From Medicago truncatula (lineage: Eukaryota; Streptophyta; Magnoliopsida; Fabales; Fabaceae), in contig NC_053043.1 in NCBI RefSeq assembly GCF_003473485.1, positions 31,906,576 to 31,970,575 on the forward strand: a stretch of 64,000 nucleotides of DNA, written 5' to 3'. Positions 1 to 64,000 of the stretch are shown here, one piece after another; the first letter of the stretch is position 1; each line of letters begins with the position of its first letter. The notes under the pieces were generated by a model. That model was not told the DNA's origin. It made no database searches and worked only from the letters and a program-made list of their open reading frames with translations. Position numbers and translations under genes: made by a program.

Positions 1-1341
1 TTTACATGTTTTATTTACTTGTGCATTTTACTTTAATGTCTTAGAATCTTAAAATCTTATCTTTGTTATTTGTTATTTTGGATCTTAAATAACTAAACTT
101 AGCATTTATAAATACTTGGAACTTATTAACTTCAATCCTTATGCGATCGATACTCTACTTACTCTTTATCACTTATTGCAGTATACTTGCACTTAGTATG
201 CATCGAAAATAAACAACTATTTTCTAAGAAACCGAGTAGTGCACCTTGGTGAAACTGAATTTTGTTACTTAGATTTTTTACATTTGTGATTTTCATGAGA
301 TTGACATTTCAGGAAAACTAGAATTACAGACTCAAATATAAAAAACATTACAAAAGTTCCAAAATTATAGGCGATCGTTCTAATACTCATTCTTTTTGCT
401 GCTAAAACCTACTGAAATTGATTAAAAAACATGCTAAGAATAATGTAAGATGACTTGTCATCATTATCCTATTGTGAGTGTGTTGCTGATACAGGATATA
501 TCCCCAAGTCGGGGGAGCATGACAGATGGGTGTGGAATCTAGATGAAGCTAGTGGATGCTCTGCCATGTTCGTTTACATAGTTTTGCAACATGATAATAA
601 TAATCCATCATTCAAAAGTGAGATGGCACGAACTGTAATAAATATTTGGGGCAACAATGTACTGTTAAATTAAGGGTGCTTGCGTGGAAATTACTGTATA
701 GAAAGCTTGCAACCTGATAAGCGCCTAAATTTTGTGAATTTACATATATATTTTAGGGCACTTATCAATCAACTTATTTAGAAAGAAACCTAGAGAAAAC
801 CCTTAACTTTTTGTACATATGAAAAACCTAGGTCAATTATGAATTTCTTGTACTTTCGACCTTTTTTCAATACATTTTTTAGTGTTTGAAAGATTAAGCA
901 ATGAAGAGACAAGCTAAGAAGCAACGAAGTCCAAGATGAGCCATTTTGTCCAGCGATATGAGAAATGGTCAGGTGAAATGATCACTCCCATCATGAATGT
1001 TTGTTTGGTTTCTATCAAGACTTTTTGCTATGTTATTCTCGGTTTTTAGTAGACTTTAGAGTGAGCTAATCATGGTTTTCAGAATAAGTCGGCCTACCGT
1101 AAACCATGATTAGCTCTCGGTTTTAATAAAAGCAATCTTCCATTGCCTCAAAAGTCACAACACACATATATAAATGGATCAATTAATCTCCAGAACTTTG
1201 AGAGCAACTAAAATTTGTATTTAAATGTAAAGTAAAATTTGTCTCAGACCAATTCCAAATTATAGGAAAGAAAAAATAAATAAATAATAAAATAAATAAT
1301 TTGAGGTATTTATAAATGTGTGAAGCTAGCTTATAATTTAA
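1..1341. other. Intergenic, AT-rich, no clear gene
   Basis: I see no complete gene here. A short open stretch at 455-673 (plus) has the look of the region that follows reverse transcriptase in plant LINEs (a DRWVWNLD-like core), but it is too short and isolated to call with confidence. A perfect hairpin lies at 1063-1116. The part next to 1342 is the 3' flank of the minus-strand phosphatase gene. Confidence 0.5.
1063..1116. repeat. Perfect 16-bp inverted repeat (hairpin)
   Basis: Arm one is 1063-1078 (GAGCTAATCATGGTTT) and arm two, its exact reverse complement, is 1101-1116, separated by a 22-base loop. The outer sequence also repeats a CTCGGTTTT motif on both sides. It lies about 230 bp beyond the stop codon of the phosphatase gene. 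It may be the core of a small MITE or a chance foldback; no small-RNA precursor claim can be made from sequence alone. Confidence 0.7.
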
Positions 1342-3050
1342 TTATAACAGAACATGTAAAGCTTTAGGTAAAGTCTCATGAGCAGAAAACGATGGAGTAT
1401 GCATGTTGAATTCAGTTGAAATGAATTGAGCACTTTCTTCCATTGAAATTTTGTTGATTAATTGATGCAAAACTCTTTCTTGCTCTTCTCCATCACTCCA
1501 TTCATAAATTTTAGCTTTAACAAGTGAAGGATCTTTGCATATCAAGTCCCATACAGGAAAATTCTTCCTTGGCATCACAAAGTCTTTTTCTTTAAGGCTT
1601 AAGCTTGGACAATAATCTCCACTACCATCACCAAGATAGATAAATCTTTTATTTTTCTCACTTGATATAGAGTCTTGGATTCTCTTTATGATTAGTCCCT
1701 GTAATGATTTGATGTAGAATAAGAACTTGGCATAAAACATTATATACATGACTAAAAAATTATAAATATTTTTTAAAAGACTCTAAAAAATAATAAAAAC
1801 TTTTACAATTACGACGTATATAGATTTTATTTAGGGACGTATAAATATAGATAGATATTAGATATACACCTTGCACATGTTTGGAGGGCACAAATTACAT
1901 GTGTGAGGAGGCTTGTTGAGATCATAGAAAGGCAAAATTCTCAATCTTCCTTCTTCATCAACATAACCTGGATTAGTGTTAATCTCCGAGAAACATTCCC
2001 TAATTCCAAAGTGCTTTAGAATTGTCTCAATGAAAAATGTGTTTGCATCACTTACAATCCTCAAATCACACCTGAATTTTTTTACAAAATGCAACCATAT
2101 AATTCCCCTATAGAATTCTTTTAAAGTTTAAATAAGATCGGATTTTGTTTATATAAATAGATCATTCTTAATTTTGTCCCTCTAATTTTTTTTGAAAAAG
2201 CAATGGTCCCCAAACATTTTAGGTGCACAAATTTTCACATGATAAAATAAATTAAATGTAATATCATATATGGCGACTAAAAATAAAAGACAATATATTT
2301 ATAAGACAAAATTTATTTTAATATGAGTTTTTAGTCCTTATAAATATATCATATTTTATTTTTAGCATCTATTGTATACGATGACATGTTTTCAGCATTT
2401 AACAACTAAGATAAATCTTTTGCCAAAAAAAACTAAGATCAAACGTACTACGGAAATGGGGACTATTCTTTAAAGAAATATTTTTGAGACTAAACAAACA
2501 AATGTTTGTTTATAGGATAAAAACTTATTTAACACTTCTTTTTAATACTATAATAATTTTTGTAGAGAAAACCGAAAAGAACAAAAACAAAAATAAATGG
2601 AGTTTATAGATACCCTAAAGCATTGGCTGCTTTGATAGCATGGATAGTTCTAGGGTGTATAGGAATCATCTTCAAAACTTGCACAATGTCTTCTATTGTT
2701 TTTCCATTAGAATGAAGCTCCATCATCATCCTATCCTATAAAGCAAAAACAACAAAACAAAAGAGGGTTAGTTAATATTTATGTCATATAAACACAATGT
2801 AGATTATATTATATTATATTATATTAGAATAGATTAGAGGGGGCAAAAAGATATATCATTTGAAAAAAAATAGAGCATAAAACACAAATGTTCGAGTAAA
2901 TCAAAGGCTTACCATGAGATAGTTCAATGGCATGGTGGGAAAGAGTTGATTGAACAAATCATTGAAACCTAATTCATCAACAACCCAGTTATCGCTGTCA
3001 CATTCAATAATGGTTTTGTCAAAGTCGAAAACCACTACAATACTAGCCAT
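1342..3050 (-). CDS. HAD-superfamily phosphatase, PHOSPHO1/PS2-like (phosphoethanolamine/phosphocholine phosphatase or PPi-ase type)
   Basis: Four exons on the minus strand: 3050-2913, 2735-2614, 2071-1870 and 1698-1342, all with GT-AG junctions and consistent phases, giving 272 residues, close to the usual family length. The start is the ATG just before MASIVVVFDFDKT. HAD motif I (DFDKTI, with both catalytic Asp) is at residues 8-13, a SDAN motif II follows in exon 3, and a GDGSGDYCPS motif of the PHOSPHO1 type is in exon 4. Arabidopsis relatives (PS2/PPsPase1, PEPC1) are cytosolic Mg-dependent phosphatases acting on phosphocholine, phosphoethanolamine or pyrophosphate and are often induced by phosphate starvation; which substrate applies here is inference. 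The Cys-rich patch CNLCPPNMCK in exon 3 is normal for the family. All key motifs are present, so the gene looks intact. Confidence 0.88.
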
Positions 3051-4679
3051 AATATGGTGACAAAGAAATATTTTGTTTGTTTTTAAAAAAACCAAGAATT
3101 TATTATACTGCAATACGTAGCACAAGACATGCAAATATAAGCACGTAAAGAAAGGATACAATTCAAAAGAAAGTAACAGCTAGTACACAACCAAAAACAC
3201 AATTACAATCTAAAAACAAAGCCTAGCTAAAACATAAGGGAAATGATTAAGAAAAATGATTATTAGTGCCAACCATTATCCTACGAATAGTAACGAATGA
3301 CGTGTATTTTTGCCAAAATAGAAATTTGTTTTTATTACCAACTTTCAAGTCATTTTAGTCAACACTAAATTAATCAACATATAAAAAAAATCAAACAGAA
3401 TCAATGCGGTTTAGATTGGATCGGTTGTTGCGGTTTTTATGACAAAATACAATTTTTTGTTTTCAAAATCAAAATCATGTTACAAAGTTAAAAACAACTT
3501 ATTTCTAAAAATGTTTCAAATTTCATACAACATTACGATTTTATTTTCTTCCAATAACATTGTAACAACATAGACCAAATTAAAAACATAGACAAAAAAG
3601 TAACCTCGATAAGAAATGTAAAAAACTAAGGTTTTATCATTCTCTAAATGTTCTCATTGAGTTTCTATGATTTAAGATATATCTAACATAAACAAGTCTG
3701 CAAAAGTGCAAACAAGAAACTTAACAAGAGTACAAAAAGTATGTCATTCTATAAAAGTTCTCGTTGAATTTATATGAATATTAGTTTGAGTGACATAAGT
3801 TTAATTAATATTTCTCTTATGTTGCAGTTTGGTGCAGTACCGTTTTAGTTCGCTTGATAAAATAAAACCACAAACCTAACCAAACAATAAAGTTGAGTAA
3901 AAAAAAATAAAAAATACATTCAAATTAAATGCAGTGTTTTGCATTTTGAGTTGCCTAAATGCGTCTACGTTTTATGGGAATTGTGAAGGGAAAGTGAAAT
4001 GTGTGATTTTATCACCGTAAAAAACGTATCATGCATCATAAAGATCGTAAGTTTCATTATTGAAAACCTCACGGTAAATCAACTATGTGACTTATTACGT
4101 GACTTGTGATGATATGAATGTGCCTCTAATTATCAATTTGTGTTAATTGTTTATCTATTCATATGTTTCCGATATGCTATTATGTGATAAATGTCTAGCA
4201 TGGTTATATATCATTATTGTACCCAAGTGCTATCCGTATGTTTATATGTCCTTGATTGTTATTTCATTCTTACATGTTGATATGTCTTTGGTTGTTCTCA
4301 CATGTTCCAAGTTGATCTCACATGTTAATTATTTACACACCTCTATGTGTTAATATGCTTATAATTGTCGCCACATGATTAAATCCTCATATGTTTCTAT
4401 ATGATAATATATTTCTAAATGTTCCTAATTTTCCATAGTTCTTAAATGTCTAAGTGTCAATATGTCTCTAGATGATAAATGTGGTAATGCTCAATATATT
4501 GAAACATGATGAATGTCTATGTATGCCATTATGCAAACTATGAGAATATTTGTGAAGCTCTTCTTACTTATAAGTTATCTTACATGATTTTCGACTACTC
4601 ATCCTTCAATGTTTGTATGTGCACGTTTGATTTTGTATAACGACATCACAACATTCACTAAGTGACTATCATATTATGT
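3051..4679. other. Intergenic, AT-rich, no gene seen
   Basis: This holds the promoter side of the phosphatase gene and low-complexity DNA. From about 4140 to 4470 short TATGTC/CATGTT-like words recur irregularly, giving a spurious open frame. I see no coding signature. Confidence 0.5.
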
Positions 4680-4945
4680 GGTTATTTAAGCAGAAAAGAA
4701 AACACTATACTTTAGTTATTGGAAAAGGTTAAGTCATATTCTTTATAGTAGGTGAAAGTTAAGAAAGTTAATTTTGTTTTTGCTATTCATTTGTGGTGGT
4801 CGAGCCCACTTTTTGCCTGGGCATTGGCTAATTTATTTCTGCATTCAGGTTCTGACTTTATAGATTTTAGTAGTCTTTTTAGTACGTCTTATGCTGAGAA
4901 AACTGCTAGTCAGTATTGATATAATTCATTTTTGCTTGTTAAAAA
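4680..4945 (+). mobile_element. LINE 3' end (5'-truncated remnant)
   Basis: Conceptual translation in one frame gives a WWSSP-like tail and Lys-rich stretch that resemble the last residues of legume L1-type LINE ORF2, followed by a short A run near 4940. No target-site duplication was found. It resembles, but is not the same subfamily as, the LINE tail at 5606-5964. The assignment rests on resemblance to the tail of such elements and is tentative. Confidence 0.35.
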
Positions 4946-5590
4946 AAGTTTATTTTAATAAACATTCATTACTTTAATTCTAAGAGATTTTAAATTAAAT
5001 AATTTTGCCAAAATGTTATGTGAAAGTGTAGTGTAGAATGTTGCGTCCTAGGAATAATATTTGAAAATGAAAAATAAAATAAAATTGATACTTTATTTAG
5101 GGTATCACATCTAGAGTTTTCAAGAACTATATTATCATAAAGTAAACTACTTGAATATGTGAAACAAATAAAATGGGCTAAGTTATATTTATGAATGAGA
5201 ATTACTTACATGTGCTATAAATAGGGTTGTTTCAATATGTTTAGAGACATGAAAAAAAAAATATAATCCCCCATCTTAACCAACTAAGTTGGGCAAACAA
5301 CTATAATTAGTTCTTCATATTGTATTATAACTAAATTGAACTTTTTTGCGGTAGTTATTTGCCAATTTTTTAGGCCTAAAGCTCAAGCATGTGTTACTTT
5401 GGCTTTGGGGTCCTGCGAATAAATAGAAAGATTTGTGAAATGTTAAGAACCAATATAAGGCGATCATGTAGGTTTTTTTTTAATCTACTTAAAACCATGT
5501 CTCAAAAAGAAAGGGGTTGGGTGATCATTTGATGTGTGAAACTCTTGACCGAAAATATTATGGGATAATATACATATTGAAACAATTAAC

Positions 5591-5979
5591 AACAAGTTCT
5601 TGTTAGTAGCATGCAAATTATTTGGTTGTCGGTAGTTTGGACAATTTAGAAAGATCGGAATAGTAGAATCTTCAAAGGAAAGGAGGATAATTTGCTAGCG
5701 CTAGGTGAAAGGGCAAAGCTTCAATCTTTTTGGTGGTTGAAATCGAAATACGTTAATTTTGATTTTGACTATCAAAAATGGCAGCGGAGTCCTTTAACTT
5801 GCTTAAACTCAATTTTCTAGCTTGTAGTTCTTTGTTTTTGTGCGCCTTCTTGGCTTGTACATAATTTTTTGTGCTCTTTTGTGCCTAGGCGTTTTGGCAC
5901 TCCTTGTACTTTAGCGCCTAGAGTTGTTTAATATATATTCCATTTTGGTTTTTTAAAAAGAAAAAACAAATTCTTGTTA
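5591..5979 (+). mobile_element. 5'-truncated LINE (3' end) with target-site duplication
   Basis: About 359 bp (5606-5964) of the 3' end of an L1-type LINE. The open part reads as the end of ORF2 (residues such as FKGKEDNLLALGERAKLQSF), followed by a 3' UTR and an A-rich tail near 5955-5965. It is flanked by a 15-bp direct repeat with one mismatch, 5591-5605 and 5965-5979 (AACAAGTTCTTGTTA against AACAAATTCTTGTTA), as expected for target-primed reverse transcription. It is dead on arrival: no reverse transcriptase core is present. Confidence 0.75.
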
Positions 5980-8777
5980 TTTTATTTGAATATTGATAGG
6001 ATCTGAGAATCTATCTATCTATATATCTTTGTAAAGGAAACTTAAGTTGTTCTCATGCAAACTTTATGATGATGTGACACTTTAGAAAAACTTCCTATCA
6101 TCTCAAATGTTTGTCTATAATATACTAAAACTCCCACCCTTTCTTATTCTATTAAAAAAACATTTTCTTTTCTTAACTACTTTCTATTCTTGGTTTTTGA
6201 CATTTCCATCAGTTGCAAGAACAATATGCATCATATGTTCATTTAATTAAAATGATCGGTTACATTTCGAAATTATTCCTACTCTAGCCATTTTTTGCCT
6301 ATATTTATAGTTTATTAGACAAAAACTTCATGAAGCTTAAGTATATATATTTGTAAGTTATTTTGTCTCTTCCATTACTTCAATTTCATTTTTTTATAGT
6401 TTTCATTTTTCTCTTCCAACTTCATGTGCATTTCCTTCTTATATTTGGTTATCTAATAAATATCCTTTCTTTTTAGGGTTTTGGAGAAAGTTGAGTTTTA
6501 TTAAAACAACATTGCTTATGTGAAAAGGTGATTATCTTTACATTAAAATTGAAGTTTTTCATTATTATCTTTGTTAGACGTTGTATCATCTTTTGATTTT
6601 TATGTTGAACTATTTTTGATGATTTAGTAGTATGGGAAGGTTATATTCATCACCAAATTTTTTGTTATATTTGGAATTACTTCAAATGAAATTATATCTT
6701 TCTTTTTCTTTTGTTATTCTCTTATTTCTTTTATTTCTTTTCACAATCTATGATATAGCTGTATATTTTACTCCATAGGTATTCATTATCCCTCCTATCA
6801 CATCATTATTCATTCAAAACTAATCTTTAAATTAACACATTTTAATTCCATTTTATCTATTGGTACTAAAAGCAATCTCATATTAATAGTGCTTCATTAG
6901 AAATTGTAAAATCAAACATTATAAAGCTAAATACTAATTCTACTCTTTTTTTTCCTGAAAAAAATGTTACAATTGGAAATCAAGCATGAGCATGTAAGTT
7001 CAATGGAAAATGAAAAATAACGTAAACTACTAGAACATTTGTTTTTATTTTTCCCTGAAAATTAGTGGTAGATGCTAATAGAGATGGAAAAAAGTAGATC
7101 ATTTTTTTAGGGGACGTAGATCATTTTATTATTTAGGAAATTGAATTATATATCATCTATGTAATGCTAATATAGAGTAACATTCTACAATTTTGAAAAA
7201 TATAACTGATAAGTGTGTCCTTTAAACTTACATGGTTTTTTATAAGTATAATCATCGCTTTTGTTATTTGGAATCCCCTTATATAAAATCACACTATTTT
7301 TTTTTTGGTCAAATAAAATCACAATCTATCTATCTATCTATATCTATTCATGTATCCATCCATCTATCTATCTATCTTCTATATATATATCCCTCAATTC
7401 TAAACTTGGGTTATCTATAGACAAGCATTGTGCCTATGTGGCACCTCTAAAAACACTTCTCATCAACTAAATTTGATTCATTCTTAAGCTAAGATTATTA
7501 TTATGTCTATGTGGCACCTTTAAAAACATTTATCATACTCTTTTATAACTTTCTACTCTATATTATCTTCATTAAATGTAAACAATGTCACTTCTTAATT
7601 CTTTATTCACTCATTTTCTGTCGGTTACAAATTGTTCATGCATATGATGATGAGTAGTACATTGTAAAGACCATTTTTAAAACCTAAGTTGAGTTAAAAA
7701 AAAAAAAAACTTCTCATTCATTCTAATTCTGTTGGTGTCATTTTAGTTGCTTAACCATTATTAATCACCATATTTTATCTATTCTTGATTTTTTTACATT
7801 TTTTTTACATTTTCCATCTGTTACACTCTATCATGTCAAATTAATATAGGTTACACTTTAAAATTATTCCTATTCCTATTATATCCACTTTTAACCTATA
7901 GATTATTGTATTCAAAGTTTATTTGACAAACTTTATACGAAGCTTATGTGTATATATTTGGAACTTATATTATCTTTTCCATTCCTTCTGTTTCATTTTT
8001 TTTTTTTTTTTTTATTTTTTTTTTTTTTATAGTTTTCATATTTCCCTTCTCTATTCACGTTCATGTTGTTCTAATATTTTTTATTCTTTAATAAATATTC
8101 TTTCTTTGAAGTTGCAGGTTTGGGAAGAGGCTTTTGTTGAAAGAGCACTTCTTATATGAAAAGGTAGTTATCTTTGTATTAACTTTAGTTAATCTCAAGT
8201 TTGGATTATGCCTGTGTTACATTTCTATAAACCTCATCACCCTTCTTGAAAAATCTGTCACCTTTTATATTTTAATTCTTTCAAATTAATAAGTTATATA
8301 ACCTCCATTGTATGAATTTTATATCTATTGATATTAACTCCTCAATATTGATTTTTGACATTTTGCATAGCTATTTTTTTTTCTAAGCTTATGTGTATAT
8401 ATTTGTAACTTATTTTATCTCTTCCATAGAAAGTGCTCTAACCACAACTTTGTAAACTAAGTTTGAGTTATCCAAGAACTAGAAATGTGATGATGTGACA
8501 CATCAAAAAATATTATTTGATATTATTTTCAACTTTTATTCATAAACAAGGTGGAATTATATCACGGGAATGATGTTATGATAGTGGTTTGTTTTTCTAC
8601 TATCATGCATGTCGCTAAAATAAGTTTCTCAAGCATTTGAAGAAGTTAGTTTCAAAGATAGCAAATTAATTTTATTATTTTGGAAAAGGGTCACAAATAA
8701 TATTGATTTAACTGAATCACGACTCTAAGAATTCTAATGCATAGATTTCATACCTCAGATAGTTTTTATAAGAGTAG
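5980..8777. repeat. Diverged AT-rich interspersed repeats, several related copies
   Basis: Related blocks recur in the same orientation: about 6030-6560, 7400-8185 and 8190-8490. Each has a phrase like ATGTGGCAC or ATGATGTGACAC, then a block with TATATATTTGTAACTTAT and TCTTCCATT, a T-rich stretch, a TTAATAAATAT word and a TTATATGAAAAGGT word. The pattern recalls the ends of plant Helitrons that begin with TCTAT-rich DNA, but I see no diagnostic 3' hairpin plus CTRR, so the family is not assigned. No gene is visible. Confidence 0.4.
7325..7392. repeat. TCTA/TATC microsatellite
   Basis: Imperfect tetranucleotide run of TCTA with interruptions (CATC, TA dinucleotides) that ends in a TATATATAT stretch. 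It falls at the head of one of the diverged repeat copies. It creates two overlapping spurious open frames rich in Ile, Ser and Tyr, neither coding. Confidence 0.8.
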
Positions 8778-8949
8778 TGATATTTGAACAATCATTTCAT
8801 ACAACTTTTGGTGATAACTTTTTTTTCTCTCTTTTCATTGGTTAAAAACAATTGAGAGAGAAAAAGGAAGAGAGAGAATAAGATGATAATGTGAGTATGA
8901 TAGAGGAAATTGTCAAAAAGTTATCACAAAATGGTTGTACAAATATCAT
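8778..8949. mobile_element. Small inverted-repeat (MITE-like) element
   Basis: Left arm at about 8778-8820 (TGATATTTG, then ACAACTTTTGGTGATAACTT) and right arm at about 8914-8949 (AAGTTATCACAAAATGGTTG, then ATATCA) are imperfect reverse complements. Between them is a second, shorter foldback (TTCTCTCTTTTC against GAGAGAGAAAAAGG). No clear target duplication. The right arm is also carried in the tandem duplication that follows. Confidence 0.5.
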
Positions 8950-9224
8950 TTCTTTTTTTATAATTAGTGGGACATTAATTTTATTAGCGTTGGTTGTTGA
9001 TTTAATGATATATAGTTGTACTTTGTGCAAGACTTCAACAGGAACTATGTATTACCATGTGAGTATGATAGAGGAAATTGTCAAAAAGTTATCACAAAAT
9101 GGTTGTACAAATATCATTTCTTTTTTTATAATTAGTGGGACATTAATTTTATTAGCGTTGGTTGTTGATTTAATGATATATAGTTGTACTTTGTGCAAGA
9201 CTTCAAGAGGAACTATGTATTACC
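8888..9224. repeat. 168-bp near-perfect tandem duplication
   Basis: Two direct copies with a 168-bp period: about 8888-9055 and 9056-9224, differing at about one base (ACAGG against AGAGG near the end). Because 168 is a multiple of three the duplication keeps a frame open for 114 codons with two identical hydrophobic segments, but the codon pattern and lack of homology suggest this is not a gene. The unit ends with the first bases (TACC) of the neighbouring Stowaway-like element, so the duplication appears to be younger than that insertion. Confidence 0.85.
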
Positions 9225-9511
9225 TCCGTCCTTAATTATAAGGCCCTTTTGAAAAAATAACGGGAATTAAGATAGTGAATATTTGTATTAAATATGTTTG
9301 TAATTACTATTGTTTTTACAATTTTATCCTTTAAGAAAGAGGGCTGGCTTATGTTTTCAACATTCTATTTATTGCTGATTGAAGAAAAAGATGTATAATA
9401 AATAGGTGCATGTATGTAAAGAAATAATTAATGTAGTTGGAAATAGAAAATGAGTCTTATAAAAAGGGACAAAAAAAATTCTCAAAAGGGTCTTATAATT
9501 AGGGACGGAGG
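9223..9511. mobile_element. Stowaway-like MITE, copy 1
   Basis: Terminal inverted repeats CCTCCGTCCTTAATTATAAG and its partner CTTATAATTAGGGACGGAGG, flanked by TA on both sides. About 289 bp, non-coding, with the internal GGAATTAAGATAG and TATTGCTGATTGAAGAAAA words shared with the copy at 21815-22063. Class II, probably Tc1/Mariner-dependent. Confidence 0.85.
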
Positions 9512-9701
9512 TAGTATGTTTTTGCTTTAAAAAAAGGGGGATGTTTGACTTAATTATATGTATTAATTGGTCTGTTTAGCAAACTAGCAATATATTGTTT
9601 CGGTTTACTTTCTTCATTTTTTTTTTTATGATTACTTTTTTCATTCTATAATTTGAACAATAAAAAGCTATATAATTTTAAAAGTTTTTCTTTAAGTCTT
9701 A

Positions 9702-10580
9702 GGCCCCGTTTGGATAAACAGCTTATATAGATGCTTATAGGATTAGGGCTTATAACATTATAGCTTACATCATAAGCTCTTATACTTGATAAGCTATTTA
9801 AGTTTGGATATGTACACTAAAAACTACTTACATAAATTGAAGTGTTTGGATGTGACATTACATAAGCAATTATCGAAATTTTAAATATTTTTAATTTAAC
9901 AAAAAAATCAAAGAATTGAACCACAATTATAAAGATTTTTTTGATAAAATTAATCAAGATGTAAAAAACAATATTATAATATATTAATTATAATTACATA
10001 TATAGTATAATCAATATTCGTCCTTAAAAAAATATCAATATTCATATAAGACAAAATTAACATTCGAGGTGTAAATAAATAGTCTAAACATCATCATACA
10101 CAAGTATATTAATGTACAGTTTGTTACCAAAAAAAGATAAGTTAAGTTTGTTTTTTTTATTCAGTTTCATTTTGTTACGTAACAAAAAAAATAATAAAAA
10201 TCTTCCTTAAAAAAAATCTTAGTTACGTGTGTTACTTTAGTAAGATAAGTATATAACAATTTTGTTACTCATGCACAACCAAAGATAACTAACATTATAA
10301 TTAAAATATATGTTTTTTTTTTCTAAAAAAATAAAAATAAAATAAAAATATATGTTTTGAAAAAGTGGATCCAGAGAGAATCGAATGAGGTTACATAAAT
10401 TCATAAGCTCCTTGTTAAGCCGGAGGGTAAGCTGAAAATTTAGGCTTATTAAAATATGGCATAAGCAGCTTATGAAACTATGATAAGCTATTTTTATTTA
10501 TTTATCCAAACATCTTTAAAAAGACTTATGGGAGTAGATAAGTCCACATAAGCTCAAAATAAACCAATCCAAACGGGGCC
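9702..10580. mobile_element. Tourist/PIF-Harbinger-like non-autonomous element
   Basis: Terminal inverted repeats GGCCCCGTTTGGAT and ATCCAAACGGGGCC with a TTA direct repeat on each side (9699-9701 and 10581-10583), the hallmark of PIF/Harbinger elements. Subterminal sequence repeats AAGCTTAT/ATAAGCT-like words in both orientations. 879 bp with no transposase frame. Confidence 0.9.
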
Positions 10581-10943
10581 TTAGATTAACGATACCCATG
10601 CATACGCGTATTTTTCTGTGTTCATAATATTCAACATGTTATATTGTTAGATAAACTGAAATTAAGATAGTAGTTAACACCGTTTACAATATTGATAAAA
10701 CTTAGTTAAAAAATGTTTATTAAGTATAATTTTTTATACCATAAAATATATATAGTCCCTTGAATAAAAAAAAAAAAAAAAACTTAAAAAGTATAGATAA
10801 GTGGAAAAATGCCATGAGTTTTTGCATAACTTTTTTGTTTGACCCTTTTATGGATGGACCTTTCTTTGGTTCTGTTTTATTTTTAATGGCTGAAAAATAT
10901 GATTTATTTTTTTATGTTATATATCATTTGGACTTAAGGAAAC

Positions 10944-11422
10944 ATGAGTGAGATTGGAGTTGAAGTCAATGGTACTGAATTATGGAATGTTCAAAATGTC
11001 GATGTTCATTATTGGAAGCATAAGGTTATTGCTTCTATTTTGGATGGAAACAATGTTTTGGTTAGTGGCATTTACGAAGTTTTTTTTTTTGTTGTTTTCA
11101 TGTTATTAAGCTGTTGTTGATTAATTTTAATTTGTATGCTTTCTTTACAAATCTACTGTAGCATTTTCCTCGACGTGTTGCTGAGAATTGTTTGTATATC
11201 AATCAATCTAAAATTCTGCTTTTTGATGAAGACGGTAAATCTTATGACTGCGATGTTCACACTACATCAAAAAACATGCATCAGAAATACATAGGGAGAG
11301 GATGGTACAACTTTGTTCTTGAAAAGGACTTAAAAGTTGGTGACGTTATTTTGTTCACGGTCAATAATCCTCCTAATCAAGTGTATGCTACCGTCGTTAA
11401 CTGGGACTGGGACTGGGACTGA
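10944..11422 (+). CDS. Small B3-domain DNA-binding protein
   Basis: Two exons, 10944-11060 and 11162-11422, phase 0, giving 125 residues. The ATG of MSEIGVEVNG is chosen because the frame upstream is not conserved-looking and it joins cleanly to exon 2. Exon 2 carries the second half of a B3 fold: LPxx-like HFPRRVAENC, then FDEDGKSYDCDVHTT, the RGWYNFVLEKDLKVGDVILF core and a final beta strand. This single-domain, REM-like size is known in legumes and Brassicaceae; such proteins are nuclear and bind DNA, target unknown. The C-terminus is made by a GGGACT hexanucleotide repeat that codes (Trp-Asp)3. A Tourist element ends 364 bp upstream. It could be a degenerate copy, but no stop or frameshift is seen. 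Confidence 0.7.
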
Positions 11423-11686
11423 TTTATGATCGAATGTGGTGGCTCAAGGTTGTTTGTATGATTATTTTTAATATAATATTTAAGTTCGAAGGTTTGACCA
11501 AAAAATGATTATTACAAAGCCTAATTGAGATATAAAATTTCTACCAAAAGAAAAAAGAGAAAAAAAATACCATAAGTATAAATAATAGGGTATACAAAAA
11601 CAATAAGAAAAAAAAATACACAACCAAGCCAGACTTGAATATTAAACAAAAGGTCAATCACGGGTGAAAAACATCATAAGAACGAC

Positions 11687-13535
11687 TCACCGTTCGTCTC
11701 CTTTCCAAAAATCCTTTTGTTTTGGACCTTTAGGCCCTTCCCTTGGACCCCAATTCATCTCATAGTTAAGCCAAGGTGGCTCTCTAATTTCTGATCCCAA
11801 ATATTCAGCAGCAACTATTTCATACCCTTTAACCATATCCATCACCAAATCACTCTTACATGCATCATTCCTTATACCAAACCCTCTAACACCTTGCATA
11901 ACACACCCTGGCCTAGGAAACAATGCATGACCATGCAATGAAGAATAAAGCACAGGCCTATTACCATTTTTAAACTCAAGGTCACATGCATCAACCCATT
12001 GACCCTTGCTATGTTGTGATAAATAAACCATCCATAATTCTCCACTAAAGTTGCTTACCCTTAATGTCACATGCTCCCAGTCTCCCACATGTTCACCTTT
12101 AGTCCTCAATGGAATGTTCATGAATGCAACTTTTGCTCTTGCACCCCCATTAAATGGATAGAAAACCCACATGACTAAATCAGTGAAAGTTCCTCCAAGC
12201 ATTGGTTTTACATGAACATAAGCTTTGGAACTTTGTAAATCTCCTTTTTTGACTCTTTCTTTCGCAGCTTCATCCATAGGCAGGTCCAACCAATAGCTAG
12301 ACATACCTATGGATGAACATCCTTGAGGAAGGTTCGATCCCGTTGGTTCGATTGGACTCACATTGATGACACCATCTCTTTTTTCGCAGAGTATTGTCCC
12401 GTTTATGAAAAACCATTCCACGGAGGAAGGAAGGTACTTATCCATAGGATGCAAGTACATATATGGAGAGTAAGCCTTGATTAATGTCTCAATTTGGTGT
12501 AAATTAGGCATGGAAGAAAATTTAATAGCATTGGTATTTTTCAAACAAACAATAGGCAAAGTTTTAGAATTTTTCCTTCCACATTGAGCAAGGAAGGTTC
12601 CTACATAAACACCTTTAGCTTCAACACCTCTCTTCATTGGTCTAACATCATAAACATTGAACCTCTTGTTTTCTGTTCTCCAAAGCTTTATTGACTTGTA
12701 TTTGACACATTCATCAGTGAGGTCTGATCTAACACACATGATTTTGTCTAGTGAAGGCTTCTCTTGGGAAGTAGTAACAACATGGCCAACAACTTTGTAG
12801 CCATCAGGTGCTATTGGTAACCAAATATAACCTCGTATATCTTGTCTGTTTTGAAGAGACTTTATGTTACATACCAATTTGTAATTAAGTGGTTTTTTTA
12901 AAGCTCTATTTGTGGTTGAAGAGTTATCTTTACCTACAAGAACCCAACCATGAAGAGGTTTGTTGTTTGGTTGGCAATAGTATCCTAAAACAAAGAAGCC
13001 TTCAGATAAACCTGTTGGTTCAAAAATTGTAACTCCAAGATCATCTGGTCCACCTTCATTGGTTGTCCAAACTTTGTTGAATGTTGAAATTTGTGACACT
13101 AATAAACCACCACCAAGGTCAATGATGCCACTTGCAAATCCATCACCTTCAAATAAAATGATAAGCAAAAATAAAATCATCACAAAATAAAAATAAAAAA
13201 AATGCTAACTACATTGCTTATCTTACAATTATTAGAGAATATATATCGAATAAAGCGAATAGGTGTATAAATCTAGGAATCATTGACACCAATATCAGAC
13301 ATGACACTGACACATCGAGACCAGTGATAGTTTAAGAAAATAAAATAATTAAATATAACCACATGCGTTGGTGTCAAACACAAAATACACATTCAATCTG
13401 AAGTTTTGGTGCTAAATATGTATAAATCATGTGATTCATACCTGGTGGCAAAACTGGTATATCAGAAGGAAGCTTAAATGAGGTTTCAATGAGTGGACTT
13501 CTCTTTTTCTTGGAATTGCTATGAGAACTCAACAT
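11687..13535 (-). CDS. Vps62/DUF946 family protein, copy 1 (short C-terminus)
   Basis: Two exons, 13535-13442 and 13146-11687, phase 1, 517 residues. Exon 1 codes a Ser/Lys-rich start (MLSSHSNSKKKR) and the conserved SFKLP segment. Exon 2 codes the family body: IDLGGGLLVSQ, YIWLPIAPDGYKVVGHV, IMCVRSDLTDEC, YDVRP, YLPSSVEWFF, YVHVKPMLGGTFTDLVMW, FYPFNGG, HVGDWEHVTLRVSN and SLHGHALFP. Plant members are annotated after yeast Vps62, which was found through a vacuolar sorting screen; the molecular role in plants is unknown. Compared with the other four copies, it lacks about 45 residues before the terminal GPKGPKQK tail (no ELKNVEKLLPGKLK-type helix), and it is the most divergent. No signal peptide is visible, so a cytosolic product is inferred. 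Confidence 0.88.
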
Positions 13536-15197
13536 TGCTAAGTGTTATTGTCTAGAAAGGCTGAAGACTGAATGTTATTCAATATATATATATATGACTA
13601 TTGTTACGTAAAATTAAAAGAGGTGCACTTTGCATGAAGCATATTCTTTTCTTGTAACTTTGCTGCAAACATAGGTTTCGTAAAATGACAATAGTATTAA
13701 TATAACAGAAGAATAATCCTTGAAATATGAAAAAGTGAAGTCCTATATTAATTATCCCCTAGTTTATATATAGATAATCAAGCACCTTCCTTGCTTGGTC
13801 TTAGAGATATACTTCCAATAAGAATAATCTTCTTTTCCTTTAGAAATTTCATGACTATTCTAGATGCTGTAGATGGCGTTAACCAAATTGTATCAAATTA
13901 CAAATAACTAATAGATTGAGAAAGGAAAGTATATTTTTGAATCAAAGATAAGGTTGATTTGGTGAAAAGAGAGCTTGTAATTATTCATTTACTGCACAAC
14001 ATTGCATATTTCATCTTTTTCTTTAATTGGTTGGTACTTATTCTGTTCAAAAACATTTGTGCAAGACATTTAGAATGTTGAAAAATGCTACATATAATAT
14101 AAAACATGTAAATTGTAATAACCCCAAATATAAACATTACTTCAGTTATTGATGATTACATAAAGTTGCCTAGTATGTATGTAACTAAATGACCTTTCTG
14201 CATATGAATATATAGAAATTCCTCCAGATTATATCCTTGAACCAGAACAAATGCACCAGAGTTAATAAGAGTGTTGGTCAAGTAACTGGAAAAACAACTT
14301 TAAAAATCATTAATAAATTTAATTTAGCCTTTATAAAATAACAATCGTTTGTTTATATAATAATTGTTTTTAATAAAATTAATGAATAATGTCACAATAA
14401 TATATTATATATATATAGACTATTTTGGCTTTTTTCTGATAAAATTTTGTATATTGTAAAAGCATAAAATACTGTAAAAGCTTAAGGAAAACCTTGGCGT
14501 AACGATAAAGTTGTTGTTACAAGGTAAGTTTGTGTACAATTTGTATATTAAAAAATGACATGAAAAAAAATAAAGGATAAAATCATTGTCTAAAATTAAG
14601 TTAAAAGACGATGAATGTAATTTTAGTATTTTACGAATAACTTATAAACTATTTTCTTTTCCCCCACAAGGATAAATCACTATCTGTTGAGTCAACACCA
14701 ACAAGTTGCTCTCTTATGTTAGAGTTCAACTTAATCATTCACAATTTTCTCGTGGTCCAATTTAATTTTTGACAATTTCTTTCAAACTAGTCTCTAACCT
14801 TTTTATATTGTGACAAATTATTCCATTTGTTAGAATGAGCCGGAGCACCTGACAAGGATATGTACTAATGTGTCTTTAGTATAAAAATGTCAATGATTAA
14901 TTTGTGCATTCCTTTTTATTTGAGACTAAATTGAACGTAAAGAAAATTATGAAATTTAATGTTTACTTCGATATAATTCTACAAATCAAATCACACCCAA
15001 ATTGAACAAAATTCTCATAAGCATTTAAGAGAATTCATTTTACACCAAACACCCTCAAATGGATAGATCATAGATTGACTATGTTTGTTGGTTGACTTTG
15101 GAACAAACAATTGTGGACATAAACTCAGAATCACAAGTCCACAGCCCAAAATAATCATACAACCTAATTCAGTCTCTACTTTTCCTTGTTTGTTAAC
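13536..15197. other. Intergenic between Vps62 copy 1 and the CC-NBS-LRR pseudogene
   Basis: A divergent intergenic region. An (AT)n run at 13582-13596, about 47 bp from the ATG of the Vps62 copy, might serve as its TATA box. At about 14486-14530 the phrase CCTTGGCGTAAC followed by TAAAGTTGTTGT resembles the A-box end of a legume tRNA-derived SINE, but the rest is missing. I see no gene. Confidence 0.5.
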
Positions 15198-17688
15198 ATG
15201 GCAGATTCATTTCTCTTTGATATTGCTGATTCACTCCTTGAAAAGCTTGCTTCTTATGCTCATGAAGATCTACAAGGGATCAAAGACACTTTGTCAATTG
15301 TCAAATGTGTGTTATTGGATGCTGAAGATAAGAAAGAGCGAAACCATGGGCTGCGTGAATGGTTAAAGCAAATTCAAGACATATGCTACAATGCTGAAGA
15401 TGTGTTCGATGATGTCGAGTGTCAAAACTCGCGAAACCAACTTGTTCAAGCTTCTGGCAGCAAAAGGATGAAGGTAGGACACTTCTTTTCTTTGCCTTTT
15501 TTTCGTCTTAGGATTGCTCATCGAATTAAAGATGTTAGAGATAGATTGGATAAGGTAGTAGCTGATGGGAATAAGTTTGGTCTTGAGAGAATGGATTTTG
15601 TTGTAGAAAAGAGAGAAATGACTTATTCTCATGTTGTGCTTTAGATGTTATTGGAAGGGATAGTGAAAAGGAAGAAATTATCAAGCTCTTGATGCAACCC
15701 TGTTGTACTCACCGAGGTGAGGAGGGCAATAAAAGTCTCTGTGTTATTCCTATAGTGGGAATTGAAAATGTGGGTGTGTGTGTCATATGATTTTGACATT
15801 AGGCAGATAATTATTAAAATGATTAACTCAACTTCAACTTCAACTCAAAGACCAGTTTTGGCTCTTTCTCACCAAGAAAACATTGAACACTTTGATATTG
15901 AGCAATTAGTGAGTCGTCTTAGACATAAGCTTTCAGGTAAAAAGTTTGTACTCGTCTTAGATGATATATGGGATGATAACCGTTCAAAATGGATTGAGTT
16001 GAAAGATCTGATAAAAGTTGGTGCAGTAGAAAGCAAAATCTTAGTGACAACACGTAGTAACTTGATTGCTTCGATGATGGGAACGGTTCCCATGTATACT
16101 TTAAAAGGTCTTTCTTTGGATAATTGTTTGTCTCTCTTTGTCAAATGGGCATTTAAGGAAGGAGAAGAAGTAAAGTATCCACATCTATCGGAGATTGGAA
16201 AAGATATAGCGAAAAAATGCCGAGGGATTCCATTAGCAGTGAAAACGTTAGGAAGTTCACTCTTCTCAAAATTTGATTTAGATAAGTGGAAGTTCGTCAG
16301 GGACTCCCAAATATGGAATTTAAGGCAAAACAAAGATGATATTTTACCTGTGCTTAAGTTAAGCTATGATCAAATGCCATCCTATTTGAGACATTGTTTT
16401 GCTTATTTTTCCCTTTTTCCCAAAGATTATCTTTTTACTCTTGGTGAAATTTGTAATCTATGGGATGTATTTGGATTAGTTCAATCACCAAATGGAAGTC
16501 AAAAGCTAGAGAACATTGCAAGAGATTATATAGATGAGTTACATTCAAGATCATTTCTTCAGGATTTTGAAGACTTTGGCCAGACATGTGTTTTCAAAGT
16601 ACATGATTTGGTGCACGATCTTGCAATGTATGTAGCAAAAGACGCATTTGTGGTGGTAAACTCCTATACTCAAAATATACCTGAGCAAGCAAGACATTTA
16701 TCAATTGTTGAAAATGACTCACTTGGTCATGCTTTGTTTTCCAAGTCGAAAAGTGTGAGAACTATTTTGTGTCCCATCCAAGGAGTAGGTGTCGATAGTG
16801 AAACTCTCTTGGATTCATGGATATCAAGATACAAATACTTGCGCTATTTAGATTTAAGTGATTCTTCATTTGAGGAGCTGCCTAATTCGATTTCTAAATT
16901 GGACCTTCTTCGAGTTCTCATTCTTTCTCGCAACAGCAAAATCAGAAGACTTCCTCATTCTATATGTGAACTCCAAAATTTGCAAGAGTTGTCAGTCAGA
17001 GGATGCATGGAGCTTGAAGCATTGCCTAAAGGACTAGGGAAGCTAATCAACCTTCGACAATTGTTTATAACAACAAAGCAATCTGTTTTGTCACATGATG
17101 AATTTGCAAGCATGCACCATCTTCAAACTTTGGGTTTTCATTATTGTGACAATTTGAAGTTTTTCTTTTACGCTGCACAACAACTCGCTTCCCTTGAAAC
17201 ATTGTTTGTTCAATCATGTGGGAGCCTAGAGGTCTTACCTCTATATTTTTCCTAAATTACAAACTCTGTTAATTTCGGACTGTGAGATGTTAAATCCATG
17301 GTTATGTAATGAATGCCCAATCACAAACTTAAGCTTGATGAAACATCTGTATCTTGGGGATTTTCCAAGTCTTTTGACGTTGCCTCATTGGATTTTAGGT
17401 GCTTCAAACACATTACTTTCCTTGGTAATTAAAAATTTTCCAAACCTTAAGTCGCTCCCCGAGTGTCTATCATTCTTGACTTGTCTTAAGAGGCTTCAAA
17501 TTGTTGACTGTCCTCAACTGTTGAGTCTTCCAAATGACATGCATCACCTCATTGTCCTCAAATACTTGGGAATAGACGGTTGTCCTGAATTGTGCCGAAA
17601 ATGTCAGCCTCAATTTGGTGAGTACTGGCCCATGCTTTCTCATGTCAAACACGTTTTCATTGGAGATCCAAATGGAAAGGAAAACTGA
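15198..17688 (+). pseudogene. CC-NBS-LRR (CNL) disease-resistance pseudogene
   Basis: Start at the ATG of MADSFLFDIADSLL. An Rx-type coiled coil comes first (15198 to about 15600, with EDVFDDVEC). The NB-ARC region follows with kinase 2 (KFVLVLDDIWDD), RNBS-B (ILVTTRS), GLPL as CRGIPLAVKTLG, RNBS-D (CFAYFSLFPKDY) and MHD-like VHDLVHDLA. Then come LRRs to the natural end near 17688. The Trp after kinase 2 (LDDIW) marks the non-TIR class. Three lesions are visible: a frameshift and stop near 15640; loss of the P-loop region at about 15755-15765, where IPIVGI runs straight into MWVCVSYDF so the GGxGKT nucleotide-binding loop is gone; and a one-base frameshift near 17250 in the LRRs. Plant CNLs are intracellular immune receptors; this one cannot make a normal product. 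Confidence 0.9.
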
Positions 17689-19480
17689 AGTCGTCATCTG
17701 CCTTTAAGGTAAACAGATTGATTATTTTGTCACTTTTAAGTAAATCTTTGGGACGTATCTGTTTTCTTTGAATTTTATTAGAGCAAGGCAAAAATGACAA
17801 GAAGGAAGCTGATATAGAAAATAAGCCAGAGGTTACTTAGCGTGCAAGCTACATCTTGTAAATGTGAATTTAGTGTGCATTTGTGTTTCATTTAGCTTGT
17901 ATTAGGTTTGTTACAAGTTAGTTATGCTTAGGTGTCACTTCTAGCTTGTATATAAGCCATTACCTGTAACAGAATCTGATTCATTCAATAATAATCACAT
18001 TTCACAATCTCAGCTTTTCATGGCAATTGAGTTCTTAGAAATTTGAATAACCATGGATATTTTTAGAGTTTTAAGTATTAATATACTTACACATCCACCC
18101 AATGTATCTAACAATATGCGTAGTCTGTTTTTTCTGAAAATTTGCACCATTATTTTTCTGGGCAATCGGTTATACTACTACTGGATCTGTGTGTTTCAAA
18201 GCATGGAATGGTAGTCAAAATCATAGAAGAAAGTTGAGACTAGAAAACAGTAATTAAGAGTTGAAATATAGTTATTTTGGGATCTTATTTGCAAGGTTAT
18301 GCTAGGGTAGCTGTCATTTTCTGCATAATTACCGACTTGTTTTTAAAAATTGAATACTGATATTTAAGACTCTAAATCACATTCGTGGGACTTTCGTATC
18401 ATTTGGTGCAAGTTTACAGTTTATAGATTACTTAACAAGTTAGCTAGTGTATTTTGAATGTATCGGCTGAAAGAAAAATCTGTTTTGTTCAGATTGAGAA
18501 CATAAATTTTAGTAAAACATACTATTAGGAAAAGCTTTTTAAGTAGCATTTAGTTTCTTAAGTTTTGACATTGATAGACCAAAGATATAGAGCATGAAAA
18601 GTGACAAAAGTTCAAATTTTGATCGTTATCTGAGCCAATTGAGAAGTCTGCAAAAGATCGATTTCTAACACAGTTTTTGTGTCAACTATAGTTTCAACAA
18701 GGTGTACATCATACAAACATAAACTTTGGTAAAATATTTGGGCAGAATCTAACATGATTTGCATATTTTGAGCAGTATATCGTCAGCTAGAAGCTCACTT
18801 AACTTGTGTGAAGGATGTTTGAAAAACATATAGCCTTTTGTGGTTCTCCCATTTTTGTATAGTTGTTCTATTAAATTTAGTTTCATTAAGTTTTAAATCC
18901 ATATCTATGAATATAGGACTTAAATTTTAAGGAATTCATCTAGACTTGAATTCTGCATAATTGACTTCTTTAAGTGATATTGGACTTGTGATAAACAAGG
19001 AAATAAAATTTTGAATTTGGTCCTTAATACAATTGTAGTAATTATTACAAGTTATGAAGCCCCACAAAGACATGAGCATGATAGGGCCTAGGAATGAGAT
19101 TTTCTGCATGGAGAAATTCTGTTTGATGCATAATGCAGTGGTGTAAGTCAAATTCAAAGGACTTTAAACTAAGTTTAAAAAGTTAAATTAAAACCATTAG
19201 TCAACTGATATGATAAACACAGCTTCGAATTGGAGGTTAGGGTCTAGATCCCAATTTGGTTGTAAGAGAGCCAGAGGCTAAGCATTGCTATGTGAATTGA
19301 TGTTTACTCCAGATTTGATGTTATACTGATTTTTTTTTTTTTTTTTATTTTGGTAGTGCTTTGATGTTATACTGATTGATTAAAAACTATGTAACCTCTT
19401 ATACAATTGCACCAATAACATTATTCTTAATGAATTTTGAACTTTGTAAGAATCAATCTAACTAAAAAAGTCTACAAAAT
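17689..19480. other. Intergenic, no gene seen
   Basis: 3' flank of the CNL pseudogene followed by AT-rich DNA up to the 3' end of Vps62 copy 2. A TATATAAGCC word and a CATTCAATAATAA word near 17950-17995 could be a decayed LTR or simply a 3' UTR; I could not settle it. A poly-T run lies near 19330. Confidence 0.5.
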
Positions 19481-22400
19481 TCAAACTTCATCACCATTCC
19501 AATTACCCTTTTCCTTTGGACCTGTTGGTCCTTCCTCTCCCAGCAATTCTTTTGGTAAACCCATAATAATTTTTTCAAAAACATCTTTTAACTTCCCAGG
19601 CAATAACTTCTCAACATTCTTCAACTCATCATCTAGACTATAGTCCACATGTGGACCCCATTCCCTAAAAAAATTCAACCATGCTGGCTCTTTAACTTCA
19701 GACTCCAAATACTCAGCAGAAACCAATACATATTTTCCCATATCCATAACATTGCTACCTTTATCAGTATCATCTCTTGCACCTACTCCATTTTTCCCTA
19801 GTAGATGAAGGCCACCATGTGGATATGATGCATGACCATGCCGAGAAGCATAAACCACAGGTCTTTGTGTCGGAAAATCAAAACTGCTATTATCCATTTG
19901 AAACTCAAGTTGAGATGCATCAACCCATGAACCACCATTATGTTGAGAGAAATAGACATGCCATAACTGACCATCCAAGTTACTTACCCTTAATGTCACA
20001 TGCTCCCAATCACCAACATGTTCACCTACTTTTCCCAATTTAACATTTATAAACTTTATTTTAGCTTTTGCAGGTCCATTGAAAGGGTAAAAAACCCACA
20101 TGGCAATATCAGTGAATGTTCCTCCATACATTGGTTTCACATGTACATATGATTCTGCACTTTGTAGATTACCTTGCTTGACCCTTTCTTTGTTTGCATC
20201 ATCAACAGGTAGGTCAAGCCAATAGGCACCATCATTGTTAGGATCCTGAGGAAGGTTAGTACCATTTTGTTCTATTGGAACAGGATTTGACTCTTCACCT
20301 TTCTTGTATAGTAACGCTCCATTGGAGAAAAACCAATTGACAGAGGAAGGTAAGTATTCTTCATCAGGATGTAAGTATAGGAATGGAGAGTAAGAGTGGA
20401 GTAATGTCTCAATTTGTGTTTGATTAGGCATGATTTGTGAAATAGAATTGAGATTCTTCAAACACGAAATTGATGGAGGGTTAGTATTCCCACCATTTTG
20501 AGCAACGAAGGTGCCAACGCGAACACCGGGAGCTTTACTTCCTCTATTAATTGGTCTAACGTCGTAGAAATTTAAGTCGTTTGATCCCCAAATCCATGTA
20601 GAAGACTCACATTGCTCAGTGAGGTCTGCTCTGACACACATGACTTTGTCGGGGGAAGGTTTGTCTTGTGTTGTGGTGACAACATGGCCTACAGCATGGT
20701 AGCCATCAGGTGCTATCGGTAACCAAATATACAAAGGGGAGTCTTGATCAACCATGACGGATGCGGTGTTTGATACTAATGTGTAATCAACTGGTGGCTT
20801 TAAAGTGCCATTAGTGGTACTTCCTGAAATATCCTTTGCTGCAAGAACATATCCAAAAAGAGGTTTGTTGTTGGGTTGGCTGTAGCTGCCTAACATAGAA
20901 TATCCGTACCTCAGTCCTGTTGGTTCGTACACCGAGGCGCCTTGATCATCCGGTCCACTTTCGTAGGCGCCCCAAACTTTGCTGAATGTTGATGCTTGCA
21001 TCACATGCAGCTCACCTAGATCAATGACTGTGTTTGCGAAACTGGTACCTGTATTTTGCAATTCAACACTTGCTACAGTTAGCCTGCATTTACTATCATG
21101 TACTACAAGAGGACAGAAAATTAAAATCACATAAACAATACCTTCGCTTGAAGAAGTTTGTGCAATAGGAAGCTTGAATGTGTGGTCAATGGGGCGAGAG
21201 CGTGATCGGGATACAGATCTCTTTTTCTTTAAGACATTCTTATTCTCTGCAAACGAAAACATGATGTAAGACAATTTACATAATGTGTTAATGCAATGAG
21301 AATGAGATGATTTGCTAAAATTTTTATCAACACAAGAGAAAAACTAATGCAAAAAAAAGTACTCGTTATCAAGTGCACATAGTAGCAAAATAAAACATGC
21401 ACAAATATCAAGTCATTTATTTATTTTTGGAAATAAATATCAAGTTATTTTGTATGGACAATATTTTTTCATAAAAAACACGCCATATTTCATAAAATCG
21501 ATCTCTAGTTAAAACGAACATTTCTTTTTCTGCAGAAAGAAGTTCACACCAATAAAAAAGGATGAGGAATTAATTTAGTAAACGGGTAGCATATAAAACT
21601 TAAAATTAGAAAAACATAAACTCACTTTTGACCGCCATAGTTTTTCAATTGTGAGACTTTGACCCCTAGTTAACTCATTTTCTGACTTGTATATTACCAT
21701 ATTTTTTAATTTATTATTTAAATAAAAATATTGACTAATTCAACACACATATTTATTAAAAATAAAAAAATGGATTAATGAATATTTATTTAGTATATAC
21801 AAAATATTTTACTGCCTCCGTACCTAATTATAAAGCCCTTTTGAAAAAATAACGGGAATTAAGATAGTTGATATTTGTATTAAATATGTTTGTAATTACT
21901 ATTGTTTTCAACATTCTATTTATTGCTGATTGAAGAAAAAGATGTATGATAAATAGGGACATGTATGTAAAGAAATAATTAACGAAGTTAGAAATAAAAA
22001 AGGGGTCTTAATAAAAAGGGACAAAAAAAATTCTCAAAAGAGTCTTATAATTAGGGACGGAGGTAGTACATTATAAATATCAATATATTATATTATTTTT
22101 ATTTGCATAATTTTAAAACTATAGACCAAAACTTTAATTAAGTCAATTTTATTTTTATTCCTAAACATGAAACGAATCTTAAATTTCTAACAAAAAATGA
22201 CAATTTCATAGTTTCACTTGACAAAGGAGAAAGGAACCAGATTATTTGGATGTGTAAGTTTTAACAATGTAATAATTTGTTCCTGTGAAAAGAAAGAAAA
22301 CTATATGTACGTAATAACATGCGAGAATCTACACGTAATAGATTGAAGCTGCAACAAAATGTATGGTGCAAGTACACGTAAATTAACTTCTTAACGCATC

Positions 22401-22802
22401 ATTCATATCACCAATTAAGTTCTATACACCATTTTGTTCAACTATAATCTATTGTTACGTATGGTTTTTTCACCCAACATCCCAAATGGTATATACCCAT
22501 TTTTTCTATTTATTTTGTGGCTTTCTCCAAGAAAAACATTAAGCAAATAAATAAATATATGGTAACAATGGCACATAAGGTGTTACACGTTAGGCGCCGC
22601 CGTTGTGTTGTCTCTTTAGTTAGCTGATTGCGCGTCTTGTGCAGGTTAACCTTAATAAATAATATTTGTCGATTAAAAAAATATGGCATAGAAAAAAAGT
22701 ACCTGAAATTTGATCAGTTGGTGCAGCTGTAGGAACCCCCATTGCTTCCATTGCTATGAAGAGCACAACACAAACACAAAGAATCCCCACATTCATGCCC
22801 AT
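19481..22802 (-). CDS. Vps62/DUF946 family protein, copy 2, with signal-peptide exon
   Basis: Three exons: 22802-22703, 21246-21142 and 21048-19481, phases 1 and 1, 590 residues. Exon 1 (MGMNVGILCVCVVLFIAMEA, then MGVPTAAPTDQIS) is a hydrophobic segment with a small-residue site after AMG, typical of a cleavable signal peptide. Exon 2 (ENKNVLKKKR, SRSRPIDHTFKLP) is basic and matches the first exon of the plus-strand copy at 42109. Exon 3 holds the Vps62 body, including YIWLPIAPDGYHAVGHV, VMCVRADLTEQC, YVHVKPMYGGTFTDIAMW and GEHVGDWEHVTLRVSN. The ending is KEKGNWNGDEV. An in-frame ATG 12 bases before exon 2 (MFSFAEN) could start a shorter protein, but in copy 3 the same ATG is out of frame, which favours the spliced form. 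Secretory-pathway entry is inference. Confidence 0.85.
21815..22063. mobile_element. Stowaway-like MITE, copy 2
   Basis: Ends CCTCCGTACCTAATTATAA and TTATAATTAGGGACGGAGG, with the same internal words as the copy at 9223-9511 but shorter by about 40 bp. It lies inside intron 1 of Vps62 copy 2. TA follows the right end; the left flank has decayed. Confidence 0.8.
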
Positions 22803-22896
22803 TTCTATAATCCCCACTTGAAAGCTCTAACACTTTAGCAAAATAAGCAGAAAGTTGTAAGTGATGGTTGTTACTGCCCAATTCTCAGCTCTATCC

Positions 22897-22912
22897 TATT
22901 ATAAATATATAA
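22897..22912 (-). promoter_or_regulatory. Probable TATA box of Vps62 copy 2
   Basis: On the minus strand the sequence reads TTATATATTTATAATA, about 95 bases before the ATG at 22802. The same box, in homologous flanking sequence, lies ahead of Vps62 copy 4 at 38817-38831, which supports a shared ancestral promoter. Confidence 0.55.
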
Positions 22913-23467
22913 GTGGTTTTGTGTGATCCACTCACGGTATCTCATTATTAAATTGAGTATCCTTTGAAAAGGTATGTCACTATTTTTTTCCTCAATTCTC
23001 ATTTTCCACTTTTGGTAATGAAGATTCCTATTCTATATTTTATTTTTCTATGTTTACTCCTTTTGTCCCTTTCATTAAGCTTGAACTAATATGGACAATA
23101 CAAAATAGCATATAATAATGTAATGTGTAAGACATTACATAATGGAGTCATTGGGCTACATTGATTGTATTCTTCAGTTACGATGATGTGTTGACTGAAC
23201 AAAAAATAAGTTACGAGGATGTCGGTTTTTATGACGTAAATTTGCTTATTACTAGGTATGTAAGTTACACATATACCAAATACGGACGGAGGATACAACT
23301 GGAAGAATTGACTATGAAAGGCCATCAACATAGAAGTTTAAAAATATTATTAAATAATAATTATAGTGGTGGAATCTATGTAGTAATATACTCTTCCGAT
23401 AAATAGAAAAGAAGATTTTTTTTTATTTTTTTTCAGATTTATTCAATAAATGACGTAGTTAGTTTAT

Positions 23468-23832
23468 AGGGTTAAATGTATTTTTGGTCCCTATAAATAT
23501 ACTAATTTTTCGTTTTAGTCCCTCTACAATTTTTTTTCAACTTTTAATCCCTATAAAATTTTCAATCAATACTTTTGGTCCCTATTTTTAAGTAAATTTT
23601 TGTATTTTTTAAGGAAATTGTGCAGAAATGTATAGAATATTGTAAAAAATCACTCCCAAAAGAACTTAGAATTTTTTAACAAAACATGAATTAAATATGA
23701 ATTCTAATTTTTTTTTGGGGGGAGATCATTATAATATTATACATTTTTCTGCAAAATTTTATTTAAAAATATGAATTTTACATATGAGTTTACATTAAAC
23801 GAGGGACCAAAACCTAATTTATATTATAGTAT
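23468..23832. repeat. Legume 'GGTCCCTATAAA'-type inverted-repeat remnant
   Basis: The left end GGTTAAATGTATTTTTGGTC, followed by repeated TTTAGTCCCT and GGTCCCTAT phrases, is answered at about 23805 by an inverted GAGGGACCAAAACCTAA. This belongs to a common legume repeat style with alternating 'GTCCCT' phrases. The right end appears truncated. Confidence 0.55.
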
Positions 23833-23867
23833 AGATACATAACTTAAAAATATATATTTTTCATCAC

Positions 23868-23998
23868 CGTGAGTTTAGCCCAGTTGACAAAGATATTGCA
23901 TATTATATGAAGGGGTCGGGGTTCGAACCTCGAACACTCCACTTCTTCACATTAAAATGTGTAAGCTCTAATTACTAGAATATTTGATAAAAAAAATC
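23868..23998 (+). mobile_element. tRNA-derived SINE
   Basis: The pol III A box is seen as TTAGCCCAGTTGACAAAG and the B box as GGGTTCGAACCTC about 45 bp downstream. A SINE body (ACTCCACTTCTTCACATTAA, then GTGTAAGCTCTAATTACTAG) and a short A-rich tail near 23990 follow. About 130 bp, like legume SINEs. It is not a tRNA gene: no acceptor-stem pairing is visible and the tail is SINE-like. No target duplication found. Confidence 0.8.
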
Positions 23999-24801
23999 TT
24001 CTTTTATGCTTAGAATTAGAAGAGTCATCCAATAATTTACCCAAAAACAAGAAGAAGAATCATCCAATATGTATATTTTTATTTAGGGTACTATGTGTAT
24101 TTTTTTAATCTATGTAAAAAAATACGTGAAACATTGGTCGAAAAAAACACAACACAATGTTTCATTTATTTTGTGAAATTAAAAAGATTCTAACTCATGA
24201 TTCATGAATATATATACTATTTTGGGAGTTCAAACCCTCTTCATTTCCTCCCTCATATTTCCTCGTCAATACTACTCTTTCTGTCTTTTAAAAATTGTGC
24301 ATGGTTTTTAAGGAAATGATTATTAAGTTGATTTTAATGTTAAAATTGATATCATTTATTAAAACACCTCTATTAATTATAGTTAGTGGAGTAGTTATAA
24401 TTGAGACTTGAGAATACATTGTGACATTCCAGGTGAAGGAAAGAGAGGGTTATAGTTGAACTAGACCAATCTAATCATTTTAAAGCTAAAATATCATGCA
24501 AGACATGCATTGACATAATACATGATATCAGTAGTGAATTAGAAGCTACACTTAACTGCAATGCAGAAATAAATAGATCACTAAACTAGTTAAAAGGAAA
24601 AATGAAGACTCAAACAAAGAAAATAAGAAATTAAAAGAAACATTTTTCGCTGCTGAATTGCTGATAATGACTACGTAATTAGGAAAAGATTGTACAAATT
24701 AAACAAAAACTGTTACCCCTTAAACAACTGCACCAATAACATTATTCTCAATCAAATTTGAACTTACCTAGAATCAATATAACTAAAAAAGTCTACAAAA
24801 T

Positions 24802-27800
24802 TCAAATTTCATCACCATTCCAATTACCCTTTTCCTTTGGACCTGTTGGTCCTTCCTCTCCCAAGGCTTCTTTTGGTAAACTCCTAATAATATTTTCAAA
24901 ACCATCTCTTAACTTCCCAGGCAACGCCTTAGCCACATTCTTCAATTCAATATCTAGATCAAAGTCAATATGTGGACCCCACTCCCTAAAATAATTCAAC
25001 CATGCTGGCTCTTTAACTTCAGACCCTAAATATTCTGCACAAACCAATACATATTTTCCCATATCCATAACATTTCTACCTTTATTAGTATCATCTCTTG
25101 CACCTACTCCATTTTTCCCTAGTAGATTAAGGCCAGCATGTGGATATGATGCATGACCATGCAAAGAAGCATAAACAATAGGTCTTTTTGTTGGAAAATC
25201 AAAACTACTAGCATCACTTTGGAACTCAAGTTGAGATGAATCAATCCATTTACCAGCATTGTGTTGAGAGAAGTATACATGCCATAATTGACCATCGAAG
25301 TTACTTACCCTTAATGTCACATGCTCCCAATCACCAACATGTTCACCTGCTTTTCCCAATTTAATATCTATAAACTCTACTTTAGCTCTTCCAGCTCCAT
25401 TGAAAGGATAAAAAACCCACATGGCAATATCAGTGAATGTTCCTCCATACATTGGTTTCACATGTACATATGATTCTGCACTTTGTAGATTACCTTTCTT
25501 GACTCTCTCTTTGTTTGCATTATCAACTGGTAGGTCAAGCCAACAGGAACCATCAGTGTTAGGATCCTGAGGAAGGTTATTACCATTTTGTGCTATTGGA
25601 ACAGGATTTGATTCTCGACCTTTCTTGTATAGTAATGCTCCATTGGAGAAAAACCAATTAACCGAGGAAGGTAAGTATTCTTCATCGGAATGTAAGTATA
25701 AGAATGGAGCATTAACTTGGAGTAGTGCATCAATTTGTTTTTTACTAGGCATGATTTGTGTAATAGAATCAATATTCTTCAAACATGAAATTGATGGCGG
25801 GTTAATATTCCCACCATTTTGAGCAACGAATGTGCCAACTCGAACACCGAGAGCTTTAATTCCTCTATTAATTGGTCTAACATCGTAGAAATTTAAGCCG
25901 TTTGATCCCCAAATCAATGTAGACGATTCACATTGCTCTGTGAGGTCTGATCTGACACACATGACTTTGTTGGTGGAAGGTTTATCTTGTGTTTTGGTGA
26001 CAACATGGCCTACAGCATGGTAGCCATTAGGTGCTATTGGTAGCCAGATATACAAAGAAGAGTCTTGAGTAACCGTGATGGATGCAGTGTTCAATACTAG
26101 TGAGTAATCAACAGGTGGCTTTAAAGTGCCATTAGTCTTTCCTGAAATATCCTTTGCTACAAGAACATAACCAAAAAGAGGCTTGCTGTTGGGTTGGCTG
26201 TAACTGCCTAACATAGAGTATCCATACCTCAATCCTGTTGGTTCATACACTGAGGCGCCTTGATTGTCCGGTCCACCTTCGTAGGTGCCCCAAACTTTGC
26301 TGAATGTTGATGCTTGCATCACATGCAGCTCACCAAGATCGATGATTGTATTTGCGAAACTGGTACCTGTATTTTGCAATTCAACACTTGCTACAGTTAG
26401 CTGCATTCACTATATTGTATTGCAAGAGAACAGAAAATTGAAATTACATAAAGGATACCTTCTGGCCAAGAAGGTTGTGAAACAGGAAGCTTGGATGTGT
26501 AGTGAATGTGGCGAGAGCGGGATCGCTTTTTCTTGAAGACATTCTTTATCTCTGCAAACAAAAAAACATGTGGTTTGGTAAAAAAAAAAACTATAAGGTA
26601 GCTGATAGCTGAAAAATTAGCTTATAATTGATGGCTGATAGCTAATAGCTTATAGCTGAAAAGTTAGCTGATTAAAATTAAAAGTGTTTGGTAAAATTAG
26701 CTGTTAAAGTGACTATAAATAAAAAATGACATAAAAGGACATGCTTCTTTAATTTTTTTTAATATCATATATATAATTTTTTTTGAAGGAATCATATATA
26801 TAATTTTAATTACTTAACACATTTATTTTTAAATATTTAAATATATTTTAAATTATTTTCATCTCCAAAATAATAAATGTATTTATGAATTCAATCAAAT
26901 TTTTTTATTTAACAATTTTTATTTTATTTTTATGAATTTTATTTAACTAAACTTGCTTCACTATTATGAATTCTATATAAAATTATATATTACATGAATT
27001 ATGAGCAAAGTAAAAAAAAAACAAAAAAGTGGACAAGAAAATTTAAAAAGCCATACATAGTAAACATGGTTAGTTTAAGAAGATAGTGGGTAGTTTTTTT
27101 TATTATAATAAAATAAAATAAAATTAAGAAAAGGTTAAAATGGGAAGAAAGTATAAAAAGCTACAAGCTATAAGCTAAAAAGCTACTTGGATTAGCTTCT
27201 TAAAAAACGCTATAAGCTAGTGAGAAAAGCTTTTTACCAAACATATCTCATTTTATCAAAACAAGCTTATAAGCTAGTCCAACAAGTTATAAGTTAGCTT
27301 TTTTGTGTTACCAAACACAGCCTTAATGCAAGGGGAATAAGGTCTTTTGTTAATTATTAAGTTCAAATATTAGGTCTAACAAATACTTATAAAATCAACT
27401 TATAAGATGAGGAGTGTTATTCCTTGTAAACTTTTTTAGCATAATTTTCCATGTGAATTTGATTTGGAGTAAGTATCTATTAGAGACCTTAAAATTAATA
27501 ATATTCTATGGAAATCTTGGGAAGCTCGCTAAGAATTAGCTTTTCCAGAACCCAAAAACAAATATCATAGATGCATAGAATTAGCTTGCTAAGAATTGTC
27601 TTTTATTTTGTCGTCTAAGTGAGAGTCGGTTGTGTTGTTCGTTTTCTTGCTGTGGCGATTTAAGTTTTCATTTTGTTGCAGTGTTTATTCGGTTTGAATT
27701 GATAGATTTTCTTCGTTTAGAGCACATTACAAATTCAAGTAATGTTTTTAGCGTCTTCAATGTTATAGATCCTTAGCCAAATTGGATATTTCGGACACCT

Positions 27801-30800
27801 TAATTTCGTCTTGGTGTAGGCATGTTACTTTTTTGCTCTAAATATGACTATTGTGAGTTTGTTCAGAATTTCATCATTTTTTATTTTAATGACTTTGAGA
27901 TTTGTATTTTTCTTAGTCAAGTAATTTCTACAAATTTGATGAATTAATATTGCTTTCAGCAATAGGAAAAAATAATCAATAAACCGTGATTAACAAAAAA
28001 TATATTCAAGTTGTATTATTTGGACACACGACTTCCTATATTGTATCTTGACACCATATATTATTGATGGTTGACATTGGACTCGAGAGAACAACCACCC
28101 ACAAAGGAGAAAGAAACAATCTATTTAAAAAAAATAACATAAAACTTGGTAAACCATTTCATGTCAAAATTTGTGTAAAAAAATTAGACTATACCATCCA
28201 AAAAAATTTGTTCTCACCGTTAAGTATTCATCGAGTCCTAATTGCATATAGCAATCATTGGTGTGAAAATTTTTTCTTCCAGTGGCGGAGCCAAACCTAA
28301 TTTAATAAGAGGCCCAAAATATGAGAAATATGTAGACACAATTTCAAATAAAAAATGTTCAAGCACACATACAAAAGGTAGAAAAGGAAAATATATATAT
28401 ATATTTTTTTTTTAAATAATTAAATGATATGTCGTTTTAATTGTGTTTGAATGAATTGTCCACCAACTTATTAATTTTAGGGAGAAGGTATGCATCCTTG
28501 GGACATGCCTTGTACAAGTCAGTGCAGTCGATGCACATGCGTCATTTGCCACTTGATTTCTTGACTAACACCACTATATATAATTTATCTTTGAAACAAA
28601 CTTGGTTTAGAGGAGCCCATCTATGATGTTTCGAATTTATATGGCTTTGTCCTATGATTGACATCGGCGCCTTTCAGCAATTTACTTCTCATTGTGGCTC
28701 AAGGACAAAAGGAAAGGTAGAGAATCCCCCCTTTCTTATGACGTTTATTGCTACTTCAGTGTTCATTGAAATTCCATTCTACTAGTTGTGCTAAATGACC
28801 TAAATTTTTTGTTGAAGCATGTTGAAGATGTTCAATATGAGATCATTTATGCTGGGAGCTTTGAACGATGAATGTGAATCTGAAATTTGTGCATGATTAT
28901 GAGTTTGATTGTGATCTCTAGACGACAAATTCTAGAGGACATTCTGCAACGAAGCTAGAGGTTGACACTAGAGTTAGACCGACAAGTTTGGGTGATGAAC
29001 ATGCACTAGCTAAGGCATAATATGAAGGAGATCAATCGTTGTGCTTCATCTTCTTCACAGACGACATAAAGGATCGTATTTAAATTGTCCTTTTGAACTT
29101 AGATCGCGGAAAGGCGATTGAAGGTGGCATTCTTACCACGAGTTGATCTGGAACCGATCATCAAAATCTCAATCGAAAGAGGTTACGATTGCGAGATTGA
29201 TAAAATTTGAGAGAATTAAGTGTTGATTACCATAGATGGCGTCAATATTCTTATGCAGAATAAAACTATGATGGCATGTTGGTGTACTTCTCAATGCAAG
29301 ATTCTAGCGTGATGGAGGTTGTTCTCTGGTGAGGGGAAATGTACATGCAAAAAAGGTTAGCACTCTAACACTTAAGTTAGTATCCGATTGAGGTGGAAAA
29401 CTGTGGAATATGTGCATCATACCTTGGCGTGTCCATGGTCATGCTTATATAGATATGGTCCTTATAACTGTCCCCGAACTATCTTGCGTGAGATGCGGAA
29501 GACAGTTGAAGGATAATCTAATGGTGCAGAGTGTAGGAGATGTGTTCCTATACAATGAGGCGCACTGGATGATAAGGATGAAATTGAGAGAAAAATAATA
29601 ATCTATAATTAATTGATCTAGCTTTATCAAAAATAAGATATAATCTATTAAATCTAAACTATAAGCTCATGAGAAAAAATGTTACCAAACAAATCTTTTT
29701 TTTTATCATATGAATTTTAAGTTTAAGGTATGAATTTTTAATGAATACTCCCTCCGTTCCTTTTTAAGTGTCACTTTTGGAGAAATTTTTGGTTCCTATT
29801 TAACTGTCACTTTCAAAGTTCAATGCAACATTAAATGTTGTTTTACCAATATTGTCCTTAGTTATTTATTGCGGAGAGAGAAATATATGAAATGAGATAT
29901 TAAATGAATAAGGTCATTATAGTAAAAGTATAGCTTATTGCATCAAAAGTAGTATCAATTGTTGATTGTCTTGGTTTGTGTAAAATGTCAAAACGTGACA
30001 ATTAAAAAGGAACGGAGGTAGTATTGTTTTTGGGTTTCATAATGGATTGTTTTACTTGGATAAATTACAGTTTTTGTCATGCAAGTTAATTTTAGGTTTT
30101 ACTTTAGTCCTTTAATTTTTGTCATTTCATTCGAGTTTCTAAGTTAGAAATGCTAGACATTTTGGTCCCTTAAGTTTTATTTGTTTCATTTTACTCTTTT
30201 AAATTTCAAATATCATAACTTTGGCCCTTTAAATTACAAGCATTAGACATTTTCGTCCTTTCAATCAATGTCTAAAATGAAACCTAACAATAGGTTAAGG
30301 GACCAAACTATCAATTGTTTATTACTTAAGTGCTCAAAATATCTAATAATTTAACTTACTTGATAAAAATGGAAAGAAAAAGTCATTAAAGGGCAAATTG
30401 TCTAACATTTATAAATTAAGTGATGGAAATGGAACAGAAAAAATATAAGGGACATAACTGAAACCTTAAAATTACTTACGGGACCAAAAATCTTGTTCAC
30501 AGGTGAATCCTACTGCACAAGAACACTGCCCAAGGTTGATCCTGGTTGTTGAACCGATCTCTAACTCACTTTCGCATGCATCGCTGAATTTCACAAAAGC
30601 AATTACGTTGATCCTTCTATATAAGATTGGTTCCACGTCCCATGTATGATCATATTTTTTACATTTTATCACACTTATCTCTCGAGTTCACATATTGACT
30701 TGAGCTTTTGAGAATATTTGGATTTAGTTTTAAATTGGCTTGTTATCTCGCGTGTTCTTCCTTGCTCTCCTTCTAGTTATACTATTCAGCTTGAAGGATC

Positions 30801-31254
30801 TAGTCAGTTTTTTAAATAGATTTGTTTTTGTATGCATTTGATTTGGACAGCTTGTGTTTAAATTATTTGGAAGGAGTGAAATTATCGTCTTTTGATGGTT
30901 AGAGGCCAAGAATTCAAATTCATCTTATTTTGGTGGTTAAAGGCCAATAATTCAAATTTACCTTTTGAGTTGAGTTCTTGATGGCATAATCCGTTGGTTT
31001 GTCTTGTGCACTTGGTTGTCAATTTTGTGATGTTATTTCTTTGTTTTTTTTGTTGTTTCGATTTTTTTATTCTTATATATTGATACTTTGTTGTTGTTTC
31101 AAACCAAAAATTAAATAAATAAAGATAAAGTAACAGTGACAAGAAGAAAAGTACCTAAAAGTTGACCCATTGGTGTAGCTCTAGGAAACCCCATTGATTC
31201 AATTGCCATGAAAAGCACAACACAAACACAAAGAATCCTCACATTCGTGCCCAT
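24802..31254 (-). CDS. Vps62/DUF946 family protein, copy 3, with signal-peptide exon and long intron
   Basis: Three exons: 31254-31155, 26551-26459 and 26366-24802, phases 1 and 1, 585 residues. Exon 1 (MGTNVRILCVCVVLFMAIES, then MGFPRATPMGQLL) is the same length as in copy 2 and is again signal-peptide-like. Exon 2 is basic (EIKNVFKKKRSRSRH). Exon 3 carries the full Vps62 body and ends KEKGNWNGDEI. Intron 1 is about 4.6 kb and full of transposon debris (a Tourist-like element, a Ty3 reverse transcriptase scrap, a Stowaway, a LINE tail). The flank before exon 1 matches copy 4 only for about 120 bp, so the TATA-bearing part of the shared promoter is not evident. Exon 3 is intact and very similar to copy 2. 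Whether the distant exon 1 is really used is uncertain. Confidence 0.75.
26567..27322. mobile_element. Tourist-like MITE in intron 1 of Vps62 copy 3
   Basis: The right end reads TACCAAACACAGCC followed by TTA; the left end TGTGGTTTGGTA is its imperfect inverse. Subterminal AGCTGATAGCT/AGCTTATAAGCT-type words repeat in both orientations, as in many plant hAT/PIF MITEs. The left boundary and target duplication are not clear. Its left end lies about 15 bp from the exon 2 acceptor (minus strand). Confidence 0.65.
27323..28439. other. Intron 1 of Vps62 copy 3, no gene seen
   Basis: AT-rich intronic sequence. At 28281 the phrase CAGTGGCGGAGCCAA looks like the terminus of a plant hAT-type element (compare the intact one at 40681-41311), but I did not find a matching right end. 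Confidence 0.45.
28440..28590 (-). pseudogene. Ty3/gypsy reverse transcriptase fragment
   Basis: On the minus strand this translates to a recognisable piece of Ty3-type reverse transcriptase: VVLVKKSSGK, then RMCIDCTDLYKACPKDAYLL and P-K-I-N-KLVD, with one stop in place of the usual Trp. It lies in intron 1 of Vps62 copy 3, antiparallel to nothing else recognisable. The DNA on its right (to about 29640) may be further remnants of the same element, but it is too decayed to name. Confidence 0.65.
28591..29747. other. Unassigned intronic sequence, possibly transposon remnant
   Basis: This stretch is less AT-rich than its surroundings and lacks a long frame. Its base composition and position beside the Ty3 reverse transcriptase scrap suggest decayed LTR-retrotransposon DNA, but no domain is visible. 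Confidence 0.35.
29748..30021. mobile_element. Stowaway-like MITE, copy 3 (different family)
   Basis: Terminal inverted repeats CTCCCTCCGTTCC and GGAACGGAGGTAG with TA on both sides. Subterminal TTTTTAAGTGTCAC and GTGACAATTAAAAAGG are also inverted. 274 bp. Distinct in its interior from the copies at 9223 and 21815. Confidence 0.85.
30060..30485. repeat. Long imperfect inverted repeat (MITE-like)
   Basis: Left half phrases (TTAATTTTAGGTTTTACTTT, GACATTTTGGTCCCTTAAGT) are answered in inverse order on the right (TAAGGGACATAACTGAAACC, then TTAAAATTACTTACGGGACC). About 420 bp, non-coding, of the legume 'GTCCCT' repeat style. Confidence 0.55.
30486..31154 (+). mobile_element. LINE 3'-end remnant in intron 1 of Vps62 copy 3
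   Basis: From about 30840 one frame reads IWTACV, then FWWLKANNSNLPFELSS and WHNPLVCL, which resembles the end of legume LINE ORF2; an A-rich tail lies near 31108-31130. A block with GGTTA(G/A)AGGCCAA is present twice 51 bp apart. It ends only about 25 bp before the exon 1 donor of Vps62 copy 3. The left portion (30486-30840) is unassigned. Confidence 0.5.
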
Positions 31255-33029
31255 AATTTCGACAAACCCTTCTTTCCACCACCTCAGATCTCTAAGTTAC
31301 TGTCCAAAAAAAAAAAAACTCAGTTTCCTAACCTCAAGTCAACTCTTTTTTGTTCTTACCCTTGACTATGATAGGTCGTGAAGTTTGATAAAAATTATAG
31401 AATAATTATGATGGTTGGACTCATTTAATAGTAATATTTATTATTTATTTTTTGTGTCTCTTTTAATATGTAAATTTTTATTTGTATTAAGAAACTAAGA
31501 GGATCCTAACTCGTGAATATGGCGGGGTGGGCGACCGTCACGGTGCCATTTCATTAGGGACACAAAAATTATTATTTATATTTTTTTTGAAGGAATTATT
31601 ATTTATACTTAGTAGGTAGTGGTATATATATATAGATTTTTTTTTTTTTAAATTCGCTTTGATTAATTGTATCAAAAATATTTTTTTAAAGAGCCTTGAT
31701 TCTGAAAGATTTTTTTGTTGATTTTCTAGCAAAAATACAAGAAGAAAGACATTCGATGAATTAAAATTACATCACTTTATTGATTCGCAAATTACACCAA
31801 AAATATTAGGACTGAACCTGATAAATGGAATTACCTCTACAATTTTTTAATAATAGTTTTACAATAATTACATATCATATATTTTTTTATTTATAAATTT
31901 ACAGAAGAAACTTGATTGAATTGCAACATCATCTTATATAAAAACTAAATAAAACAAAGAATCAGAAGAAACTTAATTGAATTGAAATTAACTTTCTTTT
32001 AATGGTATCTGGTAATGCTCAATGCATTACTTTAGTTTATAAAATAAAAGATATATATATAAAAAATAAAAAAAATAAAAAAAAAACTTTGGATTGCAAC
32101 CTAGAAAATAAAACAAAGAAGAAACAATTTACCCAAAAAATGCAGGGCAGAATCAGAAAAACAATGATATAGCCTGTAACACAAATCTCTTGCTATGAGC
32201 TGATATATTTTTTTCTTTCTAAAGCAATAGAAATTCTCTAATTCTCTCAATTATTTATCTCTTTTAATCAACTAATAAGGTTAGCAATGGAAGGAAACCC
32301 TTGGGCAAGCTGCAGATGAAAAGAAAGAGAAGAATAAATTTTAAGAAAAATAGGATAAACTTTATTTTTTGAATATAGGAAAAACAGTTTCCCTAAACTT
32401 TTTTGTACTTTCTGTTAATTCAGCACATATAAACGTGCTTAATTTGATTACCTAAATATGTGGATTTATCGCCAAGTGTGGTGACATCCTGAAAAGATTG
32501 AAAACATAAATATCCAGCAAGCAACTAAAAGAAGAAATGCCTCCAAAAAATAAAAAAAATAAAAGAGGGTGTTGAAATTGACTCAAAAGTTTCTGAATAA
32601 AAAGATTGTTGCTAAAAATATAAATATTTGTTTAAAATATATTTTGCGCCGAAGGAGGAAAAAAAACAGTATCTTCAACATGATATCCGTTTCAAATTTA
32701 CGAGATATATTTCTTTTAAATACATATCCTGTATTAGATGAAAAGTGAGAAGTAGAGGAAAAACAAGGATTAGAAGCCAACAACAAAACTAGGATTTGTA
32801 GAGATTTCTCTTGGTAACAAACATTAGGGTTGAGATTGAAACACCGTTGATTCACCTTAGCAAACACTATTAGGATTGAGTCTCTTGGTCACGGAAAGAG
32901 ATTCGAGACTTTGGGTAGAATTAAGTTTGAAGACTGATTCTTGAAACCCATTGGAATCTTTTATAAAGTTACTCAATAATTATAGTGGAACGGAGAACTG
33001 TTATCTCCCCTAATGTATGGTGGTTTTAA
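31255..33029. other. Intergenic, upstream of Vps62 copy 3
   Basis: The first 110 bp matches the region upstream of Vps62 copy 4 exon 1 (TTTCCACCACCTCAGATCTC and neighbours), then similarity stops near 31370. The remainder is AT-rich; 31507-31735 is a repeat related, in inverse orientation, to 37640-37922. No gene seen. Confidence 0.5.
31507..31735 (-). repeat. Repeat related in inverse orientation to 37640-37922
   Basis: Read on the minus strand it shares TTAATCAAAGCGA, CTACTAAGTA and a G/C-rich end (ATGGCACCGTGACGGTCGCC) with the plus strand at 37640-37922 (ATGGTGTCATGAGCGGCCGT). Family unknown; probably a degraded class II element. Confidence 0.5.
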
Positions 33030-34500
33030 TTAAGGAGATAGGGAGATATATGCGGAATTTTATCTGGAGTGAAGACCTTAATAGAAGAAAAAACACTAGT
33101 GACAGTTGCTTGGAACATTGTGTGCACTCACATTGCAGAAGGAGGCTTTGGCATGATGTCTCTTCATAGTGAAATGAAGCTTCTAATTTAAAGCTTTGTT
33201 AGGAGATTTTTCATTTTGAAAATCATTGGGCTAATTTCCTCTGAATTCGAGTCATGAAAGGAAAAAATTTCATTGGTTATCACATACTCTCATCCATCTG
33301 GAATGGCCTCAAATCATAATCTTTAACACATCATTAATAACATTATCTGGTTGCTTCATTATAGTAAAAGAATACAAATTTTGCTTCATGGTTGGAGTGG
33401 AGTGCCTTTGACTTAGTTGCTCAATATTCCACAACATGTCCATACAAACCTCCAATCCACGGTTAATGATTGTTAAATCTCAGTGGCATATCGCAATTGA
33501 TTTGTATATTTCCTCCCCCACTCTTTTGCAGCATATTAATCAATTGATCATACATTTAGATCACATTGAGGATCATCTGATTTGGAAGAATACTACCTCA
33601 GGGAGCTCACTCTTAAAGATGCTTATTAATATTTCTCACCAACTGATCACTAAAAGCAGTGGTCTAAAACTATTTGGAATACAAGTATACCTCCCTCAAA
33701 ATCCTTCATGGTTTTGAGATTTATTCACAAGAAGTTGCCAGCATATGAGAATTTAGTTGTTAGAGGTTGCCACATGCCCTTAATGTGTAACTTGTGCAAC
33801 AAGCAATCTGAAACCTCTGAACACTTCTTCCTACATTGTCCATTTCCAATTGCTTTATGGAACTGACTTCACTATATTATTGAGCATAATATAAATATCA
33901 GTTCCATATTACCCATCTTTGATGACTACAACAAAGGTTGGAGCCCCCAATGCAAGTTGGTTATTATTTCTATGGTTATCCACATTATCAACACAACATG
34001 GTTTAGCATAAACAACTATATATTCAACAACATCCGAGAAACTTTGAGCACAACCGTTGCAATGACGACTGCTAATGTCTCCCTTGTTGGGAATCTCAAG
34101 AGATTTACCACATGTCTATCAATCTCTGACTTTGTGATCCTGGAAAGCTTTCAAAGTGTTAATAATCATCCAAAGGCTCCTAGAATTTTACAAGTGATTT
34201 GGCATTCTCATATCCTTAGTTGGATAAAGTACAATATTAATGCCACTGCACTAGGTAACCCTGGCCTTTCTGGTTGTGCAGTCATTTTTAGAAACAATCA
34301 TTGAAAAAGCCTTGGTTGATTTTTTTTTTTCTAACCTTGAAATCTCAAATGCTCTATATGCTAAGATTATGGGAGTCATTCTTTCTAATTAGTGTGCTCT
34401 TTAGAAGAGTTGGCATAGTCTTTTGATCAAAACTCTAAGCTAGAGACATTGGCTTTCATGTCACCTCACATTGTTCCATGATAGATAAAGAATAGACGGA
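33030..34500 (+). pseudogene. Degraded LINE: RT C-terminus, zf-RVT and RNase H
   Basis: Broken frames in one direction give a coherent LINE order. The RT C-terminal region at about 33050-33200 has RNFIWSEDLNRRK, then VAWNIVCTHIAEGGFGM. The zinc-binding zf-RVT region at about 33700-33870 has MCNLCNKQSETSEHFFLHCP. An RNase H-like segment at about 34220-34420 has NPGLSGCAVIFRNNH, then SNLEISNALYAKIMG. Many stops and frameshifts; no poly(A) or target duplication could be placed. It lies just downstream of Vps62 copy 4. Confidence 0.75.
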
Positions 34501-34724
34501 TTAACTACCTCTCGAAGATGAGCACCATGAACTTTTTGATATCCCATATCTTAACAGAAGGTAATTACTGGTTTCATTTAATTTCATAAGGATTTGTACT
34601 ACAAGAACTCGGAGATATAATTACTGGTTTCATTTAATTTAATTTTTTCAAATCAAACACAAACTATAACCCCTAATACAATCGCACCACTAAGAATCAA
34701 TATAACTAAAAAAGTGTACAAAAA

Positions 34725-37700
34725 TCAAACTTCATCACCACTCCAATTATTCTTTTGCTTTGGACCTGTTGGTCCTGCCTCTCCCAACGCTTCTTTTGGT
34801 AAACTCCTAATAATATCTTCAAAACCGTTTTTTAACTTCCCAGGCAATAACTTCTCAACATTCTTCAACTCATCATCTAGACTATAGTCCACGTGTGGAC
34901 CCCATTCCCTAAAATAATTCAACCATGCTGGCTCTTTAACTTCAGACCCTAAATACTCTGCAGAAACCAATACAAATTTTCCCATATCCATAACATTCTT
35001 TCCTTTATTAGTATCATCTCTTGCACCTATTCCATTTTTCCCTAGTAGAACAAGACCAGCATGTGGATATGATGCATGACCATGCAATGAAGCATAGACA
35101 ACAGGTCTTTTTGTTGCACCTATTCCATCTTGGAACTCAAGTTGGGATGAATCAATCCATGAACCAAGATTATGTTGTGAGAAATATACATGCCATAATT
35201 GACCATCCAAATTACTTACCCTTAATGTCACGTGCTCCCAATCACCAACATGTTCACCTATTTTCCCTAATTTCACATTTAAGAACTCCACTTTTGCTCT
35301 CCCAGGTCCATTAAAAGGGTAAAAAACCCACATGGCAATATCAGTGAATGTTCCTCCATACATTGGTTTCACATGTACGTATGATTCTGCACTTTGTAGA
35401 TTACCTTTCTTGACTCTCTCTTTGTTTGCAGCATCAGCAGGTAGGTCTATCCAATAGGCACCATCAGTATTGGGATCCTGAGGAAGGTTAGTACCATTTT
35501 GTGCTATGGGAACAGGATTTGATTCTTCACCTTTCTTGTATAGTAATGCTCCATTGGAGAAAAACCAATTAACCGAGGAAGGTAAGTATTCTTCATCAGA
35601 ATGTAAGTATAGAAATGGAGAGTAAACTTGGAGCATTGCCTCAATTTGTTTTTTATTAGGCATGATTTGTGAAATAGAATTGAGATTCTTCAAACATGAA
35701 ATTGATGGAGGGTTAGTATTCCCACCATTTTGAGCAAAGAAGGTACCGACTCGAACACCAGGAGCTTGAGTTCCTCTATTGATTGGTCTAACATTGTAGA
35801 AATTGAAGTTGTTTGATCCCCAAATCCACGAAGAAGACTCACATTGGTCTGTGAGGTCTGATCTGACACACATGATTTTGTCAAGTGAAGGTTTATCTTG
35901 TGTTGTGGTGACAACATGTCCTAAAGCTTTGTATCCATTAGGTGCTATTGGTAACCAAATATAAAGAGTGGAATCTTGAGTAGCCTTGAAGGATGCGGTG
36001 TTCGATACAAGTGTGTAATCAACTGGTGGTTTTAAAGTTCTACCTGTGGTACTTGAAGAAACATCCTTTGCTACAAAAACATATCCAAAAAGAGGCTTAT
36101 TGTTTGGTTGGCTGTAGCTACCTAACATAGAGAATCCTTTAGGTATTCCTGTTGGTTCATACACGGAGGCGCCTTGATTGTCCAGGCCACCCTCGTACGC
36201 ACCCCAAACTTTGCTGAAAGTTGATGCTTGATACACTTGTAGCCCACCTAGATCGAGGAATCCGCCTGCGAAACCATTACCTGAATGTCGCAATTCCAAC
36301 ACTTGGTATAATTAGCATGCATTCACTACTAGAATGTATAAGAGGACAGAAAATGAGAAACACATAATGGATACCTTTTGGCCAAGAAGTTTGTGCAATT
36401 GGAAGTTTGAATGTGTAGTCAATGGGGCGAGAGCGGGATCTTGGTCGCTTTTTCTTAAAGATGTTCTTATTCTCTGCAAACAAAAACATGTGGTAAGACA
36501 ATTACACGATTTTGTTAATGATCTTGCGGTTGTGAAATTATCATTATCATCATTGTATTTGCTGCATTATTATCAACAGAAGGGAAAAGCTCGTAGAATA
36601 AAGGTACTCTGTTATGTAGTATCAAATGCATACATAGTGAAATAAGACTTGCACAAATATGAAGTATAATATAAGTTTTTTTTTAAGGAGAAAAGTCCAT
36701 ACACCAAATCTCTAGAAATTCAACCCAATATAATAACAATAATAAGGCTCGTTAATTTAGTTAAGGGATAGAATATATAACTATAAATTAGAATATGTTT
36801 TTCTAGATTGCCTTTTAAAAAATTGTGAATATTTTATCTAACAGTGAAAATTGTTGGAGTATTTTCGTACCACACATTTTCACGCAGCCTCAACAAAAAT
36901 GTGTGGTACAACAAATACAAATAGAGTATATTACATAGTTAAAATGTGTGATACATAATTATTATATTGTATCTCGTTGTATTGAACACGAAATAATATA
37001 AACATCTTTTCTTAAAAATAAAATAAAATACGGTAGCATTGTAAAACTTCACTCTAACCCATAGCAAAGGGCATGTAAGACTATTCAGTCAAATGGATTC
37101 ATAAAATGAATATATTTTTTTTTCCATTTGATTGGACGGCCAAACAAGGAAACCCACTTTTCAATAAATTTTCCTTCCTCAACTTTTTTTTATAAATTTT
37201 CCTTCTTCCTCTTAGGAGTATAATTTATTTTGCATATCTCTCATGTATGTATTATTTATTTGCTTATAATTTTTTAATATGAATATTTAATAAAGATTCA
37301 ATCTCTTCGGTTTAATATTTCATCAAAAATAAATTTAAAAATTTCATCAATAGTTTTATAACATCTATCCATAACTTTATATTATTACATTTTAATATTT
37401 AAATATGTTTTTAAAATATATATATTTAAATAATAGAGGTCCCACGTAGAGAGAAGATGTTTACAGTAGCATATATACTCACTAAACCATCTTCTATTTT
37501 TCTTCGCGATGGAAGTACCTATGAGGTAGATTATTTGGATTAGGTGTAGGTTGGTCCCAAGACTTTTGATGTTATGAGCGAATCAATAAAATTGTTCTGT
37601 TTTGATTAAGTATTTTTATCATATATTTTTTGCTGCAAAAAATTCATTCATAAATAAAGTTTTTTAAAAAATATTTTCAATAAAATTAATCAAAGCGAGT

Positions 37701-38650
37701 TTAAAATAAATATTTATATCTATTACTACTAAGTAAAATAATCCACTTAGATAGTTTTTGTGATCCTCTCAAGATCTCAAGTTCGATTCACACCAACACC
37801 AACTTCTACAGCCAAGTTTGCCTTCTTACAAAAAACTACAAACTAAATATAATAAGTTTGGTGGCCTAAAAAATGGTGTCATGAGCGGCCGTCTCTCCGC
37901 CCATGCTCATGGCGACCCCTAATTAGGTGCTGTCTAACTGGATGTATTTAGTTTATCTGGACTGTGCGGTCTAGATTGGACAGTGCATATTTTAAACTCG
38001 GATCAAGATCGGACATATACTTCACAAACATATATTTAATTCCTTCAAAAAAAAAAATATTTAAAAAACTGTTGATAATTTATTTAACATGAATAAAACA
38101 ATGGCCACATGAACTTCGTTAACATCTTTTTTGTAATGTACTTCATAAACATATATAGTTCTTGTTACTTGCAAAATAATTTTCATAGACCTTACAAATT
38201 TACTCGTGTGACTACTTAGTAAATCATCTACAATTTTTTAAAGACAACCCAGAAAAATCCATACCCCACCGTTTCGTTCAAAAACTTATCTATCAACTAT
38301 TTATGTATATCACTGTCGTATTCTCTGTATGTATATTTTTTTCACCCAACACTTCAAAAGGTATATACTATATACTCATTTTTTATATTTATTTTTTGGT
38401 TTTCCCAATGTTCTTATCCCCATATCTACATGTGAACACAACAAAACAAGAACAAACACGGCAATCTCCAAGAAAAACATTAAGCAAACCAAAAGATAAG
38501 TAAATAAATAAAGATAAAGTAACAATTGCAGAGAAGAAAAGTACCTAAAAATTGATCCATTGGTGCAGTTTGATGAACTCCCATTGCTTCAATTGCCATG
38601 AAAAGCACAACACAAACACAAAGAATCCTCACATTAACATTCACACCCAT
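34725..38650 (-). CDS. Vps62/DUF946 family protein, copy 4, with signal-peptide exon
   Basis: Three exons: 38650-38545, 36473-36375 and 36280-34725, phases 1 and 1, 586 residues. Exon 1 (MGVNVNVRILCVCVVLFMAI, then EAMGVHQTAPMDQFL) is signal-peptide-like and two codons longer than in copies 2 and 3. Exon 2 is basic (ENKNIFKKKRPRSRSRPIDY). Exon 3 carries the Vps62 body with FLDLGGLQVYQAST, YIWLPIAPNGYKALGHV, IMCVRSDLTDQC, YVHVKPMYGGTFTDIAMW and GEHVGDWEHVTLRVSN; it ends KQKNNWSGDEV. No disruption is seen. Intron 1 is 2.07 kb with a repeat at 37640-37922. A TATA box lies about 170 bp before the ATG. Secretory targeting is inferred from sequence only; mature function unknown. Confidence 0.87.
37640..37922 (+). 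repeat. Repeat in intron 1 of Vps62 copy 4, related to 31507-31735
   Basis: Shares TTAATCAAAGCGA, CTACTAAGTA and a G/C-rich end with the inverse copy at 31507-31735. The two lie on either side of the Vps62 copy 4 exons 2 and 3. Probably a non-autonomous class II element; family not identified. Confidence 0.5.
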
Positions 38651-38816
38651 TTTTATAATCCTTTCTTTCCACAACCTCAGATCTCTAAAGCTCAAACACA
38701 ACCTTATCAAATAGTCAACTCTCTTTTGTTCTAACACGTTTGTTTATTGAAGTTAGCAGAAAAAGCACATAGTTGTTAGTGGTGGTTGATACTCCTCAAT
38801 ACTCAGCCAGCTTTGT

Positions 38817-38831
38817 CCTATAAATATATAA
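38817..38831 (-). promoter_or_regulatory. Probable TATA box of Vps62 copy 4
   Basis: Minus strand TTATATATTTATAGG, about 170 bases before the ATG at 38650, in sequence homologous to the promoter of copy 2. The flank further upstream (to about 39075) is also shared with copy 2. Confidence 0.55.
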
Positions 38832-39289
38832 ATGTGGTTTGTGTTGGATTTGGGTTAGATCCACTCACTCACTCACTGGCTCTCATTAATAAGTTAGGTA
38901 CTTTTAGAAAAGGCATAGCATTCTTTTCTTTGCTCAGTTCTCATTTCCCACTTTTGGTTATGATGATTCCTAATATATTTTATTTTCTCTCTATATTTTT
39001 CCTATTTTTTTTATTTAACACTTTTTGGTTTTTTCTTGGGTATGCTTTTGTCCCTTTCATTAAGGCTGAATCACGGACAAAAGTAAAGGGTATATCATGG
39101 GAGGAACAGTATTAATAAAAGAAAGAAATAAAAAGCATGAATGAGTGGACAATAGAAAATAAAAAATGAGTGATGTTATGGAAGATATATTACATAATGG
39201 ACTCTATTTTTTTATTAGGCACAAAATAGACTCCTTGGACTACCATTGTATCGTTCAGTTACGAGGATTTTATAACCCCTATCTGTTAT

Positions 39290-40680
39290 GCCTCACCCTA
39301 ATAACATGTGCCCTAACATGTACCTTACATGTTTGAAATGTGACTCAAAATTGATGTTGAAGCATTGGAAAAATCGTGGCAGGTTAACATGGTTTCGTGG
39401 CATGATACGATTTGTGAGTTTGTGTTCTGGAAGTGTTACTGGAAAAATCGTGGCACGATGCAGGAGATAAGATCAAGTATTGTACTGTTACCAACTCCAA
39501 TGTGGCACGATGGGTTGGCAACGTGGCACGGTGCCTCGGGGTCTGGGCACTATTTAAGGCTTCATTCTTCATCTATGCAGTCCGAATACTCCAAAATGGA
39601 GATGTACCCGTATCAGATACGTATCAGATACCGATACTTCACAGATACTCGCGGATACGTACCCACTGAGTATCGGAATTAATTATTTTAATTTAAAATA
39701 TATATTTTATTGGATACTTATAAGATACTCGATAAATACACACATATACTTATAAGATACTTCACATAAACGTATCCTAAAAAATGAAAGGTAAAAAAGT
39801 GAGTCTGTTTTGTGAAAATTCAATGGAGATGTGTATGATTCAATTTAAGATATGAGTCACTATAATTGTTTCTCGATTAACCAATTAAAAATTATGTTTT
39901 TGGTGGATGAAAGTAATGAAAGAGGGGAGATTCAATCAATCAACATTAAATAAACGTAGTTTTGAGTTCTTTTACCGATAAATTTGTTGATATCCTAACA
40001 TTATGAATGAAAATAAAATATGATTTATACGAAAACTTTACATTTTTTATTTTGATCGCTTGTATTATTTTTTGTAAATTATGACTTTTATGATTTTATA
40101 GTATTGAAGAGTAATCAATGCTTATTTTTTCAAGTATTTTACATGATATAAATTTTAGTATAAATATTTTGTTAACGTATCTTAGCCGTATGGTATCCTG
40201 AATTTTAAAATTTCGTGTATTCACGTACCTGTAGCATATTGTATCCCCACCCGTACAACGTATCCGGGCTTCATAGTTCTTCATGTGGATCTTTGATTAG
40301 AGTTTTAGGTTCTCTTGAGTTGGGAACATTGTAAACACTCTCGGTGAGTGAAAATTATTGAGTGTTCTTTGGTGAGATTGAAAAAAGTGTAGAAATTAAG
40401 GTTTGTTCTTTGTGAGTTTGTTGAAGCTAATTTCTTGTAACACTTTTGTATCTTTTTGTAAGTACTCATTGATAGTGGATTGGAGAGATCACTCTCTCCC
40501 TTAGAGTAGGTCAAGTTGGACCGAACCGGGTAAACATTTTTTGTGTGTTTGTTTCTCTCCTCTCCTTATCTTTTGCTTGTGGTTTTGTGTTTTTCACTTT
40601 GATTATTAGATCTAAGTTTTGTTATTGTTGTTCCTTGTGATTACTTTAATATTGGTTACTACTTTCCTTTGCTCTACACA
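39290..40680 (+). mobile_element. LTR-like remnant split by a 'GATACG'-rich insert
   Basis: The outer parts look like one LTR. Around 39365-39560 there are repeated CGTGGCACGAT words and a TATTTAAGG box; around 40280-40560 there is GGATTGGAGAGATCACTCTC, then AGAGTAGGTCAAGTTGGACC, a phrase style seen in legume Copia LTRs. Between them, about 39607-40265, is a block whose ends are inverse to each other (GTATCAGATACGTATCAG and GGATACGTACCC against GTATCCCCACCC and AACGTATCCGGG). No coding region is present. Ends and target duplication were not fixed. Confidence 0.4.
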
Positions 40681-41311
40681 CAGTCACGGATCCAATGTGG
40701 GGGCAATGGGGTTGCTTGACCCCACTTGCCTCCGCTTGTGTATTATATTTTAACCTAAAATTTGATATATATATATATATATATAGTTAGACCCCCCTTT
40801 ATATAATATTATTGTCTTCACATAGTTTATTTATTACACTAAAGAATTACAAAACTAAGAATGATCCTAATGAGTGTTCTAAGAGCACTAGTTAATAAAT
40901 CAAAAGAAATAGTTTTTTTTTTTTTTTTTTATAAAAATTTGTTATACTTATTATATTGATACAAATAACGCTTATTTTTAAGATAAAATATTCTTTTATG
41001 AAATCTTTAACCAATTATCTTAGAGCACATCGTTGGCAAGACCAAAAAACTACTATTATAATATAAACTATTTTTATATTTGTTGAAAAAGATTGTGACT
41101 GATGCTACGTTGGTGGTGAAAAAATAATTATTTATGGTTATATTGTTTATACTCTGCTAGAAATAGACAAATATTTTTAAAAATTCAACATTTTAGGATA
41201 ATTATAAATATGACTTGTATAATTTTCGCACGCTTATGTGTTTATAAGGTTTTATATAATTTTTATGATATAATTTGACATCATTTATTAAAATTTTTGG
41301 ATCTGTCACTG
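40681..41311. mobile_element. hAT-like MITE with 8-bp target-site duplication
   Basis: Terminal inverted repeats CAGTCACGGATCCAA and TTGGATCTGTCACTG (imperfect, two mismatches). The flanks are an 8-bp direct repeat with one mismatch: 40673-40680 TCTACACA and 41312-41319 TCCACACA. 631 bp, AT-rich, non-coding. Eight-base duplications and CAG-type ends fit the hAT superfamily. Confidence 0.8.
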
Positions 41312-41319
41312 TCCACACA

Positions 41320-42108
41320 TCATAGTTTTATTGGTGTGATTTTGAGTCCGAATTCATAACATGACATATGTTAAAGTTTTCATAAAAAAAATAAGTATTT
41401 ATTGAGGAAAATTAAAATTCAATCTGTTGGGACAAAAAAATGTATTTGGTCTCTATCGTTAGTCAAACCCTTAAAAAAAGTGGGAAAGGTGACAGAGTGC
41501 CACATGGCATCCAATTATTGGGCCACATAGTTACTGTAAAATCTTGCTTGCACATATTCAATTATGCACCTAGCTTGAACTGTACGATAAGTTTGCTACT
41601 AAGAGGAAAGCTAGGATACTTGTTTTTCTAATCAATCAGTGGCCATGACTTAAACTTTAGAAATTACATGTTTCTTTTTTATTTTATTTTATTTGGCCCA
41701 AAATTTGTTTTTTATGGAAACAAAATATAGTATCGGCTACGTATGTATATGTATACGTATATGTATTTGTGCATGTATGTTTGTTAACCAACCTCATTAG
41801 AAGCAAGTCATTCATGAAAGGAGATGCAAAGATAACAAGACAACCAAGTCCTTTAACAAACAACTTAGTGTGTAAGTGAAGTTGAACAATGTTTAGAAGC
41901 ATTATCAATGTAGCCAAATTTGTTTCCTTGTACGACACATCATTGTAGTATCCCATGTATTTTAGTTTCATTTTTATATGAAGAGAGTTTCCTATCTTCA
42001 CACTTTTGTCCTCAAAGGAATACATTTCTTGCAATAATCGCTACTTCCCACATAAATGCAAAATTCCTCCTTGTACATTTACACATTCTTCACTTGAAAA
42101 CTCAGACA
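41320..42108. other. Upstream region of Vps62 copy 5
   Basis: No gene is seen. A run of TATGTATATGTATACGTATA at about 41742-41766 is a microsatellite-like stretch. The 5' leader just before 42109 is pyrimidine-rich. Confidence 0.45.
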
Positions 42109-44058
42109 ATGGATAATTGTCTTTCTTCATGTTGTTGTGTAGATAATCTCTTCAAGAGAAAGCAATTCCGATCCCGTCCCATTGACACCACATTCAAGCT
42201 TCCTGTTGCTCCAAATGCTTGGCCACCAGGTATTCATCATGTGATTGTCAATTTCACTCTTATAGGTTTAATATGATTTTTTTTTTCCTCTACATAAGGA
42301 CTAAAGTAGTTTTTTTTTCAAGGAGACTAAAATGAATATTACACACATATTAAAGGGATTAATTGTATAATTGCAAGAATTATAAACAAAATATTTTTTA
42401 TAGTAACTATTTAGTATGGTTACCAAAATATACTTAGTGCTGGGGGATTTCAGTTTTTGGTTAAATATTCTAGTTAATGCATGCTGATTATAACTAGTGT
42501 TGGATTGTTCTATATAGGTAGTGGTTTTGCAAATGGAATCATTGATCTAGGTGGACTTCAAGTGTCACAAGTATCAACATTTAACAAAGTTTGGGCCACC
42601 TATGATGGTGGACCAGATAATCAAGGTGCCACAATATTTGAACCAACAGGTATACCTCAAGGATTCTCTATGTTGGGTTGCTACAGCCAACCTAACAACA
42701 AACCTCTTTTTGGATATGTTCTTGTGGCAAAGGATGTTTCTTCAAGTACTACTAATAGCACTTTAAAGAAACCAATTGATTATACACTTGTATTGAACAC
42801 ATCAACTATTAAGGTTAATCAAGATACCACATGTTATATTTGGTTACCAATAGCACCTGATGGTTACAAAGCTTTAGGCCATGTTGTCACCGCAACACAA
42901 GATAAACCTTCCCTTGACAAAATCATGTGTGTCAGATCAGACCTCACAGACCAATGCGAGTCTTCTTCGTGGATCTGGGGATCAAACGACTTCAATTTTT
43001 ATGATGTTAGACCGATCAATAGAGGAACTCAAGCTCCCGGTGTTCACGTTGGCGCCTTTGTTGCACAAAATGGTGGGACTAATATCCCTCCATCTATTTC
43101 ATGTTTGAAAAATCTCAATTCAATTTCCAAAATCATGCCAAATCTAGTACAAATTGATGCAATACTCAAAGTTTACTCTCCATTGATGTACTTACATCCT
43201 GATGAAGAATACTTACCTTCCTCGGTTAATTGGTTTTTCTCCAATGGAGCATTACTATACAAAAAAGGTGAAGAGTCAAATCCTGTTCCAATAGCACAAA
43301 ATGGTATTAACCTTCCTCAGGATCCTAACAATGATGGTATCTATTGGCTTGACCTACCATCTGATGATGCAAACAAAGAGAGGGTAAAAAAAGGAAATTT
43401 ACAAAGTGCAGAATCTTATGTACATGTGAAACCAATGCTTGGAGGAACCTTCACAGATATTGCCATGTGGATTTTTTACCCTTTTAATGGACCAGGAAGA
43501 GCAAAAGTGAAGTTTATAAATGTTAAATTAGGGAAAATAGGTGAACATATTGGTGATTGGGAGCATGTGACATTAAGGGTAAGTAATTTGGATGGTAAAT
43601 TATGGCATTTATATTTCTCACAACATAGTAAAGGTGAATGGATTGATTCTTCTCAGCTTGAGTTTCAATCAAATAGACCTGTTTTTTATTCTTCATTGCA
43701 TGGTCATGCATCATATCCACATGAAGGACTAGTTCTTCAAGGGAAAAATGGAATAGGTATTAGAAATGATAGTGCTAAGAGTGAAATGATTTTGGATTTG
43801 ACAAAATTTGTATTGATTTCTGCTGATTATTTAGGGTCTTTTGTTATAGAGCCACCTTGGTTGCACTATTTTAGGAAATGGGGTCCAAAAATTGATTATA
43901 ATATAGATGAGGAGTTGAGGAAAGTGGAGAAGATATTGCCAGGGAAACTAAAAGATATTTTTGAAAATATTATTAGGAGTTTACCAGAAGAAGTGCTGGG
44001 AGAGGAAGGACCCACAGGTCCAAAGCTGAAGAATAATTGGAGTGGAGATGAAGTTTGA
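42109..44058 (+). CDS. Vps62/DUF946 family protein, copy 5 (plus strand, ancestral-type first exon)
   Basis: Two exons, 42109-42229 and 42518-44058, phase 1, 553 residues. Exon 1 codes MDNCLSSCCCVDNLFKRKQF, then RSRPIDTTFKLP: a Cys-rich, then basic start without a hydrophobic core, so a cytosolic or lipid-anchored protein is more likely than a secreted one. The Cys cluster at residues 4-10 could be palmitoylated; Gly2 needed for myristoylation is absent (Asp instead). Exon 2 carries the complete family body: IDLGGLQVSQVSTFNKVW, YIWLPIAPDGYKALGHV, YLPSSVNWFFSNGALLYKK, YVHVKPMLGGTFTDIAMW and SLHGHASYP. It has the C-terminal ELRKVEKILPGKLK helix and ends in GPKLKNNWSGDEV. It is inverted relative to the other four copies, but its body is closest to copy 4. 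Confidence 0.9.
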
Positions 44059-45851
44059 ATATATTATACTCCTAGTTACAATCATACAATACAATATATT
44101 TAGATTAATGTTATTGGTGAAATAAATCATGTTAGAGAGATTACAGTTTGACTTTGATTGGAAAAGGTATAAAGCAAATCAAATGAAAAAAGCAGTAGTT
44201 CCAAACTAGTTATTGAGAAAAACCCAAATCCTATATTAAAAAGAGATTAGCCACAGTATTCTGAAATTGCAGTAGTAAATACAATTTTTGACTTATTTAT
44301 ATGAATTGATATATTAAAGTATTCTTCAAACAACTGGATTTATATATTTATCAATCAATCATAGTAAATCTACTTAATACAACTCCATATGCCATAAATA
44401 TCTTTATGCAATAGCAATTCCATATGAACCAAATTAACACAATAGCAGTAAGAAAGTGTTTATACCTCAAATTTGACAGTGCCCCCGCCGCCTGAAGTTG
44501 AAAGCTGACGAAGTGTGGCGGTTGAGACACTACCGATAGCTAACATAACAAATTATACTATATCCCGCACCAGAGAGAATGCCATGATTTTCAAAGAAAT
44601 GTTCTGCAGGGAAAACAAATCAAAACTGTAAATCTCAAATGCCAGAACATTTGGCACAAACTTGTAATGATCATGAATTAGAATCAGGGTCACAAATGTC
44701 CTCACATTAAATTTTGAGACAAACACTACTATGATCCCTTGCCTCCCTGCATTATTTTCTTGGAAAATTTTATGGTGAAGTCATGAAAATGACTTTTCTG
44801 ATGAAGTTAACACTATAACATCAAAACTGTAGTGAGTAACATCCCACTGTTTGTACAGTGACATCAAAAGTTCAGTTCTTATAGAGTTATCAATTCATCA
44901 TATTAACAAGATCACACTTAATCTAATTTTATCCTACCTTGTTTCAAGTGTAACATCCCACAAATTGTAACACTTAAAACTATCACATAATATTATCAAA
45001 TGTGTTTGCATGTTAAAGATGCCAACGATAAAATAGTATTTTTAAGTCCAAGATGTTGCAAGCATTACTAGATGAATTACTATTGATCATTAATCAGTAA
45101 TCAACAATTTAAAAATGAATCAAACATTAAAATCAAAATTAACTTTTTTAAAAAAGTCAATTTTCTAACTGCAATGTAGAAGCTCCCTATTTTCTTTACT
45201 GCTATAGACATCAATATCATCTTAACTCTTAGATTTGGATTCATTAAGTCAAGCTTTCCTTTTAAGAGAAAAACATTGTATATGTAAATCTGTTCAGTAT
45301 TTAATTTTCATTTTTATCCTTATTTAAAAAGATTGGTTGTATATAGTGCCACCTTTCCTTGCTCTAAGATGCTGGATTTTGACGTCAGTAGATGATTTAG
45401 ATTGACCTTCAACTTCAAGTAAAAAAAACAAAAAGGTTATGTTTATTTAAATAGGTCAGAGTATAAGGATTCTTATATTTAAATAAGGTAATGTGTGTTA
45501 ACTAGTAACTAGTGCTTCACTAAGAATGACACAATAATGCAGAGCCGAATTAGTCCATAATTAATCGTGATTTGTCATTCTTCCTCGATTTGTTACACAA
45601 TATAAGGATTCTTATGTTTTAGGAGTCATCTTGTATTAATCATGAAATTCAAATAGTATGGATTTGGCATTAAAGTAGTGATATTCAGTAAACCATAGTT
45701 TCATCCTATAAAAGTCTGTGTGTGATGTGTTCTGGTGCTATAAGTAGCCGGATAGCCGTATTTTATATGATTACATTCGAGAAAACACTTGGAAGGAAAT
45801 CCTCCCGAATACTGATATATTGATAAATTAAACTAACTGGAACTTATTGAG
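44059..45851. other. Intergenic, no confident gene
   Basis: 3' flank of Vps62 copy 5, then AT-rich DNA. At 44466-44603 (minus) a G/C-richer segment of 138 bp is bounded by an acceptor-like TTCCCTGCAG and a donor-like GTATAA; one frame has a single stop and ends in a Gly-rich stretch. It may be an isolated exon fragment of unknown origin. Confidence 0.4.
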
Positions 45852-46133
45852 AAATGTGATGACAGTCAGTCATTCACTATTTTTAGTGTCATTTTCATGA
45901 TATTTTGAGTTCACAAGGAAGTTTAAACAGCAAAGAAGACAAGAAAAATAGAAGATTTCGAAGAAAGCAAAATCGTGTCACGATTGTTGAAAACGTGGCA
46001 CGATTTGGAGCACAGGATGAGGTTCATTCGGCATTGGTTAAATCGTGTCACGATGGCTATTTCGTGACACGATTTTAGGGACATGTGGCACAAGGAAAGA
46101 AATGAAAGCAGGAGAAAATATGATCAAAAAGAG

Positions 46134-46463
46134 TGTTGAGTTACAAGAATATTGAAACAGAAGAGAGAAAAGTGAAGAAAAAATATGAAGCAAAGAATAG
46201 TATTTTGCATAGAATGAAAGTTAGTTACAGAGATTCCTTATATAGGTTGTTATTGCATGTACACTCAATACTAATGTGTACTAGCTGTATTACATCATAG
46301 CTCAACATCCCTATAATCTAGGAGGTTAGTTATTCCTAGTAACTAACTCAAACTAGTTCAGGGTTTTCTGTAACTTGTGGCACAAGCAACTGAGATGCAT
46401 TGTGTTCCTGTTGTTGATCTTCCAATAACAGTGTTTCTATCTTCTTTGTATTATATTTCAACA
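46134..46463 (-). repeat. 3' LTR of the Copia element
   Basis: Begins TGTTGAGTTACAAG and ends ATATTTCAACA on the plus strand, nearly identical to 50840-51169. Differences seen: one A/G in the AAAAAATATG region and one C/T in CTAG(C/T)TGTATT. Confidence 0.95.
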
Positions 46464-49400
46464 TCCTCCCACAAGCTTGACCATGATAAATATTTATCAT
46501 TCCAAGCTTGGATATGAATTGATTGAACTTTGGAGGTGCTAAAGGCTTTGTTAAAAAATCTGCTAGTTGTTCATGTGTTGAGATAGGAAGAAGTCTAAGC
46601 ATTCCCTTTTTAATTTTCTCTCTAACCAAATGGCAGTCTATTTCTAAATGCTCTGTTCTCTCATGAAAAACTGGATTTGAAGCAATATGAATTGCACTTT
46701 GACTGTCACAATACAAAACAGGTTGCTTGTTGCAATTGATCTTCAAGTCTTTTAAAATATAGAGCAACCACTGAAGCTCACATGTGGCAGTGGAGAGAGC
46801 TCTGTATTCAGCTTCTGAAGAAGATCTTGAAATGGTTACTTGCTTTTTAGCTTTCCAAGATATAAGTGAAGAGCCTAAAAAGAAACAGAATTCAGTTGTT
46901 GATCTTCTGGAATCCACACAACCAGCCCAATCTGCATCAACATATCCAAGTATTTGAGCTTCTGAACTTCTAGGGAAGAAAAGACCAAGACCGGGATTAT
47001 TCTTAAGATATCTCAATGTTCTACAAGCAGCTTTGTAGTGTGTAATAGTTGGAGAATTCAAAAACTGACTCAGTTGTTGAGTAGCTAAAGAAATGTCTGG
47101 TCTAGTGGTGTTTAGATACAGCAATCTATCAATGAGCCTCCTGTAGCAAGACACATCTTCAAAGGGTGCACTGGTGTCTTGATGCAGTTTAATAGAAGTA
47201 TCCAAAGGTGTAGATGCAGGTTTAGAACCTAAGAGACCAGAAGAGTCAAGTAAATCCAGACAATATTTTCTTTGGGATACTGTAATTCCTGCTTAAGAGT
47301 GAGCAACTTCCAAACCCAAGAAATATTTAAGGATACCTAAATCCTTAATTTTGAATTGAGCATCAAGAATAGACTTGATTCTTTGGAATTCAGTGAGAGA
47401 GGTACCAGCCAATATAATGTCATCAACATATACTAAGAGTGCTGTAAAATCATTATTATGTTGAAGGGTAAATAGGGAGTAATCAGCTGTGGACTGGGAG
47501 TAACCTTCATGAAGTAGTAAAGTAGTCAGTTTTTCATACCATTTCCTGCTTGCTTGTTTCAAGCCATAAAGACTTTTGTGCAATTTACAGACTTTGCCAG
47601 GAAAACTTGAAACACCTTCTGGTATACTCATGAATACATCTTCTTGCAAATCTCCATGAAGAAATGCATTATTCACATCAAGTTGATGTAAATGCCAATT
47701 ATGAATAGAAGCAACAGCTAGAAGAGTTCTAACAGTTGTGAGCTTAGCAACAGGAGAGAAAGTGTCAAAGAAATCCAGACCCTCAATCTGATTGTACCCT
47801 TTAGCAACTAGTCTGGCTTTGTACCTTTCAATAGAGCCATCAACCTTGTGTTTCACTCTATACACCCATTTACTCCCAATTGGCTTTATATTAGGTGGCA
47901 AATCCACAATGGACCAGGTACCATTATCAGTTAAGGCCTTTAACTCAGCATTCATAGCTTGTAACCAGTGTTCAGACTGACATGCCTCTTTATAGGTTTT
48001 GGGCTCAGTACTTCGTGTAATGGAAATAGAAAAAACTTTATGTGATGGGGAAAGATGATCAAAGGAGTGAAAATGATTAATGGGATAAGAAATACCTGAA
48101 TTGACTAATTTTGGCAATGAGGTGGAAGAGTTATTGTAGATGTAATCTTTCAAATAGCTGGGAGCAGATTTAACTCTTGTAGACTTATGAATAACAGGTA
48201 AAGTAGGAGAAGGAATGATAGTAGGAGGAGGAGTAGGTTGGTCATTAAGAGAATTTGAAGTGTGAGTGGAAGGAGAATCTGACACAGTTTCAGAAGGAGA
48301 AGATATATCAATGATAGGGTCATGATCAGAATCTTGAGCTATATGTGTATGGTATTCCCATGAAACAGTTGAAGGGTTATGTTTATAGGGAAAAATGCAC
48401 TCATGATGTGTCACATTTCTGGAAACAAAGATCTTTTTGGAATGAGTATCAAGAAGGATGACCCCTTTCATACCACTCTTATATCCAAGAAAAACACACT
48501 TCCTTGCTCTAGAAGAAAGTTTTATTCTGCTGGACTGAAGAGTTGATGCATAAGCTAAAGAACCAAAAACTTTTAATTGATGTAAATCAGCATTTTTATT
48601 ATGTAATAAGAAATAAGGAGTTTTGTTATTTAAAATGGGACTAGGAACTCTATTCATGATAAAAACAGCATGAATAGCAGCATAGGACCAAAAAGTTTTG
48701 GGTAAATGAGATTGAAAAAGAAGAGCTCTAGTAATGTTCAAAATGTGCTGATGCTTTCTTTCCACCCTTGCATTCTGCTGAGGTGTCTCAACACAACTAG
48801 TTTGATGCAAAATACCTTTAGATGCATAAAATTGAGGCATGTTAAATTCAGGACCATTGTCACTTCTGACAATTTTAACATGACAATCATGTTGATTTTT
48901 AATTAAAGTGATGAAATCAATGACATGTTGTCTGGTTTCACCTTAACCAAGTAAATCTACTGAAATCATCAACAACAGTTAAAAAATAAGAATGATTATG
49001 AATAGAAGAAATTGAAATAAGGCCCCAAATATCAAAATGTATTAATTCAAAAGGCTTAGTAGCTTTATTACGACTTTCAGAGAAGGGTAATTTCCTATGT
49101 TTAGCAAAATGGCATACATCACAAGTGGCTTTTGAATCTACATGAACAAAAGGAAACTGAGATTGTAAAGACTTCATTCTAGAAAATGAAAGATGTCCTA
49201 ATCTGAAATGCCAGAGAGCACTGTCAGGTAGAGGAACATAGCTAGGAATAGTCTTGCTGGCAGAACAAGTCAGCTTATTTGAAAGATTCAGATAGTATAA
49301 CTCTTCCCTCTTATCACTAGAACCAATCATCTTCTTGGTTTTCTTGTCCTGAATAAGACACTGGAAACCATCAAAAATCACAATACAGTTTAAAAAATTG

Positions 49401-50786
49401 GTTAATTTTGACACAGAAATGAGATTAAAATGAAATTCAGGGACATAAAGTACATCATGAATGATGAAATTATCAGAAAATTTAATGGTTCCAGATTGTT
49501 TAGCTATAGTAAAATGACATGTAGGTAATTTTATGTGAGTATGAATGATTTCATTGTAAGAATGAAACCATTTCAGATTGCCACAGATATGATCACTGGC
49601 TCCTGAATCTATGATCCAAGAACTAAGAGTAAAATTATGACAAGTTAAAGACGAACAAAAACTTGTACCTTGCCTGTCAGTTGGTGAATGACCAATAGAC
49701 ATTGAAGAAGAAACCTGATTGGAGGCATGAGCAGTCTTTGAACCTTGATTAAGAGATGAACTTTGAAGTAAAGACATTAACTTTTCATAGAGATCATGTG
49801 TGATAACTGGAGAATCAGCTTTATTGTCAACACATGAAGGAGGTTTATCATCATTAGCAACTTCCTCCTTTGCAATATGGTTAGCAGATGAAGAAGAACC
49901 AAAATTCTTCTGAAGATGTGGTGGAATGCCATGTTTCTTCCAACAAGTTTCCAAAGTGTGATTACTTCTTCAACAGAAAGTACACACGTGATCCATTCTT
50001 GGAATTGGATCCTTGATATTTACCAGAAGAGTTTCCTTTGAACTTTCTGGAATCAGCATAGTTAATCAAAACAGAGTCTTCACTAGGTGAAGTGAAATTG
50101 CCTTGTCTTTTATGTTGTAAAACCATAGAAAATATTTTGTTCATGGGGGGTAAAGGATCCATTAACATAATCTGAGATTTCACCATAGCAAAATTCTCAT
50201 TCAATCCAGTAAGAAACCTTATTGCATACATCCAAGTTTAATTTTGTCTAGCATTACGCATGAATTCACAAGAACAACGGATTCTACATACACAATTGGG
50301 AACTGGCATGTAGATCTCAAGTTCTTCCCATAAAATCTTCAATTTAGAGTAAAAAACAGTTACAGTTTTGGATTCTTGTTGCAGTGCATAGATTTCTTAC
50401 ATAAGTTCAGAAATTCTTACCAAATCACCTTGAGAAAATCGTTCCTTCAGATCATTCCAAACATCACACGCATTTTCCATGAAAATTATAGATTGTGCAA
50501 TTGAAGAAGATATAGAATTGACAATCCATGAGTGAACTAAATTGTTGCAACGATTCCAAGGACGAAACAGAGGATCAAAATCATCAACGATAGGTTTGAT
50601 TGTTCCATCAACAAATTCATACTTCATTTTACCTCCCAATGCTCTTCGCATCGAACGAGCCCAGGAGTGATAATTCGAACCATCCAAAACTGGAGAAACC
50701 GTAACAAAAGAAGGACCATCGCTTGGATGAACAAAGAAAGGACTAGATTGATCGGTGAGAACGTCGTTGTTGTTACGAGGCGCCAT
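46348..50786 (-). pseudogene. Copia gag-pol, disrupted
   Basis: Gag begins at 50786 (MAPRNNNDVLTDQ) and carries the DGSNYHSWARSM segment. The zinc knuckle near 49960-49990 is spoiled by a stop and a frame change. Protease is seen as IDSGASDHICG. Integrase has the HHCC zinc site (GHLSF, then CDVCHFAKHRKLPF) and the FDIWG and VVDDFSRF Asp residues. Reverse transcriptase has ERYKARLVAKGYNQ and the catalytic LLVYVDDIILAG. RNase H has DADWAGC and SRSSSEAEYRAL. Visible lesions: stops near 50397, near 50238 and at 47293, and frame changes near 49960 and near 48940. It therefore cannot encode a continuous polyprotein, in contrast with its young LTRs. The protein part extends slightly into the 3' LTR. 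Confidence 0.92.
46464..46475 (-). promoter_or_regulatory. Polypurine tract of the Copia element
   Basis: On the minus strand GTGGGAGGA lies immediately before the 3' LTR, the expected site for plus-strand DNA priming. Confidence 0.75.
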
Positions 50787-50826
50787 TGATGGAGCTTGAA
50801 AAAGCTTGCGGAAAAGGAATCAAAAA

Positions 50827-50839
50827 GCTCTAGATACCA
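50827..50839 (-). promoter_or_regulatory. Primer-binding site of the Copia element
   Basis: Minus strand TGGTATCTAGAGC directly follows the 5' LTR. It matches the 3' end of initiator methionine tRNA except for an extra base compared with the common TGGTATCAGAGC. Confidence 0.75.
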
Positions 50840-51169
50840 TGTTGAGTTACAAGAATATTGAAACAGAAGAGAGAAAAGTGAAGAAAAAGTATGAAGCAAA
50901 GAATAGTATTTTGCATAGAATGAAAGTTAGTTACAGAGATTCCTTATATAGGTTGTTATTGCATGTACACTCAATACTAATGTGTACTAGTTGTATTACA
51001 TCATAGCTCAACATCCCTATAATCTAGGAGGTTAGTTATTCCTAGTAACTAACTCAAACTAGTTCAGGGTTTTCTGTAACTTGTGGCACAAGCAACTGAG
51101 ATGCATTGTGTTCCTGTTGTTGATCTTCCAATAACAGTGTTTCTATCTTCTTTGTATTATATTTCAACA
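50840..51169 (-). repeat. 5' LTR of the Copia element
   Basis: 330 bp, paired with 46134-46463. In the direction of transcription it reads TGTTGAAATATAAT at its start and ends in AACTCAACA. Confidence 0.95.
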
Positions 51170-53453
51170 AAGAGCAAAACAGGAGGTGTCAAGAAGCAAT
51201 AGATTTAAGAAGTCATATGGGCTTATGTTTGATCCAAAAGAAAGAAAAGGTAACATGCAATGACTTGATAACTAGGTTACATAATGATATAAAAAGGCAG
51301 CTTCACAACAAGAAAATGAATTCACGTTTTCGACAGAGTATGAGGTTTTGGAAAAGGAATTAGGAGTTCGGTGAAGTTTAACTGGGAATGGAAACTTGGT
51401 TCCCACCATGGGAAAGTTCCAATTCCGGACAGGTGGCAGTTGGCAACCTGCTAGGGAGAGAGAGAGAAAAAAAACTGAAAATAGATTTCTAATGTTTTAT
51501 GTTTCATCCCGTGCACCCCCCATTTACTTCAGTATTGTCTCATGACTCTCATCTCATTTCTTTCTTTCCAGAACTGATTTCTTTCCAACTTACCCAGAAA
51601 AAATATACCAACAAGCATCTTCTTCAACATCTCATCTTCTTCAAGCTCAACATCTTGTTTCACATTTTTCACATAAAATCCACATGTTTTTTTTTACAGA
51701 ATTTTAGAGTTGTATCTAAGTGTGCTACAAATCTACATATTTTACCTTTTTGGAAAGAACAATCCACCGATAATGGGTTTTCTTATTCCAAATTAGACCT
51801 ATAAACTGCAGATCTGAAATAAAAACTCTTGATTTGATCGATGTCCATGAATTTCATTGCAAGCTGATAGTTTCACATATATATTCTCAATGAAATTCGG
51901 GTTTAGTTGTGCTAACAATCAATAGAAGATTATAACAAATTTATATCTATCATTTTTCAATTATTTTAGAATAATGGACGATAAAATAAAATTGAAAATG
52001 ATGGGCACATTCGGCTACAATGTAGGCCATGAACGTTGCAATGCTTACAACAATCGCTATCCATGAATGTTGCTCAAATTTTATGTTATATTTAAATACG
52101 TACATAATTTCAAAAAAAAAAAAAAACTAATTGCTTTAATATTGTGTATATTATATAAACAATGTAATTTAGGCCACCCATAATGAATGTCAAAAAATTT
52201 TTTTTAAAGAAATAAAAATTATTTTATGTCACATACAATAGTACACATGATTTAATTAATTTACTGCCATACATTATTGATATTTTTAATCAAATTTTGA
52301 AAATTTATTACTTCCTTCTCTAATTCAATTTAATATGACAGCATTCTATGGGGTCAATTTAGTCCGAATTTTTTTATTGAAATCAATAAACCCAAACCAA
52401 ACTGATAAGCCTATGAATTCATACAAAAAATAAATTAAAACAAACAAATGCTAAATTATTATTTAATTAATTGGTGGGATCGGAATTTTTGTTACACAAT
52501 GTCCAACAACAAGTTGCAACAATTACCACTTCTTCAATCTCATCCATTCAATTAAAATACTATTAATTCTATGGTTATAAATGACACTTTTCCATCATGG
52601 GAAAAAGAATCCTTTCCCATACCAAACATTACCAGGAGTTCACGTATAACGAGATGGGAAAAAGGCACATGGATGTGGAAAACGATTATCAACAGTAGCG
52701 ATTGAGAATTGACTGAGGAGCAAAGCTGACAACGATGAAACTCTATCGGTTTATTTTTTTTATTATGTTGTTTATTCCTTTTATCATGTCTAGCTAATTT
52801 TCTTTTGATTAAGTCTGAGATGATTCTTTCTAACCCTAATTAAACCATGTTGCTGTGAAACTCTATTTATTGTGAATGACAATCTAGTTTTTATTCAATT
52901 CAATTGTTCTTAATGCTTTTTATATCCTGATCAAATATAAACATGATTTAGTGAGAACGAATTACTACTGACCCTAACTTTCGACTTATACCTAATTGAA
53001 TTTTTCTAATAAACATGGTTAGTTTAGGAATGAATAATCGTTTGTTAGTGATATTAGGTTAACGTGCATAAAACCTTCAAAGATTATTAGACCACCTAAG
53101 GAATTAGGGGCTGTAGTTTGAGAAGAGGGTCCTAACTCAAGGGATTGATTAGGACTATTTTGTTAACTATCGTGGAACTAGAGAATCATTCATAAGAATA
53201 GGTACACTATACCAATTAGGGGAACATAGATAATTCAAAAGACCTAGTCTCATCTCTCATATATATTTTCCAAAACTATCTTTATTTTCTGTTATTTACT
53301 TTTATTGCAATCAAATCTACAAACAAAATAATTTATACATCCTAAATATTTACTTTATTGCCGAATTGAGATTAACACAGTCCTCGTGGATACGAACTTA
53401 TTTTATTACTTCGATGCATTTTTAGTACACTTACTAAAGTATCTATCAAAATG

Positions 53454-53910
53454 CACCAGATGCAAGATGTTTGCCAATTGTAATCCATGATTTAGCCGAA
53501 CTTAGTACATTTTTAAGGCTTCTGAATGTGCCAGCAAAACTCCACCAAGATAGGTTGGATCGAGAATTTTTTTCAACTATGTGTTTATCAACTCATGTAT
53601 GTAATGTAAGTAGCTTTCTGTTATAACTGAATTCAAAACATAGGAAATTCTTTATCCTGTTTTGTTAGAACATACCTGGTCCAAGGGTATAAATGTGGTG
53701 GGTGACCACATTCGCAGATTCGCCTAATTTTCTTAGGAATTCCGTACACCATTTTGCATCAAAGAAGCCTCCAGCTGAAAGGAGTAGTGGTTTTGGTTCA
53801 ACCTCTCTATATACATATTGAACTATATATGTTTCTTAAGATAGCTACATCATAAGCATATTGAGTTACAGAAACCCTTGTTCCAACTCCATTTCCAAGA
53901 ATCCATTACC
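53454..53910 (-). pseudogene. Heparanase-like (glycoside hydrolase family 79) pseudogene fragment
   Basis: Minus-strand translation gives a run of plant heparanase-like residues: NGVGTRVSVTQYAYDVAILR at about 53900, then VEPKPLLLSAGGFFDAKW, then ESANVVTHHIYTLGP ending at 53676 before a good donor (GTATGTT). After a short intron (acceptor at 53592-53593) come VDKHIVEK, ILDPTYLGG and SSAKSWITIGKHLASGAF. Two one-base frameshifts are seen: one near 53815 and one in an A run near 53572. Plant GH79 proteins act on cell-wall glycans such as arabinogalactan side chains and are secreted or membrane-attached. The retained intron shows it is not a retrocopy. Downstream exons are cut off by the solo LTR at 53448; I could not find a convincing continuation left of 45857. 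Confidence 0.8.
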
Positions 53911-54500
53911 TACCCAATAAAAAAGTTACTTCTAATTTCAAGAAGTTTTTAGACTGATTGTAAAGGACATGCATTGGAGAAGGCATACAGTTATAGACTA
54001 ATTAATTATTTTATCGAGTGAAAAATTCATATCTTAGAAATTCTAGAGTTTTAAGAGTCTGTATCTGATTTGTATTGTGAACGCCATTGATTGTATATCA
54101 AGTGTTCAATCTCAAACAATTTTCTTTATAATTCTGTTTGAATAGAAGTCTTTTGATTGTGTTCAGGAGCATAGGAAATCTCTTGCAGTTGTGCTTGAGT
54201 AGTTTGAAGTCTCTTGCTAGTTTTAGCAGTGAACAGTTGTAATAAGATATTACATTTTAGTGAACTCTCCTTGGAAGTGCAAGGGGGACATGACTACTTT
54301 CGATTTGTGGAAGGAACTTGTATAATTGCTTTGTATCTTTCTTCTTTCTCTCTCTGTTTTATCCGCTGCAATTAGTCCTGAATATCACTTCAGAAGTAAA
54401 ACTCTATCTGCTTCTGATCGACATTATTAATTGGTATCAAGTCATGTCATGTCATTACTTTTGTTTGCCCTATAGGCCAACACTCCCTCGGATATGATTA
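53911..54500. other. Intergenic next to the GH79 fragment
   Basis: No further GH79 exons were recognised on the minus strand. The region is ordinary AT-rich DNA up to the Mutator-like element. Confidence 0.45.
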
Positions 54501-54510
54501 TTTCAACAAT

Positions 54511-55389
54511 GAGTAAATAGTCAATTTCCCCCCTTAAATTGTAAGTTTCATCAATTACCCCTCCTGAAATTAACAAAACTTCAATTACCCCCTGAAATTT
54601 CACAACGTTAGTCAATTTACCCCCTCTGTCAAAATTTTTCTGTTAGTGAACATGATGTTTTGCAAATACCCCCCTGAAGTTTTGCACTTATGTGCAAAAT
54701 GCCCCCCAAACTTAAAAATTTATATTATTTTTTTCTTAAAAACAAACAATTAATAGTTAAATATTAAAACTAACTATTAATTTTGGAATTTGGGAAAACT
54801 ACATGCATATATACATCAAAATAGGCTCCAAAATGGGGAAAAATATGTATTTTTTAAAGTGACAATAATGGGATGATTTGTGGATTAATATTGGGGGTTG
54901 TGTAGTTTAAATGGTTTGAGCAAATTGTTGAAGGAGTTGGAGGAGTTAAAAGACTAAGATGGTGAAGGAGAAAATATAAATTTAAATCTGATTATTAATT
55001 TGTTTATAAACCTCTAAAAATAAAAATTTGTCTATTAGAAATAACCATTATTGTCACTTTAAAAATACACATTTTTCCCTATTTTTATGTATATATGTAT
55101 GTAGTTTTTCCAAACTCCAAAATTAATAGTTAGCTTTAATATTTAACTATTAATTGTTTGTTTTTAAGAAAAAAAAAATATAAATTTTTAAGTTTGGGGG
55201 GCATTTTGCACATAAGTGCAAAACTTCAGGGGGTATTTGCAAAACGTCATGTTCACTAACAGAAAAATTTGACGGATGGGGTAAATTGACTAGCGTTGTG
55301 AAATTTCAGGGGGGTAATTGAAGTTTTGTTAATTTCAGGGGGTAATTGATGAAACTTACAATTTCAAAGGGAAAATTGACTATTTACTC
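54511..55389. mobile_element. Mutator-like foldback element with 10-bp target duplication
   Basis: Long inverted repeats of about 240 bp: the left arm runs from GAGTAAATAGTCAATTT to about 54735, the right arm from about 55170 to AAATTGACTATTTACTC. They carry phrases such as CATCAATTACCCC and GCACTTATGTGCAAAATGCC in inverse order. The flanks are a perfect 10-bp direct repeat TTTCAACAAT (54501-54510 and 55390-55399), the size expected for Mutator-like transposons. The middle is also partly self-complementary (GTGACAATAATGG against CCATTATTGTCAC). 879 bp, no transposase. Confidence 0.92.
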
Positions 55390-55784
55390 TTTCAACAATG
55401 CTAAGTGGAAATTTAATACAAATAATCAAATTGTTGTGATATTTGAAATACGGCCAAAACAACACATTTACACATAAGAGACCAACCGAATGTGTGTTAT
55501 ATGTCGGACCCACACTAAAATTTCACCTGAAACTCTAACTGTGATAAGTGACAACCCTTGAGAAGTAGAATTTTATGATCATCTTGGTCGTTACGATTCA
55601 GAAGTGACTTAATCTGTTGGACAAAAAAAGAACGAAAGAAAGAAAAAAAAACAAATGAGTTGAATTTTGAAATATACCTATTCATTTTTTAGAGATTTGC
55701 TTGGAACACACCCATTAGTTTTTATGTGGAAGTATTTTAGCAAGCTATACCTTAAGGTGTACTTAACTATTTTTTTAGTTATCA

Positions 55785-57821
55785 TTTAGAGCAAATAATT
55801 CTCAAGCTGTGAAGATGAAGAATATTTTGAATATTTATGAGATAACATATGTGAATCTTCAAAATTCCGAAATTTTTTGCAGTAGAAATGTTTCAAGCAT
55901 TGATCATAACAATATTGCTGACATACTTGGAGGTCGAGCAGTCTTGGGAACGGGGAAGTATCTTGGATTGCCCTCTATGATTGGTAGAAGTAAGAAAGCA
56001 ACTTTCGAGTTTATTAAAGACAGAATTTGGAAAAAGATTAATTCCTGGAGTAGTAAGAGTCTTTCTAAGGCTGGTCGAGAGGTTTTAACTAAATCGGTGC
56101 TTCAATCCATATCAACCTACTTCATGAGTCTGTTTACTCAACCATCGTCATTGTGTGATGAAATTGAAAAAATGTTAAATTCTTTTTTGTGGGGTCACTC
56201 AGGGTCACAGAACAAAGGAATTAATTGGCTATCTTGGGACAAACTTTCCATGCACAAAAAAGATAGTGGTATGGGTTTTAAAAGTCTATGAACTTTTAAT
56301 ACTACTATGTTGGGGAAGCAAGGGTGGAGAATTATGACTAATCTGGACACGCTCATCTCTAGGAAGTATAAAGCTAAGTATTTTTCGAGATGCAATTTTC
56401 TTGACTCAACTTTACGCCATAATCCTAGTTTTGTTTGGCGAAGTATATGCAATTCCAAGTTCATTTTAAGAGCGGGTGGCAGATGGCGAATAGGTTATGG
56501 GAGCTCTATACCGGTGTGGAATAATAATTGGTTACTGGATAATATTATTATTACACCGCCGGTCAGTGATGGTTCTCCTTTAGCAGATTTGCGAGTAAAG
56601 GACTTGCCTGCTACAAGATCTAAAAGTCTGGAATGTTCCTTTTATGCAAGCTAATTTCAGTCAGCAGTTGGTGGAACACATAATATAAACACCTCTCTAT
56701 CCTTCTGTGGCAGACGATCGTTTAGTTTGGAAGAAGGAAATAGATGGTGAATACTTGGTTAAGAGTGCATATCGTATGTGTATGCATGAAATTTTTGATG
56801 CATCTCATTTTAAGATTTCCGGTTCTTGGGATATAATTTAGAGACTAAAAATGCCGCCGCGAGTTAAAAAGTTTATTTGAAGAATTTGTAGGAATTGTAT
56901 TCCAACTCGAATGCGACTCCAAGACAAAGGGGTTAATTGTGATATTGTTTGTTCATTGTGTAACTCGGAAGAAGAGGATACTCTTCACCTCTTTTTTCAA
57001 TGCCCAAGTAGTTGTTCTATTTGGAGTACGTGGGAAGGATATTCTTCCATTTCTACTATTCTAAGGCAAGACTATGACAACAAAACAATTATTTTTAAAA
57101 TTCTGCAGGTGTTGGCAGCCGAAGATGCAACAACCTTTTGTTGCATTCTTTGGAGCATTTGGAAGCAAAGGAACAATAAGGTGTGGAATAAGGTTACATA
57201 TGCAAATGCCTTTGTTCTATCTCGCGCGAAAGACAACTTGCATGAGTGGAAATTGGCTAGAAATCTGCAGCAAACAGATTATGTGCCTCGGCAACAACAT
57301 GGTAATATTTGCTGGACAAAACCAAATGCAGGTAGATACAAATGCAATATTGATGCATCCTTTTCGAAGCACCTGAACAAGGTTGGATTAGGTATATGTA
57401 TTAGAGATGAACATGGTCCTTTTGTCCTTGCCAAAACTGATTGGTTTAGTTCCATATGTGAAGTCATATTGGAGAAGCTCTTGGGTTGATTTCAGCACTA
57501 GAGTGGATGCATGTGCTCAACTTGGAACCTATTGACTTTGAGATGGATGCGAAGAGAGTATCAGATAGTTTTTTATCTTCTTGATATGATGTTACCGAAT
57601 TTGGTATCATTATCCAAAATTGTAAAACTCTCTTTAGGCAATATTATGAAAACTCGACTGTTGAGTTTGTGCGGAGGCAAGCAAATGAGGTTGCTCATAA
57701 ATTAGCTAAGGCAGCCTTATTGTCAACTAGTCTCCAGGTTCTATTTGAAATACCAAATTGTATTGAAAATACTTTGATTAATGAAATGTTATAAGTTCGT
57801 TTTCTCAAAAAAAAAAAAGTG
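55785..57821 (+). mobile_element. 5'-truncated LINE with poly(A) tail
   Basis: Coding remnants in order: the RT C-terminal part from about 55786 (FRANNSQAVKMKN, KYLGLPSMIGRSKKATFEFI, INSWSSKSLSKAGREVL, WGHSGSQNKGINWLSWDKL); the connection region (56307-56654, GGRWRIGYGSSIPVWNNNW); zf-RVT (56938-57030, CSLCNSEEEDTLHLFFQC); RNase H (about 57341-57460, CNIDASFSKHLNKVGLGI). The frame ends with RRQANEVAHKLAKAAL and a stop at 57792-57794. A poly(A) run of 12 at 57807-57818 follows. The RT catalytic core and ORF1 are absent. Stops occur at 56289-56291, near 56654 and near 56840 and a frameshift near 57489. No confident target duplication was found. Confidence 0.88.
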
Positions 57822-59207
57822 AAATAAGTGGGTGTATTATAGCAAATACCATATTTAAAACCATAGGGCTTTATTAAGTCTTAATTTTATGTTCAACTAC
57901 TGCAAGTGACATAAAATGATGGACAAAAATTGGCGGTAAATACCGACATAATATTGAGATAATTGGTAACATAATTCTCCATTAGGTGTAAATATAAGTT
58001 TGAATCCTGAAGTCATATTTGGAAGATAGTTCAAACCATGTATGAAAAAAAATATTAAATGTGTATTTGTCAACTTAATTATTAATCAGCCAACCATGAG
58101 AATAACTTTTGGCACATATTAGGAGTCAAATATCTTTATCATAGTGCTAAGAACTTAGTATATCAAAAACATTTTGAATATACATTTATAAATGAAGACA
58201 ATTTTCTTTGTAATCCCTACCTTACATGCTTGTTTTTTAAATCTTAGTTAGAATCAAATTCAAATTTTAAGATGATATTTAACTATCTAAGATCCGTTGA
58301 ATAATATTTTATTGAACATTTGAAGGTGTTAAAAGTTTCACATTTAAAGAGATACATGCATTTTACTAAGAGAGGGAGTCATGCTTTTTTTTTTTTTGGT
58401 AGTGAGGGAGTCATACTTTGACTCCATAAGAAATGTTGTTGAGAAAAAAAGAGTTAATAATAATAATAATAGGAAATGCTAACTTTTGTCGGCTTTTAAG
58501 ACATTATTTAAAATACTAATTTTTTTTTACGCAAGTTAAAAAATCAAAGATAATAATATTTTTTTGAAACATGTGTATTAAATGTAAAAGTTTAATGATT
58601 TATGTTTTCAAAACATATTTTCTATTATTATTTTTTTTTAACTCTTTAACTTGTATCTTTAAGGCATAAATTATGAAGTTAACATAATTTTAAAATAAAT
58701 AATTAACTATACCATTTTAATAAACTTCCTAAAAAATAAAATGTTTAAAAAATCAGAATTTGATTCGAACAATTCTTAGCCAAATATTACTTATCTTGTC
58801 ATGCGATTTGAGATCATCATATCTCTTTTTTAGAATAAGATGACTATGAAAAAAAAAATCAAAAGCACTAAGTAATTAATGCATGAGTCCTAGTTATAGA
58901 AAAAGCATACAACGTGGCAAAAAATGAAATGTGAGCAGCAGTGTAGCTAAAAACAGAAAACGTGCTGTAGTGAGTTTTATTTCATTTCAGCATGACTGAC
59001 TAGTCCTTGACCCATTTTCATCAACTCAGAGTAAGTCTCTCTTTTTAAACTTCATAGCATGGCTGCAGCATAGCATTTCTACTGCATGAGCTTCCCTCTT
59101 CTTCCTCCATTATTCTCCCTCTTCTTTTGTTGCAGACGAAGTGGTGAACACCACTTCTAACTGATACTCACACACACAACTGCGAGGTCTCAAGTTTTGT
59201 TACTAAA
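57822..59207. other. Upstream region of the BAH-RRM gene
   Basis: AT-rich intergenic DNA with a poly-T run near 58387-58398 and an AAT trinucleotide run near 58456. From 59090 to 59140 the leader is strongly pyrimidine-rich (CTTCTTCC repeats), typical of a plant 5' UTR. No other gene is seen. Confidence 0.5.
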
Positions 59208-62200
59208 ATGCCTCCTTCACAACAAACACAACGTTATTGTGAGGAAGAAGAAATTGTTGGTGGAGATTTTAAGTGGGGGAACAAAAGAGGAATTGGTGTG
59301 AAAAACAAACATACACAGTTTTATGATTCTTTTGTTTATGATGGTGTTGAGTATTTTCTGTATGATTCTGTTTATTTTTACCACACCGATCATGTTGAAA
59401 CTTCCATTGGTAAGCTTGTCAAGATGTACGAGACTAGTCGTGCAAAGATGATAAGAGTTGTTTGGTTTTTTCGTCCTTCTGAAATTCGTAATTTTCATAG
59501 AGGTTATAAGCCTTGTTGGAATGAGCTGTTCTTGGCTTCTGGGAAGGGAAAGGGTCTTTTTAACATCAATCTGCTGGTAATTTTAATTCATTTTTATCTA
59601 TTTGTATCACTGACACTTTTGATTGAAGACAATACGTGTCAGTGTCTGGCCTGACACGCCACTAACAATGTGATTACATTCTATAATTTCATTTTCTCAA
59701 ATTAGTATTGGCATCGGTGTCTGTGTATGTGTTGGTGTTTCATATTCGATTTATTGCATCAATTTTCATGATATTAAAATATTGTATGCATGACTGCATG
59801 TGATCCTGTAGCATTGTTAAAATAGGGTCTCTTTGGATTGACTCATTTGAGCTTATCTTCTGACATAAGCATTTGTGAGAACTTCTGAAAACAAGTAAAC
59901 AACTTACCACATGTTCATAATGGTATGTGAATAAGTTGTTTTCAACTTATTTTCACAACCTCTCCAAGATAACTTATGAAACAACTTATAGCTGATACGA
60001 GAGCAATATGACTTTATTTTATCTTTTGTTATGGAAATAGCTTGCAATAAGAACTTACATATGATAAGAGTTTATCTTGTAGTTGCAAAGTAAGTTGTTT
60101 ATCCAGCCAGACATAGCCTTAGTTGAATTTGGTGTCTGAATGTTGCTGGTGAAAATGAAAATAGACTGAATGCATATAATGAGAGAGATATATCTTTGGA
60201 TGCCATCTACATTATAGACTGAATGCATATAATGAAAATAAGAGTTTATGCTTTAGTTGCAAAATAAGTTGTTCATCCAAACCTAGCCTTAGTTGAATGT
60301 GGGGTTTGAATGTTTGTGGTGAAAATGAAAATAGACGGAATGCATATAATGTTTGTGGTGAATACTAGTTTAACTTGGTATGTTGAAAATGGTTCTTGTG
60401 CAACCTTTTGGCATTAACTGAAATTGTTATTCCACAAAATGATTTGGTTAGTCATAATGTAATTATATTCATCATTAAAAGCTATTTTTATGACATGGTG
60501 AACTGAACATCAGCTCAACAATTTGTATTCTTGGTAGCTAATAAAGTAAGGATTATGAGGATACCGAGATTGAGAGAGGCGTACGAATAAAAGCAGGTGT
60601 ATTTGCCTGCATTCTGAAGATACTAGACTCCCTTTTGAAGATTGTGATGATTACAAAATCTGGTTTTTTTCCTTTTATAAATCATGTACTATGTTATCTT
60701 ATTGAAGATATACATAAGTTCTTTTTGGAATTCATTTAGATTGTTGGATTAGCATGTTTAGTAAATTGGCGTAAATTGAGTTTTAGCTAACAAATTTTGA
60801 ATATCTTCCTTTGTGAAATTCAGACATTATCATTCTGAATCGTAGCTTTGTAGTGTGTAAAATTTGATATAGCTGAAAAGTGAGTTTGTCATTTCACACA
60901 AAGTTAGATTGATGGTGCTATTTCGTCCATTCAAAATCTATTTTCAGGAATCGATTCTTGGAAAATGCAATGTTGTTTGCACCTCAGAGGATAGGAGAAA
61001 TCCCAAACCATCTGAAACAGAGTTAAAGAGAGCAGATTTCCTTTTCAAATGTACTTTTGATGTTGATAGGTGTGTAATCGATGATAAGTTTCCTGATAAG
61101 ATTGATGGAGCTGAAGGTAAGTTATCCATCTCTTGTATATCTTTGTCTTCTATCTTCATTGATTAAATTGGACACACCACATATAGTAACTATTTGAACT
61201 GTTCATACTGTACATTTGCTTGATTTTTTAAAATATGGAAGTATGTCGTTGCTATTAAATATCATTCCTGATTACATTAGTTCATTGTCTTGGTGTTCTG
61301 CAGTGGAGCTGTTCTTTAATAAGAAGGGGGCTAAAAAGACCGGCAATAATCTACATCTTGAGACAAATAAAATGCCTCAGCAGATAAAAAAGACAAAGAT
61401 AAAGATGAAAACTTATGAGAATATTAAAGATGAGGTTAAGACTAAGACTGCTCCTTCTGATATCTTGCGTTGTAAAGTTGAAGATAAAGATGAATTGAGA
61501 ACTTCTGAAAATGTCTCGCTAAAGATAAAGATGACAACTTCTGGGAATTTAAAAGATGAAGTTAAAGATGAGGTTAAGACTAAGAGTAAGACTGCTCCTT
61601 CTGATATCATGCGTTGGAATGGTGAAAATAAAGATAAAGATGAATTGAGAACTTCTGAGAATGTCTCGCCAATGAAATTATTAGATTCTTATCCATTTAA
61701 AAAGATGAAGATCGTAGAAGAGAAGTCAACCATTGGTCATAGCAGCAACTCCCAAATGAAAGATGAATTTGATGAGAAGGAAGAATTTAGACATGATGAA
61801 AGTGTCAAACCAACCAGGAAAGTTACTGAGGTGACTGAAAGGCCTAATGCTGTAAGTTTCTAAAAATCATAATGGTAATCATAGTTTTGATTTCTTTCTT
61901 TTTCTGACTGTTTTTACTGCTTTCTTGAAAAAATAATCCAAGTTTAGGAGCTAAACTTCCATTTGTCCAAATTTTGAGACCAATCATAGACTTTATTGAG
62001 ATAGGTAAACAAAGGACCGCCCTGAGAACCTTACATGAGATGCAGCATACAACTATCCATTGTACTGTGCTCTCCAAGTGTGCTTGTTTCCCTTCTTCCT
62101 TACCATGACAAGATTAAAACAAATAAGAAAATTTTATGAAAATAAAATCTTATTAATTTTTATTTTTGAACAAATCAAAAAAAATCTTATTAATAGAGGT

Positions 62201-64000
62201 TCCATTGATAAGGTGAATGAATCGGATACATTATAGTTTATCTGCTTGTTTTGATGTGCTTAGACGTTCAACAGAGCAAATATTTTTAACATATGAAAGT
62301 TTAATCATCATTATATGTTCATGATTACAAAATGTCCTTTCTTCACTTGATAGTTGGCACCAATGATTTAACTTTACAACATGAATTTTGAAGCAAGATA
62401 AAAAGATTGGGAATGTTGGTGGTAACAAAAACAAAATTCACAATTATAACTTGTAAATGTGGTTTTGTGTGTGTGTGTGTGTGTGACTCCAGTCACTGCT
62501 CTAATCCTTTGCTGACCCCCATATTTATTGTTGCAGGAGAAAAGAAAGTGGTTTAAGAAAATGGTTAGTTTTTATTTCTTTACCTCTATTAAGGATTCTT
62601 TGTTCAGGTTTTGAGCAACAGCTTGATTTACTAGTAAATAGTTTATTTTTGTTTGCTACTTAGAATGTCTGGTATATTAACCTTTATGAGAAATTGGTTT
62701 TCCACGTGAAACGATTGAATCACACTTTTATTTAGTAATTAGTTATTCAATTAAATTCTTAATAAGATACTTTTAATTTTAAGCGGTTTGTCTACATCCT
62801 TGTGGTATTGATTGTAAATTTACCAAGTTATATAGAGGAATAAACTCAGTTGTAAATATCACCAAATGACAATTGCATGCAACCACTTTACAATCTTTTT
62901 GGCTTGTATGCCATGAATGAATATGACCTAGGATAGTTTAAAATCTTTCTGGCTTGTATGCCATGAATGAATATGACCTAGGTTTGTTTAAAATTAGCCC
63001 AGTTAACCCTATTTGGATTTCAAAAATCAGTAAGGAATTCTGTGTCTGTACTGCAAATAAAAAAGAGTATTGCATAATAAAACAGAATGAAGTTTCATGT
63101 TCAATGAATATTAATTGTACAGATTTCTATTCTTATCCGTGCTTCCAATCATATTTTCTCATAGTAGAATGTTTGTATATGTATAATAATTTTCTTTGTA
63201 GCCTTGGGAAGAAAGACTACAGACAGCTCAAGAGTTGGGTACCCTGGTTTTACTGAGTAATCTGGATCCATCCTACACGTCGTTTGAAGTTGAGGTATCT
63301 AGGATCCAACTTTTCCTCCCATTCTAATATAGTTTTGGAAGTACCTTTGATGCAATAGAGTTTGAAAAATGTTGTGTGGGATTGTGTCGTGTGGATTCAT
63401 AATCGTGTAACTGAAACATAAATGGATATGATGGATGTACCCATCTGTTGAGAGATGAATTACTTCACCCTAGTACTCTCTCCACTCTTTATTATGTTTG
63501 TTCGTTTAATATATTTACCCCTATAATTATTAATGTAATAAGAGAGAAAATGTATTTATGTTTTTCAATGGTAGATTAAATAGTGACATTTTTGTAATGA
63601 AATCTTTAAAGCATTTGGAATTTTGTAAAAGGGACAAAAAAAGCAGTAAAAAGGAGTCTTATTAACAGAGACGGAGGGAGTCAGGAGTTTGGGTTCAGAT
63701 TTTAATTTAATGTTGTCTCCATGTCTAATTGTTTTGTTTCTTATTTACTTTTCTTCACTTGTTGAGGACCTTGTTTGGCATGCACTCAAAGAAAAGGTTG
63801 AGGCAAGAATGATAGAATTGAGCCCGACGTCCAATACATACTATGGTACTTACAGATTCATTTTTATTAACAGCAAACTATTTATTGTTTCATTTTTATT
63901 GCTGGTCTTTCATTGTTATGATGGAAAACATGAAATTCACCGCTAATGGTGATTTTCTGTTGTTAGATCATCAATTGATTTTGTTTGCTCATCCACCTAC
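59208..64000 (+). CDS. BAH and RRM domain protein, ASI1/IBM2/SG1-like (partial, runs off the right edge)
   Basis: Visible exons: 59208-59576, 60948-61116, 61304-61851, 62537-62563 (a 27-nt microexon), 63202-63294 and 63767-63845, phases 0, 1, 0, 0, 0, 1, giving about 428 residues. Start at MPPSQQTQRYCEEEE. The BAH domain spans roughly residues 20-185 (DSVYFYHTD, IRVVWFFRPSEIRNFHRG, NELFLASGKGKGLFNINLLE, SILGKCNVVC). A charged linker follows with a duplicated block (residues about 211-251 and 252-300, both starting KIKM and ending LRTSENVS). The last exons open the RRM (GTLVLLSNLDPSYTSFEVED, then VEARMIELSP). In Arabidopsis ASI1/IBM2 binds intronic heterochromatin with AIPP1 and EDM2 and promotes full-length transcripts. 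Nuclear. The rest of the RRM lies past 64000. Confidence 0.88.
60067..60352. repeat. Imperfect tandem duplication in intron 1 of the BAH-RRM gene
   Basis: Two copies of a block of about 115 bp: the first at about 60067-60180 and the second at about 60239-60352, both containing AGTTTAT, AGTTGCAAA(G/A)TAAGTTG, CATAGCCTTAG or its variant and ATGCATATAATG. The first copy is the right end of what looks like a degraded Tourist-like element that starts near 59825 (GGGTCTCTTTGGATTG). Confidence 0.6.
62892..62990. repeat. 49-bp tandem duplication in an intron of the BAH-RRM gene
   Basis: Two nearly identical direct copies (GGCTTGTATGCCATGAATGA, then ATATGACCTAGG) starting at about 62892 and 62941, between the microexon and the next exon. 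Confidence 0.85.
63476..63680. mobile_element. Stowaway-like MITE, copy 4, in the last visible intron
   Basis: Ends CTCTCTCCACTCTTTATTAT and, at the right, TCTTATTAACAGAGACGGAG then GGAG; TA is on the left, the right flank has changed. About 205 bp. It lies 180 bp after exon 5 and 86 bp before exon 6 of the BAH-RRM gene. Confidence 0.7.

Follow-up and report, generated by a model that had tools for sequence, protein, structure and literature searches.

Does a short hydrophobic first exon send members of the Vps62/DUF946 family, normally treated as soluble proteins, into the secretory pathway, and was that exon gained by the genes that carry it or lost by those that do not? The question arises from five such genes, copies 1-5, in a stretch of 64,000 nucleotides of the 430-Mb Medicago truncatula genome (C2:31906576-31970575), which we call the window. 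The earlier note on this DNA reported the exon in copies 2, 3 and 4, and proposed its gain in their common ancestor. The explanation that we consider probable is that an exon encoding a signal peptide was gained once, in an ancestor of copies 2-4 and of a fourth gene on another contig (C4b), routing a DUF946 protein to the secretory pathway. Its observed basis consists of the exon, the reading frames, the distribution among genes, the tree, a match between an old coding start and the intron-1 tail in three of the four genes, and shared promoter pieces.

Vps62/DUF946 genes in the genome

A genome-wide search with the PF06101 (Vps62/DUF946) profile finds 15 matches, which include 11 full or nearly full domain exons and four short ones. 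Five of the 11 genes are the window copies; the other six are C1a and C1b (39.6 Mb on contig C1), C2b (32.97 Mb on C2), C4b (63.13 Mb on C4), C4a and C5. We built gene models for all 11 by hand from landmarks. Each model is a single open protein of 517-590 residues, all introns are in phase 1, and in 11/11 models a phase-1 intron precedes the domain exon. Copies 2, 3, 4 and C4b have three exons, and the other seven genes have two. The three-exon models of copies 2, 3 and 4 give proteins of 590, 585 and 586 residues with no internal stops. In the genome scan (cut-off 22.1 bits), the window copies score 683-804.5 bits, and copies 2, 3, 4 and C4b cover the profile from position 14 or 15 to 541 of 541; coverage is shorter for copy 1 (positions 16-487 of 541). 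The C4b protein scores 753.9 bits over positions 2-541 of 541, against the same cut-off of 22.1. Table 1 collects the coordinates.

The four short matches form two pairs (L016 and L017, at 58.96 Mb on C4 and 4.48 Mb on C5), and are perhaps the beta-tripods of VPS13M1/2 described in the available text of PMC7613979. The C1a and C1b genes (L009 and L010), about 20 kb apart, encode identical 560-residue proteins; their introns measure 657 and 448 nt, and their upstream DNA differs. Within the window, copies 4 and 5 are transcribed divergently with their start codons about 3.5 kb apart (38650-42109). Copy 1 is adjoined by a CC-NBS-LRR disease-resistance-type gene (15168-17688, plus strand) with its open frame in several pieces, the Rx_N domain in 15168-15641 and NB-ARC and LRR in 15756-17252. 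A Ty1/copia-type retrotransposon with several open frames occupies 46348-50819 on the minus strand (reverse transcriptase in 47296-48942). Nothing in Rfam reaches gathering score in positions 19000-44500.

Table 1. Exons and related features of the window copies and of C4b (window positions unless a contig is named).
Feature	Position	Strand	Remarks
Copy 1 exon 1	13442..13535	-	signal-peptide exon not found
Copy 1 exon 2	11687..13146	-	Vps62 domain
Copy 2 promoter element	22900..22911	-	TATATATTTATA, 109 nt upstream of ATG, in promoter block common with copy 4
Copy 2 exon 1	22703..22802	-	signal-peptide-like, 100 nt (33 codons + 1 nt), donor CAG/GTACTT
Copy 2 intron-1 tail	21253..21276	-	matches copy 5 coding start
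Copy 2 exon 2	21142..21246	-	basic stretch, RSRPID, FKLP; acceptor GTTTGCAG
Copy 2 exon 3	19481..21048	-	Vps62 domain
Copy 3 exon 1	31155..31254	-	signal-peptide-like, 100 nt
Copy 3 intron-1 stretch	26573..27316	.	744 nt, bounded by inverted repeat (18-nt arms, 89%); ends 21 nt from exon 2
Copy 3 exon 2	26459..26551	-	
Copy 3 exon 3	24802..26366	-	Vps62 domain
Copy 4 promoter element	38819..38830	-	TATATATTTATA, 180 nt upstream of ATG
Copy 4 exon 1	38545..38650	-	signal-peptide-like, 106 nt (6 nt longer, in frame)
Copy 4 intron-1 tail	36480..36504	-	matches copy 5 coding start
Copy 4 exon 2	36375..36473	-	
Copy 4 exon 3	34725..36280	-	Vps62 domain
Copy 5 exon 1	42109..42229	+	ancestral-type start MDNCLSSCCCVDN...; signal-peptide exon not found
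Copy 5 exon 2	42518..44058	+	Vps62 domain; Medtr2g062430 by promoter spacing
C4b exon 1	C4 63123755-63123848		94 nt; exon 2 at 63125313

An additional first exon in four genes

In copies 2, 3 and 4, exon 1 starts with an ATG, is free of stops, ends in phase 1 and joins exon 2 behind a TTTGCAG acceptor. With open models and complete PF06101 domains, the three hydrophobic exons described earlier are borne out, coordinates, phase and acceptors included. They are not confined to copies 2-4: a genome search with the exon-1 DNA of copy 2 gives four matches, three in the window and one on C4, the last being exon 1 of C4b. We thus find the exon in 4/11 DUF946 genes. The donors in all four are [CT]AG/GTACTT, and the four lengths given in Table 1 are all 1 mod 3. 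Searched over 3.4-6.8 kb upstream of each of the other seven genes, exon-1 DNA finds nothing at E up to 0.5, in agreement with the earlier view that copies 1 and 5 lack it. In the same upstream stretches, exon-1 peptides give only short chance-like matches, the best of them 10 residues on the opposite strand (E 0.034), and we reject the idea that any of these seven genes hides such an exon there. At the level of titles and beginnings of abstracts, the literature on DUF946, Vps62, Medtr2g062430 and relocalization describes no DUF946 signal-peptide exon.

Pairwise identities among the four genes are 66-86% in exon 1 (gaps included), 40-56% in the first 100 nt of intron 1, and 9-30% at intron positions 101-200. 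The likeness of the exon is therefore beyond chance. Fixed 100-nt windows upstream of exon 1 are 19-51% identical, a figure depressed by length differences; because local upstream pieces of copies 2, 4 and C4b reach 67-73%, exon 1 stands out against the intron and not against the promoter. The exon-1 dN/dS (Nei-Gojobori, small counts) ranges from 0.5 to 2.7, as in copies 2 and 3 with a dS of 0.068 and a dN of 0.186, and does not demonstrate residue-level constraint, so we do not claim purifying selection. The hydrophobic core of signal peptides tolerates residue exchange. For C4b against the three window copies, dS is 0.34-0.41; set beside the values for legume splits, this leads us to expect the exon in pea and clover too, and possibly in chickpea.

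The missing sign of protein-level constraint could suit a different reading, in which exon 1 serves as a non-coding leader, or as a tiny gene in its own right, and its open frame is incidental; the unspliced frame does close after 47-74 residues. That reading is hardly credible to us, given four lengths of 1 mod 3 and a conserved ATG, donor and hydrophobic core. A neutral simulation with 14-21 substitutions keeps the ATG, the frame and an 11-residue hydropathy of at least 3.2 in just 2-10% of runs.

Signal-peptide character of the exon-1 product

We scored N-termini with a hand-entered von Heijne matrix, using a threshold of 3.5 together with an 11-residue hydropathy threshold of 2.0. The four exon-bearing proteins score 4.06 (copy 2), 4.90 (copy 3), 4.92 (copy 4) and 6.17 (C4b) on this hand-entered matrix, with maximal 11-residue hydropathies of 3.29-3.53 in their exon-1 products. 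The other seven proteins, at their modelled starts, reach at most 1.89 and 1.23, respectively. The signal-peptide character proposed for copies 2-4 thus holds for all four products by this scoring. Both thresholds are passed by 0/4914 internal 60-residue stretches of the 11 proteins, and 0, 8, 15 and 7 of 2000 shuffled exon peptides score as well as the real ones (copies 2, 3, 4 and C4b). An uncharged hydrophobic core of 12-14 residues is present in 4/4 peptides, inside the range of about 7-15 for cleavable signal peptides. The best cut has small residues at -3 and -1 in copies 2, 3 and C4b (3/4), with the best site of all in C4b (AAA/Q, score 6.17). Judged from the genes, the protein of the exon-bearing branch, once cytoplasmic, probably now enters the secretory pathway.

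The peptides are not uniform. The best matrix cut of copy 4 falls at a site other than that of copies 2 and 3, with Ile at -3. The n-region has one Arg each in copies 3 and 4, and carries neither Lys nor Arg in copy 2 and C4b; positive charge there is common in signal peptides and not strictly required. Because of the copy 4 cut and the uncharged n-regions, we take seriously a rival in which exon 1 is an uncleaved membrane anchor, and the domain could stay cytosolic, tethered to the ER membrane. The basic cluster starting roughly 15-22 residues past the core would suit such an anchor. Against it, the uncharged core is short for a membrane span and the cleavage site of C4b is strong, and we regard the anchor as unlikely.

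Features of the domain exon also touch on this choice. In copies 2, 4 and C4b its cysteines are just the three that are invariant in the family, against 5 in copy 3, copy 5 and C2b and 11-14 in each of the remaining five genes. An NGT sequon occurs at one alignment column in copies 2, 4 and C4b and in 0/7 exon-less genes, with similar sequon totals in the two groups (4, 1, 2 and 2 in the four exon-bearing genes vs 0-4 in the seven). The low cysteine count and the shared sequon would fit the secretory pathway, and a lumenal domain rather than the anchor; they are weak signs at most, and do not extend to copy 3.

At the other end of the protein, 6/11 DUF946 proteins finish in GDE[VIL] (for instance at window positions 34728-34739 and at L014:8558-8569), and C4b ends in GDEL. 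We take these C-termini to be close to the K/HDEL ER-retrieval signal, and presume that they may matter in a protein that enters the ER.

A separate observation concerns the C5 paralog, where an in-frame ATG upstream of the modelled start adds MITTTTLINLKNQVLLVLYLIIVSPLHLLFH, and the longer product scores 4.9. This hydrophobic start (L011:2941-3058, minus strand, just upstream of exon 1) is apparently unrelated to the exon 1 of the four genes. Because of it, a hydrophobic start is not strictly confined to those four, and the C5 alternative start is a possible separate route to the ER within the family.

The old start region in the tail of intron 1

Copy 5 has a Cys-rich start resembling those of other two-exon members. 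Its first 36 coding bases give a gap-free alignment with the final 45 bases of intron 1 for three of the four exon-bearing genes; the aligned stretch is 24 bases long in copy 2, 25 in copy 4 and 28 in C4b. Dinucleotide shuffles do as well in 0/5000, 0/5000 and 1/5000 cases, and other 45-mers of the same locus in 0/694, 0/837 and 0/1280 (copies 2, 4 and C4b, respectively). In copy 3 the intron tail does not match the copy 5 start, with 794/5000 shuffles and 84/1223 45-mers as good. The match in copies 2, 4 and C4b speaks for the proposal that a new acceptor turned the old start region into an internal exon. Insertion of a transposable element, of which the inverted-repeat-bounded stretch in copy 3 (Table 1) would be the trace, would explain the absent match. 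The 40 bases upstream of the copy 5 ATG do not match the next part of intron 1, so what can be recognized in the tail is the old start region, with little of the old leader. By eye, GTCTTTC in copy 5 corresponds to GTCTTAC in copies 2, 4 and C4b, a difference that may have created a CTTAC resembling a branch site within the old start region.

The same block bears on the idea that the genes make two products, a secretory one begun in exon 1 and a soluble one begun immediately ahead of exon 2 (MF[SL]FAENKN...). The in-frame ATG that the earlier note placed next to exon 2 does exist in copies 2 and 4, where it lies five codons ahead of that exon and reads through the acceptor. In copy 3 and C4b the open stretch that precedes exon 2 lacks an in-frame Met, and a conserved soluble isoform is unlikely for that reason. 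The block with the alternative ATG is, moreover, the intron tail, and we give the two-product reading a very low probability.

A probable single gain after the split from copy 5

In a tree of the 11 domain exons, copies 2, 3, 4 and C4b form one clade (99/97, and present in 100% of 200 bootstrap trees), with copy 5 as its sister (100/100). Beyond copy 5 come C2b and copy 1, in either order, and then the remaining genes. A codon tree has the same exon clade (100), and puts copies 2-4 together at 90. Because the exon-bearing genes form one nested clade, a single gain suffices; because C4b, on another contig, also has exon 1, that gain predates the ancestor of copies 2-4. The gain proposed by the earlier note is thus supported by the tree, at an older date than the one given. 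For the paralogs of this one genome, which is the scope of our inference of direction, the simplest history is one exon gain after copy 5 split off and before copies 2-4 split from one another. The 11-gene tree and the match of the copy 5 start to the intron-1 tails argue for gain rather than loss.

When we add a bacterial relative as a very distant outgroup (branch 3.17, a long branch), the exon clade is kept (99/98) and the root lies outside it. The bacterial relatives do lend something to the reading in which exon 1 is ancestral and has been lost in copies 1, 5, C2b and others: three of them have signal-peptide-like starts. With the exon clade nested, however, that reading needs several independent losses; none of the other seven genes has a match to exon-1 DNA in the 3.4-6.8 kb upstream that we covered, and the Cys-rich start of copy 5 is like those of the other two-exon members. 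We judge it highly improbable.

Shared promoter pieces and the search for a donor

Copies 2 and 4 share a promoter block (-262 to -33 and -356 to -103, respectively; 71.5% over 260 columns). Copy 4 and C4b share two pieces, -538 to -292 with -603 to -380 (67.3%) and -185 to -81 with -151 to -59 (72.6%), and copy 2 and C4b share just two short ones. There is a weaker piece between copies 3 and 4 (63.5%), and a single 40-nt piece far upstream between copies 4 and 5. Promoter pieces containing a TATA are common to copies 2, 4 and C4b, and so is TATATATTTATA, found at -146 of C4b in addition to the positions in Table 1. The element is absent upstream of copies 3, 5, 1 and C2b, in a comparison of seven genes (copies 1-5, C2b and C4b). 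A 666-bp query with the promoter and exon of copy 4 gives 10 genome matches, all at the four exon-bearing loci, and the shared promoter pieces therefore go with the exon.

We find no donor elsewhere in the genome, as both the copy 2 exon DNA and the copy 4 promoter with its exon match only the four exon-bearing loci. Genome searches with the exon peptides of copy 4 and C4b also give no donor; their reach is limited, since they recover 3 and 1 of the four known loci, and a diverged donor could have escaped them. Mycorrhizal promoter motifs have no consistent pattern in the exon-bearing genes.

Copy 5 is Medtr2g062430

In the available text of PMC9554486, Medtr2g062430 belongs to the DUF946 family, has CCAAT motifs at -1324, -1005 and -505, and is tabulated among the genes differentially expressed in mtpt4 mutants. 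In copy 5, CCAAT occurs at -1417, -1098 and -598 from the ATG, with spacings identical to the published ones and a constant shift of 93. On these grounds we conclude from the sequence that copy 5 is Medtr2g062430. With both strands counted, the window contains the triple a single time (40692, 41011 and 41511, for a reference point at 42016), and 0/300 shuffled windows contain it. The text of PMC9554486 names the start codon as the reference of its CCAAT positions, but no ATG stands at position 42016. That position probably marks the 5' end of Medtr2g062430 as annotated, in which case the annotated gene would have no exon upstream. In the literature on DUF946, Vps62, Medtr2g062430 and nearby gene names, we found nothing on the expression of copies 2-4.

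Proposed sequence of events

The starting gene would have been a two-exon DUF946 gene with a short polar or Cys-rich start, a phase-1 intron and a long domain exon. Upstream of it, a new promoter and a new first coding exon would have been acquired. A 3' splice site would have arisen in the old start region, turning that region into the tail of intron 1 and the remainder of the old first exon into exon 2. The new exon would encode the signal peptide, with its hydrophobic core and a plausible cleavage site; since it joins in phase 1, the old protein would be read unchanged behind it. The product would be synthesized on ER-bound ribosomes and the peptide cleaved off, leaving in the secretory pathway a mature protein with a short linker, a basic stretch and then the intact Vps62 domain. 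The event would have taken place a single time, on the branch that leads to copies 2-4 and C4b, once copy 5 had separated. Of these steps, we infer splicing in vivo, the newness of the promoter, cleavage, route and destination.

Relatives and possible function

Four bacterial loci with PF06101 relatives were found, and we looked at the N-termini of three: L022 (Oligoflexia), L023 (Phycisphaerales) and L025 (Planctomycetota), with 27, 29 and 35% identity in the best segment. By eye all three are signal-peptide-like, with uncharged runs of 14, 25 and 16 residues. L022 matches most of PF06101; L023 and L025 match a part far from the N-terminus, L025 below the curated cut-off. Because these three have export-like starts, secretion is not foreign to the wider family. 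Among the plant paralogs, the modelled starts agree with the earlier description of the family as normally soluble; the three distant bacterial relatives, signal-peptide-like by eye, and the alternative hydrophobic start of C5 depart from it. We find no DUF946 relatives in viral contigs.

The domain-exon profile also matches PDB 6fbm, the insecticidal MACPF protein GNIP1Aa, at chain residues 338-519 (E 1.7e-7). In the available texts of PMC8624791 and PMC7613979, this part of GNIP1Aa is the beta-tripod, a target-recognition domain. The text of PMC7613979 also describes tandem beta-tripods in plant VPS13M1/2, and calls their confusion with Vps62 a spurious alignment error; the 6fbm match may for that reason reflect the beta-tripod region without kinship of the whole proteins. 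The MACPF pore-forming domain has no match in copy 5, in C4b or in pieces of copy 4 and C1a, and the C-terminal halves of copy 4 and C1a match no other Pfam family. An NPP1-like reading of the GDWE motif we dismiss, as there is no such Pfam match at E up to 10, with filters that drop most matches above about 0.1.

Among the two-exon paralogs, C2b (L013) starts with MGNSSSSS, which we take to look like an N-myristoylation site, and others have Cys-rich starts (MFGFECFCW, MDNCLSSCCC). The ancestral DUF946 protein may have been lipid-anchored on the cytosolic side. At the level of titles and beginnings of abstracts, the DUF946/Vps62 literature has no paper on the function of plant DUF946 proteins. 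Our best guess, held with low confidence, is that the exon-bearing proteins are secreted recognition or defence proteins. A bolder version, which we think doubtful, is that a module of promoter and signal peptide, with no donor found in the genome, turned a cytosolic or lipid-anchored membrane-recognition protein inside out: the beta-tripod/Vps62 domain, cytosolic in the arbuscule-related sister Medtr2g062430, would now reach the lumen, the apoplast or a plant-microbe interface, the ancestral start having become a 3' splice site.

A single genome here lets one read in which direction a new targeting exon changed the gene, where the breakpoint lies and what the sister state is, with the old start caught as an intron tail. 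The proposed history predicts secreted DUF946 proteins in a legume clade. Because the relatives include export-like bacterial proteins and an insecticidal recognition part, a secreted plant DUF946 branch would be a lead to defence or symbiosis.

Comparison with known systems

Copies 2, 3, 4 and C4b share with the plant DUF946/Vps62 family the near-full PF06101 domain and the phase-1 intron before the domain exon, and differ from it by the added hydrophobic first exon and an additional phase-1 intron. The likeness to GNIP1Aa is limited to the beta-tripod part matched by the domain-exon profile, and no match to the pore-forming MACPF domain is found in the DUF946 proteins scanned. The bacterial relatives have hydrophobic signal-peptide-like N-termini in Vps62-matching proteins, as do the exon-bearing genes; they differ in their identity of 27-35% in the best segment, in the partial matches of L023 and L025, and in having no introns. 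Relocalization of duplicates is a known kind of event (PMC4202327, PMC2397506). In the Arabidopsis examples, such as PRX36/PRX72 (PMC4202327), a new N-terminus with a new start codon likewise appears, the original start is abolished and a change of compartment is expected. The change in PRX36/PRX72, as far as that text describes it, consists of a new start codon, whereas copies 2-4 and C4b have a new exon that comes with common promoter pieces, a splice site within the former start region, and a change of compartment predicted from the genes.
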